A stretch of 64,000 bases of DNA from Phycisphaerae bacterium (GTDB lineage Bacteria > Planctomycetota > Phycisphaerae > Phycisphaerales > UBA1924), in assembly GCA_030429705.1 (NCBI GenBank), contig JAUIES010000002.1, positions 188,001 to 252,000 of the forward strand. The letters run 5' to 3'. The position numbers and the translations under genes are program-made. This document shows, one piece after another, positions 1 to 64,000 of this stretch (the stretch's first letter is position 1; each line of letters starts with the position of its first letter). A model generated the notes under the pieces. The model did no database searches. It was not told the origin of the DNA and worked only from the letters and a program-made list of their open reading frames with translations.

Positions 1-35
1 CTGAAGAGTCCGATGCCTGTTGAGAAACCACCCAT
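1..35 (-). CDS. Start of a minus-strand gene, possibly flagellar cap protein FliD (partial)
   Basis: Only the first 11 codons lie in the window. On the minus strand a perfect AGGAGG Shine-Dalgarno (plus-strand CCTCCT at 43-48) sits 7 bases before an ATG at 35. The readable product is MGGFSTGIGLF and then leaves the window. An x-STGIGL-x-S opening resembles the N-terminus of FliD (hook-associated protein 2) in planctomycetes, which normally continues into SGINTxxLIDQL. That resemblance is from memory and rests on a few residues. The presence of a gene start is well supported; its identity is not. Confidence 0.4.
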   Translation of the reverse strand, partial: MGGFSTGIGLF

Positions 36-260
36 GGCGAAACCTCCTGAGACCGAGTCTCCCTCAAATGGCGTGCCGGGCAGTATTTGCCCGACGCCGG
101 TCGCTGTGGGGACTCCCTGAGAAGATCGGCACGGGGGCGGACCGACTTTCTTGCGCTTGCATAACTGTCGCGCAAATTGAGACTTGTGCGTTGGTTGCCT
201 GGCAATGGTGCAGGATCTGGGGATGGGTCTGAACCTGTGATTCTGGAAGGGCGTACGCTC

Positions 261-938
261 ATGGAAGCGCATCGTTTTGCCGATAATCGCCATGTGAGCC
301 AAGATATGTCGACCGTACCGAAGATCGCCAGCGTAGGTGCCACCATTTCCGGGGGCGTTTTGTTCTTGAGCGCGCTGTTTGGTGTGTACCTGAGTTTGGC
401 TGCGACGGAACAACCGTTGTGGGGTAGTCTCAGTTTTGAATTCACTTTGGTGATTACCGGGCTTTTGGTTGTCCTTCTCGGATTAGGCAGATTTGCACCC
501 GGTTTTGGTATGGCGGCAGGGGTGCTGGGCATGACCGCGATCGGCGCAATTGTGCTCGGGTATGTCGACGCAAAGTCAAATCTTGCCCAGACCTGGGTCG
601 GACCACATCTCAAACAGGTCGTGGGCGTTCGCGTCTTGCTCGCATTCACGCTTCTTGCGTGCGGTGGGTTTGCGACACTTCAAAGTGAGCGGCACAACTA
701 TCGTCGGTTCTTCTTGGGGCTGATGTTTCTTGCGCCTGTGGCGGCGTTGGGGCTGGCCGCCAAGATTGGTCGCCTCGGTTTCTTGACCAGTAAGGCCGAA
801 GGTAACGCCGAGTTGTTGCGCGTTGGCGGGCTGTTCATGATCGGTGTCATTTTGATCGTGTTGCTCTCGGCCAGCGGTCACTTGCTCATCACAGCATTTC
901 TGCCGCCTCGTGGGCAAGCGAATCCTGATCGCGCGTGA
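261..938 (+). CDS. Six-helix integral membrane protein, function unknown
   Basis: A protein of 225 residues with about six hydrophobic segments: near residues 20-43, 53-72, 80-100, 116-136, 145-165 and 187-212. The loops are short and I see no catalytic motif or recognisable family signature. The ATG at 261 follows GGAAGGG at a normal distance. An in-frame TTG at 177 and an ATG at 306 are alternatives; the latter would give 210 residues and trim a polar N-terminus. The next gene starts 33 bases downstream on the same strand and is also membrane anchored, so the two may be co-transcribed. I do not recognise the family. Confidence 0.6.
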   Translation: MEAHRFADNRHVSQDMSTVPKIASVGATISGGVLFLSALFGVYLSLAATEQPLWGSLSFEFTLVITGLLVVLLGLGRFAPGFGMAAGVLGMTAIGAIVLGYVDAKSNLAQTWVGPHLKQVVGVRVLLAFTLLACGGFATLQSERHNYRRFFLGLMFLAPVAALGLAAKIGRLGFLTSKAEGNAELLRVGGLFMIGVILIVLLSASGHLLITAFLPPRGQANPDRA

Positions 939-971
939 AATTCGCGAACGGCCTTTCCGACGAATGCCGGT

Positions 972-1673
972 ATGGAGATCACCACTGCTCTGTTTGCTGT
1001 CGTTTTGACCGGTGCGTTCATTGTCGGCCTGACTTTGGCGTTCATGGCGTTTCGCTTGCTTGCCAGTAAAACCGCGCGTCAGACGGTCGAAGTGCGAAGC
1101 ATCGCCGAACGCGTCCGATCAGTTGGCAGACTTGTGGGGCTTGAGGTCTTTGCGAAGGAGATCGCGACCGCGAAATCGGGTTGGCCTTGGTGTCCGCCGG
1201 TCTTGCTGTCGCAAGCCAAACTGGCGATGATCTTCCATTTCGAAAAGCAGTACAGCGTGGACCTTGCATCTGTCAAGGTCAACGGTGTCGAGCGCGTTGG
1301 CGCTGATCACTATCGTGTTCGACTCCCACAAATCGTTGGTTCATTACGCCTGGTTGATGTCACGCCATACGACATTCAGCAGGGGCGCGTGCTCGGGTTG
1401 CTGGATGTGATTCCGATGAATGCCGAGCGACAAGCGATGCTGATGAAGACCGCTCAAGAGCAAGCCTCGGCGCTCTATGAGCATGGTGAAGAACGCTACC
1501 TCAGCCAAGCGCGCGAAGCGATCGAACGGCAACTGGCTGCGCTTCTTGGATTGTTTGGTGTGCAGGTGGAATGGGTCTGGCCGGACGAAGGGGACAAGTC
1601 GGTTGCGACATCGCCTGTGCAGATCGAGTCGGCGCCGCGTGGGACACCGGTGCTCTCGCTTGCGACGGCATAA
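972..1673 (+). CDS. DUF4230-like membrane-anchored protein
   Basis: A protein of 233 residues with one N-terminal transmembrane helix (about residues 5-30) and a soluble remainder. The soluble part follows the DUF4230 pattern. A beta-rich section includes FHFEKQYSVDLASVKV, comparable to the 'xxGxVxAGIDLSKIxV' strand pair of that family. A VRLPQIVGSLRLVDV strand comes next. A helix rich in Ala, Gln and Glu (about 165-195) then leads to the final strand GVQVEWVWPD. The function of DUF4230 is not established. It lies just downstream of another membrane protein on the same strand. The family call is from pattern memory; a profile search would settle it. Confidence 0.5.
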   Translation: MEITTALFAVVLTGAFIVGLTLAFMAFRLLASKTARQTVEVRSIAERVRSVGRLVGLEVFAKEIATAKSGWPWCPPVLLSQAKLAMIFHFEKQYSVDLASVKVNGVERVGADHYRVRLPQIVGSLRLVDVTPYDIQQGRVLGLLDVIPMNAERQAMLMKTAQEQASALYEHGEERYLSQAREAIERQLAALLGLFGVQVEWVWPDEGDKSVATSPVQIESAPRGTPVLSLATA

Positions 1674-1695
1674 GAGGCAGCGTGGCTGATTTGAC

Positions 1696-2568
1696 TCAGG
1701 TTGCTGCAGGATGCCACATGGTTTTCAGTTCGACCAGAGGTTCAATAGCAGTGAGACCCTCAAAACGACTGATATCATCGAACTGACCACAATCATTCAG
1801 AATTGAAACCCGTTTGAGATTGCCAGCAACGCCCAGCCGGAGGATCTTCTCTTGTGCGTTTGTCAACCCGGCTGCAACCACCGCATCGATTCCCGCGTGC
1901 TCGGCAGCGTGCTCAATGAGTTCGTCAAGATTGCCCGTCAGGATGTTGATGGTCCCGGCGGGAACATCGCTGGTTGCGACGACTTCACCGAGAACGCAAG
2001 CCGGGAGCGGGTTGCGTTCTGAAGCGATGACCACGACGGCGTTGCTGGCAGCAAGCGCCGGTGCGATGACAGAAACGAGCCCGAGCAGCGGCCGATCGGC
2101 ATCGACGATTGAGCAGACCACCCCGATCGGCTGCGGAATGGTAAAGTTGTGGTACGGCCCTGCGACAGGGTTCGCGCACCCGAGGACCTGCTGGAACTTG
2201 TCGGTCCAGCCGGCGAAGCAGACAAGTCGATCGATGGCTGCATCGACCTCGCTAGTGGCATCAGCCAGTGATCGGCCGTCCACATCAGCGAGCGAACGAG
2301 CAAATTCGTCCCGCTTGCCCTCCATCATCTCAGCCATGCGATACAGGATCTGACCCCGTAGATAGGCGGTCGCACCGCTCCAGGTGGGCAGCGCCTTGCG
2401 TGCAGATTCGACGGCTGCACGCATATCCTTACGACTGGCGAGACAGGCATGCGCGAGGATTGCATTCTGAGCGTCGCACACGACCAGACTTCGTCCGGAT
2501 TCGCTCCGCGGGAGTTTGCCTCCGATGGCGAGTTTATAGGTTTTGGTGACTGGTAAGCGATCGCTCAT
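1696..2568 (-). CDS. Truncated, catalytically dead aldehyde dehydrogenase-like protein
   Basis: A protein of 290 residues that aligns with the NAD-binding half of the aldehyde dehydrogenase fold but stops where the catalytic half would begin. Recognisable segments are AARKALPTW-like helix 1, AGWTDKFQQVLG, PQPIGVVCSI (active relatives read PxGVxGxIIPWNFP), APALAASNAVVVIASE and VPAGTINILTG. The general-base Glu motif (LELGGK) is replaced by SILNDCGQF, and the nucleophile Cys region is absent. The protein ends in LKTMWHP. It is the last gene of an operon that starts with a full ALDH. This recalls the two-domain ALDH16 architecture, in which a non-catalytic second ALDH domain accompanies an active one. 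The function here is probably structural; that is inference. There is no in-frame disruption, so it does not look like a recent pseudogene. Confidence 0.75.
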   Translation of the reverse strand: MSDRLPVTKTYKLAIGGKLPRSESGRSLVVCDAQNAILAHACLASRKDMRAAVESARKALPTWSGATAYLRGQILYRMAEMMEGKRDEFARSLADVDGRSLADATSEVDAAIDRLVCFAGWTDKFQQVLGCANPVAGPYHNFTIPQPIGVVCSIVDADRPLLGLVSVIAPALAASNAVVVIASERNPLPACVLGEVVATSDVPAGTINILTGNLDELIEHAAEHAGIDAVVAAGLTNAQEKILRLGVAGNLKRVSILNDCGQFDDISRFEGLTAIEPLVELKTMWHPAAT

Positions 2569-2587
2569 GGGTGGGGTGCCTTATCGC

Positions 2588-3121
2588 TCAGAGTTTGTAT
2601 TCGAGTTCGATTTCGTGGCGAATCGGAATGTCCGCGTGACCGCGATCCGGAATGCTTCGTTTGAGTTGTCGGCCGTCATGTACTGAGTTATGGTGCAGCG
2701 CGACCAAGTCAAAGTCGCGTCGCTGGTAGAACCGCAAGGCAGGTGTGTTGTCATTGGTGGTCATCAGCCAGAGTCTGGTGCAGCCGTTGTTCCGGGCTTC
2801 GCGACGGACCTCTGCGAGGAGGCAACTGCCGATGCCGCCAGAGTCAGTCATGCTGTTGTGAGTCACAATCTCGCATGAGTCGTCTTCGATGAAGTAGGTG
2901 ATGAGTCCGACCGGAGTGTCGCCACGGAAAGCGGCGAAGCCGGGAAGTGTGCTCGCATCAAGGACGCGTCCTTTGGCATAGATTTGCTCAGATGCCCAGT
3001 AGCGATGCAAGATTGACACGATCCACGAACGGTCTTCAGGCGTGGTCGGTCGAATGGTAAAAGTTTCGCCGGTGGGGGTCGCCGTGGATTCGTTTGAGGA
3101 TGTTTGCGTTTGTTCGCTCAT
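2588..3121 (-). CDS. GNAT family N-acetyltransferase
   Basis: A protein of 177 residues with the Gcn5-related acetyltransferase fold. A polar, Thr/Ser-rich N-terminus of about 20 residues is followed by FTIRPTTPEDRSWI (strand 1/helix 1), a central strand pair, the acetyl-CoA loop DSGGIGSCLLAEVRREA and the C-terminal NDNTPALRFYQRRDF helix-strand typical of GNATs. The acceptor substrate cannot be read from sequence. The reading frame is open further upstream to 3637 but that part lies inside the ALDH gene; the ATG at 3121 is 13 bases after the ALDH stop and is the sensible start. It sits between the full and truncated ALDH genes and so is probably co-transcribed with both. Confidence 0.85.
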   Translation of the reverse strand: MSEQTQTSSNESTATPTGETFTIRPTTPEDRSWIVSILHRYWASEQIYAKGRVLDASTLPGFAAFRGDTPVGLITYFIEDDSCEIVTHNSMTDSGGIGSCLLAEVRREARNNGCTRLWLMTTNDNTPALRFYQRRDFDLVALHHNSVHDGRQLKRSIPDRGHADIPIRHEIELEYKL

Positions 3122-3134
3122 GTGCCGTGTTCCT

Positions 3135-4676
3135 TCAAGTTGTGACATAGGCGCGCAGTCCGTGCCGACCGCCTTCGCGGCCGAACCCGGATTCCTTGTA
3201 CCCACCAAATGGGCTTGTCGGGTCGAATCGGTTGTAGGTGTTGAGCCAGACGACACCGGCTTCGAGTCGGGCAGCCATGTCGAAGATCTTCGACCCCTTA
3301 TCCGTCCAGATGCCTGCAGCCAGGCCGAATCTTGTGTTGTTGGCTCGCTGAATGGCTTCTTCGGGTGTGCGGAAACTGAGCACCGCGAGTACTGGCCCGA
3401 AGATTTCCTCGCGAGCGACGCGGTGGCTGGGTTGAACATTTCGGAAGAAACACGGGCGACAGAAGTGTCCGACATCGAAGCCGCCTGTAACGGACGAAAC
3501 CGTGCTCGGATTGTCAGAACCAGGTACGCAGAGTTCGGCTCCTTCTGCAATTCCGGCATCGATGTATCTCGTGATCGTGTCGAACTGCTGTTTGGAGTTG
3601 ATTGCCCCCACATCGGTGTTCTTGTCGAGTGGGTCACCGACGCGGAGCGTGCTCATTCGTCGATTGAGCCGCTCGAGTGTCTCATCAAGGACTGACTCCT
3701 GCACAAACAGTCGGCTACCGGCGCAGCACACATGCCCTTGATTGAAAAAGATCCCTTGCACGATGCCTTCAACCGCCTGATCGAGGCTGGCATCTTCAAA
3801 GATAATGTGCGGGCTCTTGCCGCCAAGTTCCAAGGTGAGTCGCTTGGCATCGGTGCGGCCGGATTGTGTTGGTCGCTGTTCTTCCGCAACGGCTCGCGCG
3901 ATGCGCTTGCCGATTTCTGTCGAGCCGGTGAAGGCGATCTTGTCAATGTAAGGATGATTGACAATTGCTTCGCCCGTTCGCCCATCGCCGGTCACAATAT
4001 TGACGACACCGGGGGGGAGACCAATCTCGTCGCAAATTTCAGCGAGCCGTAGCGCCGTGAGCGAAGTGGTTTCGGCAGGCTTAAGAACGACCGTGTTGCC
4101 GCACGCAAGTGCGGGCGCGATTTTCCAGGCAGCCATGAGCAGCGGGAAATTCCACGGGATGATCTGCCCGCAGACCCCGATGGGTTTGGGAGCAGCCTGT
4201 CCGGGAAACGCATAGGCGAGTTTGTCCGCCCAGCCCGCGTGATAGAAAAAGTGGGCGGCTGCGAGCGGAATGTCGATGTCTCGAGATTCCTTGATCGGCT
4301 TGCCGCCGTCCATCGTTTCGAGGACTGCAAGTTCGCGTGCCCGTTCCTGAATACGGCGTGCGATACGAAAAAGGTACTTACCGCGTTCTTTGCCGGGAAG
4401 GGCAGCCCAAACTGGAAAAGCCGAGCGTGCTGCAGCGACAGCTTGATCAACATGACTCGCGTCTGCCTGAGCAACTTGCGAGAGTGACTGCTCCGTAGCC
4501 GGGTTTACCGTGTCGAAGGTGGCATTGGTCGCAACCCACTTCCCGCCGATATAGAGGCCGTACCGGTCTTGAATTGTAACTTTGACTGACTCTGGAGCGG
4601 GTGCGTAGTCCCACGGCACCGCGTGACTTGGGGCTGCGGCCGAACGAGTTGATGCTTTGGTGTCAACAGTTGTCAT
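3135..4676 (-). CDS. NAD(P)+-dependent aldehyde dehydrogenase
   Basis: A full-length aldehyde dehydrogenase of 513 residues, expected to oxidise an aldehyde to the carboxylic acid in the cytoplasm. All the hallmarks are present: IIPWNFPLL, GNTVVLKPAE (cofactor lysine), FTGSTEIGKRI (nucleotide-binding turn), LTLELGGKSPHI (general base Glu) and FFNQGHVCCAGSR, in which Cys317 aligns with the ALDH2 nucleophile. EEIFGPVLAVL and the C-terminal NPTSPFGG-like segment (here DPTSPFGGYKESGFGRE) complete it. It leads an operon with a GNAT gene and a catalytically dead ALDH-like gene. The pairing suggests an ALDH16-like two-chain enzyme; the actual aldehyde substrate is not evident. No deoC or other pathway gene is adjacent. 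Confidence 0.93.
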   Translation of the reverse strand: MTTVDTKASTRSAAAPSHAVPWDYAPAPESVKVTIQDRYGLYIGGKWVATNATFDTVNPATEQSLSQVAQADASHVDQAVAAARSAFPVWAALPGKERGKYLFRIARRIQERARELAVLETMDGGKPIKESRDIDIPLAAAHFFYHAGWADKLAYAFPGQAAPKPIGVCGQIIPWNFPLLMAAWKIAPALACGNTVVLKPAETTSLTALRLAEICDEIGLPPGVVNIVTGDGRTGEAIVNHPYIDKIAFTGSTEIGKRIARAVAEEQRPTQSGRTDAKRLTLELGGKSPHIIFEDASLDQAVEGIVQGIFFNQGHVCCAGSRLFVQESVLDETLERLNRRMSTLRVGDPLDKNTDVGAINSKQQFDTITRYIDAGIAEGAELCVPGSDNPSTVSSVTGGFDVGHFCRPCFFRNVQPSHRVAREEIFGPVLAVLSFRTPEEAIQRANNTRFGLAAGIWTDKGSKIFDMAARLEAGVVWLNTYNRFDPTSPFGGYKESGFGREGGRHGLRAYVTT

Positions 4677-4916
4677 CGCATTATTGTATGGAGCCCAAGG
4701 CCGCTGTGCGGCCGCTGCATGAGGTCTTTGCGTTATACGCCGATTGCTCGAGATTCATGGCGGATCGCATTCATGCCCGATTTGACAAAAGAATCGCATT
4801 CAGATCGATGAGCCATCACGCACGAACCTGATCGGAACTCGGATCAAGAACTGTTTTTGGTGCCAGCCGGATTGAAGTCCGAGTCTAGTCCTCTGGCTTC
4901 AGATTGGAGAAAATTG

Positions 4917-5525
4917 ATGAATCGCTCCATAGCAATCTGCGTCAGTTTTGTACTGGCTGCAGGAACAACTGGTGGCGTTGTGACCTTCGAAGATCTCACC
5001 GTGGGCACGCATTCGCCGCTGGTCAGCGATGGGTTTTTGTTCACCGCGGACCGTGCAGAGAATGGCATTTTTCCGAATAATGGACCAATCTTTTTTCCTG
5101 GTGCGACCAACGGCACCCACACCTACGCCTGGTGCGGCTCAGAATGTGGCGATGGCGTTGCGCAACGAATCACAGCCAGTCATGTGTCAGGTGAAGCATT
5201 CAATCTGATATCGCTGGATGCAGGGAATCTTTTACAACGCTCGACGCCGCTCGGATATCGCGACGGCATGACGATCGAGTTGATCGGTCACTTTGAAGCA
5301 GGTGGGACCGTGACGCAGTCATTGGTCATCGTCGAAGATGTGTTTACGACTTTTGACATCACGGGGTTTGTTGGCATCACCGAAGTTGTGTTGTTCGCGC
5401 CCGCAACCGCAGACGGCAACCCGGATCCGGTGATTGACAATCTTGTCTTTACGATTCCTAGCGGTGGATCACTGGCTGTTTTGGCTCTCAGTGCGATCTG
5501 CGTGACGCGTCGTCGCCGTAAATGA
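4917..5525 (+). CDS. Secreted protein with PEP-CTERM-like C-terminal anchor
   Basis: A protein of 202 residues. It has a signal peptide (MNRSIAICVSFVLAAGTTG), a beta-rich middle with FEDLTVGTHSPLVSDGF near the start and a VIDNLVFTIP strand near the end, and a short C-terminal tail of hydrophobic helix plus RRRRK. The tail matches the tripartite layout of exosortase-processed PEP-CTERM proteins, although the Pro-Glu-Pro motif itself is replaced by PSGGS. The 'FEDL...' start and 'DNL.F' end are seen in many PEP-CTERM proteins with a jelly-roll-like domain. The ATG at 4917 follows GGAGAA. It is a single gene divergent from the ALDH operon. The role is presumably at the cell surface; nothing more specific can be said. 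Confidence 0.75.
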   Translation: MNRSIAICVSFVLAAGTTGGVVTFEDLTVGTHSPLVSDGFLFTADRAENGIFPNNGPIFFPGATNGTHTYAWCGSECGDGVAQRITASHVSGEAFNLISLDAGNLLQRSTPLGYRDGMTIELIGHFEAGGTVTQSLVIVEDVFTTFDITGFVGITEVVLFAPATADGNPDPVIDNLVFTIPSGGSLAVLALSAICVTRRRRK

Positions 5526-5566
5526 AGGCAGCCTCGTATTGGTGTGTGGTTGCCCTATTTGGTCGA

Positions 5567-6343
5567 CTACGCAGGAGCGGCAGGCTGTTCTTCTGCCGAA
5601 GCGTTGGCGTGTGAGGTGATTGTGTTTGAAGCTGAACCAGTGGGCTTCGATTCGAGCATAGTTGCAAGTGGTTGTTGACGATCGAGTTGCTCTGGCACGG
5701 CATGCAGCGGCGCGGCCGTTGTCAGCCTTTCGATGAACATCCAGTGGCACCCGAGACCGACGAGAACCGCAATGTGAAACATCTCGTGTGAACCGAAGAT
5801 GCCAGCGATGATGGTTGGCTGGCCGGTGAACTCGCAGACGGCCCCGACGGTATAAGCAAGGCCGCCAAGAACCAGCGGCGATACGAAGCGGGCGTTGCTG
5901 CGACGGTAGATCACGGCCATCGAGATGGCCCCCACCCAACCGAGGGCGAGGTACATGCTCACGCCCAGCGCCTCAGGCACATCATCGAAGAAGATGACTT
6001 TGAGTGTAAGCCCCGCAATGGCAGCTGCCCAGATGAATGAGAGCATGCCCCAACGCAGCATGCCTCGAAACAGGATTGCCTGAATCGGTGTGAAAGTGCC
6101 AGCGATGAGCGTAAAAATAGCTGCGTGGTCCAGCCGCTGGGCGACGACGCGCGCCGTGGTGTCTTCGGGCATGCTGTGGAAGGTGAACGATGCCAGCAGA
6201 AGCACAACTGCGGTCACCGCGAAGATTGCGAGCGGCCAACGGCGCCAATGAGGATCGGCCCGACGAAGAAGGAGCAGACCCGCCGCTGCCATGGCTACTG
6301 CGCCGGCAAGGTGCGAAAACGCAGAAACTGGTTCTGTGGGCAT
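5567..6343 (-). CDS. Haemolysin III / PAQR family seven-helix membrane protein
   Basis: A protein of 258 residues with about seven transmembrane helices and the conserved PAQR/HlyIII motifs: SAFSHLAGA in helix 1, SFTFHS followed by RLDHAAIFTLIAGTFTP, and SHEMFHIAVLVGLGCHW near the end. The Ser/His/Asp set forms the predicted Zn2+ site of this family, which includes bacterial YqfA/HlyIII and eukaryotic adiponectin receptors. Enzymatic activity of the bacterial members is not firmly known. The last 45 residues are polar, rich in Ala/Pro/Glu. The ATG at 6343 is chosen because an upstream alternative at 6448 would run through the terminator of the preceding gene. Confidence 0.88.
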   Translation of the reverse strand: MPTEPVSAFSHLAGAVAMAAAGLLLLRRADPHWRRWPLAIFAVTAVVLLLASFTFHSMPEDTTARVVAQRLDHAAIFTLIAGTFTPIQAILFRGMLRWGMLSFIWAAAIAGLTLKVIFFDDVPEALGVSMYLALGWVGAISMAVIYRRSNARFVSPLVLGGLAYTVGAVCEFTGQPTIIAGIFGSHEMFHIAVLVGLGCHWMFIERLTTAAPLHAVPEQLDRQQPLATMLESKPTGSASNTITSHANASAEEQPAAPA

Positions 6344-6403
6344 CGGCACGCCGGATCGTACGGCTCGGTAGCCGTACAGCGTCGGTTTCTTGATTGATGA
6401 ACA

Positions 6404-6440
6404 AGAAAAAGAGCCCTGACCCATCTGGACCAGGGCTCTC
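6404..6440 (-). terminator. Rho-independent terminator of the PEP-CTERM gene
   Basis: On the minus strand an 8-bp stem GAGCCCTG/CAGGGCTC (6411-6418 with 6431-6438), extended inward by partial pairing, is followed directly by TTTTTCTTG. It lies 62 bases after the stop codon of the PEP-CTERM protein gene and before the PAQR gene. Confidence 0.85.
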
Positions 6441-6501
6441 GAGATCATGTTTTGGTGCTCGGCAAGAACACACAGGCAGACTGGCGATCCGTCGTTTCGT
6501 T

Positions 6502-7239
6502 TTAGTTGGTGGGACGACGACGGGAAACGCTGCTGAGTATGCCGAGACCGAGCATGGCCAGTGTTGTTGGCGCGGGCACGATGACGAGATTGTCGATCGT
6601 CTGCGTGGTGTTGCCACCTGCCTGGCGGAATGCGAAAGTCGAGATGTCTTCTCCCGGATCGGCCTGGCTCGTTGAGAGAATGCTGCCGAAGCCGCCGATG
6701 GTCAGTTCGCTGATGCCGGTATCGAAGTTGTATGACGCGGTCACGCGATAGGAGGTGCCATAACTGAAGTCTGTGCCGTAGGTGTCAGCCGGGGTTGAAC
6801 TCGAAGTTTCGCCGATGCCGAATGTGAAGTCACCTGAAGCGTTGGCAGCGGTCACGAAGATTCGAGAGTTGAAGCCAAAGCCCGCGTCTCTGAAATGGGC
6901 GAAATATGAAGTTTCAGCAACGACACCAGACGAGCCACCAACGATAACATCGAACGATGCCGTCCAGATCGAACCAGCGCCCATGGTTGCTCCGAGGCTG
7001 TGGTTGACATCTTCCCGTGAGCCACTGCCGTGTTCCAGCATGATTTGACCTGAGTTGACCTGAAGCAGATTGCCAGTGCCACTGTGGTTGGCCCAGCCTC
7101 CCTGGGGGACAAGGTTGCCGTCCGTGTAGGCATCGAAGTCATCGGCAAAGAGCACGCCACCAGCGTTTGCTGTGCCTGCTGTCAGTGCCAGTGCTGCTGC
7201 GCACATGGCCGCGGCGTACTTCATGTATTCACGCTTCAT
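6502..7239 (-). CDS. PEP-CTERM sorting domain protein
   Basis: A protein of 245 residues. It has a signal peptide ending around TAGTANAGG, a body rich in Gly, Ser, Thr and aromatic residues with predicted beta structure (a concanavalin-like or laminin-G-like sandwich would fit), and a C-terminal sorting signal VPAPTTLAMLGLGIL followed by SSVSRRR. The latter is a standard PEP-CTERM tail with 'PAP' as the motif, implying recognition by an exosortase, which is not encoded in this window. The ATG at 7239 has a strong AGAAGGAGA site. It is a monocistronic gene with its own promoter and terminator. The exact role at the surface is unknown. Confidence 0.85.
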   Translation of the reverse strand: MKREYMKYAAAMCAAALALTAGTANAGGVLFADDFDAYTDGNLVPQGGWANHSGTGNLLQVNSGQIMLEHGSGSREDVNHSLGATMGAGSIWTASFDVIVGGSSGVVAETSYFAHFRDAGFGFNSRIFVTAANASGDFTFGIGETSSSTPADTYGTDFSYGTSYRVTASYNFDTGISELTIGGFGSILSTSQADPGEDISTFAFRQAGGNTTQTIDNLVIVPAPTTLAMLGLGILSSVSRRRPTN

Positions 7240-7311
7240 CTCATGTCTCCTTCTCTCAGTTTTGATCTTTCTACAAACGCTCGGCTCCTCTGCTGCGCGT
7301 CCTCGAATTGA

Positions 7312-7320
7312 AGTATATCA
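7312..7320 (-). promoter_or_regulatory. Extended -10 promoter for the PEP-CTERM gene
   Basis: On the minus strand the sequence TGATATACT is a TGnTATAcT extended -10 element, located about 73 bases upstream of the ATG at 7239. An upstream TTGACT is too close (10-base spacer) to act as its -35, which suits an extended -10 promoter. Confidence 0.5.
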
Positions 7321-7702
7321 AAAAGCAAGTCAATTTCAGGATTTGCTAGATAATTAGGCAGTTTCTTAACACTGGCAGCGGTTGTCGCTCGGCGTTGAAA
7401 GTGAAGTGTGTGATCGGCAATGGCCCTAAGTACTGGAAATAACTGTAGATACAGCGTTCGTAGTGGTTGGCGTTTCGTGAGGTAGATTTGGCCATGCTCG
7501 GGTCTGCTCGAGTATGCACAACTCCCAGCAACCGATTGTCGTTTGTTTCGTGCTGCGGTATCGAGGCTCTGCTTCGTGGACCGGGATAGAGGCTCGGCTT
7601 GCGACCTGTACGGTGCCACAGAGCTCTAACACATTGTGCATTCACAGAGAGCGTCATCATCCGGTGGCAGGTTGGTCGTTCATCTAGATCGCATCAGGAT
7701 TG
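7321..7702. other. Intergenic region without recognisable genes
   Basis: The divergent gap between the PEP-CTERM gene and the potassium channel gene. Short open frames exist on the minus strand but have no ribosome-binding site, no domain and unusual composition. I see no hairpin-plus-T-run and no repeat. Confidence 0.6.
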
Positions 7703-7711
7703 TGCTATCCT
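7703..7711 (+). promoter_or_regulatory. Possible extended -10 promoter of the potassium channel gene
   Basis: TGCTATCCT fits TGnTAtnnT and lies about 45 bases upstream of the channel's ATG at 7757. No good -35 is visible. This is a weak call based on position and a short match. Confidence 0.3.
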
Positions 7712-7756
7712 CGTGCCCGGACGCATCGAAACGAGATCAGTCGAGGTTGAATCAGC

Positions 7757-9445
7757 ATGAAGTTCAGTACAACGCAGATCCTCGTATTCTTTAGTGAACG
7801 CCGAACGCAGCGGAATATCCGTTCGTTGCTGAAGTTTGTCGGTGTGCTGGTGGCGTTGATCGTTTTGTACAGCGTGCTGTTCCACTTCATCATGGCGTAT
7901 GAAGGCCAACGGCACAGTTGGGTGACGGGTTTCTACTGGACCCTCACCGTCATGTCGACGCTCGGCTTTGGCGACATCACTTTTCAGAGTGATCTGGGAC
8001 GCGTGTTTTCGATTCTCGTTTTGGCGACCGGCATCATCATGCTGTTGATCCTGTTGCCGTTCACCATCATTCAGTTTTTCTACGCCCCGTGGGTCGAGGC
8101 GCAGACGGCTGCACGAACCCCGCGACAGATCGGATCAGACACCCGTGGGCATGTGATTCTGACCGGGTATAACCCTGTCACCATGGCGTTGATCAGGAAA
8201 CTTGATCAAGCGGGTATCAAATATGTCCTTCTGGTGGCCGATTTCGAGCAGGCATCCACGCACCATGACATGGGTCTGTCTGTCATGTTCGGTCCGCTGG
8301 ATAGCCCCGAGACCTACCGCCTCGCTCAAGCCGAGCACGCGGGGCTGGTGGCAACAACCGAAGAAGATGTGATCAATACCAATGTCGCGTTCCTCGTTCG
8401 CCGTGTTTCGCCAGATGTCCCGATTGTGGCGACTGCGACGAGTGAGACCGCGGCCGCCATTCTCAAACACGCGGGTGCGACGCGGGTTCTGCAACTCGGA
8501 GCCATGATGGGTCGGTCGCTTGCCCGGTGCATGGTGGGGGGCGATGCCATAACGCATGTGGTCGGCAAACTCGACGAACTGTTGATCGCTGAAGCCAACA
8601 CCAATCGCACGCCCTTGGTTGGCAAAACGCTCGCTGAAAACCGGATGAGCGAACTTGGTGTGAGTGTCATCGGGCTCTGGCAGCGCGGCGAATACCAACC
8701 AGCAACGCCGGATGCCGTGGTGGGGGAGCACACGATTCTTGTGCTTGCAGGGTCTGCCGAACAGTTCGCCAATTATGACGAAGCGTTTGTCATTTACAAT
8801 GTGTCGACCAAACCAGTGTTGATCATCGGCGGCGGACGCGTTGGGTCAGCGGCCGCCCGGGCGCTCTCCGAACGCAGCGTGGATTGGCGAATAATCGACA
8901 TCGATCCAGAACAAGTGCCCACCGGTGAGCGCGGCATCGTCGGCGATGCACGCGATCCGAATGTGCTCAAGCGGGCGGGGATTGAAGATACCCCCGCGGT
9001 CCTTATCACCACACACGACGACAGCGTCAATATATACCTGACAATCTATTGTCGATCATTGCGTGACGATCTGCAGATCGTGAGTCGTGCGACTCTGGAA
9101 CAGAACACCGAAACGCTGCACAGCGCGGGTGCCGACTTCGTGCATTCGTATGCTTCGATGGGTTCGTCAGGGGTCTTGAATCCAATCCTCGGCGACCGCA
9201 TCGCGACCGTCACCGAGGGTTTCGATATTTTCCGGATCAGCGTGCCTCTGTCACTGGATGGCAAGTCGCTCGTCGAGTGTGGCGTCCGCGAGAAAACCGG
9301 TTGCACAATCGTGGCTGTTCGCAACGAGGACGGCTCGATCGACATTAACCCGCCAGCGGGAAGCCGACTTGTTGCCGGTCGAGAAATGGTACTGGCCGGT
9401 ACTGGTGAGTCAGAGGTCAAGTTCAAAGAAGCGTTCGGCGAATAA
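7757..9445 (+). CDS. Potassium channel protein with two RCK (TrkA-N/TrkA-C) modules
   Basis: A protein of 562 residues. Two transmembrane helices (about 26-47 and 84-108) flank a pore loop with the selectivity filter TLGFGD (residues 68-73; TVGYGD-type). The cytoplasmic part contains a first Rossmann RCK domain starting at [15 protein letters not shown], a TrkA-C-like domain, a second RCK starting at [19 protein letters not shown] (a canonical GxGxxG nucleotide-binding loop) and a second TrkA-C domain. The first RCK lacks an intact GxGxxG (GYNPVT), so ligand binding there is probably altered. The double RCK on one chain resembles GsuK/BK-type channels. It acts in the inner membrane as a gated K+ pathway. 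It is a single gene, convergent with the SDR gene. Confidence 0.92.
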
Positions 9446-9460
9446 TGACGCTGCCCGCTG

Positions 9461-10270
9461 TCACTTTTTCGGCGTCGCACCTGACCCGGCGAGCAGGCCG
9501 CCGTCAATGTTGAACTCGGCACCTGTGCAATACAGACTTTCGCCGGTAGCCAGATACAGCGCCAGGGCCGCCACTTCGGACGGTTCTGCGAAGCGCCGCA
9601 GCGGTGTGTCGGCGCAGAATTCGGCGATGCGCTGTTGGCGGTCATCGCCAGTGCCAAGCAATGGCTCCCACATCGGGGTCATCACTGCAGCCGGTTGAAT
9701 GACATTGCAACGAATCGTCAGGCCTTCTTCGGCGCAATAGAGGGCGACCGATTTCGTGTGATTGCGCACGCCCGACTTGCTCGATGCGTAAGCCGATGCG
9801 CGCGGAATCCCAACAACGCCAGACCTCGACCCAAGATTGATGATGGAGCCCGTTCCAGATTGTCGCATGAGGCGAATCGCATACTTGCAGCCAAGAAAGA
9901 CACCATCCAGGTTCGTCGCATGTACGCGTCGCCACTCTTCGAGATCGAGATGTTCCGGGTCATGAGGCTGCGGTTGCTCGCTGTCGAATCCCGTGATGCC
10001 TGCGTTGTTCACGAGCACATCGAGCTGGCCGTAGCGGTCTTCAATCATCGCCATGGCTTGTTGCCAATCGGCTTCTTCTCGCACATCAAGGTGTTGGTAT
10101 GTGCTGTTTTCACCAATGGCGTTCGCAACTGACTCGCCACGATCGTCATCCAGGTCACTGACGATAACTTTGGCTCCTTCGTTCGCGAACGCTTGTGCAA
10201 TCGCTGCTCCTATGCCGCGGCCTGCGCCCGTGATCAATGCGACCTTGTTCTTGAGCCGGGGTTCGGGCAT
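9461..10270 (-). CDS. Short-chain dehydrogenase/reductase (SDR) family oxidoreductase
   Basis: A classical SDR of 269 residues. The cofactor loop TGAGRGIG is at residues 14-21, D39 at the end of strand 2 favours NAD+, and NNAG is at 88-91. The catalytic Ser148 (in INLGSRSG), Tyr161 and Lys165 (YASSK) are all present. The C-terminus contains [10 protein letters not shown], the usual substrate-loop end. The substrate is not predictable; close SDR relatives act on sugars, 3-oxoacyl or hydroxysteroid-like compounds. The ATG at 10270 is preferred over an upstream start at 10309 because the Rossmann strand then begins at the usual distance. It is convergent with the potassium channel gene, only 15 bases between stops. 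Confidence 0.9.
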
Positions 10271-10399
10271 GTCTTTGACTCCAATGCGATCGGTTACCTG
10301 ACACAGCATGAAAGCTGCTCGACATAATCTGACAATAACAGGTTGCGGTCAGTTTATCTTGAACATGCACGCAGCGGATGATTGAGTGATTCATCGGGT

Positions 10400-11971
10400 T
10401 CAGGTGGGGGCACCGTTCGATTCGGCAATGCGCCGCATGCGAATGCCATCGAAGCCAGTTCCGTAATAGTCGCGCAGCGTCCTGATCGGCGTGAACCCGG
10501 CGGACTGGTACAGCCCGAGTGCCGCGATATTGGCTGCGCGAACTTCGAGGTAGACCCGTCGTACGCCTTCGGCCTCGAGCGCGGCGAGCGACCAATTCAG
10601 GAGTTGTCGCCCGAGCCCCTGCCCGGCGAACTCAGGTTTGACCGCGACGCTATAGACTCGGCCCGAGCGTGACCTCAGGTGGCTTCGGATGAGATTGACG
10701 CACCATCCTGCGGGGGCGCCATCGACGACCGCAAGCCCGACCCGGGCTCTTGGGTTGCTGATCAGGCGCCGGATCTGGCTTTGATTGAACGCGTCGCCGG
10801 CGTTGTCGAAAGCAACCGCTTCGATGTCCACAATTGCTGCGGTGTCGGCGAGCGTCGCCAGCCGAACGCGAGCTCTGGTGACCGATTCCGCTTCAACCAG
10901 GCGACTGTTGCGGCGACGGTGCGTGAGCGTACGAATCACCGAGCGATCGGGTGTCTGTTGGTCGCTGGCAGCTGCGCGTGTGATGACCGATTTACCAAGC
11001 ATGCGCGTCGGTCGATAACTCTCTTTTGTGTATCGGAGTGTTGCGATCCCCCAGTCATCGCCCGCGTTGATCTCGGTCGCGTTTTCAAAGGCCGATTCAC
11101 AGAACGCGCTATAGATAAACTGCGGTGCGCCATTGACACCCGGTGCAGTTTTCTCAACGCTGACCACACCCATGGTTTCGCTGAGTTGTTCACCGATCGT
11201 AAAGCCCACCAGCGTTCCGCCGACAAACAGTGCCATGGATTTCAGCCCGAGCGGCTCGATCAGTTCGAGATACCGCCGCGTGCAGCGTTCGTCACGCTCG
11301 CGCAGGACATCCACCCCGAGCAGCATTTCGTTGGCTTCGCCCTCGTGTTTGACATCGGCTGCCCGTCGCCAACTTGCGAGGAGCGAGATGCACGCTGGTA
11401 CACACGCTGGGGTGATCGGTCCCATCGTGATGTCGGTGTTCTCTCGCAAGAATCGGCTGCGCAGTTTGCGTTTGTTCTTGAGATCGCCACCGGCCAGGGC
11501 GACCAGTTCGGCTCGGTCATACACATAATCGCCAGGCATAGGCTCGGCATTCAGGCGGAGACCCGTCGCGTTCAGTATGGGGCCCAGACATTCGGCGGGG
11601 ACATACTCAATCCGCGACCGTTCGACACCCAGCACACCCGCGTTGGCTGCATTCATGATCGAAAAGCAGGCTGAGAGAGCATCGCTCAGACGACCGGTCT
11701 GTGCCGGATCGACCGGCAGGGGGGGTAACATCATGGACAGATCCCCGTCGGCTGCACTGAACACACAGAGGTACCCGTCGAGGACAGCGCGAACAAGGTG
11801 GAGCGGCTCGCTCCAGCACACCGAGGCCGCGAACGAGGTATCAGAGATCGGTTCGGTAAGCGACGAGAAAGCGGCTGCGAACAGATCGGCATCATCCAGC
11901 GTGATCGGCGACAATGCCGGGTCGATGTCAACAGCAGCGAGCGCAGGAAGCGGGTAGGCTGAACTGGTCAT
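10400..11971 (-). CDS. DUF2156 (LPG-synthase C-like) and GNAT acetyltransferase fusion
   Basis: A 523-residue fusion. Residues 1 to about 340 fit DUF2156, related to the C-terminal domain of phosphatidylglycerol lysyltransferases. The diagnostic segment is DYVYDRAELVALAGGDLKNK followed by KLRSRFLREN; later parts are YLELIEPLGLKSMALFVGG and a WGIATLRYTKESYRP end. Residues 370-515 are a complete GNAT of the RimI type, with VYSVAVKPEFAGQGLGRQLL as acetyl-CoA loop and ANIAALGLYQSAGF at the end. No transmembrane helices are present, unlike MprF. Both halves share the GNAT fold, so this is a tandem acyl/aminoacyl-transferase. The substrate is unknown. The ATG at 11971 is chosen over one at 12013. 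Confidence 0.8.
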   Translation of the reverse strand: MTSSAYPLPALAAVDIDPALSPITLDDADLFAAAFSSLTEPISDTSFAASVCWSEPLHLVRAVLDGYLCVFSAADGDLSMMLPPLPVDPAQTGRLSDALSACFSIMNAANAGVLGVERSRIEYVPAECLGPILNATGLRLNAEPMPGDYVYDRAELVALAGGDLKNKRKLRSRFLRENTDITMGPITPACVPACISLLASWRRAADVKHEGEANEMLLGVDVLRERDERCTRRYLELIEPLGLKSMALFVGGTLVGFTIGEQLSETMGVVSVEKTAPGVNGAPQFIYSAFCESAFENATEINAGDDWGIATLRYTKESYRPTRMLGKSVITRAAASDQQTPDRSVIRTLTHRRRNSRLVEAESVTRARVRLATLADTAAIVDIEAVAFDNAGDAFNQSQIRRLISNPRARVGLAVVDGAPAGWCVNLIRSHLRSRSGRVYSVAVKPEFAGQGLGRQLLNWSLAALEAEGVRRVYLEVRAANIAALGLYQSAGFTPIRTLRDYYGTGFDGIRMRRIAESNGAPT

Positions 11972-12438
11972 GGCGAAACGGAATCCCCACAAGGCGGACG
12001 CGGGTGGGCGCACAATGGATGCTCACACCCGCCTTGCCCGGCGGACGATGCAACATCGGCGCAATCATGCACAGGTCAAGCCGTTTGTCAAGCGGCGTTC
12101 TGATTTGTCCCGGCCCGTCGGTCGGTGGTGGCACCAGGCCGTTCACCAAGTGTGCCAAGGCATGCGAGTCATCGAGTCGGCCGAGCGAATGGTCCAGATG
12201 CTGAAAAGCCACGACTGAGACTCTCACGAGTTCACGACAGTCCGAAGGTCAAACTCGCACGACTCGAAGACTCGCTGTGCGTGCCACACGAAACGGGCTC
12301 GACCGGGCCACCCGCCCATCAATCGACTGCCGGAAAAATATCGATCACTGGTGAGAGATTCGGACGCTAGGCGCAGAGCACTGGCGAGAGGAGCATGCCC
12401 GCGGATGCGGACGCTTTGCATCCTCGAGGAGAATTCGA
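11972..12438. other. Intergenic region without recognisable genes
   Basis: The divergent gap between the DUF2156-GNAT gene and the CPBP protease gene. Several open frames cross it but none has a start signal or a recognisable domain. A GCGGGTG/CACCCGC pair around 12000-12033 could form a loose hairpin with a large loop; no T-run follows. Confidence 0.55.
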
Positions 12439-13365
12439 ATGACTGCGATCCAGAATGGACCGACGGCATCTGACCAAGAGACCGCCACCTGCACGACAAC
12501 TGCGGTGAAGCCACGAATCTGGCCTTCCATCATGGCAATGCCCACTGCGTTGGTGGCAGCCGTGACTTTCTCGGGGATCGTCAGTACGGCAGCCGTGATT
12601 TTTTTCCCTGGCAACCACTTCGCGGTTCGTGCCGACGGTACCTCGACGGCCCCGCTCATGATACTGTCGATCGTGGCGATGCAAGTGGGGATGTTGCTGT
12701 GCGTGTTCTCGTTTGCGTGCCGATCGAATGAGCCGATATCACGACGGCTCAGCGCGGCCCGTCCGAACATGCGTTCGAAGGACCTCGCGGTTGTAGTGAT
12801 GGCAACGCTTGGTATCGCATCGATGAGCAGCTTGCTGCTCGCAAACACGACCGATGAGTTGTCTCCGCATCTGGTCAGCCTGACTGAGTTCATCGGTGCC
12901 CAGCGCGGGCTTGCGTTGGTCTGTACAGTGCTCTCGGTCGGCCTGCTACCGGGGCTCTGCGAGGAGTTGCTGTTCCGAGGGTACATTCAGACGCGGCTGG
13001 TGAAGAGGCTTGGCCCATTGAGTGGCATCATTCTCGCGGCATCGCTCTTCGCGATCATGCACATCGACCCTCAGCACATGGTGGTGGCGTTCATACTCGG
13101 GCTCTGGTGCGGCGTTGTGGTGTGGCGAACGGGCTCGGTCTGGAGCGGTGTTGCCTGTCATGCACTCAATAACACTTGGGGCGTACTCGCAACGGTTCTC
13201 CTTCCCATGTCGGTCGGAGCGTCCGAGAGCGATGGGTTCAACCCGTGGATTGCGGCTGTGCAGAGTGTGCTGCTCTTGATTCTGGTGTTCGCAATCGTGA
13301 TCCTCGTGCGGAGTGGCTTGTCCAAGACACTGACGACCTCGCCGACGAGCCTCGCGACAGTCTGA
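12439..13365 (+). CDS. CPBP family intramembrane metalloprotease (CAAX/Rce1-like)
   Basis: A protein of 308 residues with about seven or eight transmembrane helices. The three CPBP (Abi) motifs are present: EELLFRGYIQTRL (EExxxR), FAIMHIDPQH (FxxxH) and WSGVACHALNNTWG (HxxN). These residues form the glutamate/histidine active site of the Rce1/CAAX-protease superfamily, which in bacteria cleaves membrane or exported substrates such as bacteriocins or lipoprotein-like peptides. The substrate here is not known. The ATG at 12439 follows GAGGAGAA. The gene ends shortly before a bidirectional terminator that separates it from thiC. Confidence 0.88.
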   Translation: MTAIQNGPTASDQETATCTTTAVKPRIWPSIMAMPTALVAAVTFSGIVSTAAVIFFPGNHFAVRADGTSTAPLMILSIVAMQVGMLLCVFSFACRSNEPISRRLSAARPNMRSKDLAVVVMATLGIASMSSLLLANTTDELSPHLVSLTEFIGAQRGLALVCTVLSVGLLPGLCEELLFRGYIQTRLVKRLGPLSGIILAASLFAIMHIDPQHMVVAFILGLWCGVVVWRTGSVWSGVACHALNNTWGVLATVLLPMSVGASESDGFNPWIAAVQSVLLLILVFAIVILVRSGLSKTLTTSPTSLATV

Positions 13366-13477
13366 TCATGCTCGCGCCGCTCACAACGTGAGTGTGCCAC
13401 CCGCCGCTGTGCGTGCTAAACAACAGAAAAGACGCACACGGGCCACCCGCCGAAACAACCGCTTGAAATACCCAAAG

Positions 13478-13506
13478 CCCCGGGCCAGTGTGCCCGGAGT
13501 TTTTCA
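13478..13506. terminator. Bidirectional terminator between CPBP gene and thiC
   Basis: A CCGGGC/GCCCGG stem (13480-13485 with 13492-13497) with a 6-base loop is followed on the plus strand by AGTTTTTC; on the minus strand GGGGCTTTGGG follows, a weaker tail. It sits between convergent genes, 115 bases after the protease stop and 41 before the thiC stop. Confidence 0.7.
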
Positions 13507-13546
13507 TTTGTGCGTGTGTAGCGGCGCGTTCATCTATGACCGCACA

Positions 13547-15592
13547 TCAAACCTGTTGCACACGCTTGGCAGTCTCGGCATCATCCACAAAGTCTGAGTG
13601 GCACGCCGCCTTGCCGTCGTCTTTGACTTCGACCTTGCCCTTCACCTTGGCGGCGAGTTTGTGGATCTCCTCCGGGCTCAGGTAGCCGCGTTGTTCGAGG
13701 ATGGTCTGCTGCTCGGGAGTCAGCGCATCTGATTGGATCGGAGCCCCCGCCTTACCGCCGGCACCGATGCGCACAAACCCGTCGGCCTTACCCGACTGGA
13801 ACTCCTGGATCTCCTTGCTGATGCGGACGGAGCACCAGTCGTGGCCGCACATGGCGCAGAAGTCGGTATCGACATCGAGATCTTCGTCGTGGTACGCGCG
13901 GGCGGTGTCGGTATCGAAGGCGAGATCGAAGTGCTGCTGCCAGTTGAGAGCCGCGCGGGCCTTGGTCAGTGCGTCGTCCCAGTCGCGCGTGCCTGGGATG
14001 CCGAGCGCGACATCGGCTGCGTGGGCAGCAATGGTGTACGCGATACACCCTTCCTTCACATCGCCCTTCTTCGGGAGACCGAGGTGCTCTTTTGGCGTGA
14101 CATAACACAGCATGCTCGCGCCGTGATACGCGATGCTGGTCGCGCCGATGCAACTGGTGATGTGGTCGTAGCCGGGGAAGACATCGGTCACCAGCGGCCC
14201 GAGGACATAGAACGGAGCCCCGTGGCAGAGCGTCCGCTGAAGTTTGGCGTTATATTCGATCTGGTCGAACGGCACATGGCCCGGCCCTTCGACCATGACC
14301 TGCACGCCGCGCCTCCAGGCACGCTCGGTGAGTTCGCCGATGGTTTGCAGTTCGGCCAGTTGGGCGAGGTCAGTCGCGTCTGCAAGTCCGCCGGGGCGGA
14401 GGCCGTCACCGATGCTGAACGACACATCGTACTTGCGCATCAGGTCGCAGATCTCTTCCCACATGGAGTACATCGGGTTCTCAGCATCGTGGACGAGCAT
14501 CCACTTGGCGAGCAGCGAGCCCCCCCGGCTGACGATACCGATGAGGCGGTCTTTGACGAATGGCAGGTGGGCCTTGCGCACGCCCGCATGGATCGTGAAG
14601 TAATCGACACCCTGCTTGGCCTGATGTTCGAGTGTTTCCAGGATCATCTCGCGGTTGAGGTCTTCGATCTTTTTGCCGATGATCATCGAGTAGATCGGCA
14701 CGGTGCCGATCGGGACGGTGGCGTTGCGGATGATCGCGGTGCGGGTCGCATCGAGGTCGCCGCCGGTCGAAAGATCCATCACGGTGTGGGCGCCCCAGTG
14801 CTCGGCCCATTGCAGTTTTTCGACCTCTTCGTCGGTGCTGCTGCTGACGGGGCTCGCGCCCATGTTGGCGTTGACCTTGGTGCGGCTCGCACGGCCGATG
14901 CACATCGGGTCGAGTTGGTGCCCGAGGTGGATGATGTTCGCAGGAATGATCATGCGACCCGCCGCAATCTCGTCGCGGACCTGAGCAGCGGTCAGATGCG
15001 GCTCACGCTCGGCGACGCGGACCATCTCGGGCGTGATGACACCCAGGCGGGCGTGCTCGAGTTGTGTGGTGGGGGTGAAGCCGGTGGGGTATGAGACGCA
15101 GCGGGTTGTGCCGCGTGCGTCGGTGAAGGTGACGGATTCGTGCGCGCCGCACGGTGAAGATGCACAGGTGCGGTCCGCGGCTTCACGATCGAGCACTTCG
15201 ACCGACCAGTCGTCGGGCAGGAAGTCCCACGCGGTCTTGTCTGATGGCTCGGGCATGCCAGGGGTGTCGGGGCTTGCGAACATCCGCGGGCCACCGATAT
15301 CGGCTGCGAGTGCGAACGAGCCGGGCGTGGTGACGGTGGTCTCTGTGCCGGGGTTGAACGCACCGTGGACGGGCAGAGCGAATGCTGCGTCTGGTGTTGC
15401 GGGTCCGGCTTGTGTCACGGTGAACTTGGCCCGCAGATCGGCGGCCGAGCGCAGCGTCGTGGTGTCGCGTAGCGCTTCGGTCGCGTGGTCAGCGGCTTTG
15501 GCGGCAGGCGAACCGGCAGCCAGATGGTCTGGGTTGGTGGTGGGGTATGAAGTGCCGTTGGTGCTGCCGTTGGTGTCGTTCTTCTGAATCAT
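13547..15592 (-). CDS. thiC: Phosphomethylpyrimidine synthase ThiC
   Basis: A radical-SAM enzyme of 681 residues converting 5-aminoimidazole ribotide to hydroxymethylpyrimidine phosphate in thiamine biosynthesis. The C-terminal CAMCGHDWC (CX2CX4C) binds the [4Fe-4S] cluster. Other invariant segments are NANMGASPVSS, ALYNHxx-equivalent VDYFTIHAGV, SFSIGDGLRPG and MVEGPGHVPFDQI. The first 80-100 residues form a polar linker and N-terminal domain. The last 60 residues after the cluster are a tail that includes a Lys-rich segment. The ATG at 15592 lies a few bases after a TPP riboswitch, which fixes the start. It is a single gene with no other thi gene in view. Confidence 0.97.
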   Translation of the reverse strand: MIQKNDTNGSTNGTSYPTTNPDHLAAGSPAAKAADHATEALRDTTTLRSAADLRAKFTVTQAGPATPDAAFALPVHGAFNPGTETTVTTPGSFALAADIGGPRMFASPDTPGMPEPSDKTAWDFLPDDWSVEVLDREAADRTCASSPCGAHESVTFTDARGTTRCVSYPTGFTPTTQLEHARLGVITPEMVRVAEREPHLTAAQVRDEIAAGRMIIPANIIHLGHQLDPMCIGRASRTKVNANMGASPVSSSTDEEVEKLQWAEHWGAHTVMDLSTGGDLDATRTAIIRNATVPIGTVPIYSMIIGKKIEDLNREMILETLEHQAKQGVDYFTIHAGVRKAHLPFVKDRLIGIVSRGGSLLAKWMLVHDAENPMYSMWEEICDLMRKYDVSFSIGDGLRPGGLADATDLAQLAELQTIGELTERAWRRGVQVMVEGPGHVPFDQIEYNAKLQRTLCHGAPFYVLGPLVTDVFPGYDHITSCIGATSIAYHGASMLCYVTPKEHLGLPKKGDVKEGCIAYTIAAHAADVALGIPGTRDWDDALTKARAALNWQQHFDLAFDTDTARAYHDEDLDVDTDFCAMCGHDWCSVRISKEIQEFQSGKADGFVRIGAGGKAGAPIQSDALTPEQQTILEQRGYLSPEEIHKLAAKVKGKVEVKDDGKAACHSDFVDDAETAKRVQQV

Positions 15593-15598
15593 GAGCGT

Positions 15599-15685
15599 CG
15601 CTCCCTCCGCCGGTACAAGCCGGATCAGGTTCAATGGGTGCATCTCAGCCGCCACGACCGATTTCGCAGCGGCGCCCCAGCGTGA
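15599..15685 (-). promoter_or_regulatory. TPP riboswitch (THI element) upstream of thiC
   Basis: On the minus strand the order of conserved boxes is CTGGGGCGCC, GGCTGAGA, CACCC, then TTGAACCTGATC, CGGCTTGTACCGGCGGAGGGA. These are the P1/P2 and pyrimidine-sensing GGCTGAGA element and the P4/P5 pyrophosphate-sensor part of the thi-box. It ends 6 bases before the thiC ATG, so regulation is likely to be translational, by sequestration of the start region when thiamine pyrophosphate is bound. Confidence 0.96.
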
Positions 15686-15942
15686 AGGGACAGTGTAGGG
15701 ATCACGAGCCGGATCGGCAGCCGTCAGCCGCAATGCTCGGCATATGAGATGTTGTCATGACAATGACCCGCTCTCCACAAGGCCTGCGTGGTGATGGACC
15801 CATTGCTCTGTTGGGTCGGTGTCGGCGTCTTCGTACCTGGCCACTGTCTGCCAGCGAGCGTCGTACGCAAAATGGCTGATCGTGTCGCTGATGTTGGGCT
15901 TGTTGAGAACGCCGATGTCGAAGACGACATGAGTGGCACGGG

Positions 15943-16332
15943 TCAGTGCCTGCGGCTGTTCTTTGGTGTGACCATTCGCCCCCCGGCCATCGTCATCGGC
16001 ACCAGCAGGACCAGGAAACTCAGGTGGTACCACACCGGCATGGTGCTCCATGTGCTTGCTTGCACGCCGATACCGGTGAGGAGGAGTAAGGCAGCCAAAA
16101 CGAGGGTCGAGCCGTTTGCTTTGGGTCGTGCGATGACACCGCACGCCAGTCCGCCGACGAGCGAGCACACGATGCTGAGGACGAGGAGGCCTGCCAACGG
16201 ACCGACGCTGTCCACACGCTCGCCCTCGGCCACCGTTGCTGACAGGTCTTTGAACAGGAGTGCCCCCCCGCCAAGCCAGATGACTGTCCAGACGGCATAG
16301 CCGACGATCACTCCACAGATTGCGCGCACCAT
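15943..16332 (-). CDS. Small four-helix membrane protein
   Basis: A protein of 129 residues with about four transmembrane helices (near 5-27, 42-65, 73-90 and 97-118) and a short basic tail. No catalytic motif is visible. The ATG at 16332 follows a strong AAAAGGAGAA site. It is the last gene behind an ArsR regulator and an SRPBCC protein, with a 91-base gap, and probably belongs to the same transcription unit. Similar small membrane proteins commonly follow ArsR/SRPBCC pairs; their role is unknown. Confidence 0.65.
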   Translation of the reverse strand: MVRAICGVIVGYAVWTVIWLGGGALLFKDLSATVAEGERVDSVGPLAGLLVLSIVCSLVGGLACGVIARPKANGSTLVLAALLLLTGIGVQASTWSTMPVWYHLSFLVLLVPMTMAGGRMVTPKNSRRH

Positions 16333-16423
16333 ATGCGTTCTCCTTTTTGGATTGATTCCGCGAATCTCAAAGTTGTATTTGCACGAAATGCCACATCACG
16401 CGATGTGGGTTCACTTCAGACAA

Positions 16424-16963
16424 TCAATCAATCGGCCAATGCTCACTCTTACATTTTTTGGGCGACATCGGTTCCATGAGTTTGAACAGGATGAACAACA
16501 GGCGCGTGCCAAAACTTGGCTTGCCGGTTTCGATGACACTCTTGAGTGTGCCCGCGATCATCACGCCGCCCTGGAGCATTTGCTTGGCAGTCTTGGTGCC
16601 GACGGGCAAGTCGGAGATCGTGAGCGTGAAGTCGACGCCGCCATCGGCCTCGACAAGGTCATACGCCACGACACAGGCCGGATCGTCGTAGTTCGTAAAT
16701 TTGAATGTGTGGACCCAGCGATGGGGGGGATCGATCTCGAGCACCTCACCCACCACGCCGGTGTATTTGCCATTGCGTGTCCGCATCGCGATTTTTGACC
16801 CGGTTTCGAGCGAACGGGTGTGCATCTGCGTGTTGAAAAACGCTGGAATGGGCGAGTCTGTCCGCGTGATTTCATGCCACACCGCGTCAATCGTGCCCTT
16901 GATATGGACTTTGAACATGGCGCGGGTGCCGCCTTCTTTGGTGACAGTGACAGGGCTAGGCAC
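16424..16963 (-). CDS. SRPBCC (AHSA1-like) ligand-binding protein
   Basis: A protein of 179 residues with the START/SRPBCC fold: an opening strand FKVHIKGTIDAVWHEITR, the ETGSKIAMRTRNGKYTGVV hairpin, VLEIDPPHRWVHTFKF (a typical AHSA1 motif), then a long C-terminal helix region. The ligand is unknown. The start is a GTG at 16963 with AAGGAGA 8 bases before it, overlapping the stop of the ArsR gene by 8 bases; an internal ATG at 16918 is a less likely alternative. ArsR-SRPBCC pairs are common in bacteria and usually translationally coupled as here. Confidence 0.85.
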   Translation of the reverse strand: MPSPVTVTKEGGTRAMFKVHIKGTIDAVWHEITRTDSPIPAFFNTQMHTRSLETGSKIAMRTRNGKYTGVVGEVLEIDPPHRWVHTFKFTNYDDPACVVAYDLVEADGGVDFTLTISDLPVGTKTAKQMLQGGVMIAGTLKSVIETGKPSFGTRLLFILFKLMEPMSPKKCKSEHWPID

Positions 16964-17327
16964 GGCGGGTCTCCTTGGCAGCCTCGGCTTGTTCGACGCG
17001 GGCTGCGATGTCGGTGAGGTGGCCCGCCCAGAATGAACTGTACTGGTCGGTCCACCGGTAATAAATCTGCTGTATTGGAACAGCGTTGAAGAACAGTTTT
17101 CGCTCTCGGCCTTCTTTTTTGCTCAGCAGCAACTCGGCCCCTTCGAGTACCGCGAGATGTTTCATCACGGCGATCCGGCTCATAGCGAAATGCGAAGACA
17201 CGGCTTTGACGGTCATACCCGGCGTTTGGACGAGCAGATCGATAATGTGCCGACGAGCAGCATGGGCGAGGGCTGAAAACACAGCGTCGCATCGAGGGTC
17301 AGATGATGTGGACGAGCCAAATACCAT
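16956..17327 (-). CDS. ArsR/SmtB-family winged-helix repressor
   Basis: A protein of 123 residues with a winged helix: DAVFSALAHAARRHIIDLL (helices 1-2), TVKAVSSHFAMSRIAVMKHLAVLEGAELL (recognition helix region) and the wing KEGRERKLFF. The C-terminal YYRWTDQYSSFW helix is typical for ArsR proteins paired with SRPBCC proteins. No metal-binding Cys pair is visible, so a metal is an unlikely inducer. It heads an operon with the SRPBCC and membrane-protein genes. A perfect palindrome overlapping its -10 suggests autorepression. Confidence 0.88.
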   Translation of the reverse strand: MVFGSSTSSDPRCDAVFSALAHAARRHIIDLLVQTPGMTVKAVSSHFAMSRIAVMKHLAVLEGAELLLSKKEGRERKLFFNAVPIQQIYYRWTDQYSSFWAGHLTDIAARVEQAEAAKETRRA

Positions 17328-17328
17328 A

Positions 17329-17372
17329 GGTAACTAATAGGTTACCATATATTCTGCGTGTTGTCAAGTCAA
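17329..17372 (-). promoter_or_regulatory. Promoter with palindromic operator of the ArsR operon
   Basis: On the minus strand TTGACT (17372-17367), a 17-base spacer and TATGGT (17349-17344) make a sigma-70 promoter. A perfect inverted repeat GGTAAC-n6-GTTACC (17329-17346) overlaps the -10 and ends one base before the start codon at 17327. The leader would therefore be very short. A repressor bound at the palindrome would block both polymerase and ribosome. A second possible -35, TTGACA, begins 5 bases further in. Confidence 0.65.
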
Positions 17373-17498
17373 AAAATGTACGCACCGAGCGTGCGAACTG
17401 GGTATTGGCAGAGATTCCTTGCGTACAGGGTGCGATCGCGTTACTTTGAGTTGATTGATCGCCCTCGCAGCATTCCACGCACGAGCAGGGAGCAACTG

Positions 17499-18920
17499 AT
17501 GAAATCACAGGTCGTTGGAGCGCTGATCGGCGTGAGTACTGTTTCAGTCGTGGCGGCTCAGCCTGCTGGAGAGTGGATTGGTTGCCCCTGGGAGGGGACT
17601 TCCGCGCGTATTAATGCCGTGGTTTCGTGGGATCCGGATGGTTCCGGGCCTCTCGGATCGAGGATCATGATCGCGACCGAAGCCGGGGTCTTTTCGAAAG
17701 AGTCGGATGGCGTGATCCGTCAGATCGACCTGTTCGGTTTTCAGGGCGTGCGTGTCATTTCAATGACGACCTGGGATGACGATGGCGATGGACCGAACAG
17801 CGCGGGGCTCGTGGTGGCTGTACAAAACGAGATGTTCGGGCGAACCGACCTTTTCGCATTGTCGCTTTTGTCAACTGGCGGCTATGCGCCCCCTGTTCCG
17901 CTGGGCGGATTCAATAGTGATGTCCGCAGCATGACCGGCTATGACACCGATGGCGACGGCCTCGATGAACTCGTCGCGGTGGGGATCTTTGATGAAGTCG
18001 ATGGCAATCCACCGACGCCGGTGGCCAACTCTGCAGTCCTGGACGGCGGAGTCTGGAGCCAACTCGGTACGCCGCCCAACTCGACTTGTGAAGTGGCGAA
18101 GGTGCTCCCGTGTTCGCCCGACGACTCGGCTTTCCCGTGTGACGGCGATTCGACGCTCGTCATCGGCGGTTTTTTCTCAGAAGCGGGGGGGCAGAGTTGC
18201 CCGGGTGTCGCCTGTTGGGATGATATTGCCAGTGATTGGATTCCGTGTACCCGGGGATCGGCTCTCACTGGAACGACGGTCGTGCGTGATGTTGCCGGTT
18301 GGGATTCGCCTGATGGACATCAGTTGATCGTGGGCGGGCTAGGCATATTGATCGACGGCTTGCCCGCAGGCAATATAGCTCATTTTGACGGCACTTCGTG
18401 GCAGTCATTCGGGAATGGGACCTGGGGCGGTATCTCGGCGGTGACGACCTTTGATGTGGACGGCGATGGCACGGCAGAGCCGATCGTCGGCGCAATGATG
18501 AACCCCGGTCCAAACCTGTTTGAATACCAGATTCAATACTGGAATGGTGTCAATCTTGAACTGCTCGACAATGGAATCTTGGATACCAATGGCTTCGTCG
18601 ATGCAACGGATTTTCTCGTCCCAGATGTTGGGCGACGAGGAAATCAGCAGGCACAGTTGTTCGTGGTTGGGAGTTTCGACTTCGTCGATTCGGGTACGGT
18701 GGCTGAAAATCTGACGATCTGGATACCGGATCAAATCGGTGGGCCTTGCAATGATGCCGACTTTGCCAAGCCGTTCGGAACGCTCGATTTCTTCGATGTG
18801 CAGGTGTTCTTGAATTTGTTTGCGTTTGAAGATCTTGCAGCAGACCTGACCGGGGAGGGTGATTTCAACTTCTTTGATGTCCAGGCATTTCTGAACGCGT
18901 TTGCTGGTGGCTGCCCCTGA
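17499..18920 (+). CDS. Secreted protein with C-terminal GC-type dockerin-like domain
   Basis: A protein of 473 residues. It has a signal peptide (MKSQVVGALIGVSTVSVVAAQ) and a body with repeated VVSWDPDG, MTTWDDDGDGP, MTGYDTDGDGL and TTFDVDGDGT units, which look like Ca2+-binding propeller blades (FG-GAP/VCBS-like). The C-terminal domain has two FFDVQ-FLN-FA blocks, first with GTLDFFDVQVFLNLF then with FNFFDVQAFLNAFAGGCP. That paired domain is the dockerin-like 'GC-type' anchor typical of Phycisphaerae secreted proteins. The protein is predicted to be exported and surface attached. The ATG at 17499 follows GGGAGC and gives a proper signal peptide; an upstream start at 17358 does not. Confidence 0.85.
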   Translation: MKSQVVGALIGVSTVSVVAAQPAGEWIGCPWEGTSARINAVVSWDPDGSGPLGSRIMIATEAGVFSKESDGVIRQIDLFGFQGVRVISMTTWDDDGDGPNSAGLVVAVQNEMFGRTDLFALSLLSTGGYAPPVPLGGFNSDVRSMTGYDTDGDGLDELVAVGIFDEVDGNPPTPVANSAVLDGGVWSQLGTPPNSTCEVAKVLPCSPDDSAFPCDGDSTLVIGGFFSEAGGQSCPGVACWDDIASDWIPCTRGSALTGTTVVRDVAGWDSPDGHQLIVGGLGILIDGLPAGNIAHFDGTSWQSFGNGTWGGISAVTTFDVDGDGTAEPIVGAMMNPGPNLFEYQIQYWNGVNLELLDNGILDTNGFVDATDFLVPDVGRRGNQQAQLFVVGSFDFVDSGTVAENLTIWIPDQIGGPCNDADFAKPFGTLDFFDVQVFLNLFAFEDLAADLTGEGDFNFFDVQAFLNAFAGGCP

Positions 18921-18924
18921 TCGA

Positions 18925-19422
18925 TTATCCTTGACCGTCGACTTCGATCATCCACTCGAGCACCGCCGACTTGGGCAATGAATCAGCACCCAGTTGACGC
19001 AGCATGTTGATGCACTGCGCCCGATGGTGCATGCCATGCGTGGTCACATGGGTCAAGACAGCACCCCGGGTAAAGGTATAGGTGCGACCTCCTCGTTCGC
19101 CAGAGACGGATTCTTCGTGCGGATAGGCGGTTGCGAGCGCGGCGAAATCGTCAGCAATGTCAGCATGAAGCGATCGGAGATCGGCGACCGTGTAAGGGCC
19201 ACCCGCTTCGAGTCGGTCGCGTTGCGTTCGACCGGCAAGCAGATCGCTCCAGCCTCGCATCGCACCCAGAATATGGGTCGCGGTTGCGTGCAACGAACCC
19301 AAGCCCATTTCAAACTCTTGATGGAACTGTTCGGTCGTGAGGGGCGCACACGAGTCGAGCAGTTGTTCATTGGCCCAGCGATTTGACGAGATCAGAATTG
19401 CGGCGGGATCGGTGGATGGCAT
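18925..19422 (-). CDS. DinB/YfiT-like four-helix protein
   Basis: A protein of 165 residues of the DinB superfamily, with the helix-1 NRWANEQLLDSC pattern, HATATHILGAMRGWSDLL (His50 as probable first metal ligand) and LTHVTTHGMHHRAQ, which provides two or more further His ligands. Members of this family bind a divalent metal and act in varied thiol or damage-related reactions; the reaction here is not known. The ATG at 19422 is chosen because the upstream segment to 19479 does not fit the fold. It is convergent with the dockerin protein gene, five bases between stops. Confidence 0.82.
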   Translation of the reverse strand: MPSTDPAAILISSNRWANEQLLDSCAPLTTEQFHQEFEMGLGSLHATATHILGAMRGWSDLLAGRTQRDRLEAGGPYTVADLRSLHADIADDFAALATAYPHEESVSGERGGRTYTFTRGAVLTHVTTHGMHHRAQCINMLRQLGADSLPKSAVLEWMIEVDGQG

Positions 19423-19593
19423 GGCTGTACCTCTGAGAATGAACCGATGAGCGGTTTGCAGTCGCTGATGATCGAACACTTGACTTGACGAACGCCCGCA
19501 GGCTGCAAGAGTACAGGAAATCGCTGACGGGGAAAAGTATGGTCTTCATCTGTCATCTGTGTCGGATACTGTGATGTCAGTCTTGGAGTGTGC

Positions 19594-20544
19594 ATGATTG
19601 AGTTGAAATCCCTGACAAAGACATTTGGTGCCATCAAGGCTGTGGATGGCATCACGCTCGATGTGTCGCCGGGCGAGGTTCTCGGATTCCTCGGCCCGAA
19701 CGGCGCTGGCAAGAGCACCACAATGCGCATGGTGACTGGGTTCCTTCGGCCGAGTTCGGGCACTGCTCGTGTCGCGGGCCATGAGATCTCTGCTGAACCC
19801 ATGGCTGTCAAGCGTCACATTGGATACCTGCCTGAAGGGGCACCGGCATACCCAGACATGACCCCCGAGGGGTACTTGCGGTTTATCGCCGAGATCCGCG
19901 GTATCAAAGGGCGCGATCGCAAGAAACGAATCGCAGAGGTCGAGTCGCTCGTGCACCTGGAAGGTGTGATGCGGCAGCCCATCGAAACACTCAGTAAAGG
20001 CTACAAGCGGCGCGTCGGACTCGCGCAAGCCATCCTGCATGACCCGGATGTGCTGATCCTTGATGAACCTACCGATGGATTGGACCCAAATCAGAAGCAC
20101 GAGGTTCGTGCGTTGATTCGATCGATGGCCCGTGATAGCGCACGCCAAAAACTGATCGTGCTTTCGACGCACATTCTTGAAGAAGTGGATGCGGTCTGTT
20201 CGCGTGCGGTTGTGATTGCAAAAGGCCGCGTTGTTGCGGATGACACGCCGAGTGCGTTGCAGGCCCGCTCGAGATACCACAATGCTGTTGTCTTGTCGGT
20301 TCGTGGAGAGGTTGCCGGCATCGCGAATGCCATCAAATCACTGAAGTCCGTACAAGACTACGAGATGATCGAAGAAGGTGATGCTCATCTTCGGTGTCGG
20401 GTGATACCAACGACCGGCTCATTTATCATGCAAGAGGTTCGAGAAGTGCTGAACCGCCAGGGTTTCGATATTGACGAGATTCGTGTTGAACCAGGGCGGC
20501 TCGATGATGTATTCCGAAGCCTGACGGTGGGGGGTGCTGCATGA
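19594..20544 (+). CDS. ABC transporter ATP-binding protein, GldA-like
   Basis: An ABC ATPase of 316 residues. It has Walker A GPNGAGKST, the Q-loop region (here GYLPEGAPAYPDMT), signature LSKGYKRRVGLA, Walker B VLILDEPTDGLDP and the switch His in STHILEE. A C-terminal extension of about 90 residues resembles that of ABC-2 exporters of the GldA/NatA/CcmA type. It is the first gene of a four-gene operon with a permease (overlap ATGA), a GldG-like protein and a DUF4340 protein. The ATG at 19594 is preferred over an in-frame GTG at 19588 because GGAG is then correctly placed. Confidence 0.92.
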   Translation: MIELKSLTKTFGAIKAVDGITLDVSPGEVLGFLGPNGAGKSTTMRMVTGFLRPSSGTARVAGHEISAEPMAVKRHIGYLPEGAPAYPDMTPEGYLRFIAEIRGIKGRDRKKRIAEVESLVHLEGVMRQPIETLSKGYKRRVGLAQAILHDPDVLILDEPTDGLDPNQKHEVRALIRSMARDSARQKLIVLSTHILEEVDAVCSRAVVIAKGRVVADDTPSALQARSRYHNAVVLSVRGEVAGIANAIKSLKSVQDYEMIEEGDAHLRCRVIPTTGSFIMQEVREVLNRQGFDIDEIRVEPGRLDDVFRSLTVGGAA

Positions 20545-21281
20545 GAGCATTGCTTGCCATCTTCAAGCGTGAGTTGGGAGGATACTTCATCACGCCGGTC
20601 GCCTATGTGTTTATCGTTATTTTTCTCGTGATGACGGGCGTGTTCACTTTCAGTGAGTCGTTCGGCGGATTCTTCGCCCAGCGGCAAGCATCGTTGCAGT
20701 CGTTTTTTACTTTCCATCCGTGGCTGTACCTGTTCCTGATTCCGGCGATCTCCATGCGTCTCTGGGCTGAGGAACACAGGAGCGGGACGATTGAGTTGTT
20801 GATGACGCTTCCGGTTCCGCTGTGGTCAACGGTTGTGGGAAAGTTCGCCGCTGCGTGGGCGTTCGCGGGGATCGCACTTGCGCTCACCTTTCCGATGTGG
20901 ATGACGGTCAACTTTCTCGGGGATCCTGACAACGGCGTTATTTTTGCCAGTTACATAGGCAGTTTTGTGCTGGCCGGCGGATTCCTGGCGATCGGATCGT
21001 GTATTTCTGCAGCGACCAAGAGTCAGGTCATCGCGTTCGTTTTAAGTGTGGTGGTCTGCTTCGCGTTTCTGCTCGCCGGTCATTCGCCAGTGGTTGGGTT
21101 TTTTCAATCGTGGGCACCAAACTTTGTCGTGAGTGCGGTGGAGGGATTCAGTTTTCTCACGCACTATCAGGCGATTAGCAAAGGCGTGCTCGATGCCCGC
21201 GATGTGATCTTCTTTGCAAGCCTGATCAGTCTGGCGCTCGTCGCCAACGGCATTCTTCTTGAACTACGCAAGGGCTCGTAA
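20541..21281 (+). CDS. ABC-2 type permease, GldF-like
   Basis: A permease of 246 residues with six transmembrane segments. The first cytoplasmic stretch LLAIFKRELGGYFITPVAYV and the segment PAISMRLWAEEHRSGTIELLMTLPV are typical for the GldF/NosY-like ABC-2 permeases. It overlaps the ATPase gene by four bases and is followed by the GldG-like gene after 13 bases. The transported substrate is not known. In Bacteroidetes the same gene set is linked to gliding and secretion; in planctomycetes it is found without gliding genes. Confidence 0.9.
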   Translation: MRALLAIFKRELGGYFITPVAYVFIVIFLVMTGVFTFSESFGGFFAQRQASLQSFFTFHPWLYLFLIPAISMRLWAEEHRSGTIELLMTLPVPLWSTVVGKFAAAWAFAGIALALTFPMWMTVNFLGDPDNGVIFASYIGSFVLAGGFLAIGSCISAATKSQVIAFVLSVVVCFAFLLAGHSPVVGFFQSWAPNFVVSAVEGFSFLTHYQAISKGVLDARDVIFFASLISLALVANGILLELRKGS

Positions 21282-21294
21282 CGGGAGAACACGC

Positions 21295-23199
21295 ATGAAT
21301 ACACGAATTCTCTCAGTCATCGGTTTAGTCGCTGTGGTGGTTGCGTTCTTCGCGATCAATCTCCTGGTTGGATCATCCCTACGATCGGTGCGGCTGGACC
21401 TGACTGAAGACAAGTTGTACACCCTGCCGGTTGGTGCAAGCAACATCGCTCGTGATGTTGAAGAGCCGCTCACGGTCAAGTTGTACTTCTCGCGTCAGTT
21501 GGCGACCGGCATACCTGCGTTGATGAGTTACGCTCAACGCGTCGAAGATACGCTGCGCGAGTTCGAGCGCAACTCGAACGGCGGCATCCGACTCGAAGTC
21601 ATCGATCCTGAACCGTTCACCGACGAAGAACTCGAGGCTGCTGCCGCCGGCCTGCACGGGCAACCGGCAAACGCCGCGGGCGAAATGTTGTATTTCGGGA
21701 TGGTCGCAACCAACTCGACCGATGGACGCGAGGTGATCCCCGTGTTCAACCCGGCGGACGAACGGATACTCAACTATGAACTCGCGCGCCGGTTTTATAC
21801 CCTGAGTCATCCAAACCGCCCGAAAATTGCGATCATGAGTGGGTTGCCGATCTTTGGTGACGAAGGCAATCAGTTGACCGGCGAGCAGCCATCGCCGCCA
21901 TGGCAGGTCGTCGCCGGTCTGCAAGCGATGTATGAAGTTGAAGAAGCGCCGACTGACGGCACATTGATCAATCCGGAGGTCGGATTGCTGTTTGTTGTTT
22001 TCCCGCGCAACTTTTCTGCTTACGCGTGGTATGCGATCGATCAGTTTGTGATGCGCGGCGGGCGCGTCATTTTCGCAGTTGATCCACACTGCATGAACTA
22101 CTTCCCACCCGAAACGGCGCAGAATCAGTCGGCGCTTTTTGCAGCCGACCGTTCGGCAGATCTCGGGCCGCTTGGTCAGGCATGGGGTGTCAATCTCGTA
22201 CGCGGTGAAGTCGTTGCCGATCAGGTGAGCGCGGTCAGTGTGCCTGCACCTGACCGATCTGGACGCATGGTCAGTTATGTCGTGTTCCTGCTGCTGACTG
22301 ATGACAGCATTGCAGATGATGATCCCGTCGTTGCTTCGCTTGGAACAATGACAACCCAGGCACCCGGGCATCTCGCTTTTGAAGAGGATGCGCAGTTGCG
22401 TTCGAGTTGGATTGTGCAGACCACCGCTGAATCGATGACCATCCCGGTGGAGAAGATCAAGTACCCGGATCCCGACGCGTTGGTGCGTGACTTTGTCCCG
22501 AGCGGTTCGCATCTCCCGATTGTGACGCGTTTGACCGGCTCACTGGCATCGGCCTTCCCGGATGGTCCGCCCCCAGGTTCTGCACACGACGGGGCGCAGC
22601 ATCTTGGTGCGACCGATGCGCCCGCCGAGTTCATCGTCCTGACCGATGTTGACATGCTTGCTGATTCGGCGTGGGTTCGCCCGATTCAGATTGGCGGGCA
22701 GATCATCGGCCAGCAGCCCTTCGCGGACAACGGCTCACTCATTCTCAATGCGGCAGAGAACCTGCTCGGCTCATCCGATCTCACATCGATTCGGGCCAGT
22801 GCCGCTTCTGTCCGGACCTTCACGCGGGTTGAGGAACTGCAACGATCAGCAGAAAAACAGTACCTTGCCGAACGCGATCGCATCCAGGCAGAACTGCAGG
22901 CGGTCGAGCAACGCATCAATGCGTTGTTACGCGGGCAGGGTGATGCCGAGGTGATGCTCACACCCGAGATTCAAGCCGAACTCGATCGAGCCCGCGAAAG
23001 CCAGGCAGCGTCGCGCAAAAAACTTCGTGAAGTTCAGCACAAGCTCAATGAAGATGTGGAGCGTCTGGATGTGCAGATGAGGCTCATCAATATCGCATTG
23101 GTGCCAGCCGCGGTTGTTGCGTTTGCCGTGGGACTCGCGGGCTACTCGCGCGTTCGCCGCCGGCTCGACCGAGCGGGTTCGGCAGGAGGCAAGGCATGA
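21295..23199 (+). CDS. GldG-like ABC transporter accessory protein
   Basis: A protein of 634 residues with one N-terminal transmembrane helix (about 5-27), a large extracytoplasmic region and a C-terminal transmembrane helix (about 600-622). Diagnostic features are SLRSVRLDLTEDKLYTLPVG after helix 1 and VKLYFSRQLATGIPALMSYAQRV, which belong to the GldG / ABC-type uncharacterised transport (Gldg) domain. A coiled coil precedes the last helix. It is located between the permease and the DUF4340 gene, with ATGA overlap at its end. The ATG at 21295 follows GGGAGA; an upstream start would overlap the permease. Confidence 0.88.
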   Translation: MNTRILSVIGLVAVVVAFFAINLLVGSSLRSVRLDLTEDKLYTLPVGASNIARDVEEPLTVKLYFSRQLATGIPALMSYAQRVEDTLREFERNSNGGIRLEVIDPEPFTDEELEAAAAGLHGQPANAAGEMLYFGMVATNSTDGREVIPVFNPADERILNYELARRFYTLSHPNRPKIAIMSGLPIFGDEGNQLTGEQPSPPWQVVAGLQAMYEVEEAPTDGTLINPEVGLLFVVFPRNFSAYAWYAIDQFVMRGGRVIFAVDPHCMNYFPPETAQNQSALFAADRSADLGPLGQAWGVNLVRGEVVADQVSAVSVPAPDRSGRMVSYVVFLLLTDDSIADDDPVVASLGTMTTQAPGHLAFEEDAQLRSSWIVQTTAESMTIPVEKIKYPDPDALVRDFVPSGSHLPIVTRLTGSLASAFPDGPPPGSAHDGAQHLGATDAPAEFIVLTDVDMLADSAWVRPIQIGGQIIGQQPFADNGSLILNAAENLLGSSDLTSIRASAASVRTFTRVEELQRSAEKQYLAERDRIQAELQAVEQRINALLRGQGDAEVMLTPEIQAELDRARESQAASRKKLREVQHKLNEDVERLDVQMRLINIALVPAAVVAFAVGLAGYSRVRRRLDRAGSAGGKA

Positions 23200-24257
23200 A
23201 CAGCCGTCTCATCATCGGATTTGCATTTGTGGCCGTCTTCTTGGGCGCAGTCGGATGGTATGTTGTCAGTCAATCCGGTTCGAACTCCGCTTCAACCGAT
23301 CCGGCGTTACTACTGCCTGATCTCGCAGCAGCGGTTGAAGATGTCGATTCGATTGATATCGAAACGCAGGTGGCATCGCTACGGATTGAGCGGTCGCCGA
23401 GCGGTTGGATCTTGCCAAACAAGACCGGCGTGGCTGCTCTCGAAGACAAAGTGCGAGCGATTTTGATTGGCCTGTCAGATCTCAAGGGGATCGAGCCAAA
23501 GACCAGTCTTCCCGAGAACTATGCACGCATCGGCGTTGATGATCTTTCCGCAGAGAATTCACGCGCCACGCGGGTGACACTGCGTCAGGATGATGGCACC
23601 GTTGTGGGTCAGGTCATCGTGGGGCTGTATGCACCGAGTCGAGCGACCGGGCGGACGAGGTTCGTGCGACGAGCGGACGATGCGCAGTCCTGGCTGGTCG
23701 AGGCCAACTTCGATGTTTCTGCGGTGGTATCACAGTGGGTCGACCGAACGCTGATGCGCATCGACGGATCGCGCATCGAGAGTCTCGTCATCACGCATCC
23801 CGATGGCAACGAGTTTGTCATCTCGCGCCCGACACCCGAAGAGGAAAATTTCTCAGTCGAGCCGATGCGACCGACCGAACAACTGCGCAACCCGGCGATC
23901 GCCAACCCTATTACGCGTTCACTGACCAATCTCATGTTCGAGGATGTGCGGCCGATCAGCGAAGCGACGCAGGATCCGTCAACGGTTTCGGTCATCTTTG
24001 AGACTTTCGACGGACTCGTGATCTCGCTGCACATCGGCGACGAAGAGGGCGTGCGCTGGACGACAGTGTCGATCTCGGCGAGCGGCGATGCATATGACGA
24101 AGCGGAGTTAGCCTCGATTCAGGATCGCATCGCTGGAAGGCAGTTCGCACTCCCGAAATGGGCCGCCACGAATCTGACGAAGCGTTCGACTGACTTCCTG
24201 GTCGAACCCGAAGCTGCGATCGAGGGGGTTCTTCCCGCGATTGATCCGGGGGGGTGA
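23196..24257 (+). CDS. DUF4340 domain protein, partner of the Gld-like ABC system
   Basis: A protein of 353 residues with an N-terminal transmembrane helix (about 5-25) and an extracytoplasmic part of beta-alpha-beta repeats typical for DUF4340: VDSIDIETQVASLRIERSPS followed by GWILPN, and later DGSRIESLVITHPDGNEFVI, where a second repeat starts. It overlaps the GldG-like gene by four bases. DUF4340 proteins follow GldG-like genes in many planctomycetes and other bacteria and are presumed periplasmic or lipoprotein-like components of the same ABC complex; the biochemical role is not known. Confidence 0.85.
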   Translation: MNSRLIIGFAFVAVFLGAVGWYVVSQSGSNSASTDPALLLPDLAAAVEDVDSIDIETQVASLRIERSPSGWILPNKTGVAALEDKVRAILIGLSDLKGIEPKTSLPENYARIGVDDLSAENSRATRVTLRQDDGTVVGQVIVGLYAPSRATGRTRFVRRADDAQSWLVEANFDVSAVVSQWVDRTLMRIDGSRIESLVITHPDGNEFVISRPTPEEENFSVEPMRPTEQLRNPAIANPITRSLTNLMFEDVRPISEATQDPSTVSVIFETFDGLVISLHIGDEEGVRWTTVSISASGDAYDEAELASIQDRIAGRQFALPKWAATNLTKRSTDFLVEPEAAIEGVLPAIDPGG

Positions 24258-24334
24258 GCGGTCAGCACAATGGGCCGATTGATGCTGCATCAGTTTGTGC
24301 GGTCGAAGTCGATTTCAACGAGGAAGGAACAGGT

Positions 24335-24697
24335 ATGATCAAGTTCGTCATGTGTCTGTGTCGTCACCCGGAGATGACGCGTGAGCAGTTTCAGGATTAC
24401 TGGGTCAACAAGCATGGCCCCTTTTTCCAGCAGCACGCCGGGGATATGCGGTCGAAGCGGTATGTGCAGTCGATCACGCTGGACACCCCGCTCAATGAAG
24501 CCCTCAGAGAATCCAGAGGGATGCTCCCCGCCTACGACGGTGTCGCGGAGGTCTGGTTCGAATCTGAGGACGACATGGTCGCGGCCATGAGTACACCAGA
24601 GGGTCAGGCATTGAGTGCGGCTCTGCTTGCAGACGAGCAGAACTTTGTCGATCATTCGAAGTCCACCGCCTTCATCGTCAGGGAAAACGAGTTGTAG
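24335..24697 (+). CDS. EthD-domain protein
   Basis: A protein of 120 residues of the dimeric alpha/beta barrel superfamily with the EthD pattern: MIKFVMCLCRHPEMTREQFQ, then a YWxxKHGP box (YWVNKHGPFFQQH), and a C-terminal FVDHSKSTAFIV strand. EthD was first found with ethyl-tert-butyl-ether degradation genes, but most members are of unknown function. The ATG at 24335 has GAGGAAGG before it. It is 77 bases downstream of the ABC operon and may be read through from it. Confidence 0.85.
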   Translation: MIKFVMCLCRHPEMTREQFQDYWVNKHGPFFQQHAGDMRSKRYVQSITLDTPLNEALRESRGMLPAYDGVAEVWFESEDDMVAAMSTPEGQALSAALLADEQNFVDHSKSTAFIVRENEL

Positions 24698-24820
24698 GAG
24701 CGGGTCCTTGAACGGTCGCGCAGCCGGTCGCGATGAATCGCGGCAAGGTCCGCTTTTGTGCGCGAGGATGTTGTGGGCACTCAACGAGGGGGTAATTGCG
24801 GGATATGGCGCTCTTCCATC

Positions 24821-25009
24821 GCTCGATGGAACGATCCAAGCGCTCGATGGAAGAGCGCAAGCGCTCGATGGAGGAGCGCGACGGCTCGATGGAACTATGA
24901 AAGCGCTCGATGGAACGCTTCGATCGCTCGATGGAAGAGCGCGACCGCTCGATCGGAGAGCGCCATCGCCCGCTGGGACGGCTCCATCGCACGCTTGAAT
25001 CCTGCCATA
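24821..25009. repeat. 21-bp tandem repeat array, nine degenerate units
   Basis: Nine consecutive units of exactly 21 bases start at 24821, 24842, 24863, 24884, 24905, 24926, 24947, 24968 and 24989. The core is GCTCGATGGAAGAGCGCnAnC. Units 1 to 6 share GCTCGATGG; unit 7 varies at one position; units 8 and 9 are more diverged. A further weak unit may precede at 24800. Because 21 is a multiple of three and the units lack stops, several frames on both strands are open and spell heptapeptide repeats. None has a convincing start site, so I call it non-coding or undecided. Confidence 0.85.
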
Positions 25010-25365
25010 TCACCGCGAAGAGCCTCGCAACCGCGATCGGACCATTCGAGGCCGCGTTGGACCCGTTCCAGAGCCCGAAACCGAACCCCCCCAAACCAGT
25101 GGCGCAATAACTGCCGAGGTGAGGGAACCAGATGGCAGACTTCCAGATTGTCAGATTCAAAGCGATAATTCTTTGTCTGCTGCAGCGGGTGCCATCGTCA
25201 TGTCTTCAAGGCCATGACGGGGTGTTCGATCATGGCCATGCAGAGCCATGACCATGGCACCCGGCTGTGGCACGGGTCAGTGGGCCAGTCGCATCAACAG
25301 ACTTCGGTGCCAGCCTGCTACGGTCCAATTAAAATCGTGGAACTTCAAGGAACATCTTTGCCGCT
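25010..25365. other. Intergenic sequence between the repeat array and the lipoprotein gene
   Basis: No gene or RNA is recognised. Between 25205 and 25260 the short words GGCCATG and CATGGCC/CCATG recur several times, giving small overlapping palindromes. There is no clear terminator for the minus-strand lipoprotein gene. Confidence 0.5.
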
Positions 25366-26346
25366 CTACCATTCAATACTAGTGTCTTTAGTTGCATCGC
25401 CCCATCCAAAATCATGACTAAGAGCTACTTTAAACACACTATCATCTTGAATATAGTAGTACTCCCAACCGTCAGAGATTGCAACCAGCGCAAGAGGTAC
25501 CATTTCTGAGTCTTCATACTTGCTAATCAGTTTTCCTCTCGAGTACACAGCTGCAACCTCATCGCAAACGACAAGTAAATGGTCATCATCAACTTCAATC
25601 GGATCCGCCAAATGACAACACGCAATAATACTATTTTTTGTTACTATCTCGGACTTGACAGTTGATGAGACCAACTCGCCATCATGGAAGCACTCAATGC
25701 GTCGTCCATGTATGTCGTCAAGTGGAGCAAATTTGTGTTCACTCCACTTGTCGTTCTGTAGTTTAAACTTTCTAAAATTCGAACCTGCTTCACGAGTCAC
25801 GAACGCCTCATCAGATTCCCAAACAGTCTTCCCTGGCGATGTGTAGTCAAATGTACTACGCACTGTATTTGTATTGACATCCCATACTTCCAACACAAAC
25901 TCTCGGTTCCGGCTGACACTCCAGCTGACGAGAACTGAACCTGATGGTGACAACGAAACAGCTGTTGATTCTTTAGAAAAAGTAGCGGCAGGTATCTCTG
26001 TCGATCCAAACTGTTCGTTAGTCCAATTAAAAATAGAAACAGGTCTGTCGTCAGCTCCTAATGCAAACATACTCGCTCCCGTTGACAAAGCGTATTCGGA
26101 TCGATGAGCCGGCGGTATGCCATCGCGAACAATTCCAGATGATAAATTAATTACTCGGCCACCAGACAGCAATACCAAATGGTGACTGATTGGCTTTCTA
26201 GGAACCATCACTCTTATGTCTCCGGACGACTCCCCATCTCTGCTGCAATGAACAATGTCCGTTCTGCCGCCGTCGCAACCAAACAATGTGCTGATAACAA
26301 GTAATAAATACAATGCGAAAAACAACAAGTGATTAAAATTGTTCAT
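25366..26346 (-). CDS. AT-rich putative lipoprotein with WD40-like repeats
   Basis: A protein of 326 residues. The N-terminus is hydrophobic and ends in a lipobox (LVISTLFGC, Cys22 or so), so the protein is predicted to be lipid-anchored. The rest has strands like SPSGSVLVSWSVSRNREFVL followed by EVWDVNTNTVRSTFDY, which resemble WD40/propeller blades. The gene is clearly richer in A and T than its neighbours and uses rarer codons, suggesting recent acquisition. The ATG at 26346 is chosen for the lipoprotein signal. A perfect extended -10 element lies about 75 bases upstream. I do not recognise a specific family. Confidence 0.7.
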   Translation of the reverse strand: MNNFNHLLFFALYLLLVISTLFGCDGGRTDIVHCSRDGESSGDIRVMVPRKPISHHLVLLSGGRVINLSSGIVRDGIPPAHRSEYALSTGASMFALGADDRPVSIFNWTNEQFGSTEIPAATFSKESTAVSLSPSGSVLVSWSVSRNREFVLEVWDVNTNTVRSTFDYTSPGKTVWESDEAFVTREAGSNFRKFKLQNDKWSEHKFAPLDDIHGRRIECFHDGELVSSTVKSEIVTKNSIIACCHLADPIEVDDDHLLVVCDEVAAVYSRGKLISKYEDSEMVPLALVAISDGWEYYYIQDDSVFKVALSHDFGWGDATKDTSIEW

Positions 26347-26420
26347 AATTACAATCAAAAATGTCAATTGGAAGAACCAGATCCGGACGGAGAAGGTGCC
26401 GCTCCAACCCCAGTCCATGG

Positions 26421-26429
26421 ATTATACCA
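26421..26429 (-). promoter_or_regulatory. Perfect extended -10 promoter of the lipoprotein gene
   Basis: The minus strand reads TGGTATAAT, an exact TGnTATAAT element, 75 bases before the ATG at 26346. No good -35 is seen, as is common for extended -10 promoters. Confidence 0.6.
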
Positions 26430-27065
26430 AGTCCGATCACATAGGCGGGGTGGCACCGTACGGCATTGATTCTCCCGGTTTCTCTCGGCCGTGCCACCGA
26501 AGTCCGTCTGCGGACCTTGGTGCTTCGTGCAACACATACAAGACAACGGCGCGACTCCGCCCGACGGAGTTGATTGTACAGCAATCACGCCGCGGGCCAC
26601 ACCGCTTTTTTCACTCAACGATTGCTGTTCTGGTCCTCCTCATGCCCGCCCCGATGACAGCGTGAACTTGCTTCCCTCCGGATCCGCGATTCTGAGCACT
26701 CGACTCCTCGCCAATGCCATCCCACCCAAAGATGGGGTTTCGGGCTTCACGCCTCCTCATTCGTATGCTCTCCAATTCACACTCCGCGTCCTCTGCCCCT
26801 CCGTGACCTCTGCGGACCGCCTTTCTTGCTGCCCCGCACCCCCGGGACACCCGCCCCCTCTATCTAGAGAGAGCCACAACGACACCGCCTGCGGTACCTT
26901 GTCACCCCCGCCGAACATTTATTTCTGCACACGCTGCACGATTCTCAACACACGAGCCCCAACCCGCCGATTGCGATCATCACACGCGGGTCGAGCGTCG
27001 GCCTGCACACAATATTGATCTCATCTGTTCATCACTCTGTGTTGAAAAACACAAAGGAGGCAGCT
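26430..27065. other. Non-coding, degenerate C-rich stretch upstream of the Fn3-like gene
   Basis: No convincing gene. An open frame on the plus strand exists but is rich in Cys, Pro and Ser with no start signal. Around 26781-26828 the minus strand reads as a degenerate series of CGCAGAGG, CACGGAGG, GCAGAGGACGCGGAG words, resembling the widespread intergenic 'CACGGAG/GCAGAG' repeats. A small hairpin ACTCCGCCCGACGGAGT lies near 26554-26570. The strong AAAGGAGG site at the right end belongs to the next gene. Confidence 0.5.
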
Positions 27066-27710
27066 ATGCCAGTGGTCCCGCAAACCATCATCGGAAAACT
27101 CGAGTTCTATGAAGAGCACCTGCCCGTCTGGTCTAAAGACCCGGCTGCCATCGGCTTGACCCCAGTACAACTGGTCGAACTGGCGAACCGTACCTCAGCC
27201 GCCAGGGCAGCGTACGACGCCGCGCATGCGGCACGCTCGGCGGCAAAGGCATCGACTTTGTCACAGGCACAATCAATCGATGCAATGCACGATCTCGGCG
27301 GCGACCTGATCAAGACCATCCGCACTTTCGCCGAAACCAACGACGACCCCGCCGTCTTCGTCCTCGCCGAGATCCCAGCGCCCGCCCCCCCGACACCAGC
27401 CGGTCCGCCCGAGCAGCCAACCGAACTGGCTGCAAACTTCCTCCTCCCCTTCGGCATCGGTCTGTCATGGAAGGGATCCGTCGCGCAAGGTGCCTACTTC
27501 GGCATTTGGCGCAGGCTCGATGGCGAAAACGAGTTCACGCTCGTTGCCACAAGCAAAGAAAAATCCTTCGACGATCAAACGCTCCCCGCAGGGGCAGCCT
27601 CGGTCTCGTACTACATCTCCGCGCACCGCGAATCGTTCACTGTCAACGGCTCCGCCCTTTCAATCCAGATTGGTGCGAACGGCAACATGAGCCTCTCGAT
27701 GGCTGCGTAA
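27066..27710 (+). CDS. Helical protein with C-terminal Fn3-like domain, conserved hypothetical
   Basis: A protein of 214 residues in two parts. The first 100 residues are helical, start with [20 protein letters not shown] and include an Ala-rich helix with [15 protein letters not shown] and [16 protein letters not shown] Pro-rich linker ([14 protein letters not shown]) leads to about 85 residues of beta structure with [19 protein letters not shown] and [11 protein letters not shown], which look like a fibronectin type III module. No signal peptide is present. I recall similar proteins in other planctomycetes, without known function. The start has an exceptionally strong AAAGGAGG site, suggesting high expression, and a strong terminator follows. 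Confidence 0.75.
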
Positions 27711-27743
27711 CGAGAACGACCAGCAACAATGCAAAACCCAGAC

Positions 27744-27771
27744 CAGGGCCCGGTTCTTCCGGGTCCTGTTT
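27744..27771 (+). terminator. Strong hairpin terminator after the Fn3-like gene
   Basis: A 10-bp stem CAGGGCCCGG/CCGGGTCCTG (27744-27753 with 27759-27768) with a 5-base loop is followed by TTTC. The T-run is short. Confidence 0.7.
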
Positions 27772-27865
27772 CATTGGGCGTGCACGCGCTGACGCGCCGG
27801 TGGCAACTCCGGGTCAGTGCTACCATGCCCAACGAATCAAAAAAGAACACGAACAGGAGCTCACG

Positions 27866-28282
27866 ATGACCTCGATTTCAACCAGCGATATCAGCCTCGA
27901 CCAAGCCCACGCCGTCGTTCACGCCGCCCTCGACAAAGCCAAAGCGATTGACACCAAGATGGACATCGCGGTCGTCGATGCCGGCGGCAACTTGAAAGCC
28001 TTCTTCCGAATGGACGATGCGTGGATTGGCTCAATCGATATCTCGATCAAAAAGGCTCGCACCGCGCGTTTCTTTGATATGCCGACCGGCGACATCGGGG
28101 GACTCTCGCAGCCGGGCGGCCCGCTCTACGGGATCGAGCACTCCAATGGCGGACTCATCACCTTCCCTGGAGGCGTACCGATCAAATCAGGCGATACCGT
28201 CATTGGTGCGATCGGCGTGTCAGGGTCGTCAGTCGAGAATGACCACGCGGTCGCTGCAGCCGGTGCGGCCGCTTGTTCTTGA
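27866..28282 (+). CDS. GlcG/HbpS family heme-binding-like protein
   Basis: A protein of 138 residues with the GlcG/HbpS fold: [39 protein letters not shown] (the most conserved strand), [13 protein letters not shown] and a [19 protein letters not shown] end. HbpS from Streptomyces binds haem and is extracellular. Here no signal peptide is present, so it is cytoplasmic and may be a GlcG/PduO-C type protein; whether it binds haem or a corrinoid is unknown. The ATG at 27866 follows CAGGAGC. Confidence 0.88.
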
Positions 28283-28313
28283 ATGCGTCGTCACGCAGCA
28301 GGAGCCTGCGAGC

Positions 28314-29009
28314 CTAACTGCGACCCTTGGCTTTCTGATGAACCTTGGGCGTGATGTGAAAAGTCGCTGAACAGCGTCCAACCCGTTTTTCACCAAACTT
28401 CGGGCGGGGCTGTCCCTTGCGCTTTTTCTTGTCGCCCTTGCGTCTGGTGGGGAGCGTCTGCACGACATCCATGTCGATGGTCAGGTTGAACTCCCCGCCC
28501 TCGGCAAGCAGGTCTTCGAGCGAGCCTTGCGGCGACATGCGATACTCCGCCGGGCCGAAGCAGGGGCGTAGAAACTTGTACTCGAGATGCTTGCAGACAA
28601 CGGTGTAGTCGCTTCCGGCGAGACCGAACACATACATCCCTCCTGCAATCTCAGCGTTGCCAAGCAGCGCCGCTCCGGCCATGGCGTTGTACCAGTTCTT
28701 GTTGAACCGGGTAAAGGGAAGCGTCGCGCTGAAGGTCTTGTCATCGACCCGGCGCATGACGATCCCGCTGCGAAAGGCGTAGGGGAGCCAGATCAGGGAA
28801 CACACGCGGTGCCAGAAGTTGTTTCGTGTCGAAAGACGACTGATAAAGGCTTCGATCCGCTCGTAGAGCGATTGCTTCTGCTTCGGCCCTTGGCCGCCTC
28901 CCGAGTCACCGAACGGCTGCCCCGCCGGCTCTGCCGGTTTGTCTTCAATCGGCGAGGTTGTGGCGGAAGTGGTCTGCACGAACAATGGGCTCCTCGGAGA
29001 ATCCATCAT
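28314..29009 (-). CDS. DUF4442 hotdog-fold protein (PaaI-thioesterase-like)
   Basis: A protein of 231 residues. The first 55 are polar and probably disordered. The rest matches DUF4442, a hotdog-fold family related to PaaI thioesterases: FWHRVCSLIWLPYAFRSGIV, RFNKNWYNAMAGAALLGNAE (the position of the thioesterase helix) and AGGMYVFGL. The C-terminal part has a Lys/Arg-rich insertion (RRKGDKKKRKGQPRPK) within a strand pair, unusual for the family. The substrate is unknown. The gene lies downstream of and on the same strand as rnpB, behind the rnpB terminator. The ATG at 29009 is followed by a second ATG; either could start. Confidence 0.75.
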   Translation of the reverse strand: MMDSPRSPLFVQTTSATTSPIEDKPAEPAGQPFGDSGGGQGPKQKQSLYERIEAFISRLSTRNNFWHRVCSLIWLPYAFRSGIVMRRVDDKTFSATLPFTRFNKNWYNAMAGAALLGNAEIAGGMYVFGLAGSDYTVVCKHLEYKFLRPCFGPAEYRMSPQGSLEDLLAEGGEFNLTIDMDVVQTLPTRRKGDKKKRKGQPRPKFGEKRVGRCSATFHITPKVHQKAKGRS

Positions 29010-29082
29010 AGCGGCGACCGATCAGGATTGAAATCCTCGGTTCAGGAACGCGCAAAGCGGCGGAAAAAGACCAGATCATGAG

Positions 29083-29124
29083 CAAAAAAGGCCACGGGCC
29101 CCCGGTTGTCCCGGAGGCCCGTGC
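29083..29124 (-). terminator. Rho-independent terminator of rnpB
   Basis: On the minus strand CACGGGCC-TCCGG pairs with CCGGGGGCCCGTG around a short loop, followed by GCCTTTTTTGC. It begins about 8 bases after the 3' end of the RNase P RNA. Confidence 0.85.
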
Positions 29125-29329
29125 TTGCGATCGGGCATGGCTGATAAGCCGAGTTCTGTCGTGGGCGACCATTTCTCTGCCTGTGCCGTTGCCGACACAG
29201 TGAGGGAGTTGCCTCCCCTGCACCCTACCCGAACCCACGATCCCCGGACCAAGGACGGGAGCAAGCTCCCGGGGTTCTGCTTGGGCTTGCACGCGGTGGG
29301 GTTTGCCATGCCCCGGCTGTCACCAGCCG

Positions 29330-29365
<36 letters not shown>

Positions 29366-29370
29366 TGTAC

Positions 29371-29431
29371 GAGTAGATCGACTTTCTGAGTCGATGAAGG
29401 ATTCATCGGCTTGGAAAGCCGACCTACCCGC
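29371..29431 (-). repeat. Structured expansion in the P12 region of rnpB
   Basis: The outer arms GTAG(A)TCG and CGA(C)CTAC pair with one mismatch. Between them lie three small hairpins: TCGACTTTCTGAGTCGA, GATGAAGGATTCATC and CGGCTTGGAAAGCCG. The design is like that of the second expansion in the same RNA, with the same GTAGATCG arm. Confidence 0.75.
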
Positions 29432-29477
29432 CATCGGCGGTTTGCTTTCTGCTGCACTGTCCCTCGCCCGCGATCGC

Positions 29478-29570
29478 CGAGTAGATCGGATCTCCGAGCC
29501 GAAGATCAGTTCGAATCGGTTCGGAGAACCGAAGATCAGCTCGAATCGGTTCGGAGAACCGATCTACTCG
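29478..29570 (-). repeat. Structured expansion in the P9 region of rnpB with a 30-bp direct repeat
   Basis: A perfect 12-bp inverted pair CGAGTAGATCGG (29478-29489) / CCGATCTACTCG (29559-29570) encloses two near-identical 30-bp units (29499-29528 and 29529-29558; one mismatch). Each unit carries half of a TCGGTTCTCCGAACCGA hairpin. Confidence 0.85.
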
Positions 29571-29676
29571 TTGTTCGGGCGGGTGGGTGTTACCCACCAC
29601 CGTGTCCTGTCGTGCTCGGACTTTCCTCACGCGAGCCAATCCCGCGTGCGGCCGCCTTGCCATGCCTTTCATCATG

Positions 29677-29682
29677 ATCTTA
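29677..29682 (-). promoter_or_regulatory. -10 element of the rnpB promoter
   Basis: TAAGAT on the minus strand lies 8 to 10 bases before the expected 5' end of the RNase P RNA (about 29669). The -35 is not obvious. The promoter region overlaps or abuts the start of the divergent plus-strand gene. Confidence 0.5.
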
Positions 29683-29718
29683 GGGTCGATTTCGGCTTCG
29701 CGTGTCGTACCATGCCGC

Positions 29719-30726
29719 GTGACAAATGAAGGCGTTCGCACATTGATCTGGCACAACGAGGCGCAAGGACCGCTCATGCGCGAGGTGACCGCTCAGGCGG
29801 GGCTGACGGTGCGTGTCGCGGGAACCCCGGAAAAGGGCAGGCAAGTTGCCGTATTGTGGGGAGACGATGTCACCGACACAGACGATTTGCGGGCTTCCAT
29901 CGCCGGCGCGACCGATATTGAGTTGGTATTGATCGCTGACCCAGCCGATTTCGGCGAAGACTCGGCCGATGCTGCGGCGGTCGAAGGGTTCATTCGGCGC
30001 GGCGGCCGGGTGATGACACTTGAGCCGCTCCCATCGACCGTTCACGCGTTTTCAGCGGGGTGGGGGGTCAATATGGAAGGGGCTTCGCTCAGCGCTTCTA
30101 TTGGATTCGCCGGTTCAGCGCGCACGACGCCTGCCATTCGAGACGCACTCGAAACGCTCGCACAGTTCGGTGCGGTAACTGCTTTTGCAGTCAACTGTTC
30201 GGCCGGATCCGAGGCCGGGTCATTGGGAGCTCGATTGCTCAGTGCGATGGAGTTGGTTTATCTCATCGCTGGCGAACCGGAGTCGATGAGTGCCTCGCTG
30301 GCACATCCTCGCGAGGTTCGTACAAATGTTGGCGACCGCCTGCACCATCTTCGTGGGACCATGACAGCAAACATTCGATTCAGCGATGCTCGGGCGGCGA
30401 CGCTGCTCGTGAGTGCATCATCGGAGCCCTGGCACAGGGGTATGACGATTCTCGGCGAGGGTGGCCGAATGCGGGTCTGGGATGATGGGTTCGTCTGGAC
30501 AGCACCCGATGGTTCCGTTGTTGATGAGCATCGGCTCGACACTCGCTCGGCGGTTCGACCCGCAGCACGGCACATCGCTGCAGCGATTCTCGAAACGCTC
30601 AACGCACCTCCACCGCGGGTGTTCATGACGACGATTCTGGCGATGGCGGAGACTGCCCTGTTGAGCGCCAGAACCGGTTCGCCTGAGAGTCCGGACACAT
30701 TGCTGCGCGTCGCAGAAAGCCGGTAA
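29719..30726 (+). CDS. Gfo/Idh/MocA-like oxidoreductase-type protein
   Basis: A protein of about 335 residues. The C-terminal half has the beta-sheet pattern of Gfo/Idh/MocA proteins: GDRLHHLRGTMTANIRFSDA, ATLLVSASSEPWHRGMTILG and EGGRMRVWDDGFVWTAPDG. The N-terminal half has alternating strands (VAVLWGDD, IELVLIADP, GGRVMTLEPLPS) but no GxGxxG dinucleotide loop, so NAD(P) binding is doubtful. The start is uncertain: a GTG at 29719 is outside rnpB and is preferred, while an ATG at 29662 would overlap the rnpB 5' end on the opposite strand. The gene precedes the WXG100 cluster by 221 bases. Confidence 0.6.
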   Translation: MTNEGVRTLIWHNEAQGPLMREVTAQAGLTVRVAGTPEKGRQVAVLWGDDVTDTDDLRASIAGATDIELVLIADPADFGEDSADAAAVEGFIRRGGRVMTLEPLPSTVHAFSAGWGVNMEGASLSASIGFAGSARTTPAIRDALETLAQFGAVTAFAVNCSAGSEAGSLGARLLSAMELVYLIAGEPESMSASLAHPREVRTNVGDRLHHLRGTMTANIRFSDARAATLLVSASSEPWHRGMTILGEGGRMRVWDDGFVWTAPDGSVVDEHRLDTRSAVRPAARHIAAAILETLNAPPPRVFMTTILAMAETALLSARTGSPESPDTLLRVAESR

Positions 30727-30897
30727 GGCTGGATCGGAATTGATGTGACGAATGAGGTCGATCCACCCTCGTTTTATCGGAGACTCGGCGGGTCGCGTTG
30801 GTGACAATTGAGATGATTTGGCGATGAGACAGACCCGGCGTGTTCAATGGCATGCGTTTGCCGATGAATCTCGTGTCAATCACGAAACTCAGTCGCT

Positions 30898-30925
30898 TTG
30901 CGAACCGTACCAAACCTGATAAGGT
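30898..30925 (+). promoter_or_regulatory. Possible promoter of the type VII-like cluster
   Basis: TTGCGA (30898-30903), a 16-base spacer and TAAGGT (30920-30925) lie 22 bases before the WXG100 ATG. Matches to consensus are moderate (the -10 is 3 of 6). Confidence 0.3.
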
Positions 30926-30947
30926 GTAGGCTACGAAGGAGCCCCGC

Positions 30948-31220
30948 ATGGCCAAAGCTGTTGTTGACCCTGATGAACTGCGTCGATTCGCTCAATCGCT
31001 CAAGCGATTCAATGCCAATCTGTCGCAACAACTCAACGCGATGAACGGGCAGATGCAATCGCTCAGCCAGACATGGCGTGATCAGGAACAAGCCAAGTTT
31101 ACAGCCGAGTTTGAGCACACCTTGCGAGCGCTGACTCGTTTTACGCAGGCGAGCGAACAGCATATCCCGTTTCTTCTTCGAAAAGCCGACCGGGTCGAAG
31201 AGTATCTGCGGCAAAGATAA
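30948..31220 (+). CDS. WXG100-like (ESAT-6 superfamily) small secreted-type protein
   Basis: A protein of 90 residues predicted to be a helical hairpin. Helix 1 includes DELRRFAQSLKRFNANLSQQ; the turn has TWRDQEQAKF, a W-x-D variant of the W-x-G motif; helix 2 has FEHTLRALTRFTQASEQHI and RKADRVEEYLRQR. Length, turn position and all-helical composition fit WXG100 proteins, the substrates and structural partners of type VII secretion ATPases. The ATG has AAGGAG before it. The next gene starts 3 bases after its stop, and an FtsK/EssC-type ATPase follows in the same cluster. Confidence 0.8.
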   Translation: MAKAVVDPDELRRFAQSLKRFNANLSQQLNAMNGQMQSLSQTWRDQEQAKFTAEFEHTLRALTRFTQASEQHIPFLLRKADRVEEYLRQR

Positions 31221-31223
31221 CGC

Positions 31224-32297
31224 ATGGCTCAAGGTGCAAAAGTCACATCCATCGCGGTGCTTCGAGAGTTTCGCCCCGCCCTGATCAAATTCGTCGAAGA
31301 GGCGCGGGCTTCACTTGTCGCCGCGGAGAGTGAGTGCAACCGGACACTTGAGTGGCTTCGCCGTGATCGAACCGTCTATTGGAAGAAAGAAAAGCGAAGG
31401 CGAGAAGATGAAATCGTTCGATGCAAGACTGAGTTGATGAACAAACAACGCTCTGCGACCGGTGATCCTCGTTCGGCGGTCGAAGAGCGGAAGGCTTTGA
31501 ATCGCGCCGTCCAAAGACTCGAAGAAGCCGTCCGCAAACAAGCCGACACCAAGCATTGGCTACGACAACTTGAAAAAGAGCAAATGCAGTACAAGGGGAT
31601 GGCGCAGGCTCTCAACGGGCAGATCACGCGACTTGAAGACAAGGCGCTGCACGACCTCGATCGAATGGCTGAAGCGCTTGAAGACTATGTCTCCATGGCC
31701 GTGCCGAACAGTAGCGACATGGGTGAAGCGCCAAGGCCGCCAGGATTCGGCGAAGGTGACAGTTTCTCGGCAGCGGTCGCATCGATCGGTGATCAGGCTG
31801 CGACTCGTTCTCCCTTCGCTTCGTATCGAGTGGCCACGCCATCACCCGGGCGTCGTCGCCGGGCCGAGATGCACGAACTTGCTGACGATACGCCTCGGCA
31901 CGACCTTGGCAGGACAGATCGGAAGAAGCAGGAAGACGCGATCGCGGCTCTCTTGATGGATCAGCCGCCTGAGCATGAAACGACGGTTTCCATTTCTCGC
32001 GGTGCTTTGGAGCATGACCGCATCTATCTGGAGCGCGTCCCACCGATCGACGAGAACGATTCGGGTTGGTACCTGGCTGCAGCGACTGAAAAAGGACCGG
32101 ATCCTGACCGTCGAGAACTCTTGCGTGTGCCAATCGCCCGCATTCTGGCGTTTCGGCCCGGACTCGAACCCGGCCTTCGTTTGTGCGAGGGATCTTTGAT
32201 TGTGGCCGAAGGGTCGCTGGTGCTATCGGTGACCGCTCCGAACGATACACTGGCGTACGAACCTGACTCGGGTTCAAGCGAGGGGAAAACCGCATGA
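31224..32297 (+). CDS. Coiled-coil protein of the type VII-like cluster
   Basis: A protein of 357 residues. Residues 1-155 are a long charged coiled coil, e.g. WLRRDRTVYWKKEKRRREDE and AVQRLEEAVRKQADTKHWL. A disordered linker (about 160-240) follows. The last 100 residues are beta-rich (SGWYLAAATEKGPDPDRREL, then LRVPIARILAFRPGLEPGL) and loosely recall immunity-type DUF2185/Imm33 domains; that is tentative. No signal peptide or membrane helix. It starts 3 bases after the WXG100 gene and overlaps the next gene by four bases, which places it in the same operon as a likely chaperone, scaffold or substrate. Confidence 0.7.
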   Translation: MAQGAKVTSIAVLREFRPALIKFVEEARASLVAAESECNRTLEWLRRDRTVYWKKEKRRREDEIVRCKTELMNKQRSATGDPRSAVEERKALNRAVQRLEEAVRKQADTKHWLRQLEKEQMQYKGMAQALNGQITRLEDKALHDLDRMAEALEDYVSMAVPNSSDMGEAPRPPGFGEGDSFSAAVASIGDQAATRSPFASYRVATPSPGRRRRAEMHELADDTPRHDLGRTDRKKQEDAIAALLMDQPPEHETTVSISRGALEHDRIYLERVPPIDENDSGWYLAAATEKGPDPDRRELLRVPIARILAFRPGLEPGLRLCEGSLIVAEGSLVLSVTAPNDTLAYEPDSGSSEGKTA

Positions 32298-32509
32298 GTG
32301 CGTCAACCGGGCGAGCGATGCTGGCCGATGCGAATAAACAGTTGATGACCGCCTGGGCGCGGGCGCGCGAGAAGTGGAACGACGAAGCGGCCCGCCGATT
32401 TGAAGCCAACTATCTCGAACCCCTCGCCCCCAAGATTCGCATGACGCAAGGTGGAATGGAAAAACTCGCCGAAGCAACCGCTGCCGCCCGACGGGCCTGC
32501 TCAGATTGA
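32294..32509 (+). CDS. Second WXG100-like small helical protein
   Basis: A protein of 71 residues, all helical, with TAWARAREKWNDEAARRFEA (W-x-D with the conserved Phe a few residues later) followed by YLEPLAPKIRMTQGGMEKL and a final AAARRAC. It resembles a shortened WXG100 hairpin. It overlaps the coiled-coil gene by four bases (ATGA) and ends 7 bases before the ATPase gene, so it is almost certainly co-translated. Having two different W-x-D small proteins suggests a heterodimeric pair, as in EsxA/EsxB. Confidence 0.7.
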   Translation: MSASTGRAMLADANKQLMTAWARAREKWNDEAARRFEANYLEPLAPKIRMTQGGMEKLAEATAAARRACSD

Positions 32510-32516
32510 AGTATAC

Positions 32517-35500
32517 ATGACTATGCCTAATGTCCCTGTTTCAGCCGATGCAAGCACCGATCTGATGACCGGTCCGTTCATGCAGCGAGAGAAAGCGTTG
32601 GTCGATTTGCTGGCGTTGGCGGTCAAAGAACGAGCCGAGCAGACCGCCGAAGCAACCGAGACGCACGATACTGACCTTGAGCAGGCAACGAGCGAACACC
32701 GCCGCACTATGCGAGATGAGAAGGAATCGTACGACACGCAGCGTGAAGAACTCACCAGCAAGCTCGAGCGAACGCAGGCCAAGTTGGAAGAACGCTTCAA
32801 GGAACGCCACACCGAGATCGAACGCGCCTACCAGAGCGAACGCATCGGTGCGATTGAAAAACTGAACAAAGAAGAGCGAGCGATCGACGAAACGCTCAAG
32901 GAGAAAACCTGGCTTGCTGAGACTGTTTTTGATGCCGCTGAAGCCAAGCCTCGCTTGCTCGTCGAACGCGTCACGCGCGCAGCGGAAAATGCGAAGCAAC
33001 AGGCAACCGAAATTGAGAATGAAGCGCTGCGTGTCGCTCGTTCGTTCGTCAACCCGACAGAGGTTGCGAGCCCCACACCAACAGTCGAGACGCTTTCAGA
33101 AGATCCTGACCAAGCCATGGCAAGCGTGCAAGAGTCACTTGAGTCAGCAAAAGCGGCGCTTGTTGGTTTACGGCGTGCGTGGTTCCTCAAACTATCGAGC
33201 GGTGTGATGTTCCTGTCACCGCTTGTCCTTTTGGCATCTGCAGCGACGGCGTGGCTGATGACTGACCGGTCTGGGTGGCAGGCCCCGGCGATGGCTGCAG
33301 GAGGCGCAATCGTTGTTGTAGGATTGCTTGTCGTCGGTTTGCGAGCACTTGGGGCGCGTCAAATGCGTGTCGCCTACCGACCAGTCAACGAGTTCCTGAC
33401 AAAAGCCCGCACGGAAGCCGATGCTGCGCAGCTTCAAGCCGAATGGAACGCAAAGGCCGAAACAACAGAACTGCGCGAGAAAATGCGCACCGATACACAG
33501 GGGGCTCGAGACGAACACCGATCGGCGAGAGAGCAGGTCGAACGAAGGCGGACCGAGGATGTCGCAGCCGTCGATAAGGCGTACAAGCCACGACTTGAAG
33601 CGTGGACCTCGAAGTATGACGCAGACCGTGAACGCATACGAAGTGAAGGTGCAACACGGATCGATGAACTCACCGCCACGCACACAGCGGCCGTCGACAA
33701 AATGGAGCGCGATTATGCTCGACTTGTCGAAGAAATCGAATCGACATTTGCGAGTGCAATTGAACGCATTGAACGCACATGGTTTGAACGCATGCAAGCG
33801 GTAGGGCGCGCTGGTTCAGATATGTTCGGCGCATCGCAGACCTACTTCCCCGCATGGTTCGATGAGCGATGGGCGGAGTATCATGCGCCTTCGACCGCGA
33901 CGCCGGCTATTCAGTTTGGTAGCCTCACCGCCGATGGAGCAGCCTTCGAGGGCGGACTGCCTGAAGAACCCAAACTTCTCGAAGGACTCTCGACTTCGCA
34001 GACGCTCCCCGCCATGCTCGATTTCCCGGGCTCATGTTCACTGTTAATCGAAACTGGTCCTGATCATCGGCAGGAAGGCATTGCCACGCTACAGAATGTC
34101 ATGCTCCGGCTGCTAACCTCGATCCCGCCGGGCAAGTTGCGATTCACCATTGTCGACCCGGTCGGTCTGGGACAGAGTTTTGCGGGATTCATGCACCTCG
34201 CGGACTACGAGGAAGCCCTCGTCAGCAATCGAATCTGGACCGATCCCAAACATATCGAGCAACGACTGACCGACCTGACCGAGCACATGGAAAAGGTTAT
34301 TCAGAAGTATCTACGCAACGAGTTTGACAGCATCGAGGCTTACAACGATGCAGCCGGCGAGATCGCCGAACCGTACCGGTTCCTGGTCATTGCAGACTTC
34401 CCGACCTCGTTTACAGATGCAGCAGCGCAACGGCTCAAGAGCATTCTTGAATCGGGAGCTCGTTGCGGCGTGTATACGCTCATTTTGACCGACCCGGCAG
34501 CAAAGGTGCCAGCAGGTGTCACGCTCGAAGACATCGAACGAAACGCAGTCAGCGTTGTCGAAACGGATGATGGTTTGCGGCTCGCAGATGAAACGCTGTC
34601 TTGCCTTCCGCTCAAGTTGGAAGCCCCCCCGGAAGATGCGTTCCTGTCGCGAATCGTCCATCGCGTCGGTGAATTGTCGAAGAATGCCGGTCGTGTCGAG
34701 GTGCCATTCCGCATCATCGGCCCGACGCCAGACAAGATCTGGAGTCTTTCATGTGCGGACGAACTGCGTGTGCCGCTGGGCCGGGCAGGGGCGACCAAAC
34801 AGCAGTATCTGACTCTCGGTCACGGCACGAGCCAGCATGTCCTGCTTGCAGGGAAGACGGGTTCAGGTAAATCTACCTTGCTGCATGTTTTGCTTGCGTC
34901 TGCCGCGATGTGGTATTCGCCGCGTGAAGTTGAGTTCTATCTCGTCGACTTCAAAAAGGGGGTCGAGTTCAAGACATACGCCACGCACCACCTCGCGCAC
35001 GCTCGCGCGGTGGCTGTCGAATCAGACCGCGAGTTTGGTCTTTCGGTCTTGCACAAACTGGATGAAGAACTCAAACGCCGTGGCGATCTGTACCGCGAGG
35101 TGGGGGCGCAGGACATTGCCGGCTTCCGCAGCCGCAGGCCCGATGTGCACATGCCACGCACCGTCCTCATGATCGACGAGTTCCAGGAGTTCTTCACCGA
35201 GGATGACAAGATCGCGCAGGATGCGTCGTTGTTACTCGATCGGCTTGTGAGACAGGGCCGTGCCTTTGGCATGCATGTCATGCTCGGGAGTCAAACACTC
35301 AGCGGTGCCTATTCATTGGCCCGCAGTACGATGGGTCAGATGGCGGTTCGCATTGCGCTGCAGTGTTCCGAGACCGACTCGTACCTGATTCTGTCTGAAG
35401 ACAACGCGGCAGCTCGACTACTCGCACGCCCGGGCGAAGCGATCTACAACGACGCGAACGGCATGATTGAGGGCAATAGCCCATTCCAGATCGCGTGGCT

Positions 35501-36440
35501 GCCCGATACGGTCCGTGACGCCGCTCTGCAGGCTGTCGCAGAACGCGTTGAGCAAGATGGGTTTGTTGCGCCGGAACCACAGATCGTCTTTGAAGGCAAT
35601 ATCCCGGCCAAGATCGAAGACAATCCGGACATCAAACGGCTGGCTGCCCATCGACCGGAGATCATGCCTGCTTCTGCGTCGGCGTGGTTCGGTGACGCAG
35701 TCGCGATCAAGCCACCGACTGCAGCCAACTTCCGCCGCCACACAGGTTCAAACGCGGTGCTGGTTGGTCAGCAGGATGATCCAACACTCGCGCTCACCAT
35801 TGCCAGTATCGTCAGCCTCGCTGCCCAGTTCCCGAAGAATGCAGCCAAGTTTGTCGTTCTGGATGGCACCCCGGCGGACGACCCACGAGCGGGAATCCTC
35901 GAGTCTGTCGTCAATGCGATCCCGCATGAAACGCGCTTTGGCACTTGGCGCGATACAGAAGCAGTGATGGCAGAACTGGGCGCAGAACTCGCAACGCGCG
36001 AAAGCCAGAACCTGACCGACGAGTCCGCAGTGTTCCTTTTCATTCACGGCGTCCATCGTTTCCGCGGGCTTCGCCGCAAAGAGGACGACTACTCGTTCAA
36101 CATGGATGATGAAGCAACGGAGAAAACACCTGACAAGCATCTCGCATCACTGCTGCGCGAGGGCAGTGCGCTCGGGATGCATGTCATGCTGTGGGCCGAC
36201 ACGGTTACCAATCTTGAGCGGGCATTAGACCGCCAGGCGATCGGTGAGTTCGACACGCGTGTCCTGTTCCAGATGAACGCGTCGGACTCAACGATTCTTA
36301 TCGATTCGCCGGCTGCCGGTCGACTGGGTATGCAACGCGCCTTGGTCTATAACGAAGAATCGGGCGAGATCGAAAAGTTCAGGCCGTACGCTGTGCCTGA
36401 CCTTGCGTGGGTTCGCGAAACGCTGGGCCAAATGGCATAG
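32517..36440 (+). CDS. FtsK/SpoIIIE-type (EssC/EccC-like) membrane-anchored ATPase
   Basis: A protein of 1307 residues. It begins with a coiled coil (about 20-220), continues with two transmembrane helices (about 226-250 and 258-282) and a second coiled coil (about 290-430), then carries three ATPase-like modules. Module 1 (about 460-720) lacks a Walker A. Module 2 is canonical, with GKTGSGKST at 779-787, LVDFKKGVEF and Walker B TVLMIDEF at 882-889. Module 3 (about 1050-1300) is degenerate (NAVLVGQQDDPTLA in place of the P-loop). Three modules in a row is the EssC/EccC plan; the FHA domains of Firmicute EssC are replaced by coiled coils. It is the predicted motor of the WXG100 locus. The first of two close ATGs, at 32517, is used. 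Confidence 0.9.
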   Translation: MTMPNVPVSADASTDLMTGPFMQREKALVDLLALAVKERAEQTAEATETHDTDLEQATSEHRRTMRDEKESYDTQREELTSKLERTQAKLEERFKERHTEIERAYQSERIGAIEKLNKEERAIDETLKEKTWLAETVFDAAEAKPRLLVERVTRAAENAKQQATEIENEALRVARSFVNPTEVASPTPTVETLSEDPDQAMASVQESLESAKAALVGLRRAWFLKLSSGVMFLSPLVLLASAATAWLMTDRSGWQAPAMAAGGAIVVVGLLVVGLRALGARQMRVAYRPVNEFLTKARTEADAAQLQAEWNAKAETTELREKMRTDTQGARDEHRSAREQVERRRTEDVAAVDKAYKPRLEAWTSKYDADRERIRSEGATRIDELTATHTAAVDKMERDYARLVEEIESTFASAIERIERTWFERMQAVGRAGSDMFGASQTYFPAWFDERWAEYHAPSTATPAIQFGSLTADGAAFEGGLPEEPKLLEGLSTSQTLPAMLDFPGSCSLLIETGPDHRQEGIATLQNVMLRLLTSIPPGKLRFTIVDPVGLGQSFAGFMHLADYEEALVSNRIWTDPKHIEQRLTDLTEHMEKVIQKYLRNEFDSIEAYNDAAGEIAEPYRFLVIADFPTSFTDAAAQRLKSILESGARCGVYTLILTDPAAKVPAGVTLEDIERNAVSVVETDDGLRLADETLSCLPLKLEAPPEDAFLSRIVHRVGELSKNAGRVEVPFRIIGPTPDKIWSLSCADELRVPLGRAGATKQQYLTLGHGTSQHVLLAGKTGSGKSTLLHVLLASAAMWYSPREVEFYLVDFKKGVEFKTYATHHLAHARAVAVESDREFGLSVLHKLDEELKRRGDLYREVGAQDIAGFRSRRPDVHMPRTVLMIDEFQEFFTEDDKIAQDASLLLDRLVRQGRAFGMHVMLGSQTLSGAYSLARSTMGQMAVRIALQCSETDSYLILSEDNAAARLLARPGEAIYNDANGMIEGNSPFQIAWLPDTVRDAALQAVAERVEQDGFVAPEPQIVFEGNIPAKIEDNPDIKRLAAHRPEIMPASASAWFGDAVAIKPPTAANFRRHTGSNAVLVGQQDDPTLALTIASIVSLAAQFPKNAAKFVVLDGTPADDPRAGILESVVNAIPHETRFGTWRDTEAVMAELGAELATRESQNLTDESAVFLFIHGVHRFRGLRRKEDDYSFNMDDEATEKTPDKHLASLLREGSALGMHVMLWADTVTNLERALDRQAIGEFDTRVLFQMNASDSTILIDSPAAGRLGMQRALVYNEESGEIEKFRPYAVPDLAWVRETLGQMA

Positions 36441-36485
36441 ACCCGCGCAACTTGGTGTGAATGCATCAGTCTTGGTACCGGCTCT

Positions 36486-36947
36486 CTAGAGCGTGTCGCT
36501 GCGGGTCTTGAGCAACTCAAAAACCGCCGACTCGGTGGATGCCGAGTAGATTTGCTCACGGAACGATTCGTCAGCCATCAGTTTGCTGATGCGGGCAAGC
36601 GCCTGAATATGGTCGCTGGTTCGGTCCGGGGGACTCGCAAGCAGAACGACCAGGCGAACGGGTTGACCATCGAGCGCTTCAAAGTCAATTGAGTCTGCCG
36701 GTTTGCCGATCGCAATTGCCAGATTATCGAGGCCGCTGCACTTGCCGTGCGGAATCGCGAGCCCTGCCCCGATCCCTGTCGTTCTTGTTTGTTCGCGCGA
36801 CCAGACTGCTTCTTTCAGCGCTGTTCCGTCGCGGACCTTGCCTTGATCGACGAGCAGATCGACGAGTTCGTCAATCACTGCTTGTTTCTCGGTTGAGGCA
36901 AGCGGTACGCGAATGCCATCTGGAGTGAGAATGTCCATCAAGTTCAT
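36486..36947 (-). CDS. PTS EIIA domain protein, PtsN/fructose type
   Basis: A protein of 153 residues with the fructose/mannitol EIIA fold. The phosphorylated histidine is His67 in GAGLAIPHGK; MDILTPDGIRVPLASTEKQA opens the domain and VVLLASPPDRTSDHIQALA follows. A single EIIA without EIIB/EIIC neighbours suggests the regulatory nitrogen PTS (PtsN-like) rather than sugar transport. HPr and EI are not in the window. The ATG at 36947 is chosen because the sequence upstream has no domain match. Confidence 0.9.
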   Translation of the reverse strand: MNLMDILTPDGIRVPLASTEKQAVIDELVDLLVDQGKVRDGTALKEAVWSREQTRTTGIGAGLAIPHGKCSGLDNLAIAIGKPADSIDFEALDGQPVRLVVLLASPPDRTSDHIQALARISKLMADESFREQIYSASTESAVFELLKTRSDTL

Positions 36948-37060
36948 TGAGATCCAATCTACAGAGAAGTGAGTTGCTGTGGGTGGATTGTTGCCCGTCC
37001 GACGAGGCGAGTCGAATGGCTGGCAAAATCCGTGCAATCTGGGTCAGTCTCCAGGACTGA

Positions 37061-38467
37061 CTATCGAGTCAGGAGCGCAGCGAACGAACCGTCAATATAC
37101 TGACTCGGCCCGGCAGGGTCTTCATCGGTCCGAGCAATGGAGCCACCGTCAGGCCATTGCAGTTGAGTCCAACGAGGTGTGAACCCGTGCCACTGCTCGG
37201 CCCAGTCGAGGGGCGCCGTATCTTCCTCGGTTTCGAGGCTACATGTCGAATATAGGATGGCGCCTTGCGGAGCGAGCAGCGGAATGGCATCCGCAATGAT
37301 CTGCTGTTGAATCTCGACCAGTCGGCGCAACTGCCGTTTGCTGAATCGATACTTGGCTTCAGGCCTACGAGCGAGGACACCCGAATTTGAGCAAGGCACA
37401 TCCAGAAGAATCAGATCTGCCTTGCCCGCGACGGTCAACACCAGATCTTTCGCAGCCACGACCTGCACGCGATCGTGGTTCTGAAAAACGGAGCGGAGGA
37501 CTTTGAGTCGAGCGGCATCAACATCCGTCGCGACGATTTGTGCTACCGGAAAAGCCACTGCAAGTTGCCTTGTCTTCGTTCCCCGACCCGCACACACATC
37601 GACGATGAACTTCGGCTGTATCTCTCGAGAAGCTCGTCGAATCGCGTGCCCCGATGCGGCATCCTGAACCCACACATCGTCCCGGTTTGCGAGCATCGTT
37701 CGCAGCGCCGCCATCGATCCTTCAAAAACGGCATGACCAGAGTTGGCATGAGGTGAAGTCGCGGGTACCTCCTCACTGGCGTGCTCAATATTCAAGACGA
37801 TCGGTGGCGAGACGAGTGTGTAAAGTGCCGCTTGCCGCGCGTCTTCGGCACCGCGCTGATCAATCCACCGACGCAGTAAACCGACGGGGCAAGAGACTTG
37901 GACAGAAAGCCTTTCAATAGGTTCTTCCGGAAGTACGGGTCGATTCAGTTGGAGAGCCCGGCCATCGGCGCGCAGGATCTGATCGCATTGGTCCGTCCAG
38001 ACGCATTCACCGATGATGGACTCATGAACGCGCCGCAGCACCGCGTTGACGAGTCCGCCCGCACCCGGTCGAATGCGTCGCTTGGCCCAGGCAACTGACT
38101 CGCTGACCGCAGCATGAGGCGGGATGCGATCTAGGAAAACGATCTGAGCCGCGCCGCACAAGAGAATCGCTTTCATGCGCGGCTCAAGACCCTCAAACGG
38201 CTGTTGCAGGTGCGGACGGAGCACGGCAATCAGTGTCAACCATCGCCGCACAACCGCATCTTGAATCGCGTGAGCCAAGGCGGCATCTCGCGGCTCCAGT
38301 CCGTTGGTTTCTGGTTCGCTTGGCAATAAATCAGGAAATCGGGAGGCATGACCAATGATGACCGCGATCGCAGCACTGCGTGCATCAAGCGGTGTTGAAA
38401 GGTCAGACTTAGGCCGACGCCTCGGCGATCCTCGTCTAACAATGGTATTGTCCGGTTCTTTGGCCAT
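37061..38467 (-). CDS. RsmB/NOP-family RNA (cytosine-C5) methyltransferase
   Basis: A protein of 468 residues with an N-terminal NusB-like RNA-binding domain (about 30-180; RDAALAHAIQDAVVRRWLTL and AVSESVAWAKRRIRPGAGGL) and a SAM-dependent methyltransferase domain. In the latter, VDVCAGRGTKTRQLA is motif I, LLDVPCSNSGVLARRPE is motif IV with one catalytic Cys, and YSTCSLE is motif VI with the second Cys. RsmB methylates C967 of 16S rRNA in E. coli. An insertion before motif I includes ASGHAIRRASREI. The ATG at 38467 is 15 bases from the divergent histidine kinase ATG, so the two promoters overlap. Confidence 0.9.
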   Translation of the reverse strand: MAKEPDNTIVRRGSPRRRPKSDLSTPLDARSAAIAVIIGHASRFPDLLPSEPETNGLEPRDAALAHAIQDAVVRRWLTLIAVLRPHLQQPFEGLEPRMKAILLCGAAQIVFLDRIPPHAAVSESVAWAKRRIRPGAGGLVNAVLRRVHESIIGECVWTDQCDQILRADGRALQLNRPVLPEEPIERLSVQVSCPVGLLRRWIDQRGAEDARQAALYTLVSPPIVLNIEHASEEVPATSPHANSGHAVFEGSMAALRTMLANRDDVWVQDAASGHAIRRASREIQPKFIVDVCAGRGTKTRQLAVAFPVAQIVATDVDAARLKVLRSVFQNHDRVQVVAAKDLVLTVAGKADLILLDVPCSNSGVLARRPEAKYRFSKRQLRRLVEIQQQIIADAIPLLAPQGAILYSTCSLETEEDTAPLDWAEQWHGFTPRWTQLQWPDGGSIARTDEDPAGPSQYIDGSFAALLTR

Positions 38468-38482
38468 TCGAACAGTGTAGGA

Positions 38483-40018
38483 ATGAACAGCGACCACGCG
38501 AACCCATCTCGAGAATCCGCGCCGACGGCCTCATCGTCCAGACGAGGCATTCTTGCTCGTTTGCGCATTCGAAAGAAACTGCTCGTTCTGCACACCTTCT
38601 TCAGTTTGAGCATGACACTCATCCTCTTGATTGCTCTTCGGCCGGCACTGATGCGGGTCGTTGCTCAGGCCGAAGCTGAAGACGCGTCGCACCTTCTCGA
38701 TTTCGTGCTCGCCGGTTCGATGGTTGAAAGCCTGGACGGCGAAGAAGTCATGATCGAAATAGGCGGGCAACGCGTTCGTCGCGGTATCGATCCACGCGCG
38801 TTTGCAAATGATCTAGTCGACGATGTTCGCGCAAATCCGGAGCGTGCACGAGCGATATCAGGTCGGCAGAACCCCGGTGTGGCACTCGCCTGGACGGAGC
38901 GTGACGGACGAGGTGAGTTGTGGATCGCCGAGAGTACCTTGCAAGAAGCGCGTAAAGAAGTCCTGTGGGTCTATGGCTACACGATCGTCGCGTTGTTAAT
39001 CGTGTACGCACTCGTAGCGGCGGCACTTGAGATGTTCATCCTGCCCAAGCATGTGTATCAGCCGATCGCAAGTTTGCTGCGGGCTGACCATGCTCTGCGC
39101 GAAGGAGATGTCTCAGCCGAGTTTGTTCCTGAACAAGACATGCCGGCCGATGAACTTGGCGAGATCATGCGCTCGCGGAATGAGTCGATACGAACTATCC
39201 GGCAACACGAGTCAGCGCTTGCCGATGCGCTCGGACGAATCGAACATGTCGCGACCGACCTTCGTCGGAAGAACCACCTGCTCGAAACTGCGCGGCGCAA
39301 TCTGGCCGATGCGGATCGCTTGGTGAGCCTTGGCATGATGGCAGCTGGGATTGCCCATGAACTCAACACGCCGCTGGCGGTCGCGAAAGGGCTGACTGAA
39401 AAGTTAGAGAAGAATCCTGAAAAAGGACTTTCGCCAACGGAAGCGGCTCTTTTGCGTCGCGTTGTTGGTCGAATAGAAAGGCTGTCTGAAGGGCTACTCG
39501 ATTTTGCACGCGTTCGCCCGCCTAACCATGAAACGATCGTTTTGCGTGAAGTTGTTGATGACGCGTTGACATTGACTCGGTTGGATCGTGGACATCCTGG
39601 GGTTGAGGTGGTCAACCAAGTTGCACAGCACATCACACTCGAAGGTGATGCCGACCGGCTCGTCCAGGTCATGGTCAATCTCATTCGCAACGCCATGGAT
39701 GCCACCAGCAGCACGTCTCGCGGCGGCCTGGTGCTGATCGAGGCGCGGCAGGTCGACCGTGAAGGCCAAGGCTGGGTGCTGCTCACGGTGACAGACGATG
39801 GACCCGGCATCGATCCAGAGATCCTGGGGCATCTCTTCGAGCCGTTTGTGTCTAAACGCCTCGATGATCGTGGGACCGGACTCGGTCTGGCTGTGAGCGA
39901 AGGTATCGTTCGCGAGCACAATGGTACAATCCTCGCGAGCAATCGACCGGACACGACTGGAGCCGTTTTCGAGATCATGCTGCCGTTATCCTCTGCGATC
40001 GAGCTCCCTCCTTCCTGA
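38483..40018 (+). CDS. Sensor histidine kinase with HAMP linker
   Basis: A protein of 511 residues with two transmembrane helices (about 33-55 and 168-190) flanking a 110-residue extracytoplasmic sensor, a HAMP segment (YQPIASLLRADHALREGD), a coiled-coil helix, and a kinase core. The phosphorylated His292 is in MMAAGIAHELNTPLAV; N box QVMVNLIRNAMDA, G1 DDGPGIDP and G2 GTGLGLAVSEGIV follow. It is an orthodox membrane kinase. The response regulator gene starts 19 bases downstream on the same strand, so they form a two-component pair. The sensed stimulus is not evident. Confidence 0.92.
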   Translation: MNSDHANPSRESAPTASSSRRGILARLRIRKKLLVLHTFFSLSMTLILLIALRPALMRVVAQAEAEDASHLLDFVLAGSMVESLDGEEVMIEIGGQRVRRGIDPRAFANDLVDDVRANPERARAISGRQNPGVALAWTERDGRGELWIAESTLQEARKEVLWVYGYTIVALLIVYALVAAALEMFILPKHVYQPIASLLRADHALREGDVSAEFVPEQDMPADELGEIMRSRNESIRTIRQHESALADALGRIEHVATDLRRKNHLLETARRNLADADRLVSLGMMAAGIAHELNTPLAVAKGLTEKLEKNPEKGLSPTEAALLRRVVGRIERLSEGLLDFARVRPPNHETIVLREVVDDALTLTRLDRGHPGVEVVNQVAQHITLEGDADRLVQVMVNLIRNAMDATSSTSRGGLVLIEARQVDREGQGWVLLTVTDDGPGIDPEILGHLFEPFVSKRLDDRGTGLGLAVSEGIVREHNGTILASNRPDTTGAVFEIMLPLSSAIELPPS

Positions 40019-40037
40019 GTCTCGTTGGAGTCACTCC

Positions 40038-40667
40038 ATGTCTGACACAAGCCCGACCGAAAGCCCGCTGCGTTTATCAATTGTCGCGTTCGATGACGAT
40101 GCAGATTTTCGTGAGTTCATCGGGCAAACGCTTGAAGCCGAAGGGCATGATGTCCGACTGGTTGCGACACCCGAAGAGTTTTTCTCTACCTGCGAATCTC
40201 AGATGCCGGATATTGTGTTGCTCGATATGAACATGGGCCGGTTTTCAGGCGAAGAAACGCTCGCTGAGATTCGGTCACGATGGTCGCGTTTGTGCGTCAT
40301 CATCGTGACGGGCTACCCAAGTCTCGACAGCATGCGACAGACATTCAAAAAGGATGTCTTCGATTACATCGCAAAGCCATTTTCCATTGAAGAGTTGAGA
40401 CGCGTGCTCACACAAGCAGCGACCGAGTTTGGATTGGGGTTGCGACCTCAGGATCGATTGCGATCAGAACTAGGTCGACACATTCGCATGGCACGCACAG
40501 AAAAAGGGTGGACCCTGCGCGATCTCAGCACCAGTTCCGGCGTGAGTGTGAGTCAACTCTCGTCAATCGAACGAGGTACCCACCTGCCGAGTGTTGAAAG
40601 TCTGCTGACGATTGCGACGGCTCTGGGGGCGCAGCCATCAGTCTGGTTTGCTAGTGCTGGTTTCTGA
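40038..40667 (+). CDS. Response regulator with receiver and XRE-type HTH output
   Basis: A protein of 209 residues. Residues 10-125 form a receiver with acidic FDDDADF, phospho-acceptor Asp63 in VLLDMNMG, and the conserved Thr and Lys in IIVTGYPS and YIAKPF. Residues 140-205 form a Cro/XRE helix-turn-helix: LGRHIRMARTEKGWTLRDLS followed by SGVSVSQLSSIERGTHLPSV. This output domain is uncommon; most regulators use OmpR, LuxR or Fis-type domains. It is expected to act on DNA, with dimerisation driven by phosphorylation. It is paired with the kinase gene immediately upstream. The ATG at 40038 follows GGAG. Confidence 0.9.
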   Translation: MSDTSPTESPLRLSIVAFDDDADFREFIGQTLEAEGHDVRLVATPEEFFSTCESQMPDIVLLDMNMGRFSGEETLAEIRSRWSRLCVIIVTGYPSLDSMRQTFKKDVFDYIAKPFSIEELRRVLTQAATEFGLGLRPQDRLRSELGRHIRMARTEKGWTLRDLSTSSGVSVSQLSSIERGTHLPSVESLLTIATALGAQPSVWFASAGF

Positions 40668-40676
40668 CCACACCCA

Positions 40677-42365
40677 TTATGGCTGCGGGCAGCCCTCGAC
40701 GAAAATGTTCAAGTAGATTTGGACATCAAAGAAGTCCCAGGCGTTGTCATTGTTCATGTCCGCCGATGGATCTTGAGCAGCAAAGTCAGAAAGAAAATCC
40801 TGAACATCGAAAAAGTCTAACAGGCCGTCTGCAATGCGATCTGCAAGGCAGCCTTCGAGGACGAATCGGTAAATCTCGCCGGGATCGCCCCCGGTGACCG
40901 ATGCGTTGCCGCCGACAACATACAGGTTGCCCTCAGCATCAACCGTTGGCGAACCCGCTCCCCATCGTGTCGGTTTCATGGAGTCGCCGAGCGTAGTACG
41001 GGCTAACTCGGTGATCGTGTCATCGACCTCCCGCAGCACGATGAGTTGTGTCGTCTCGGGATCAGCAACGCCCTCTTCCTGTGGCTGTTGTTCCATCACA
41101 GCGTAAATGTACCGGACCGCAGTCCCCGACTCGTCGACTTCAACCACGGTGATCGCCGTGATATCGCCTGAGTTGAAGAAGTCGGTCTCGGTCAACCACG
41201 CTGCCCGGGTCTCAGGATCATCGACGAAAAGGTCGGGGTCGTCCGTATTCGGCGCAGGTGCCGGTCGGATCTCCCAAGGCTGAATGAACCCCCCCGCGCC
41301 GTCAGACTCAAAGGCGGTGAGTACACCGAACGAGCCGCCGACATAAACACGGTCACCGAGGAGCGCCGGTCTGCCAAAGAAGTTGTACTCGTGAATGGTC
41401 CCCTGCATTGAAGGCACCGACCAGTTCTGGGCACCTGTCATGGCATCGATCGACCAGAACGCATCTGTCCCGGTGTCGCTGAAGGTCGTGACATAGATTG
41501 TGTCTTGTGCCGCGTTGAGTGCGCCGGTCCCGAACCAATTGGCACCATCCGGGCCAGCTGCGCCGAGCCAGACCTCTGTAAAGGTGCCGTCAGCGTTGTC
41601 GCGAATGCACACACCCGATGCGGCGTTCTGGTTGCCGAAATATGCGATATGATCTCTGCCGCCATTTTCCCAAACCGGACCGAGTCGACCAAAGAAGGTG
41701 CTCACCGCCATCATCGGGTCGTAAGACCAATCGACATCGCCGGTGACAGAATCGACGCAGTGGATGAGACCGGCGGGGGTAGCGCTGCCTGGTCGGCCGC
41801 GCGAATGCACATAGAGATTGATGTTGCCGCGTTGATTGACGACTGACCCGATCACGGGTTCGCCGCGCAGACCGAGTGATGTTGCGGGCGTGTCAAAGAT
41901 CGGGTTGGTAAACTCGTCGGCAATCGAAAGATCGGCGTAGTTGAGTTTCACGATCTTGCTCACCCGCGAGCCTGATGCCGAACTCGACACGCTTGTCCAG
42001 AGAAAGTTGACACCATGCGAGAGTCCCGCGTACGAGCCTCCGTCGCCGTCAAGCTCCGGGCTGGTTGCAAGGACGGTGCCATTTGACGGGTCCATCTTGT
42101 ACACGCGTGGCCTGGATCCATCGCCGGTGCGTGTCTTGAAGTAGAGGTTGCCGTCAGAACCGATTGTCAACCCGCCCATGCTGGCGGGCTGATCGGTTGT
42201 CCAGGTCTGATCAAGTTGGATCGACGGGGCACCCGTCACGACAGCCGAAGCGCTGCGATCGTTGCCGCCTTTGTATCCCGGCCAGAATGCGCCGGGGTCA
42301 ACCTGCGCCAAAACAGTTGAACCACAACCTGCCAAAAAAGCAAATGCCAATACCGAACGCATCAT
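40677..42365 (-). CDS. Secreted PQQ-like propeller protein with GC-type dockerin-like C-terminus
   Basis: A protein of 562 residues. It has a signal peptide (MMRSVLAFAFLAG to VLA) and a body of PQQ/quinoprotein-like blades: MGGLTIGSDGNLYFKTRTGD, HCVDSVTGDVDWSY, SIDAMTGAQNWSVP, VYVGGSFGVLTAFES and a VDAEGNLYVVGGNA blade. The C-terminal domain has two blocks DGLLDFFDVQDFLSDFAAQD and NAWDFFDVQIYLNIFVEGC, the same anchor type as in another secreted protein in this window. A surface or extracellular role is predicted; no enzymatic residues are identified. Two adjacent ATGs (42365, 42362) are possible; the first fits CAGGGAG best. Confidence 0.85.
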   Translation of the reverse strand: MMRSVLAFAFLAGCGSTVLAQVDPGAFWPGYKGGNDRSASAVVTGAPSIQLDQTWTTDQPASMGGLTIGSDGNLYFKTRTGDGSRPRVYKMDPSNGTVLATSPELDGDGGSYAGLSHGVNFLWTSVSSSASGSRVSKIVKLNYADLSIADEFTNPIFDTPATSLGLRGEPVIGSVVNQRGNINLYVHSRGRPGSATPAGLIHCVDSVTGDVDWSYDPMMAVSTFFGRLGPVWENGGRDHIAYFGNQNAASGVCIRDNADGTFTEVWLGAAGPDGANWFGTGALNAAQDTIYVTTFSDTGTDAFWSIDAMTGAQNWSVPSMQGTIHEYNFFGRPALLGDRVYVGGSFGVLTAFESDGAGGFIQPWEIRPAPAPNTDDPDLFVDDPETRAAWLTETDFFNSGDITAITVVEVDESGTAVRYIYAVMEQQPQEEGVADPETTQLIVLREVDDTITELARTTLGDSMKPTRWGAGSPTVDAEGNLYVVGGNASVTGGDPGEIYRFVLEGCLADRIADGLLDFFDVQDFLSDFAAQDPSADMNNDNAWDFFDVQIYLNIFVEGCPQP

Positions 42366-42511
42366 GTCGATCACTCCCTGAAACACACGGATAGAAGCAA
42401 AAATGCTTCTTGATCTCACCGCGACGCTATCGGACGAATCTCCTCAACTCGTCCGTCTGTGCGAGTGTATCGCCTTCCGTTACTCTCGCCAAAGATATCT
42501 TTGAGAACACT

Positions 42512-44905
42512 CTACGGGGCGGCTTCGAGCGTCAGATTCAGTGTCGAATACCCGTCAATCTCGAAATACAACACACGAATCATCACAAGTTCATTGTCTT
42601 GACCGACCGAGAAAAATCCTTCATCCGTCGTGGGGCCGTGCCAGGTCCAGTTGTCGATGACCGTTTGCGTTTCGTTTGTGGAACTGATGACCGACACGCG
42701 GATGCCATCATCACTGATCGTCTGCACGCGCCAGCGTCCCGCAGGCATGCGCAATCGTCCCACGACTTCGACACCGAAGCGCTCCCGACCGATGCCACTG
42801 TCAACGAGTGTTCCAGAGGTATCCTCGATCAGGCCCTGATTGACAAGGTCGATCGGTCCACCCATCGCAAATGGGAGCGTCACTGATTTGAGGCCGAATG
42901 GTCTCGACCCGGACACCCGCGCCAGTTTCCACCATCCCTCGAAGTCTTCTCGCGGGTCCGGGCCATCTGCCCAACTGAACACGCGGCCGATCCACCTCGC
43001 TTGCAAGAGCGTGCCCGTCACAGTCGTCGAAAATGCGCCAGATGAAATGTCAACTTCAAACGGGACGACACCCTCGCGCGCTGCGATCGTAATGCGTTTC
43101 CCGTCATGCGTCGGGGCATCGGTTACAGATACGGAATAGCCCTCGTTCTTCGCCTCAACTTGGACCTCATCGACACCGAGCAATTCGTACACAGCCTCGC
43201 CACCGGAGACCGAGACAGGTCGGAACAACGGTGACTCATGATCCCACGGCCCCCATTCGTCCATAATGATCTGCTCGCGGCCTTGCAGACTTGTGCGCAC
43301 ACTGACCGGGATGCCATCCGCCAGGGTGACGGGTCGACGATCGCCACGCACTTCGTAATCCGGCAGAGCGATACCGGGAATCGGGCCATTCGTAGAGATA
43401 GGTGTCGCGCCGGTGTTGCGTTGTTCTTCGCCAATGCCGTCTTCGATGTCGTAGGTGTTGTTCGCGATTGAGATTGACTCGAATGCGCCTCCGTCGTTTC
43501 GGAGTTGTACAGCAACGAGCCGTTCGGTTGACGACATTTTGTGAAACGATGCCGGCTTGTCATCAACGATGAACGCGTTGTCCGCGATGACATTTCCTGA
43601 GACGCCGCGATAGTTGGCTTTCGCCCAAGGCAGGGAAGCGAAATCGCCGAGCCCGTCCCACCAGATATGGACCCCCGCCCGATTGTTGACGAACCGATTT
43701 GACAGAATCAGATTTGACGCGCTGTGCTCGATATTCACTCCGCCGCGTTCGAGGCCGTACGCCATGCCACCGTTCGAATCGAACAGATTCTCCATGATGA
43801 GTGTGTCTTGACTGAACCCACCCCAGATGCCACAAATCGCATTTTCGACGAATCGATTGTGCAAGACCACATTGTCAAAACTGAAGGTCATCTCCAGCCC
43901 GTGCGCAGGCGCGTAAGAGAGATCGTTGTAGGCAAAGATATTGCCGTTACAGCCGGTGCGATCATGGGCTTGCAAGACCTCCGGTTCGTACGCGATTTGA
44001 TCATCGACACCCTGCGCCGCGAGGTCTTGAGTCAGCCTTGCACGCTCCGCATCGCGCTCGGACTGACCCAGTGCGTCGAGTCCGCCAAAACCGAAGATGC
44101 CATCGCCACCATGCGTGATCGAGTTTTCGGCGATGACATTGTCGCTGCATTGCTCGAACATGAGGATGCCCGCCGAGTCTTGCCCTCGGTTGTAGACACC
44201 TTCCACATGCCCTCGCACGCAGAAATCAAAGTGGTTTCGTGTGATAGTGTTCCTTGATGAACGCCAGAGTGCGAGTCCCCAGCCGGACAGAAACGAACAG
44301 TCGTTGTCGTAGATCAGAGCGTCCTGAACTTTGTCAAGGATGATGCCATTCTGACCGCGCCGGACACGCACACGACGAACCAGCACATCATCCGATTCCT
44401 CGATGTAGAGGGCCGCGCCATATTTGGTCGCCCATTCGTTCTCGTCGTTGTGGTGGGGGTACAGCCAGTCACTGTTGTCTTCACGATCAGGTGTGGAACC
44501 GAGTCGTTGGCGAAAATTGTCGCTCAGATCTGCAGCCGTCACTTCGAGCGTGTCGGCATATCTTGCAAACACACCAATCTTGTAGCCATGAACAGCCAGG
44601 TTCTGAAGCACCACCCCGCGATGCGCATCAATCATGATGCCCGTGCCCGACAGCGTGTTCCAAGGCGTCCCGATATCGGCGCCTCGAAGCACGCTACCGG
44701 AAAAGTCGATGACAATATCGTCGCCCGTGACCTGAATGACACCGTTGCCATCGAGATCTGCGATCACGAGTCCCTCCGGGATCTTGACCACGCATGACTG
44801 GTTGATCTGGACATTGTCGCGATCAACGACAATCTCGGGCAGGTTCTTTGGCGTGACGGCGGGCTGAACTGTAAGCAGCGAAGCAGCAATCAATGGTGCA
44901 ATCAT
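42512..44905 (-). CDS. Secreted right-handed beta-helix protein with PA14-like C-terminus
   Basis: A protein of 797 residues. It starts with a signal peptide (MIAPLIAASLLTVQPAV). Residues about 60-500 contain parallel beta-helix repeats of the NosD/pectate-lyase-like kind, e.g. GIMIDAHRGVVLQNLAVHG, ALYIEESDDVLVRRVRVRR, GIILDKVQDALIYDNDCSFL and NLILSNRFVNNRAGVHIWW. A linker with Ig-like character follows, and the last 150 residues look like a PA14-type beta barrel (GRWRVQTISDDGIRVSVISS, DELVMIRV-type strands). Catalytic residues were not identified; binding or cleavage of a polysaccharide is plausible. The ATG at 44905 gives the signal peptide. It is divergent from the RecQ gene. Confidence 0.8.
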   Translation of the reverse strand: MIAPLIAASLLTVQPAVTPKNLPEIVVDRDNVQINQSCVVKIPEGLVIADLDGNGVIQVTGDDIVIDFSGSVLRGADIGTPWNTLSGTGIMIDAHRGVVLQNLAVHGYKIGVFARYADTLEVTAADLSDNFRQRLGSTPDREDNSDWLYPHHNDENEWATKYGAALYIEESDDVLVRRVRVRRGQNGIILDKVQDALIYDNDCSFLSGWGLALWRSSRNTITRNHFDFCVRGHVEGVYNRGQDSAGILMFEQCSDNVIAENSITHGGDGIFGFGGLDALGQSERDAERARLTQDLAAQGVDDQIAYEPEVLQAHDRTGCNGNIFAYNDLSYAPAHGLEMTFSFDNVVLHNRFVENAICGIWGGFSQDTLIMENLFDSNGGMAYGLERGGVNIEHSASNLILSNRFVNNRAGVHIWWDGLGDFASLPWAKANYRGVSGNVIADNAFIVDDKPASFHKMSSTERLVAVQLRNDGGAFESISIANNTYDIEDGIGEEQRNTGATPISTNGPIPGIALPDYEVRGDRRPVTLADGIPVSVRTSLQGREQIIMDEWGPWDHESPLFRPVSVSGGEAVYELLGVDEVQVEAKNEGYSVSVTDAPTHDGKRITIAAREGVVPFEVDISSGAFSTTVTGTLLQARWIGRVFSWADGPDPREDFEGWWKLARVSGSRPFGLKSVTLPFAMGGPIDLVNQGLIEDTSGTLVDSGIGRERFGVEVVGRLRMPAGRWRVQTISDDGIRVSVISSTNETQTVIDNWTWHGPTTDEGFFSVGQDNELVMIRVLYFEIDGYSTLNLTLEAAP

Positions 44906-44980
44906 GCGGACAGTATAGAGTGTGTTTCTACAAGGGCTTCCTGACGGCCCGCGAGACGATCGATGGAATAGGATCGGCCC

Positions 44981-46432
44981 ATGCTCGACACTGCAACTGA
45001 TATCCTGAGATCCAGATTCGGATTCGAAGCGCTCCGCCCAGAACAGGCTGAAGTGATCGAGCGGGTATTGACAGGTGGCGACGCGCTCGTGGTCTGGCCG
45101 ACTGGTTCGGGAAAAAGCCTTTGCTTTCAGATTCCAGCACTCGTCCACGCGGCGCAGGCTCAGCCCGCAGGCGTCACACTCGTTTTCAGCCCGCTCATCG
45201 CGCTGATGGAAGATCAGGTCTCTGCACTCAAGAAACGAGGCATCCGGGCTGCATATGTGAACAGTTCGCTTTCGAAGAAAGAACGCGCGTCGCGATACGC
45301 TTCGTTGGCAAACGGCAAATACGAACTCATCTATGCTACACCCGAGCGTATGAAGATAGCCGCATTTCAAGAGGCTCTCGAAAAAGTTCCTGGTGGTGTC
45401 AATCTGTTGGCGATCGACGAAGCGCACTGCATCAGCAAGTGGGGGCACGATTTGCGGCCGGCATATGCCCAGGTCGGCGAGTTTCGCAAACGACTTGGGA
45501 GCCCGACCACAGTCGCGTTGACCGCCACTGCGACGCAAGCCGTTCGTGACGATATACGGGCGGTACTCGGCCTTGACGATTCCGCCATGCCGTTGTTTGC
45601 CATGCCGGTCGCTCGCGACAACCTCGCACTGTCCGTCGTTTCTGTCTGGGACGAAACGGACAAGATCAACGCGATCGCCGAGACGGCGGCTCAATATCCG
45701 GGAACGGGTATCGTGTACACAGCGCTCATCAAAGACCTGGACCGGTACGCTGATCTGCTCAGACGAGCGTTACCCGACCGTCGTGTCATGATCTATCACG
45801 GCCGCCTCGATCCGCAAGAGAAAAAACGCATTTACAAGAATTTCATCGCTTCGCAGCCAGATGAGAATCTGCTCTTAATTACAACGAATGCGTTCGGAAT
45901 GGGCGTCGACAAACCGGACATTCGGTGTATTGTTCACGCTCAGTTGCCAGGCTCGGTCGAAGCCTATTTCCAGGAAGTCGGTCGAGCCGGTCGCGATGGG
46001 AAGCCTTCAGCGTGTGTGCTTCTCTACGCGGAAGATGATCTCGCGATTCAGCAAGAGTTTACCGAATGGCAGAATCCTGGGCTCCCGGTGATCGAACAGG
46101 TTGTCAAAGCCATCGAACACAACCACGGACCGGGTCTGCACGCCGACTTCGATGTTGATGAGATTCGACGCGATGCGTTCGGGATCGGACACGCCAAAGT
46201 TGGCGCTCGTGTTGAATACGCGCTGATCGCGCTTGCCGATCGAGGTGTGATCGAATCCACCGGCATCGACGGGCGATATCGCTATGTCAGGCCCTTCATC
46301 GACGGCGAAATTGACGAAAGCGAACTATCTGATAAACGCACGCGCGATCTCATGCGACTCTTGGACATGGTGAAACTGACCAGAGCACCAGACATCGCTG
46401 CGTTCGTCGATGCGTACTTTTCGCTGGTGTAG
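44981..46432 (+). CDS. RecQ-family ATP-dependent DNA helicase, short form
   Basis: A helicase of 483 residues. Motif I is WPTGSGKSLCFQ (Lys45), motif II IDEAHCISKWGHDLRP (Asp146; the aromatic loop is intact), and motifs III-VI are present (ALTATAT, VDKPDIRCIVH, QEVGRAGRDG). The C-terminal region after residue 370 is a small winged-helix-like part; the zinc-binding Cys cluster and the HRDC domain of full-length RecQ are missing. It may therefore be a RecQ-like enzyme with limited structural specificity. No other repair genes are adjacent. The start ATG lies 75 bases from the divergent beta-helix gene. Confidence 0.9.
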   Translation: MLDTATDILRSRFGFEALRPEQAEVIERVLTGGDALVVWPTGSGKSLCFQIPALVHAAQAQPAGVTLVFSPLIALMEDQVSALKKRGIRAAYVNSSLSKKERASRYASLANGKYELIYATPERMKIAAFQEALEKVPGGVNLLAIDEAHCISKWGHDLRPAYAQVGEFRKRLGSPTTVALTATATQAVRDDIRAVLGLDDSAMPLFAMPVARDNLALSVVSVWDETDKINAIAETAAQYPGTGIVYTALIKDLDRYADLLRRALPDRRVMIYHGRLDPQEKKRIYKNFIASQPDENLLLITTNAFGMGVDKPDIRCIVHAQLPGSVEAYFQEVGRAGRDGKPSACVLLYAEDDLAIQQEFTEWQNPGLPVIEQVVKAIEHNHGPGLHADFDVDEIRRDAFGIGHAKVGARVEYALIALADRGVIESTGIDGRYRYVRPFIDGEIDESELSDKRTRDLMRLLDMVKLTRAPDIAAFVDAYFSLV

Positions 46433-46444
46433 GGCAGGCTCGCT

Positions 46445-47623
46445 TTAGTCGTTCGGCCAATCGGCTTGTTTGGTTTTCTCGATGACATGGCCGGTGTGTT
46501 CCGGGTAGTGCCGGCCCATGGTGGCAAACAACCCTTCGAGGCTCTGCACAAAGCGTGGTGCACCTTCCGGGAGTTCATCGAGTGGCAAACCATCGAGCAG
46601 ATAGGCAAATCGGCGGCTGTGCGCTTGTGTGCGCTCAATCTGCCGTGCTTCTTCTGCACCAGTCCAGGTTGGATATCGCGCGACATAGTCTGGTGGCATC
46701 TGCTTCGGAAAACGACGGATCGCTGTCACTTCGCTATCTCGCTTGTTGTACACGCTCGAAAAGAACCCCAACTCGACTCCCGTCATGTGCTCGACATTCC
46801 AGCGTGGTGTATGGGTGCCGTTTGATGGCTTGTGATTCATCTGGTCGGCCGACATGGGCGTGAACACAGCCATGCTCTCAGCAGCAAGGGCTTCTTTCTT
46901 TTCAAACAACGACACCAACTCGCTAGGCATCGTCCAGGGCTTCGGCTTGAGCAAAACCGTCTCGGCGTTCTGCCCATCACGAACGGACTCACTCATCGAT
47001 ACCGCGAGCGTGTTGCTCACGGTCTTGCGGCCATTGACCGGCGTCTGCGTGCCTGCATCCATTGGTACGAAATATCGAGCAGCGACTGATTGAATCCCTT
47101 TGCCAAGTGCAGCCGGTGCGAGGAAGACATCAGCCTCACCGATTTGCTCTTGAATCATGGTGAGTGCATAGACAATCTTGACACCATCAACTTCGACGAG
47201 GTAGTACCCGTTTGATGAACCATCGCCAAACCAACGCACGCGCAGGCTGTTCGGCGAAAGCGTCATGAAATCGCCTGCGCCATATACAACGCTCACACGC
47301 GATGAGTTGGCGACGCGATCGATTACGACATCCAGAGGCTGCCCGTCTTCCAAGGCATAGGCGGTTGTTCGATCGCCGGAAAATCCGTCCGGGCGTTCAT
47401 GACGAATCAGCAGATCCACGCCGCCGATCATCGCAGGCGGCATCGAGTTTGCAAAAGCAGTCTCGGGCGAGGTGATGACCACACGCAATCCCCACATCGT
47501 TTCGATACGCACCGTGTCATCGCCGAAGCGTCGGACAGCGACGGTATCGCCAGGGTCGGCACAGGCTGCGACGGGAATCTGCAGTACAATCAGTGTCAAA
47601 ACGACAGTCATCAAGTGACGCAT
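46445..47623 (-). CDS. Secreted fusion: degenerate metallo-beta-lactamase-like domain plus DinB-like domain
   Basis: A protein of 392 residues. A signal peptide (about 1-22) is followed by a region (25-200) with strands resembling UlaG-type MBL proteins (TVRIETMWGLRVVITSP; LRVRWFGDGSSNGYYLVEVD), without the HxHxDH zinc site. From about 235 to the end lies a DinB-like four-helix domain (TPRWNVEHMTGVELGFFSSV and HYPEHTGHVIEKTK), where the His pattern is kept. Export of a DinB domain is unusual. The family of the N-terminal half is inferred from strand pattern only. The ATG at 47623 is selected for the signal peptide. Confidence 0.6.
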   Translation of the reverse strand: MRHLMTVVLTLIVLQIPVAACADPGDTVAVRRFGDDTVRIETMWGLRVVITSPETAFANSMPPAMIGGVDLLIRHERPDGFSGDRTTAYALEDGQPLDVVIDRVANSSRVSVVYGAGDFMTLSPNSLRVRWFGDGSSNGYYLVEVDGVKIVYALTMIQEQIGEADVFLAPAALGKGIQSVAARYFVPMDAGTQTPVNGRKTVSNTLAVSMSESVRDGQNAETVLLKPKPWTMPSELVSLFEKKEALAAESMAVFTPMSADQMNHKPSNGTHTPRWNVEHMTGVELGFFSSVYNKRDSEVTAIRRFPKQMPPDYVARYPTWTGAEEARQIERTQAHSRRFAYLLDGLPLDELPEGAPRFVQSLEGLFATMGRHYPEHTGHVIEKTKQADWPND

Positions 47624-47672
47624 GGGTGATACCTCCAACACGATGATACACGATTCGCGGGCTATGTTGCGG

Positions 47673-48146
47673 TCAAGCGCAATCGGTGACCTCGTCGTGA
47701 CATTCAGCGATGTGCTTGAGATGTTGGTTTCGATCAACAAGGAACTGACGCATATACCTCGTGAGGAACAATCGCTCTGCGAAGCGACCCAACACGCCGA
47801 GCGGCGCTCGATAGGTGAGTTCATCGGTCATCAGCGTGCCACTATCAATAGGGTCGAAGCGGTGTACATGCGACATCGACGCAAATGCACCTGAAATCAT
47901 CTGATCTGTAAACAATCGTGGGCGATCAAACGCGGTGATGCGAACGGTGAGTCGTTGCTTGACACCGAAGTGTGTTGCTTCCCAGGTAATCTCGTCATTC
48001 ATCTCCGCGAGCCCGGCGGTTCGACCCGCAACGGCTCGCTCTCTGGTGCGTGCAGTCGATGCCACATGTACTTCAATACTCCGCGCAAGATCGAAAACCC
48101 GGTCTGGTGTGGCGTCGATGCTGGTGGTGAGTTTGATGGTTGGCAT
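47673..48146 (-). CDS. SRPBCC family protein
   Basis: A protein of 157 residues with the SRPBCC fold: TIKLTTSIDATPDRVFDLAR opens, ITWEATHFGVKQRLTVRITA is the central hairpin, RPRLFTDQMISGAFASMSHV follows (a characteristic run for cyclase/dehydrase-like members), and the long C-terminal helix ends with RQFLVDRNQHLKHIAE. The ligand is unknown. The ATG at 48146 is used. An in-frame TTG at 48179 would overlap the stop of the Tam gene by four bases, so translational coupling to tam is also possible. Confidence 0.82.
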   Translation of the reverse strand: MPTIKLTTSIDATPDRVFDLARSIEVHVASTARTRERAVAGRTAGLAEMNDEITWEATHFGVKQRLTVRITAFDRPRLFTDQMISGAFASMSHVHRFDPIDSGTLMTDELTYRAPLGVLGRFAERLFLTRYMRQFLVDRNQHLKHIAECHDEVTDCA

Positions 48147-48175
48147 TCGGCTGACACCAGGTTCTTTAGTTTGGC

Positions 48176-48952
48176 TCAACCATTAAGTTTCATCGCAACG
48201 ATGAACAAGCGACGAAATGGCAGAACAACTGATCCATCACTTTCGCGCGGGTACGCACGCTCGTACTCGTGTTCACACGCTCGCAAAAATCGATCGAGCG
48301 CCTGTGGGTCTTCGTCCAGCAGAGCCAGGACGGGCCGAAGCAGCGATCCCTTGACCCACTCCAGCACAGGGTGCCGATCGGCGGACGGCAACAGTTGGTA
48401 GTAGGTCGTTTCCCACAAGTCAGTAGCATCTGCTGCTGCGAGCCAACGCTGATAGTGAACCGGCGACTGCACACGGTCGCGCGGGAGTATGTGCCTCACT
48501 TCATCCGTCCAGTCGGGTTGAGCGAGGATGGCTGCAGGAATTGTGTGGGTTGGCTCGCGCCAGTTATTCGGCATCTGCACCGCCAGCACGCCGCCGGGCG
48601 AGAGTGACTCCAGGAGTCGAGGAAAGAGTTGGTCGTGATCGACAAGCCAGTGCAATGCTGCGTTGGAATAGATCAGATCCATTTGTGATTCTGGATGCCA
48701 TGCACCAATGTTTTCACATCGCCACTCGATCGAGTCGGATTCGGTTTGATCGAGCATGTCTTGTGAGTTGTCGAGCCCGACGACATTGGCATCAGGGAAC
48801 CGATGAGCCAGCAAATGTGTCAACGAGCCCGTGCCGCAACCGAGGTCCACAATCGAGCGAGGGCTGATCTCAGGTATTCTGGCCATCAGTTCCAGCCCCG
48901 GTCTGAGCCGATGATCGGCAAATCGCAGATACTGATGTGGGTCCCAGGGCAT
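48176..48952 (-). CDS. tam: Trans-aconitate 2-methyltransferase
   Basis: A class I SAM-dependent methyltransferase of 258 residues, matching Tam closely: MPWDPHQYLRFADHRLRPGL (E. coli Tam starts MSDWNPSLYLxFxxERTRPA), IVDLGCGTGSLTHLLA (motif I), NAALHWLVDH, and MPNNWREPTHT. Tam methylates trans-aconitate, a spontaneous by-product of citric-acid-cycle cis-aconitate that inhibits aconitase. It is followed by an SRPBCC gene that is probably co-transcribed and is divergent from the large HEAT/cytochrome gene. Confidence 0.88.
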   Translation of the reverse strand: MPWDPHQYLRFADHRLRPGLELMARIPEISPRSIVDLGCGTGSLTHLLAHRFPDANVVGLDNSQDMLDQTESDSIEWRCENIGAWHPESQMDLIYSNAALHWLVDHDQLFPRLLESLSPGGVLAVQMPNNWREPTHTIPAAILAQPDWTDEVRHILPRDRVQSPVHYQRWLAAADATDLWETTYYQLLPSADRHPVLEWVKGSLLRPVLALLDEDPQALDRFLRACEHEYERAYPRESDGSVVLPFRRLFIVAMKLNG

Positions 48953-49017
48953 GCAAAGAGTCTACGCTCGCTTCGTTCATGCAACATCCTGTCGATCTTC
49001 GCTTCTACACTGCCACC

Positions 49018-52000
49018 ATGAAGAGATTTGCCTCCGCAGTGCTGTCCCTGACAATCTTCGTTTCGCCTGTCATCGCCCAGCCGACCGATGGTGATACGCG
49101 CGTCGAAACCGTGTTCGCCGAACCCGGCATGATCACCAATCCGGTTTCGTTCACGATTGATCGGTTCGGACGGCTCTACATTGTCGAGTCGGCCCGGGCG
49201 GGGAATGCTGTCTCAGATACAAGACAACTGGGCCATCTCAACGGCGTCGAAGAAGACCTGCAGTTGCACACCGTCGAAGACCGTCTTGCTCTGATCAACA
49301 AGTGGATCGCGGGCGGGCATTTCGAGCCGGACTATTTCACGAGAACAGAAGATCGCGTCGTCAGGCTTCTGGATACCAATGGTGACGGCGTAGCAGACGA
49401 ATCCAATGTCTTCGCAGGTGGATTCAACGACCCGCTTGATGGCATCGCTTCCGGTGCACTCTGGCTCGACGACACACTTTTTTTTACGAACATTCCGCAC
49501 CTGTGGGCACTGCGTGACACCGACAACGACGGCGAGGCGGACGAACGCGAGAGTTTGTCATATGGCTATGGCGTGCGTTGGTGCTTCTATGGCCATGACC
49601 TGCACGGACTCGTGCAAGGGCCCGATGGACGCATCTATTTCTCGATGGGTGATCGCGGATTCAACATCACAACCCGGGAGGGCGAACGCCTCGTCAACCC
49701 GCAGACCGGCGGCGTGTTTCGCTGCTGGCCGGACGGGTCAGAACTCGAACTCTTCGCACAAGGGCTTCGCAACCCCCAGGAACTCGCGTTCGACGACTTT
49801 GGCAACCTCTTCACCGGCGACAACAACTGCGATTCAGGCGACAAAGCCAGAGTGGTGCATGTCGTCGAGGGGTCTGACTCCGGCTGGCGGCAGGATGTGC
49901 AGAGTCTGGGCAGTCGAGGACCATGGAACCGCGAGAAGATCTGGCATACATATGACAAACCAAAGGACATCTTGCGTCCGGCGTGGACCCTCCCGCCGGT
50001 TGCCCATGTCGGGGCTGGTCCGAGCGGTATTCTGCACTATCCCGGCACCGGCGAGAATGATGCCTATCTCAATCACATCTTCATGGTCGATTTCTATGGC
50101 TCCGGGTCCACCATCCACACATTCCGCATGGACAACAAGGGTGCATGGTTCACCCTCGAAGACAAGGGTGTGTACTACAAGGGAAAGACAGTCACCGACA
50201 TCTCGTTCGGCTATGACGGTCGTTTGTATCTGACCGATTGGGGGGGCGGCTGGCAACCGAACCCGAATGGCAATGTCTTCACGATAGAGAACACAACGGT
50301 TCATACCGACGAATCGCACAAAGCAGCGATTGATGAAGTCAGGTCACTCTTCGCCGAAGGATTTGATTCGATTGAATCACCGCGACTTGTGGCGCTGCTG
50401 GGTCACCGCGATCAACGCGTGCGTCTCGCTGCCCAATACGAACTCGCCAAAGAGGCTCGCGATGCTCGCGGACTGGCAGAATCAGTTGCAGCCGACAATC
50501 CTGCACAGACACCTCAGATCGCTCGAGTCCATGCGGTCTGGTTGTTGCGACAAATTGCTCGGCGAGATGCGGGTGTCGTGCCCATTCTTCGAGCATTGTT
50601 GATCGACGAAGACGCGATGATTCGAATGCAGGCCGTCAAAATGCTCGCGGACCTCCGCGATGCTGAACCTGAGCAACGCTATCTGGAGTTACTTGACGAC
50701 GAGAACCACCAGGTACGGTTCTATGCAGCACTTGCATTGGGCAAAGCCGGTTCGGCTACAGCCATCGAACCACTCTTGAAACTGCTTGACGACAACAACG
50801 ACCAGGACCCGGTCATTCGGCATGGTGCTAGTTACGCGCTGTCGTTGATCAATCGCCCCGACGAGTTGGTCGAAGCGGCGTTGGACCAGGGCGAAGGGGG
50901 TCGAATCGGAGCGATCATTGCATTGCGTCGTCAGAAGAACCTCGGCTTGCTCGCATTCGTTCGCGATAGCAACCCGCGTGTTGCAGCCGAGGCGGTCCGT
51001 GCGATCTATGACGAAAACATTGAAGCGGGGCTGCCAGCGGTTGCGAAACTGCTCGAAACAGAGTTACCTGTCGCGTGGCGTGTCGAACCAGTCTTGCGCC
51101 GTGCTGTTGCGGCCAATGTCCGTCTCGGAGACGCAGCATCTGCGCAACGACTCGCTCGATTCGCGGTGTGGTCAGATCTCCCATTGGTATGGCGAAAGAC
51201 GACGCTCGAGTCACTGCTTGCATGGAACGAACCTCTCAAGCGAGAGGGCGTGTGGGGACATTGGGTAGATCTTCCTCCGCGAGCAGAAACCGATGCCAGG
51301 TCAGCTGTGATGGGGGTGCTGGCACAGTTTGAGGCGTTCACCGGTCTCGATGCTGATCTCGACACCGTGCTCAACGCTGCTCGCGCCCGCTTCGGTGCGA
51401 ATCTCACGCCCGAAGCGATGATTGCCACGATTGCAGACCCGTCAGTTCCGGTTGAATACCGACGGGCGCTTGTCGATCGGATTATCGCGATCGCGCCTGA
51501 CCGGGCACTCGATGCTGCGCAAGCCGCATTTGGCGATTCATCGCCCGAGGCCGATCGACTTCGTATGCGTAGCCTCGATCTCCTGAAGGATCTGGGTGCG
51601 CACTCCACGCCGGAACTGGTCTATCAAGCGATCAGGTCCGGCACAATGCGTGAGCAGCAACATGCAGCGAGGGTGCTTGTTTCTATGAGTCATCCTGATG
51701 CCGACGATTTAATCACGGGTTTCTTGCAAGGGCTCAACGACGGCTCGACCGACCCGAGCATCGCGCTCGAACTCTTAAGTGCGAAGACGAATGACAACGA
51801 GGAATTCGCAGAAGCGGTCGCGGCATTTACAAACAACGCAACGAATCCGGTCCTGGCGCCACAAGCACTCGCGTTCGGCGGAGACCCGACCGCAGGAGCG
51901 TCAATTTTCAATCATCATGAGGCGGCCCAGTGTTTGCGCTGCCACACCATCGAAGGAACCGGCGGTACGGCAGGCCCAGACTTGACAACAATTGGTTCTC

Positions 52001-52491
52001 GCTTGCCTCGAACATCGATCATCGAATCGGTGTTGAATCCCAATGCAACGGTGACACCCGGATATGGCACCATCTCGCTACGGCTCAAGGATGGCACACG
52101 CGTTGGCGGCATCCTGAAAGAGGAAAAACCAGGCGCCTACATCGTCGATGCCATGGGCACGATCAAGACAATCTCAAAGAACGATGTGCAGAGTCAGATC
52201 GGACCAGATTCTGCCATGCCTGCGGTGAGTTCGTTGCTGACCCCACACGAGATTCGCGATGTTGTAGCTTTCCTTGTTGCTCAGCAGGACCCGGCTCTGG
52301 GCCCGGCCGTCGCAGCTGTTTCGCATGCACAAGACCTCGGAGGTGGTCACGATGCAGGCAGCAAACGCGCTGGCGCACTGCAGGTTGCTCTGACTGGCAT
52401 CATGTTGGCGCTCGGCGCGGTGACTGCCGTGGTCATGATTGTTCTGGCGTTTCGGATCGGTAGCCAGGTTTCCGGCGAACAATCGACCTAA
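49018..52491 (+). CDS. PVC-type dehydrogenase/HEAT repeat/cytochrome c protein
   Basis: A protein of 1157 residues. It has a signal peptide (MKRFASAVLSLTIFVSPVIAQ), a six-bladed propeller (about 30-410; FTIDRFGRLYIVESARAGN, GDNNCDSGDKARVVHVVEG), HEAT repeats (about 430-900; e.g. DAMIRMQAVKMLADLRD, HQVRFYAALALGKAGSATA) and a haem-binding domain with CLRCH followed by GPDLTTIGSRLPRTSIIESV, where an axial Met is expected further on. A C-terminal transmembrane helix (about 1120-1145) anchors it. This is the domain order of the large planctomycete 'membrane-bound dehydrogenase/haem-binding' proteins. The substrate is unknown; sugar oxidation is the common guess. Confidence 0.9.
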   Translation: MKRFASAVLSLTIFVSPVIAQPTDGDTRVETVFAEPGMITNPVSFTIDRFGRLYIVESARAGNAVSDTRQLGHLNGVEEDLQLHTVEDRLALINKWIAGGHFEPDYFTRTEDRVVRLLDTNGDGVADESNVFAGGFNDPLDGIASGALWLDDTLFFTNIPHLWALRDTDNDGEADERESLSYGYGVRWCFYGHDLHGLVQGPDGRIYFSMGDRGFNITTREGERLVNPQTGGVFRCWPDGSELELFAQGLRNPQELAFDDFGNLFTGDNNCDSGDKARVVHVVEGSDSGWRQDVQSLGSRGPWNREKIWHTYDKPKDILRPAWTLPPVAHVGAGPSGILHYPGTGENDAYLNHIFMVDFYGSGSTIHTFRMDNKGAWFTLEDKGVYYKGKTVTDISFGYDGRLYLTDWGGGWQPNPNGNVFTIENTTVHTDESHKAAIDEVRSLFAEGFDSIESPRLVALLGHRDQRVRLAAQYELAKEARDARGLAESVAADNPAQTPQIARVHAVWLLRQIARRDAGVVPILRALLIDEDAMIRMQAVKMLADLRDAEPEQRYLELLDDENHQVRFYAALALGKAGSATAIEPLLKLLDDNNDQDPVIRHGASYALSLINRPDELVEAALDQGEGGRIGAIIALRRQKNLGLLAFVRDSNPRVAAEAVRAIYDENIEAGLPAVAKLLETELPVAWRVEPVLRRAVAANVRLGDAASAQRLARFAVWSDLPLVWRKTTLESLLAWNEPLKREGVWGHWVDLPPRAETDARSAVMGVLAQFEAFTGLDADLDTVLNAARARFGANLTPEAMIATIADPSVPVEYRRALVDRIIAIAPDRALDAAQAAFGDSSPEADRLRMRSLDLLKDLGAHSTPELVYQAIRSGTMREQQHAARVLVSMSHPDADDLITGFLQGLNDGSTDPSIALELLSAKTNDNEEFAEAVAAFTNNATNPVLAPQALAFGGDPTAGASIFNHHEAAQCLRCHTIEGTGGTAGPDLTTIGSRLPRTSIIESVLNPNATVTPGYGTISLRLKDGTRVGGILKEEKPGAYIVDAMGTIKTISKNDVQSQIGPDSAMPAVSSLLTPHEIRDVVAFLVAQQDPALGPAVAAVSHAQDLGGGHDAGSKRAGALQVALTGIMLALGAVTAVVMIVLAFRIGSQVSGEQST

Positions 52492-52524
52492 TCGACGGGT
52501 CGGCGTTCGTTGCAAGGGAGTCCA

Positions 52525-54480
52525 TTGAGTACGCAAGCCACAGAGAACGGGATAACCAACAATCGCAGCGTTGACGACCAAGCGATTCCGAAGCTGCCGT
52601 TTTTCGGTTCGCGGTGGGAAATCGCCTTCGTCTTCATTGGCGGCTTGCTCGTCGTCGCGGCTTGGGGTTCCGCGAGACTGCACCATCCCGAGTGGATCAT
52701 GTGGACCCTCTGCGCCGCCAGCGCGATTGTCACCAGTCCACGAACTTTCTTGCGTGCGGTGCAGGCTGTCAGAGCGTTGCAGGTTGATATTGATGTACTG
52801 ATGTTTGTCTCGGCATTCGGTGCTGCTGCCATTCAGCGACCTGTCGAGGGGGCGTTTCTGCTGTTCCTGTTCGGTCTAGGAGCCGTTGGCGAACATCTGT
52901 CGTTGCAACGAGCAGAGAGTTCGCTCAAGGGCCTCCAGTCACTCGCGCCCGAAAGCGCTGAGCGCCTCGATGAGAACGAATCGGTTACCAGCGTTCCCAT
53001 AGAGGAACTGGTTGTAGGAGACTTGATTCGAATTCGGCCGTTTGATCGAATCCCGTGCGATGGTGAGTTGATCGAAGGATCGACCGCGATCGACGAGTCC
53101 ACTCTGACCGGCGAACCCATTCCGGTTTCAAAAGTGCCCGGAGACGAACTCCTCGCGGGGACACTCAATACGACCAACGGCATTACCGTTCGGGTGACTC
53201 GCGCCGCGTCAGAGAGTGCGTTGGCGCGCGTGATCCGGGTGGTGACAGAAGCGCGATCTCGCCGCGCCCCCGTTGAACGACTGACCGAACGCATCGAGAA
53301 GTGGTACGCACCGTGTGTGTTGGTGGCTGCATCGCTCGTTTTTGCCATACCCACGGCCGCGTTCGGCGATGCGGCGATGTGGTTCTACCGATCAATGGCA
53401 TTCCTGACAGCAGCATCGCCGTGTGCGCTCGCAATTGGTGCGCCCGCGACCTATCTCTGTGGCATCGCGGCTGGCGCTCGTCGTGGCATTGTGTTCAAAG
53501 GTGGCGAAAGTATCGAGGCTTTTGCAAAAGTCAAGACAATGGTTCTCGATAAGACTGGCACCATCACAACAGGTAAGCCCCGTGTACATCGAGTAATCAC
53601 GCTGAGTGGATCCGAAGACGACCTGTTGTCGTTCGCAGCATCGGTTGAGTCCCAAGCCTCTCATCCGTTGGCTGACGCGATCGTCCATGAAGCCGGTGAG
53701 CGCGAACTTGTTGTTGAACAAGCTCAGGCTGTCGAACAGATCGCCGGCATTGGTGTGCAGGCCCGGGTCGGGGGGGCATTTGTGCGGGTGTCATCGCCGA
53801 AGACCATCGACGACCAACCTGGCGCAGACGAAGCAAGACTCGCTGTCCACGAACTCGCATCTATTGGTGATTCTGTCGTTGTCGTTGAGGTCGATGGTCG
53901 CATCATCGGTCTGATTGGCGTGCGTGATGCTGTTCGACCTGACGCTGCGCACGCTCTTCAAACGCTTCGATCGCGCGGGTTGCGACTCATCATGGCGACT
54001 GGCGATCATCAGGAATCTGCGCAGGTGATTGCGAACGAAGTCGGTCTCGACGAGGTGTACGCCGACCAGTCACCCCAGGACAAAATGAATGTTTTGGAGC
54101 GTTTGTCAGAAGAAGCGGGTCCAGTCGCCATGATCGGTGATGGCGCGAACGACGCACCGGCACTCGCCCGCGCCTCCGTCAGTTTGTCAATGGGTGGCGC
54201 CGCGTCAGATGTCGCAGCCGACAATGCCGACATCGTGCTTATGGGCGAACGAATGCAGGCGATTCTCGATGCGCACGAAGCGGCTCGCTTTGCCGCGAGA
54301 ATCATGCGTCAAAACCTGGTGATCGCGCTCACCGTAATTCTAGTGGTAGCCCCTCTCGCGATCTTTGGCATTGCGGACCTTGGTCCAGCCGTCGTGTTTC
54401 ACGAGGGATCAACAGTCGTCGTGGTACTTAACGCTCTGCGTCAACTTCGCCGGTCACGAATCACAACAAAATCACCGTGA
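52525..54480 (+). CDS. P1B-4-type heavy-metal-transporting ATPase
   Basis: A P-type ATPase of 651 residues. Phosphorylation site DKTGT (Asp342), TGE loop (LTGEPIP), and hinge GDGANDAP are present. The ion-binding motifs are SPC (Ser298-Pro299-Cys300) in TM4 and HEGST (His626) in the last TM segment, which define the P1B-4 subgroup (CoaT/CtpD/CzcP; Co2+, Zn2+ or Fe2+ export). No N-terminal HMA metal-binding domain exists, also typical of this subgroup. The start is most likely TTG at 52525 with AAGGGAG four bases before it; TTG at 52510 is an alternative. The gene follows the HEAT/cytochrome gene by 33 bases. Confidence 0.92.
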   Translation: MSTQATENGITNNRSVDDQAIPKLPFFGSRWEIAFVFIGGLLVVAAWGSARLHHPEWIMWTLCAASAIVTSPRTFLRAVQAVRALQVDIDVLMFVSAFGAAAIQRPVEGAFLLFLFGLGAVGEHLSLQRAESSLKGLQSLAPESAERLDENESVTSVPIEELVVGDLIRIRPFDRIPCDGELIEGSTAIDESTLTGEPIPVSKVPGDELLAGTLNTTNGITVRVTRAASESALARVIRVVTEARSRRAPVERLTERIEKWYAPCVLVAASLVFAIPTAAFGDAAMWFYRSMAFLTAASPCALAIGAPATYLCGIAAGARRGIVFKGGESIEAFAKVKTMVLDKTGTITTGKPRVHRVITLSGSEDDLLSFAASVESQASHPLADAIVHEAGERELVVEQAQAVEQIAGIGVQARVGGAFVRVSSPKTIDDQPGADEARLAVHELASIGDSVVVVEVDGRIIGLIGVRDAVRPDAAHALQTLRSRGLRLIMATGDHQESAQVIANEVGLDEVYADQSPQDKMNVLERLSEEAGPVAMIGDGANDAPALARASVSLSMGGAASDVAADNADIVLMGERMQAILDAHEAARFAARIMRQNLVIALTVILVVAPLAIFGIADLGPAVVFHEGSTVVVVLNALRQLRRSRITTKSP

Positions 54481-54509
54481 ACCATCAACGGTTAAGCATC
54501 ACTGCGTTC

Positions 54510-55778
54510 TCAACTCATTTGATTGATAAACGACTCGATTCGATCTATGCCCGCATGAATCTGTTCTTCGCTACAGGCGAATGAAATGCGCACGCAGTCG
54601 CCGCCACAGCCGCCGAAGTCCTCCCCAGGTACGAGCGCGACTTTGGCTTCGTCGAGGAGCGATTCACACAGGCACAGCGCCGTTCCGATGACTCTTCCGC
54701 CCGGTGTGATGCGCCCGACGAGTTCCGAGATATCAGGGAACACATAGAACGCACCGGTTGGCTGCGGGCATTGCACACCTTCGATCGCTGCCACACGATC
54801 GTAGATCAACTTCGCCCGCGCGGCGAATGCTTGTCGCATGCGCTCGACTTCGTCCTTGACGCTTGGGTCGGTCAACGCTGTGCGAATGGCCGGATACAGA
54901 AAACTCGTGATGTTGGTCGTCATCTGACTTTGCAGCGTGCCCATCGCCTTGATGAATTTGGAACCAAACTCACCCGGCATCGCGGCATATCCGACGCGCC
55001 AGCCAGTCATCGCATACGCCTTGCTCAACCCGTTCAGCGTCACGGTGCGATCGGCGACTTCAGAAACCGAACCGATCGAAAAATGGGGGTTGTCGCCATA
55101 GACGATCTTCTCGTAGATCTCGTCAGTCAGAATCACGAGATTTGGTGCGACTGATCCAGAGGCTTTCGCAACAACTCGAGCAAACGCGCGAAGTTCGGCC
55201 TCGCTGTACATCGTGCCGCACGGATTGCTCGGGCTATTTAAGACGAGGATCCGGCTGTTCGGTGTGATGGCGGCTTCCAGCTGGGGGGCTGTCATCTTGA
55301 AGTCCGTCTCAGGTGTTGTCTCCACCTCAACCACGCGACCGCCGCACATCTCGGCGATCGGGCGATAACTCACCCACGCCGGGACCGGCAGGATGACTTC
55401 AGGAGCTGGCAGATTCGGTTCTGGAGGGTCAAGAAGGCACTGCATGGCGATGAAGAGAGCGTGCTTGGCGCCTGCACAAATGGCGATATTCTCGCCTTCG
55501 AGGTCCTCGATCCCATTTTCCTCGAGTAGTTTTTGTGCGATAACTTCACGGGTCTGCATGTCGCCGAGCGTTGGCATGTACTTGGTTTGACCGGCTTCGA
55601 GCGCCTGCATTGCCGCCTTTTTGATGATTGCTGGCGTATCAAAATCAGGCTCGCCGGCCGCAAATCCAAGCACATCTTCGCCCGCCGCTCGCAGCGCTTT
55701 GGCTTTATTGGTGATGGCTAGGGTCACGGACGGCTTGAGCGCTCCGACCCGACGAGAGATGTAGAGATGGGAAGACAT
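54510..55778 (-). CDS. Pyridoxal-phosphate class I aminotransferase, aspartate aminotransferase-like
   Basis: A protein of 422 residues. The family 1beta pattern is clear: GFAAGEPDFDTP, TKYMPTLGDMQTREVIAQ, NSPSNPCGTMYSE, DEIYEKIVYG, and the PLP lysine in LNGLSKAYAMTGWRVGY. The C-terminal PTGAFYVFPD and VRISFACSEEQI complete the set. Members convert aspartate and oxoglutarate, or other amino acids, in the cytoplasm. An insert GEDFGGCGGDCVRIS contains a Cys pair. It is a single gene on the minus strand. I assign no symbol, since aspC/aspB/alaA-type specificity cannot be resolved by eye. Confidence 0.9.
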   Translation of the reverse strand: MSSHLYISRRVGALKPSVTLAITNKAKALRAAGEDVLGFAAGEPDFDTPAIIKKAAMQALEAGQTKYMPTLGDMQTREVIAQKLLEENGIEDLEGENIAICAGAKHALFIAMQCLLDPPEPNLPAPEVILPVPAWVSYRPIAEMCGGRVVEVETTPETDFKMTAPQLEAAITPNSRILVLNSPSNPCGTMYSEAELRAFARVVAKASGSVAPNLVILTDEIYEKIVYGDNPHFSIGSVSEVADRTVTLNGLSKAYAMTGWRVGYAAMPGEFGSKFIKAMGTLQSQMTTNITSFLYPAIRTALTDPSVKDEVERMRQAFAARAKLIYDRVAAIEGVQCPQPTGAFYVFPDISELVGRITPGGRVIGTALCLCESLLDEAKVALVPGEDFGGCGGDCVRISFACSEEQIHAGIDRIESFINQMS

Positions 55779-55872
55779 GCATGAAGAATAGCGAGTCTTC
55801 GGCTCGCGATTCTGGACGATCCGGCACTCCGTGACCTACTGTTCACCAAACCGCCCTGCGGCTAGGGCTCGA

Positions 55873-55904
55873 CGGTCAGGGTGTGCGCTGTGCACGCCTG
55901 ACCG
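55873..55904 (+). promoter_or_regulatory. Hairpin in the rpsO leader
   Basis: CGGTCAGG (55873-55880) pairs with CCTGACCG (55897-55904) as an 8-bp stem, extended by GTGT/GCAC pairing past a bulge. It ends 26 bases before the rpsO ATG. S15 represses its own mRNA in several bacteria through different leader structures, so this is a plausible binding site; that is inference. Confidence 0.45.
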
Positions 55905-55930
55905 AGACACCTCGATGGAGAACGACGACC

Positions 55931-56200
55931 ATGCCTCTCACGACAGAAGAAACCGCCGAAATTGTCAAGCAGTTTGGACACTCACCGACCGACACTGGTT
56001 CGACAGAAGTCCAGATTGCGCTTCTTACCGCCCGAATCAAGCAACTCGCTGGGCACATGCGCGAGCACAAACTGGACATGCACAACCGTCGCGGACTTGT
56101 CATGATGGTTGGCAAGCGAAACCGTTTGCTTCGCTATCTGAAGAACAACAATCGCGACTCATATCTTGCGACGATTCAAGCACTCGGCCTTCGGAAGTAA
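55931..56200 (+). CDS. rpsO: 30S ribosomal protein S15
   Basis: Ribosomal protein S15 of 89 residues, full length. Recognisable segments are [20 protein letters not shown] (the 16S rRNA binding surface), [20 protein letters not shown] and [20 protein letters not shown]. It binds the h20-h22 junction of 16S rRNA early in assembly. The ATG at 55931 matches the usual N-terminus. A strong terminator follows, and pnp is the next gene, giving the classic rpsO-pnp order. Confidence 0.97.
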
Positions 56201-56205
56201 TTTTC

Positions 56206-56239
56206 GGCCTGCAGATTTCACAATCTGCAGGCCTTTTTC
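56206..56239 (+). terminator. Rho-independent terminator after rpsO
   Basis: A perfect 12-bp stem GGCCTGCAGATT/AATCTGCAGGCC with a TCAC loop, followed by TTTTTCG. Despite it, read-through into pnp may occur, as in other rpsO-pnp operons. Confidence 0.92.
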
Positions 56240-56461
56240 GTTTCGGGCGGGTCCGCTCGGGGAGTGGCAGTGGGCATCGGGTGGTCAGTCTGCGACCACG
56301 CCATGCCTTCTGCCCCTCAGCGTTCTGAGCGTACCCAAAATAACGCTAGATGCATCGTTCATCGGTGATCGGTACAGGATCGGTCACCACGCGGGAACGG
56401 TGTAGGCCTCCGGTGCATCCTGGCTTTCGGGACTCCGGACGGAATCAGAAGGGATTCAAGT

Positions 56462-58621
56462 ATGACACAGAATCAGGTCATCGTCGAAAAGGAAATCGGT
56501 GGACGCACACTCCGATTCGAGACTGGCAAAGTCGCCAAACTCGCCAACGCTGCCGTCATCGCCACATATGGCGAGAGCACCGTGCTCGCAACCGTTGTTC
56601 GCGATAAACCACGCCCCGGTATCGACTTCTTCCCCATGCAGGTCGACTACCGCGAGCGGACATCAGCAGCTGGCAAATTCCCTGGCGGCTTTCGCAAGCG
56701 TGAAGGCGCACCGAACGAAAAAGAAGTGCTCACCATGCGGATGATCGACCGACCGATCCGCCCACTCTTCCCCGATGGGTTCATCGATGAACTGCAGATC
56801 CAGTGCTGGGTCATGAGTCACGACGGCGAAAACGATACCGATGTGTTGGCGGCAACCGCAGCCTCGGCAGCACTTGCGATCAGCAACGCACCATTCGATG
56901 GCCCGCTCGCCACTGTGCGTGTCGGGCGAATCCACTCTGACGACGGTCCGACCTTTGTGATCAATCCGACGGTTTCACAACTTGAGTATTCCGATCTTGA
57001 TCTTGTGCTCTCCGGTCACCGCGATGGCATGAACATGATCGAAGTCGGAGCCGCCGAAGTGCCCGAAGCCGACATGCTCGATGCCATTCGCTTTGGTGAA
57101 TCAAACATCGCCGATGTTCTCGACCTGATCGATGAACTGGTGAGTAAGGCCGGGCAGGAGAAAGTCGTTGGTGAACTGGCACTGCCGCCAGCGGAGATCG
57201 CAGACAAAGTGAAGAGCCTCGTCGAAACGGAACTTCTTGAAGCACGGCAAGTGCCGGGCAAGGCCGATCGTGATGTTCGAGTCGGCGAAATCAAGTCAGC
57301 GATGCTCGATGAACATTTCCCGCTCAATGACAACGGGACTTTTGGCGACTTCAAGAAGAGCGAGACAGCCCGCAACCAAGCCAACGAAGCATTCCGCACA
57401 CTTGAGAAGAAACTCACGCGTCGCCTGATCGCTGAGCAGGGCATTCGTGCCGATCGACGCGGATTCACCGAAATCCGTCAACTCGAGATGGAAACGAGTG
57501 TCTTCCCTCGCACGCACGGCTCAGCATTCTTTCAACGCGGTGAAACGCAGAGTCTCGTCTCGTGTACGCTCGGTACCGGTCGCGATGAGCAGATCATCGA
57601 CGGCCTCATTCCTGAGTATGCAAAGAAGTTCACGCTGCACTACAACTTCCCCCCCTTCTGTACGGGTGAAGCCAAGCGCATCATGGGTCCCGGCAGGCGA
57701 GAAGTGGGGCACGGCGCACTCGCGGAGCGCTCGTTGCTTGCGATTCTCCCAAGCCCGGAAGACTTCCCGTACACCATTCGCCTCGTCAGCGACATCACCG
57801 AATCAAACGGTTCGAGTTCCATGGCGTCGGTCTGTGGCGGGTGTCTCGCGTTGATGGACGCAGGCGTTCCGATCCTGGCGACCTGTGCAGGTATCTCGGT
57901 CGGTCGATTCACCAACGATGACGGATCCAAAGAGATCTTTGTCACAGACATCATCGGTGAAGAGGACTTTTTCGGGGATATGGACTTCAAGGTCTCTGGT
58001 ACCCGCAATGGCATCACAGGCATCCAGCTCGATCTCAAGGCTCGCGGCCTGAATCTCAGCCAGATCACCGAGATCTTTGAGCAAGCCAAGAAGGGCCGAC
58101 TCGACATCATCGATCAGATGGAAGCCGTCATTCCCGCGCCGCGAGAAGATATTTCCAAGTATGCACCGCGATTGGTCTCGATTGATATCGATCCTGACAA
58201 AATTGGCAAACTCATCGGGCCAGGTGGCAAGACGATCCGTGCCCTTCAGGAGAAATACGGCGTCACCATCGATGTCGACGACGGCGGAATGGTCACGCTC
58301 GCAGCCTCCGACGGGTCGGGCGTTGCAGCATGCAAAGCCGAGATCGAAGCCCTGTGCGAAGAGGTCAAAGTTGGCACGATCTACGAAGGTAAGGTTGTGA
58401 GTGTCAAGGACTTCGGTGCATTCGTCGAATTGATCCCCGGCACCGACGGGATGTGCCATATCTCAGAGTTGGCTGAAGGATTCGTCGAGAAAGTCGCCGA
58501 TGTTGTGAAGGTGGGTCAACCTCTTCGCGTCAAGGTCATTCAAATCGATGATCAAGGTCGCATCAAGCTCAGTGCCAAGAAGGCAATGGCTGAAGAAGCC
58601 GCACCTGCCGGCACCGAATAA
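56462..58621 (+). CDS. pnp: Polyribonucleotide nucleotidyltransferase (PNPase)
   Basis: A protein of 719 residues, full length. Two RNase PH cores (about 10-230 and 320-550) are separated by an alpha-helical domain. The active second core has GTGRDEQIIDGL and FTLHYNFPPFCTGE, then DFPYTIRLVSDITESNGSSS with the catalytic acidic residues, and PILATCAGISVG. A KH domain carries IGKLIGPGGKTIRALQEKYG, and an S1 domain VGTIYEGKVVSVKDFGAFVE ends the protein. It degrades RNA 3' to 5' phosphorolytically. The rpsO-pnp order is standard. The start ATG at 56462 follows GGGATT, a poor site. Confidence 0.97.
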   Translation: MTQNQVIVEKEIGGRTLRFETGKVAKLANAAVIATYGESTVLATVVRDKPRPGIDFFPMQVDYRERTSAAGKFPGGFRKREGAPNEKEVLTMRMIDRPIRPLFPDGFIDELQIQCWVMSHDGENDTDVLAATAASAALAISNAPFDGPLATVRVGRIHSDDGPTFVINPTVSQLEYSDLDLVLSGHRDGMNMIEVGAAEVPEADMLDAIRFGESNIADVLDLIDELVSKAGQEKVVGELALPPAEIADKVKSLVETELLEARQVPGKADRDVRVGEIKSAMLDEHFPLNDNGTFGDFKKSETARNQANEAFRTLEKKLTRRLIAEQGIRADRRGFTEIRQLEMETSVFPRTHGSAFFQRGETQSLVSCTLGTGRDEQIIDGLIPEYAKKFTLHYNFPPFCTGEAKRIMGPGRREVGHGALAERSLLAILPSPEDFPYTIRLVSDITESNGSSSMASVCGGCLALMDAGVPILATCAGISVGRFTNDDGSKEIFVTDIIGEEDFFGDMDFKVSGTRNGITGIQLDLKARGLNLSQITEIFEQAKKGRLDIIDQMEAVIPAPREDISKYAPRLVSIDIDPDKIGKLIGPGGKTIRALQEKYGVTIDVDDGGMVTLAASDGSGVAACKAEIEALCEEVKVGTIYEGKVVSVKDFGAFVELIPGTDGMCHISELAEGFVEKVADVVKVGQPLRVKVIQIDDQGRIKLSAKKAMAEEAAPAGTE

Positions 58622-58647
58622 CGACTCATCAACAAGTCACACACGCT

Positions 58648-58683
58648 GCGGGCTCGTCATTTTGACGAGCCCGCGTGCATTTT
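58648..58683 (+). terminator. Rho-independent terminator after pnp
   Basis: A 12-bp stem GCGGGCTCGTCA/TGACGAGCCCGC with a 3-base loop (58648-58659 with 58663-58674), then GTGCATTTT. Confidence 0.85.
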
Positions 58684-58799
58684 GGCGCAGAATCTGGTAT
58701 TGTGATATCGGTCCTTGTGTGTCAGTCGCAAGGAAAGAGCGGTTGCGTAAGAACCGTTGTCACCCTGGAGGGGGTCACTGAATCGCGCTGGGGAATGCG

Positions 58800-59105
58800 A
58801 TGATGGATGAACAACCTCAAGAAATTCGAAACGCTGAAGGCATCGTCAAGTGGTTCGATCCGCGCAAAGGATTCGGCTTCATAGTCGGCCCGGACGGCCA
58901 GGATATCTTCGCACACTTTACGATCATCGAAGGCGAAGGGTTTCGCGTACTCCGTGATGGGTCGAAGGTGATGTACGATGCGGACAACAGCGAAAAGGGA
59001 TGGCGAGCAACACGCGTCGTTCGGTGTGAAGATGACGCTGAGTCCGAGTCGCCCGAGGTCGTTGTGGTTCAGCGAAACCCGCACGCTCGATCTCCTCGCC
59101 GATAG
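58800..59105 (+). CDS. Cold-shock domain protein with acidic C-terminal tail
   Basis: A protein of 101 residues with one cold-shock domain. GIVKWFDPRKGFGFIV contains RNP1, DIFAHFTII is RNP2, and EKGWRATRV ends the barrel. A polar N-terminus of about 10 residues and a 25-residue tail rich in Asp/Glu/Ser and Arg extend it beyond the usual 66-70. RNP2 reads DIFAHF rather than DVFVHF. It binds single-stranded RNA or DNA. Two ATG codons (58800, 58803) are in tandem. The 116-base leader has a hairpin around GCGGTTGCGTAAGAACCGT and GGAGGGGG upstream of the start. Confidence 0.9.
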   Translation: MMDEQPQEIRNAEGIVKWFDPRKGFGFIVGPDGQDIFAHFTIIEGEGFRVLRDGSKVMYDADNSEKGWRATRVVRCEDDAESESPEVVVVQRNPHARSPRR

Positions 59106-59159
59106 TTGTTCGATATCATTCAGCGTGTCCATGTGCTCTGATACACGAAGAGTTGCGCT

Positions 59160-60029
59160 GTGAATCCTGTTCTCGCCGGATTCATCGGTGTTTTATTCGG
59201 GGCTGTTGCAGGCGGCGCTCTTGTCGCTGTCCTGACCCGTCGCCACCTGCGACGCGCACGCGCACACGAACGAAGAGCACGCGCACACGAACGCCTGGCC
59301 GAGATGGGCTCAATGGCGGGCGGTCTCGCACATGAGATCAAAAACCCGCTCTCGACGATCGGGCTCAATGTCGAACTGCTCGAAGAAGCGATTGACGAAC
59401 TGGAAGTGCCCGAAGATCGTCGGCAACCACTGAACAGAAGGTTTCAGACACTTGCCCGCGAGGTCGATCGACTCCGCGGCATCCTATCAGACTTTCTGGA
59501 TTACGCGGGGGGGCTTCATCTTCGACCGGTTCGTCAGGATGTCAATGTAATCGTGGACGAACTCATTGATTTCTTCGCGCCCCAGGCTGCTCAGTCGGGC
59601 ATTCGAGTTCGCCCCATGCTGGCACCGACGAAGCTTGAAGCAGCATTTGATGCTCAACATGTGAAGCAGGCACTCCTCAATCTGATGCTCAATGCCGTTC
59701 AGGCGATGGCCGGTTCACATGGTGACCTCATCATCCGAACAGAGTCTGTGACCGAACCCGATGGCACGCAGGCGGTTGCGATCCATGTGACCGACACAGG
59801 ACCGGGGATGGACGCAGCTGTCCGCGAAAACATCTTTCGGCCTTACTTCACAACGAAATCGGGTGGCTCGGGGCTTGGCATGCCTACCGCCCGGCGATTG
59901 ATCGAAGCACATGGCGGCCGAATTGACATTTTCAGCGAACCAGGGAAGGGCACAGATGTCTGTGTCATCCTCCCCTGCACGCCGATCGATGAAGAAGGGT
60001 CTGAACCGAACGCGACACAGACCCCATAG
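59160..60029 (+). CDS. Sensor histidine kinase with short N-terminal membrane anchor
   Basis: A protein of 289 residues. It has one transmembrane helix (about 5-27), no recognisable sensor domain, and a kinase core with His58 in GGLAHEIKNPLSTI, N box ALLNLMLNAVQAM, and G boxes DTGPGMD and GGSGLGMPTARRLIEAHGG. It begins with GTG at 59160. Directly after the helix, a repeated RRARAHE segment (two copies, 21-bp DNA repeat) extends the helix. It may respond to an intramembrane or partner signal. No response regulator is adjacent. Its stop is 2 bases from the convergent flotillin stop. Confidence 0.88.
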   Translation: MNPVLAGFIGVLFGAVAGGALVAVLTRRHLRRARAHERRARAHERLAEMGSMAGGLAHEIKNPLSTIGLNVELLEEAIDELEVPEDRRQPLNRRFQTLAREVDRLRGILSDFLDYAGGLHLRPVRQDVNVIVDELIDFFAPQAAQSGIRVRPMLAPTKLEAAFDAQHVKQALLNLMLNAVQAMAGSHGDLIIRTESVTEPDGTQAVAIHVTDTGPGMDAAVRENIFRPYFTTKSGGSGLGMPTARRLIEAHGGRIDIFSEPGKGTDVCVILPCTPIDEEGSEPNATQTP

Positions 60030-60031
60030 CG

Positions 60032-61684
60032 TCAGTCGGTGACTGCTTGGTCAGCCGATCGATCAGACGAATCCTTCGCCTTCTCGACGGTGATCTGATC
60101 GCGGACCTTCCCAAGGGCGCCGGGCAGTTCGATTCCGGCTTGCTCAGCGAGTTCGTGCACCGCAGGCAATGATCCGATCAGCCCACTCAGAAAGTCGGCC
60201 GTCGCTCCGCGCGATCCCCCCTTGCCTTCGATCTGTGAGCCGCGTCCGTTGTCCCAGACCGTGATCTTGTCAATCTTCAGATTCTGGATTGCCTTCACCT
60301 GCTCGGCAACCAACTGCGGCAACTGCTCGATCATCAACAGAGTCGGGGCGACCTGCGGGTTGTCAGCACACGCAGCCACCAACTGTCGGTAACCCTCAGC
60401 CTTGGCTTCAAGTACCTTCTGCAGACCTTCCGCTTCCGCTTCGTATCGAGCGAGTACCGCATCCGCTTCACCGCGAGCCACACGGCGTTGCCGTTCGGCT
60501 TCGGCCTCAGCCTGAATCTCAATCCGCGTTTTCTCGATTTCCTGAGGTGCAAGTTCATCCTTCGAAAGCCGGGCAAGTTCCTGTTCTCGTTCGGCCTCGT
60601 AAATCTTCTGCTTCGCAATGGCGCTGGCAACATCGGCTCTGCGCTTGGCTTCTGCTTTCACCTCGGCCAGTTTCGCATCAGACTCTGCGATATTCTCTTT
60701 CGAGTTGTTTTCGCCACCGACTGCCATCGCTTCGGCTTCAGCGACTTCAACACGCTGTTGCTGTTCCGCCCGCTTGCTCGCGGCGACCATTTCCGCCGTC
60801 CGCTCTGCGACCGCGATTTCCTGGTCACGCTTGCTCTCTGCCTCACCGACCTGGGCTTCGGCTTCAAATCGAGCGACCGCCACACGCCGCATCCGTTCGG
60901 CCTCTTTCTGACCCTGATCAGCCAGAGCCTGTTCCTGGGCAACGCGCACATTCCGCTCACGAATCGCCGTTGCTTCACCGATCGCGCCTTCGCGCTCCTG
61001 ATCGGCTACATCCACTTTCGCACGGTTGATCGCCTCAGCAGCGGCCCGCTTCCCGATCGCCTGGATGTACCCAGACTCATCCGTGATGTCACGGATGTTC
61101 ACATTGATCAGTTCCAGCCCGATCTTGTTCACTTCCTGCGCAACATTCTCGTTGATCAGATTCATGAACTTCTCACGGTCCTTGTTGATCTCCTCGATCG
61201 AAAGCGTGGCAATCACGAGTCGCAACTGACCCAGAATGATGTCCTGCGCCTGATCCTTGATCTCTTGAGGCGTGAGCATCAACAGGCGTTCGGCTGCATT
61301 GTTCATCAACACGGGATCTGTCGAAATACCCACCGTAAAGGTTGAAGGAACATTCACCCGAATGTTGTTCAGCGACAACGCACCTTCAAGCGGGATTTCG
61401 ATCACGCGAGGCTCAAGGCTCAGATAGGCATACGACTGGATCAACGGGATGATGAATGAACCACCTCCGTGTTTACAGTCCGAAGCCCGTCCGCCTCCTA
61501 CTTTCCCGTAGATTACGAGGATGCGGTTCGATGGGCACCGCTTGTACAACGATTTGACAATCAAAATGCCGAACACTACCAAAAGGAGCGCGGCGACAGG
61601 AAGCCCGAGCCAGATCAATTCTGCAGGTAACCCCCCCGAGGTCGTCGTTGATGCCGGTACAATCAAACCCATCCTGTCAATCAT
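60032..61684 (-). CDS. Flotillin-like SPFH protein
   Basis: A protein of 550 residues. One N-terminal transmembrane helix (about 24-46), an SPFH/band-7 domain (about 55-220; RCPSNRILVIYGKVGGG, LTPQEIKDQAQDIILGQLR), then a very long Ala/Glu/Arg-rich coiled coil (about 225-450) with the flotillin pattern of AEAEA repeats, and a C-terminal domain with DKITVWDNGRG. It should form membrane microdomain scaffolds, as FloT does in Bacillus. It overlaps the NfeD-like gene by four bases (ATGA), so the two are translationally coupled, the usual pairing of flotillin with NfeD proteins. Confidence 0.93.
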   Translation of the reverse strand: MIDRMGLIVPASTTTSGGLPAELIWLGLPVAALLLVVFGILIVKSLYKRCPSNRILVIYGKVGGGRASDCKHGGGSFIIPLIQSYAYLSLEPRVIEIPLEGALSLNNIRVNVPSTFTVGISTDPVLMNNAAERLLMLTPQEIKDQAQDIILGQLRLVIATLSIEEINKDREKFMNLINENVAQEVNKIGLELINVNIRDITDESGYIQAIGKRAAAEAINRAKVDVADQEREGAIGEATAIRERNVRVAQEQALADQGQKEAERMRRVAVARFEAEAQVGEAESKRDQEIAVAERTAEMVAASKRAEQQQRVEVAEAEAMAVGGENNSKENIAESDAKLAEVKAEAKRRADVASAIAKQKIYEAEREQELARLSKDELAPQEIEKTRIEIQAEAEAERQRRVARGEADAVLARYEAEAEGLQKVLEAKAEGYRQLVAACADNPQVAPTLLMIEQLPQLVAEQVKAIQNLKIDKITVWDNGRGSQIEGKGGSRGATADFLSGLIGSLPAVHELAEQAGIELPGALGKVRDQITVEKAKDSSDRSADQAVTD

Positions 61685-62328
61685 CCGATACTCCCTTCGC
61701 CTTCGCTTGGTCCGACGACCAGCGTGTTGTCAGCGTTTGCCTTGAGAACCTGGACGCTTGCCTGCCGCAGCAACTCAGGGCCGTTACTCACTGCTGTCAT
61801 CGTGCGCAGCGCGCCGCGAACGACGATCTGGACTTGACCGGACCCTTGACCGGCAGCCGGAATCGTGACATAGACCTTGGCTGTGCGCCCGACGGCATCA
61901 CGAATCGAAATGTTACCACTTGCTCGGAGACCGTACACCGACTTCATGATCTGATAGAGGAGCCACACCATGCCCACGCCGGCGACCATTGCAATGACCA
62001 GGCTCACCGGCATACTCAAGTCACTTCCTCGATATGCACCGATTCCCCCCCAGCCGGCGCCCATGCAAAATGCAGCGATGGCTTGAAGTGAAATGAACTC
62101 GAACGCAAAGTCAGAAGATGAATCGCCGGTCTCGATGCCGTCGAAGTCTGCTCCATCGACACCGCCATCAAATCCTCCCGCGTCACCACCGCCGTCGCCA
62201 TCGTCCATCCCTGCGCTCATCATGACGATGCGCAACAGGAACAAGAGCGTGCCCAGCACCGCGGGCAGCGTAAAGATGAGCGCGTAATCGTTTAAAAACA
62301 GGTCATACATGTTGACCACCTCCGACAT
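61681..62328 (-). CDS. NfeD-like membrane protein, partner of flotillin
   Basis: A protein of 215 residues. It has a transmembrane helix (about 15-37), a Gly/Asp-rich flexible stretch (DDGDGGGDAGGFDGGVDGAD), two further helices (about 83-103 and 110-132), and a C-terminal OB-like domain (ISIRDAVGRTAKVYVTIPAA, QVQIVVRGALRTMTAVS). It fits the NfeD family that works with SPFH proteins. The Asp-rich stretch is an unusual addition. The flotillin gene overlaps its end by four bases. The first ATG at 62328 is used; a second one at 62310 is possible. Confidence 0.8.
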   Translation of the reverse strand: MSEVVNMYDLFLNDYALIFTLPAVLGTLLFLLRIVMMSAGMDDGDGGGDAGGFDGGVDGADFDGIETGDSSSDFAFEFISLQAIAAFCMGAGWGGIGAYRGSDLSMPVSLVIAMVAGVGMVWLLYQIMKSVYGLRASGNISIRDAVGRTAKVYVTIPAAGQGSGQVQIVVRGALRTMTAVSNGPELLRQASVQVLKANADNTLVVGPSEGEGSIG

Positions 62329-62458
62329 GGCGTGCCGTCGATGGTACAGATTTACCGCCGACTACTCGGCGAACCCCTTCGGCACGAGCCTTCACTTGTC
62401 TCATTAGGAATTCACCCTGCGCCGTTTCTGACCACAGACTCGCTATGCTGCCGTATTC

Positions 62459-63733
62459 ATGCCCGACGCACCAGCAACATCCACTCCCCAGCCCCGGAAT
62501 AGTCGTAAAGAAAATCCGTTCACGCGAAGTTTGGCCGGTGTCATCGGTCTCGTCACGCTCGGGATTATCATTGCAGCCTGCTTTCTGACTGTCCCTTGGA
62601 CCTTTGCAACACCCGTAAACGACGATGGTACAAAGAGTACCGTTCAACGATTTGTTGCGGGATCGCCAAATCAAGCACGGATTCCCCCGATGTGGTGGCC
62701 AGAAGATCAGCACACCTATCGACGACTGATCGAAGTCGCCCCGACTGAAGAACGCGACCGGATCGCTGCAGAAATCGCCCGAGACTCGAACACAACCGTG
62801 TCGTCCGTGCTTTCGCTCCAAAGTGAGGAACAAACGAAGCGCCTCGCAGAGGGAGTCAAGTCGACCTGGCCCAGATTTGCACTTGGTTCAGATGCACTCG
62901 GTCGATCGCTGTTCGTGCGCATTCTCGTTGGAGGCACCATCTCGATCGGTGTCGGTATTGCGGCTGCTCTCATTTCTGTTTTCATCGGCACGCTCTATGG
63001 AGCGACCGCCGGGTATGTCGGCGGGCGCCTCGACGCAGTCATGATGCGCATCGTCGACATTTTGTACGGCCTGCCGTACATCCTGCTCGTCGTCCTGATT
63101 GCGGTCGCTGCCGACGGGGCGATTGATCGTTGGCAACGAACCAAGATTGAACAGGCATCAGAACAGCGGGCAGCATGGATCGAGCAGGAAGTTGCTCAGG
63201 CTGCCGATCCCACCGGAGCGAGACCCGAGATCGAAGCCGAAGCCTCAACGAAGTTCAGCACCGGCGAACTGTCGAGCGGGCAACGAGCCGCGATTGATGT
63301 CCTGGCGCTCCTCGTCGCGATCGGTGGTGTCAGTTGGCTGACCATGGCGCGCGTTGTGCGTGGTCAGGTCCTCAGTCTCAAGGCGCAACCGTTCGTCGAG
63401 TCTGCTCGTGCGATCGGTGCGCCGGTGCCGTGGATCTTCACTCGGCACCTGTTGCCGAATCTGCTCGGCCCGATCATCGTGTACGCCACCCTGACGGTAC
63501 CTCAAGCCATTTTGCAGGAGAGTTTTCTCAGTTTTCTCGGGATCGGTGTCAAGCCACCACTTCCAAGTTGGGGCAATCTGGCTGCCGACGGGCTGAGTGA
63601 ACTCAATCGTCACCGAAGCCATTGGTGGTTGCTGTTTTTCCCATGCCTTCTGCTCGGGGTGACGCTGCTCGGGCTGAACTTCGTCGGAGAGGGACTACGC
63701 GAAGCGTTTGATCCCAAGCGAGCACGCAAATGA
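62459..63733 (+). CDS. Oligopeptide/dipeptide ABC transporter permease, OppC/DppC type
   Basis: A permease of 424 residues. The N-terminal transmembrane helix (23-45) is followed by a large extracytoplasmic stretch (about 46-145) that ends in the family motif ALGSDALGRSLFVRILVGG. The core has five more helices. The EAA loop is VESARAIGAPVPWIFTRHLL, and SFLGIGVKPPLPSWGNL is the family end motif. A hydrophilic segment of about 55 residues (about 221-278), rich in Gln/Glu/Ala, interrupts the core between two helices. The OppD-like gene overlaps it by four bases (ATGA). Confidence 0.9.
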   Translation: MPDAPATSTPQPRNSRKENPFTRSLAGVIGLVTLGIIIAACFLTVPWTFATPVNDDGTKSTVQRFVAGSPNQARIPPMWWPEDQHTYRRLIEVAPTEERDRIAAEIARDSNTTVSSVLSLQSEEQTKRLAEGVKSTWPRFALGSDALGRSLFVRILVGGTISIGVGIAAALISVFIGTLYGATAGYVGGRLDAVMMRIVDILYGLPYILLVVLIAVAADGAIDRWQRTKIEQASEQRAAWIEQEVAQAADPTGARPEIEAEASTKFSTGELSSGQRAAIDVLALLVAIGGVSWLTMARVVRGQVLSLKAQPFVESARAIGAPVPWIFTRHLLPNLLGPIIVYATLTVPQAILQESFLSFLGIGVKPPLPSWGNLAADGLSELNRHRSHWWLLFFPCLLLGVTLLGLNFVGEGLREAFDPKRARK

Positions 63734-64000
63734 CCAGCATTCTGCACAGCAAACCCGCTGCGATACCAAAGCCGGTGCTCACGGTCGAAGACCTTGCGGT
63801 ATCGTTTGACAACGGTGGGGGCGACCGCATCCAGGCTGTCAATGGCGTCCACATGACACTGTTCCCGAATCAGACGCTCGCAGTCGTCGGTGAATCTGGT
63901 TGTGGGAAGTCAGTCACAGCTCTTTCGACGCTGCGGCTAATCCCGTCGCCACCAGGGCGATGTGACCGGGGCCGCATTCTGTTCAGCCCGCCCGATCAAG
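63730..64000 (+). CDS. Oligopeptide ABC transporter ATP-binding protein, OppD/DppD type (partial)
   Basis: The first 90 codons are in the window; the gene continues beyond it. VLTVEDLAVSFDNGGGDRIQ opens the domain and GESGCGKSVTALSTLRLIPS is the Walker A motif with the typical S-V-T-A-L-S continuation of OppD/DppD. A short polar extension precedes. It overlaps the permease gene by four bases, so translation is coupled. The following gene is probably oppF or an equivalent, outside the window. Confidence 0.92.
   Translation, partial: MTSILHSKPAAIPKPVLTVEDLAVSFDNGGGDRIQAVNGVHMTLFPNQTLAVVGESGCGKSVTALSTLRLIPSPPGRCDRGRILFSPPDQ

What the first reader, a model, noticed from the sequence alone, without database searches (positions are those of the whole stretch)
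30948..36440. Compact type VII secretion-like locus with two WXG100-like proteins and a coiled-coil EssC/FtsK ATPase
Seen: four genes in a row, spaced 3 bases, -4 bases and 7 bases, encode a 90-residue and a 71-residue helical protein, each with a W-x-D turn, a 357-residue coiled-coil protein, and a 1307-residue ATPase with two TM helices and three FtsK-like modules, only the middle one with an intact P-loop (GKTGSGKST at 779-787). Known: EssC/EccC motors have multiple FtsK modules and WXG100 substrates. Unusual: no FHA domains, coiled coils instead; no EccB/D/E, EsaA/EssA/EssB or mycosin gene nearby; only one canonical P-loop. Inference: a minimal or divergent T7SS of planctomycetes, possibly with the coiled-coil protein as a new component whose C-terminus vaguely recalls immunity domains.
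Basis: partly seen in the sequence, partly recalled or inferred. Interest (0 to 1): 0.8.

Follow-up and report, generated by a model that had tools for sequence, protein, structure and literature searches.

The report
Membrane-anchored minimal type VII-like operon
Four neighbouring genes in this planctomycete genome encode a small protein-pumping motor and its three helical partners, a stripped-down cousin of the type VII secretion machine of tuberculosis bacteria; the motor type was noted in print in 2012, but this membrane-anchored, toxin-free version and the strict co-retention of its four parts are new detail.

Summary
Four co-directional genes (30948-36440) encode a WXG100 protein (PF06013 over cut-off), a coiled-coil hairpin protein with an Imm33-like C-terminus, a 71-residue WXG100-related protein and a 1307-residue EccC/EssC-like FtsK ATPase with two predicted TM helices and one intact P-loop, in the middle module. 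The order is conserved in 57 of 61 named loci with enough upstream sequence. Among 80 planctomycete genomes, 52 have all four proteins and 24 have none. This holds even where the genes are scattered over the chromosome, so they work as one unit. Zhang et al. 2012 (PMC3482391) noted solo WXG proteins plus a three-module ATPase active only in the middle, in planctomycetes among others. Bell et al. 2024 (PMC11090510) described the same parts beside CoCoNuT systems, with a nuclease on the coiled-coil protein and no TM helices. This branch differs: it has TM helices, no toxin domain, no phage or near-full-length plasmid carriers found, and a tree that keeps phyla apart. Best reading: a minimal T7SS-like exporter whose coiled-coil protein fills the toxin-carrier slot of its relatives. 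Secretion itself is inferred.

The parts
30948..31220 (+). WXG100 protein, 90 aa, W-R-D turn, invariant C-terminal Y-L-x-Q-R; the only WXG100 in the genome
   Evidence: PF06013 E=7.6e-11 over cut-off; single genome hit; nearest solved structure HP0062 of H. pylori, 3fx7 E=2e-11; 53-70% identity among relatives
31224..32297 (+). Coiled-coil protein: two long antiparallel helices (residues 10-77 and 82-158), disordered linker, optional Imm33-like domain (about 247-328)
   Evidence: AlphaFold2 model, mean pLDDT 86; PF24719; core-only form of 165-240 aa in most relatives
32294..32509 (+). 71-aa WXG100-related protein with W-[ND]-D turn; start overlaps the stop of the coiled-coil gene by 4 nt
   Evidence: hhalign to the WXG100 alignment over the W-x-D turn, pairwise E=6.5e-5; 5 of 13 orthologues match PF06013, best E=3e-4; conserved family
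32517..36440 (+). EccC/EssC-like FtsK ATPase, 1307 aa: N-terminal coiled coil, two TM helices, second coiled coil, three RecA-type modules, only the middle one with a P-loop
   Evidence: FtsK_SpoIIIE E=1.9e-32; EccC/EssC models match below their cut-offs; model of residues 470-1307, pLDDT 87, best Foldseek hit EccC 4nh0 E=2.9e-30; TM and P-loop counts
34851..34874 (+). Walker A (GKTGSGKS), residues 779-786 of the ATPase
   Evidence: invariant columns in alignment A1; 76 of 76 at the key positions

Best explanation
A minimal, membrane-anchored relative of type VII secretion systems. Shown by sequence or model: a hexamer-type FtsK/EccC motor with predicted TM helices and one ATP-hydrolysing module; two WXG100-type hairpin proteins; one coiled-coil hairpin protein; all four kept or lost together. 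Inferred: the coiled-coil protein and the small hairpin proteins form an elongated helical pre-secretion complex, as LXG toxins do with their Lap partners in T7SSb. The ATPase recognises it, probably through a degenerate module, and moves the coiled-coil protein (and perhaps the WXG100) across the inner membrane on ATP hydrolysis. In plasmid and CoCoNuT-linked relatives the coiled-coil slot carries a nuclease next to an immunity-type gene. In this planctomycete branch it carries no recognisable toxin, and either nothing or an Imm33-like domain. The exported product is therefore more likely a structural or signalling component, or an adaptor, than a toxin.
For: WXG100 and EccC-like motor. Conserved four-gene order in 57 of 61 loci. 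All-or-none presence: 52 genomes with all four, 24 with none, 4 mixed that have contig breaks or low completeness. Co-retention when scattered: in one 6.8-Mb contig the four genes lie at 0.23, 0.71, 1.94 and 2.66 Mb (G143). TM helices in all 95 full-length ATPases. A Helicobacter plasmid has the order WXG100, coiled coil plus WHH/colicin-type nuclease, SMI1/KNR4, small protein, FtsK. The coiled-coil profile matches the Rhodococcus and Caballeronia plasmid counterparts above heptad-preserving shuffles (24.9 against at most 7.9 bits, 14.7 against at most 10.5). LXG-Lap precedent from PMC9600955.
Against: No secretion data. No accessory membrane component was found, although T7SSa and T7SSb need several. 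Nothing is known of passage through the outer membrane of a diderm. The Helicobacter coiled-coil protein is equated by position only; its sequence does not beat shuffles. TM-less relatives with the same parts show that membrane export may not be the family's basic activity (PMC11090510).
Confidence: 0.6

Rival explanations
1. A DNA- or nucleoprotein-directed defence translocase: the FtsK motor acts on DNA, or as a conformational switch, at the membrane, and the WXG100 and coiled-coil proteins are regulators rather than exported substrates.
For: FtsK motor domains are among the best structural matches (6t8b Z 30.9). Relatives sit in TerY, CARF, kinase/phosphatase and Ter neighbourhoods, and Bell et al. 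doubt ordinary secretion for the TM-less versions.
Against: Sequence and the three-module tandem are closest to EccC. TM helices are universal in this branch. No nuclease, CARF or Ter gene was found beside the window operon. WXG100 partners point to T7SS.
Confidence: 0.22
2. A polymorphic toxin delivery system of T7SSb type in which the coiled-coil protein is an LXG-like toxin and the Imm33-like domain is a leftover immunity part.
For: Plasmid relatives carry nuclease domains and immunity-type genes in this slot. The C-terminal end of the coiled-coil protein is variable.
Against: No homologue with a Pfam toxin domain among 75. One WXG100 per genome and no satellite effectors. The genes survive unlinked, as a toxin-immunity cassette would not be expected to.
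Confidence: 0.12
3. A canonical ESX/Ess system whose other membrane parts lie elsewhere in the genome.
For: The WXG100 and the EccC-like motor are shared with these systems.
Against: YukD and YukC families are absent from 21 relatives, with a working B. subtilis control. EccC/EssC equivalog cut-offs are missed by far (106.6 against 509 bits, 90.2 against 778). EccB was not found, but its control did not ring.
Confidence: 0.04

Closest known systems
Solo WXG plus YueA-like ATPase with three FtsK/HerA domains, middle one active (Zhang et al. 2012, PMC3482391, Table 1 note 6; credited also to Anantharaman et al. 2012)
   Same: Same motor layout and WXG100 partner; planctomycetes and verrucomicrobia are named
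   Different: Noted there in one sentence and called mobile; the coiled-coil protein, second hairpin protein, TM helices and all-or-none occurrence are not described in the text read; this branch looks vertically inherited
[quoted passage not shown] 2024, PMC11090510)
   Same: Three modules with only the middle one active, N-terminal coiled coil, two WXG100-type proteins, coiled-coil protein
   Different: There the ATPase lacks TM helices, the coiled-coil protein carries a D-ExK nuclease, and VWA/CARF genes flank it
H. pylori HP0062/HP0066 WXG100 cluster (PMC3397514, PMC4978471)
   Same: HP0062 is the closest solved relative of the WXG100 protein and also has a W-R-D turn; it clusters with an FtsK gene and an HNH nuclease
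   Different: Different phylum; a nuclease is present; HP0066 was not compared directly here
T7SSb with LXG effector, Lap1/Lap2 and EssC (PMC9600955)
   Same: A helical carrier, small WXG100-like helpers and an EssC-type motor
   Different: No YukD or YukC found; no LXG toxin domain; only one P-loop

Membership tests
Type VII secretion system (general) | WXG100 protein | tested here: met
   PF06013 42.6 bits over the 27.3 cut-off; one per genome
Type VII secretion system (general) | Membrane-bound multi-module FtsK/SpoIIIE ATPase of EccC/EssC type | tested here: inconclusive
   FtsK family and EccC-like fold met; TM helices by hydropathy; EccC/EssC equivalog cut-offs not reached
Type VII secretion system (general) | ATPase-dependent export of the WXG100 protein | not testable with these tools
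   needs secretion assays
T7SSb | YukD/EsaB and YukC/EssB | tested here: not met
   no match in 21 genomes, control rings in B. subtilis
T7SSa (ESX) | EccB (and EccD, EccE, mycosin) | tested here: inconclusive
   EccB not found but the control did not ring either; the others were not searched
Solo WXG / middle-active YueA-like system (Zhang 2012) | Three FtsK modules, P-loop only in the middle one | tested here: met
   three RecA modules in the model; one P-loop in 94 of 95
Solo WXG / middle-active YueA-like system (Zhang 2012) | WXG protein without fused toxin | tested here: met
   90-aa protein, no extra domain
Solo WXG / middle-active YueA-like system (Zhang 2012) | Mobile element | tested here: inconclusive
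   flanks differ between relatives, but no viral carrier, no plasmid match over 80% of the query, and the tree separates phyla
CoCoNuT Type III-A EssC-like extension | Coiled-coil protein fused to D-ExK nuclease | tested here: not met
   Imm33-like domain or nothing
CoCoNuT Type III-A EssC-like extension | ATPase without TM helices | tested here: not met
   TM helices predicted in all 95
CoCoNuT Type III-A EssC-like extension | Flanking TerY-like VWA, CARF, McrBC genes | tested here: not met
   Pfam hits among the 10 neighbouring ORFs scanned (4 without any hit): HbpS-like, PTS EIIA, RsmB/NusB, sensor kinase, response regulator, PQQ_2; none is VWA, CARF or McrBC
Imm33-like domain (PF24719) | Profile match over the curated cut-off in the coiled-coil protein | tested here: met
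   30.6 against 27 bits

The most novel reading that the evidence does not exclude
A toxin-free, chromosomally stable T7SS-like machine of diderm planctomycetes and verrucomicrobia, complete with four proteins, that exports a structural coiled-coil protein rather than an effector; it would be the smallest known WXG100 secretion system.
Probability: 0.3. Interest if true: 0.75.

Novelty: new variant of a known kind. Interest (0 to 1): 0.5.

Why it matters
If the four proteins suffice for export, they define a far smaller WXG100 secretion machine than the mycobacterial or Bacillota ones and make the question of the minimal T7SS directly testable in bacteria with an outer membrane. The coiled-coil protein also links this branch to nuclease-carrying relatives, which suggests how a toxin delivery module and a house-keeping exporter can share parts. 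Even if secretion is wrong, a strictly co-retained four-protein set in a substantial minority of planctomycete genomes has no known function.

Tried and rejected
Literature search for WXG100 plus planctomycetes by type VII terms gave nothing useful; the prior art surfaced through FtsK, WXG and TerY terms. Conserved flanking genes: none, so no fifth linked component. Homology of the coiled-coil protein to the WXG100 family: no (hhalign probability 0.7%). Structural neighbours of the coiled-coil model are unspecific long helices (best Foldseek E 0.06, VIA Z 11.4). Equating the active module with EccC D1 or D2 was left open: sequence favours D1 (76 against 56 bits in 4nh0, 86 against 37 in EccC5), while the tandem superposes on D1-D2-D3 in order, which would make it D2, as Bell et al. 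call it. No domain tree was made. EccB search is void for lack of a ringing control. Virus or phage carriage: no relatives in viral contigs; in the phage records the listed matches cover 16-25% of the query (the FtsK core), apart from one unannotated faecal record at 46% and 28% identity that was not followed up. A read-through fusion of the first two genes to imitate a complex was considered for folding and dropped as artificial.
Full report
OBSERVATION. The first product is a WXG100 protein by Pfam (42.6 bits, cut-off 27.3), the only one in the genome. The second is a coiled-coil protein whose last third matches the Imm33-like domain PF24719 just over its cut-off. The third has no direct Pfam match. 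Five of its 13 orthologues match WXG100 weakly, and its profile aligns with the WXG100 profile across the W-x-D turn (hhalign pairwise E 6.5e-5, probability 64%). The fourth is an FtsK/SpoIIIE ATPase whose best named relatives are EccC and EssC, well under their curated cut-offs.

CONSERVATION. A search of 40 relatives found full-length or near full-length ATPases in 16 of them, usually preceded by the same three genes. In a phylum-wide draw of 294 planctomycete genomes, 47 had a match at E <= 1e-15; six of these (families f38 and f87, E about 1e-16) cover only the FtsK core and are not counted below. A GTDB scan gave 466 confirmed relatives in a capped list; the best 80 loci were fetched, mostly Planctomycetota, with three from Verrucomicrobiota/Lentisphaerota. 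Of the 61 named loci with at least 2 kb upstream, 57 carry WXG100, coiled coil and small hairpin protein in this order and strand ahead of the ATPase. Nothing else is conserved around the operon.

ALL-OR-NONE OCCURRENCE. I searched each of the four families in 80 genomes and tallied them. Fifty-two genomes have all four and 24 have none. The four mixed genomes have contig ends at the locus (G005, G018) or completeness of 80-86% (G254, G145). This is a chosen set, enriched in ATPase carriers, and genomes are related, so the Fisher values (1e-16 to 1e-19) overstate independence. The telling cases are scattered sets. In G143, a single 6.8-Mb contig, the ATPase, WXG100, small hairpin and coiled-coil genes lie at 0.23, 0.71, 1.94 and 2.66 Mb. 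In G125 they lie on four contigs. In G063, G174, G230, G189, G251 and G025 they lie at two or three places. All four are still present, once each. Linkage alone therefore does not explain the association, and the coiled-coil and small proteins are true parts.

THE MOTOR. An AlphaFold2 model of residues 470-1307 (76 sequences, pLDDT 87) has three RecA-type modules. Foldseek puts the EccC cytoplasmic domain 4nh0 first (E 2.9e-30). VIA-align gives FtsK motors Z 30-31 on the middle module and EccC/EssC tandems Z 28-29 over 490-710 residues. Among 95 full-length relatives, 94 have exactly one Walker A motif, and all have at least one predicted TM helix before the modules (79 have two). Sequence ranks the active module closest to EccC D1, whereas the tandem fits D1-D2-D3 in order, so its exact counterpart is unsettled.

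THE COILED-COIL PROTEIN. Its model is a long antiparallel two-helix hairpin (residues 10-77 and 82-158) plus a separate alpha/beta domain. Lengths across relatives fall into two groups, about 165-240 aa (core only) and 336-357 aa (core plus the Imm33-like domain), with one 300-aa exception; 10 of 75 match PF24719 and none matches a toxin family. Plasmid relatives of the ATPase explain the slot. In a Helicobacter plasmid the order is WXG100, coiled-coil protein ending in a WHH/colicin-type nuclease, SMI1/KNR4 protein, small protein, FtsK. In a Caballeronia plasmid it is VWA, WXG100, 436-aa coiled-coil protein, 113-aa protein, 76-aa protein, FtsK, CARF. In a Rhodococcus plasmid it is FtsK, 314-aa, 73-aa, 87-aa WXG100-like protein, then Ter genes. 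The WXG100 profile matches all three (E 2e-14 to 3e-27). The coiled-coil profile matches the Rhodococcus and Caballeronia proteins better than any of about 200 heptad-preserving shuffles, but not the Helicobacter one. The nuclease reading of the Caballeronia C-terminus rests on Bell et al.; Pfam gave no match.

PRIOR ART. Zhang et al. [quoted passage not shown] Bell et al. 2024 (PMC11090510) describe EssC-like ATPases with only the central module active, N-terminal coiled coils and no TM helices, two WXG100 proteins and a coiled-coil nuclease in extended CoCoNuT operons, and cite Anantharaman et al. 2012, which I could not read. The nearest solved WXG100 is HP0062 of H. pylori, which also has W-R-D and lies in a cluster with an FtsK gene (PMC3397514; PMC4978471). 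The finding is therefore a variant of a described kind. New here, as far as the held library shows: TM helices throughout the branch, a coiled-coil protein without nuclease, the all-or-none set, and persistence when unlinked.

HISTORY. In a tree of 76 ATPases the Verrucomicrobiota/Lentisphaerota rows form one group apart from Planctomycetota (support 100). One Singulisphaera-labelled row (L129) sits among Phycisphaerae, which may be transfer or a binning error. No relatives were found in viral contigs, and plasmid matches cover at most 71% at about 31% identity. The 'mobile' label fits the plasmid relatives better than this branch.

MECHANISM. Shown: motor type, WXG100 kinship, one active module, four-part unit. 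Inferred with fair support: membrane anchoring. Inferred by analogy: a helical pre-secretion complex like LXG-Lap1-Lap2 (PMC9600955), recognised by the motor and moved across the inner membrane, with the coiled-coil protein as carrier or cargo. Open: passage across the outer membrane, the meaning of the Imm33-like domain, and whether the motor moves protein at all. The main rival is a DNA-directed defence role, suggested by the neighbourhoods of the TM-less relatives.

Noticed in passing
window 24820-24990: Tandem array of a roughly 21-bp unit (CGCTCGATGGAAGAGCGCAAG, also seen as a 63-bp period), in or next to an overlapping-ORF region; function unknown.
   Followed up: no
window 29499-29562: Two near-identical 30-bp direct repeats (97% match) just upstream of the ORF that precedes the operon.
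   Followed up: no
G063, G125, G143, G174, G230, G189, G251, G025: The four-gene operon has been broken up over the chromosome in one family (f32) and separately in G025, with all four genes kept; a natural test of functional linkage.
   Followed up: partly
L187 (G025:C16) 6331-7542: WXG100, small hairpin and coiled-coil genes are kept together in the reverse order, about 180 kb from the ATPase on the same contig.
   Followed up: no
L208 (Deinococcus plasmid CP029776.1) 6677-11479: FtsK followed by two WXG100-like proteins, a 326-aa coiled-coil protein and a protein matching the small-hairpin profile (E 6e-8): a plasmid relative in which no nuclease was recognised.
   Followed up: partly
L207 (Rhodococcus pseudokoreensis plasmid) 3466-11230: FtsK relative next to Hsp70 and GrpE genes; a DnaK homologue is also listed in the H. 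pylori WXG100 cluster.
   Followed up: no
window 26001-28000: Local GC-skew drop to -0.19 against mostly small positive values elsewhere.
   Followed up: no
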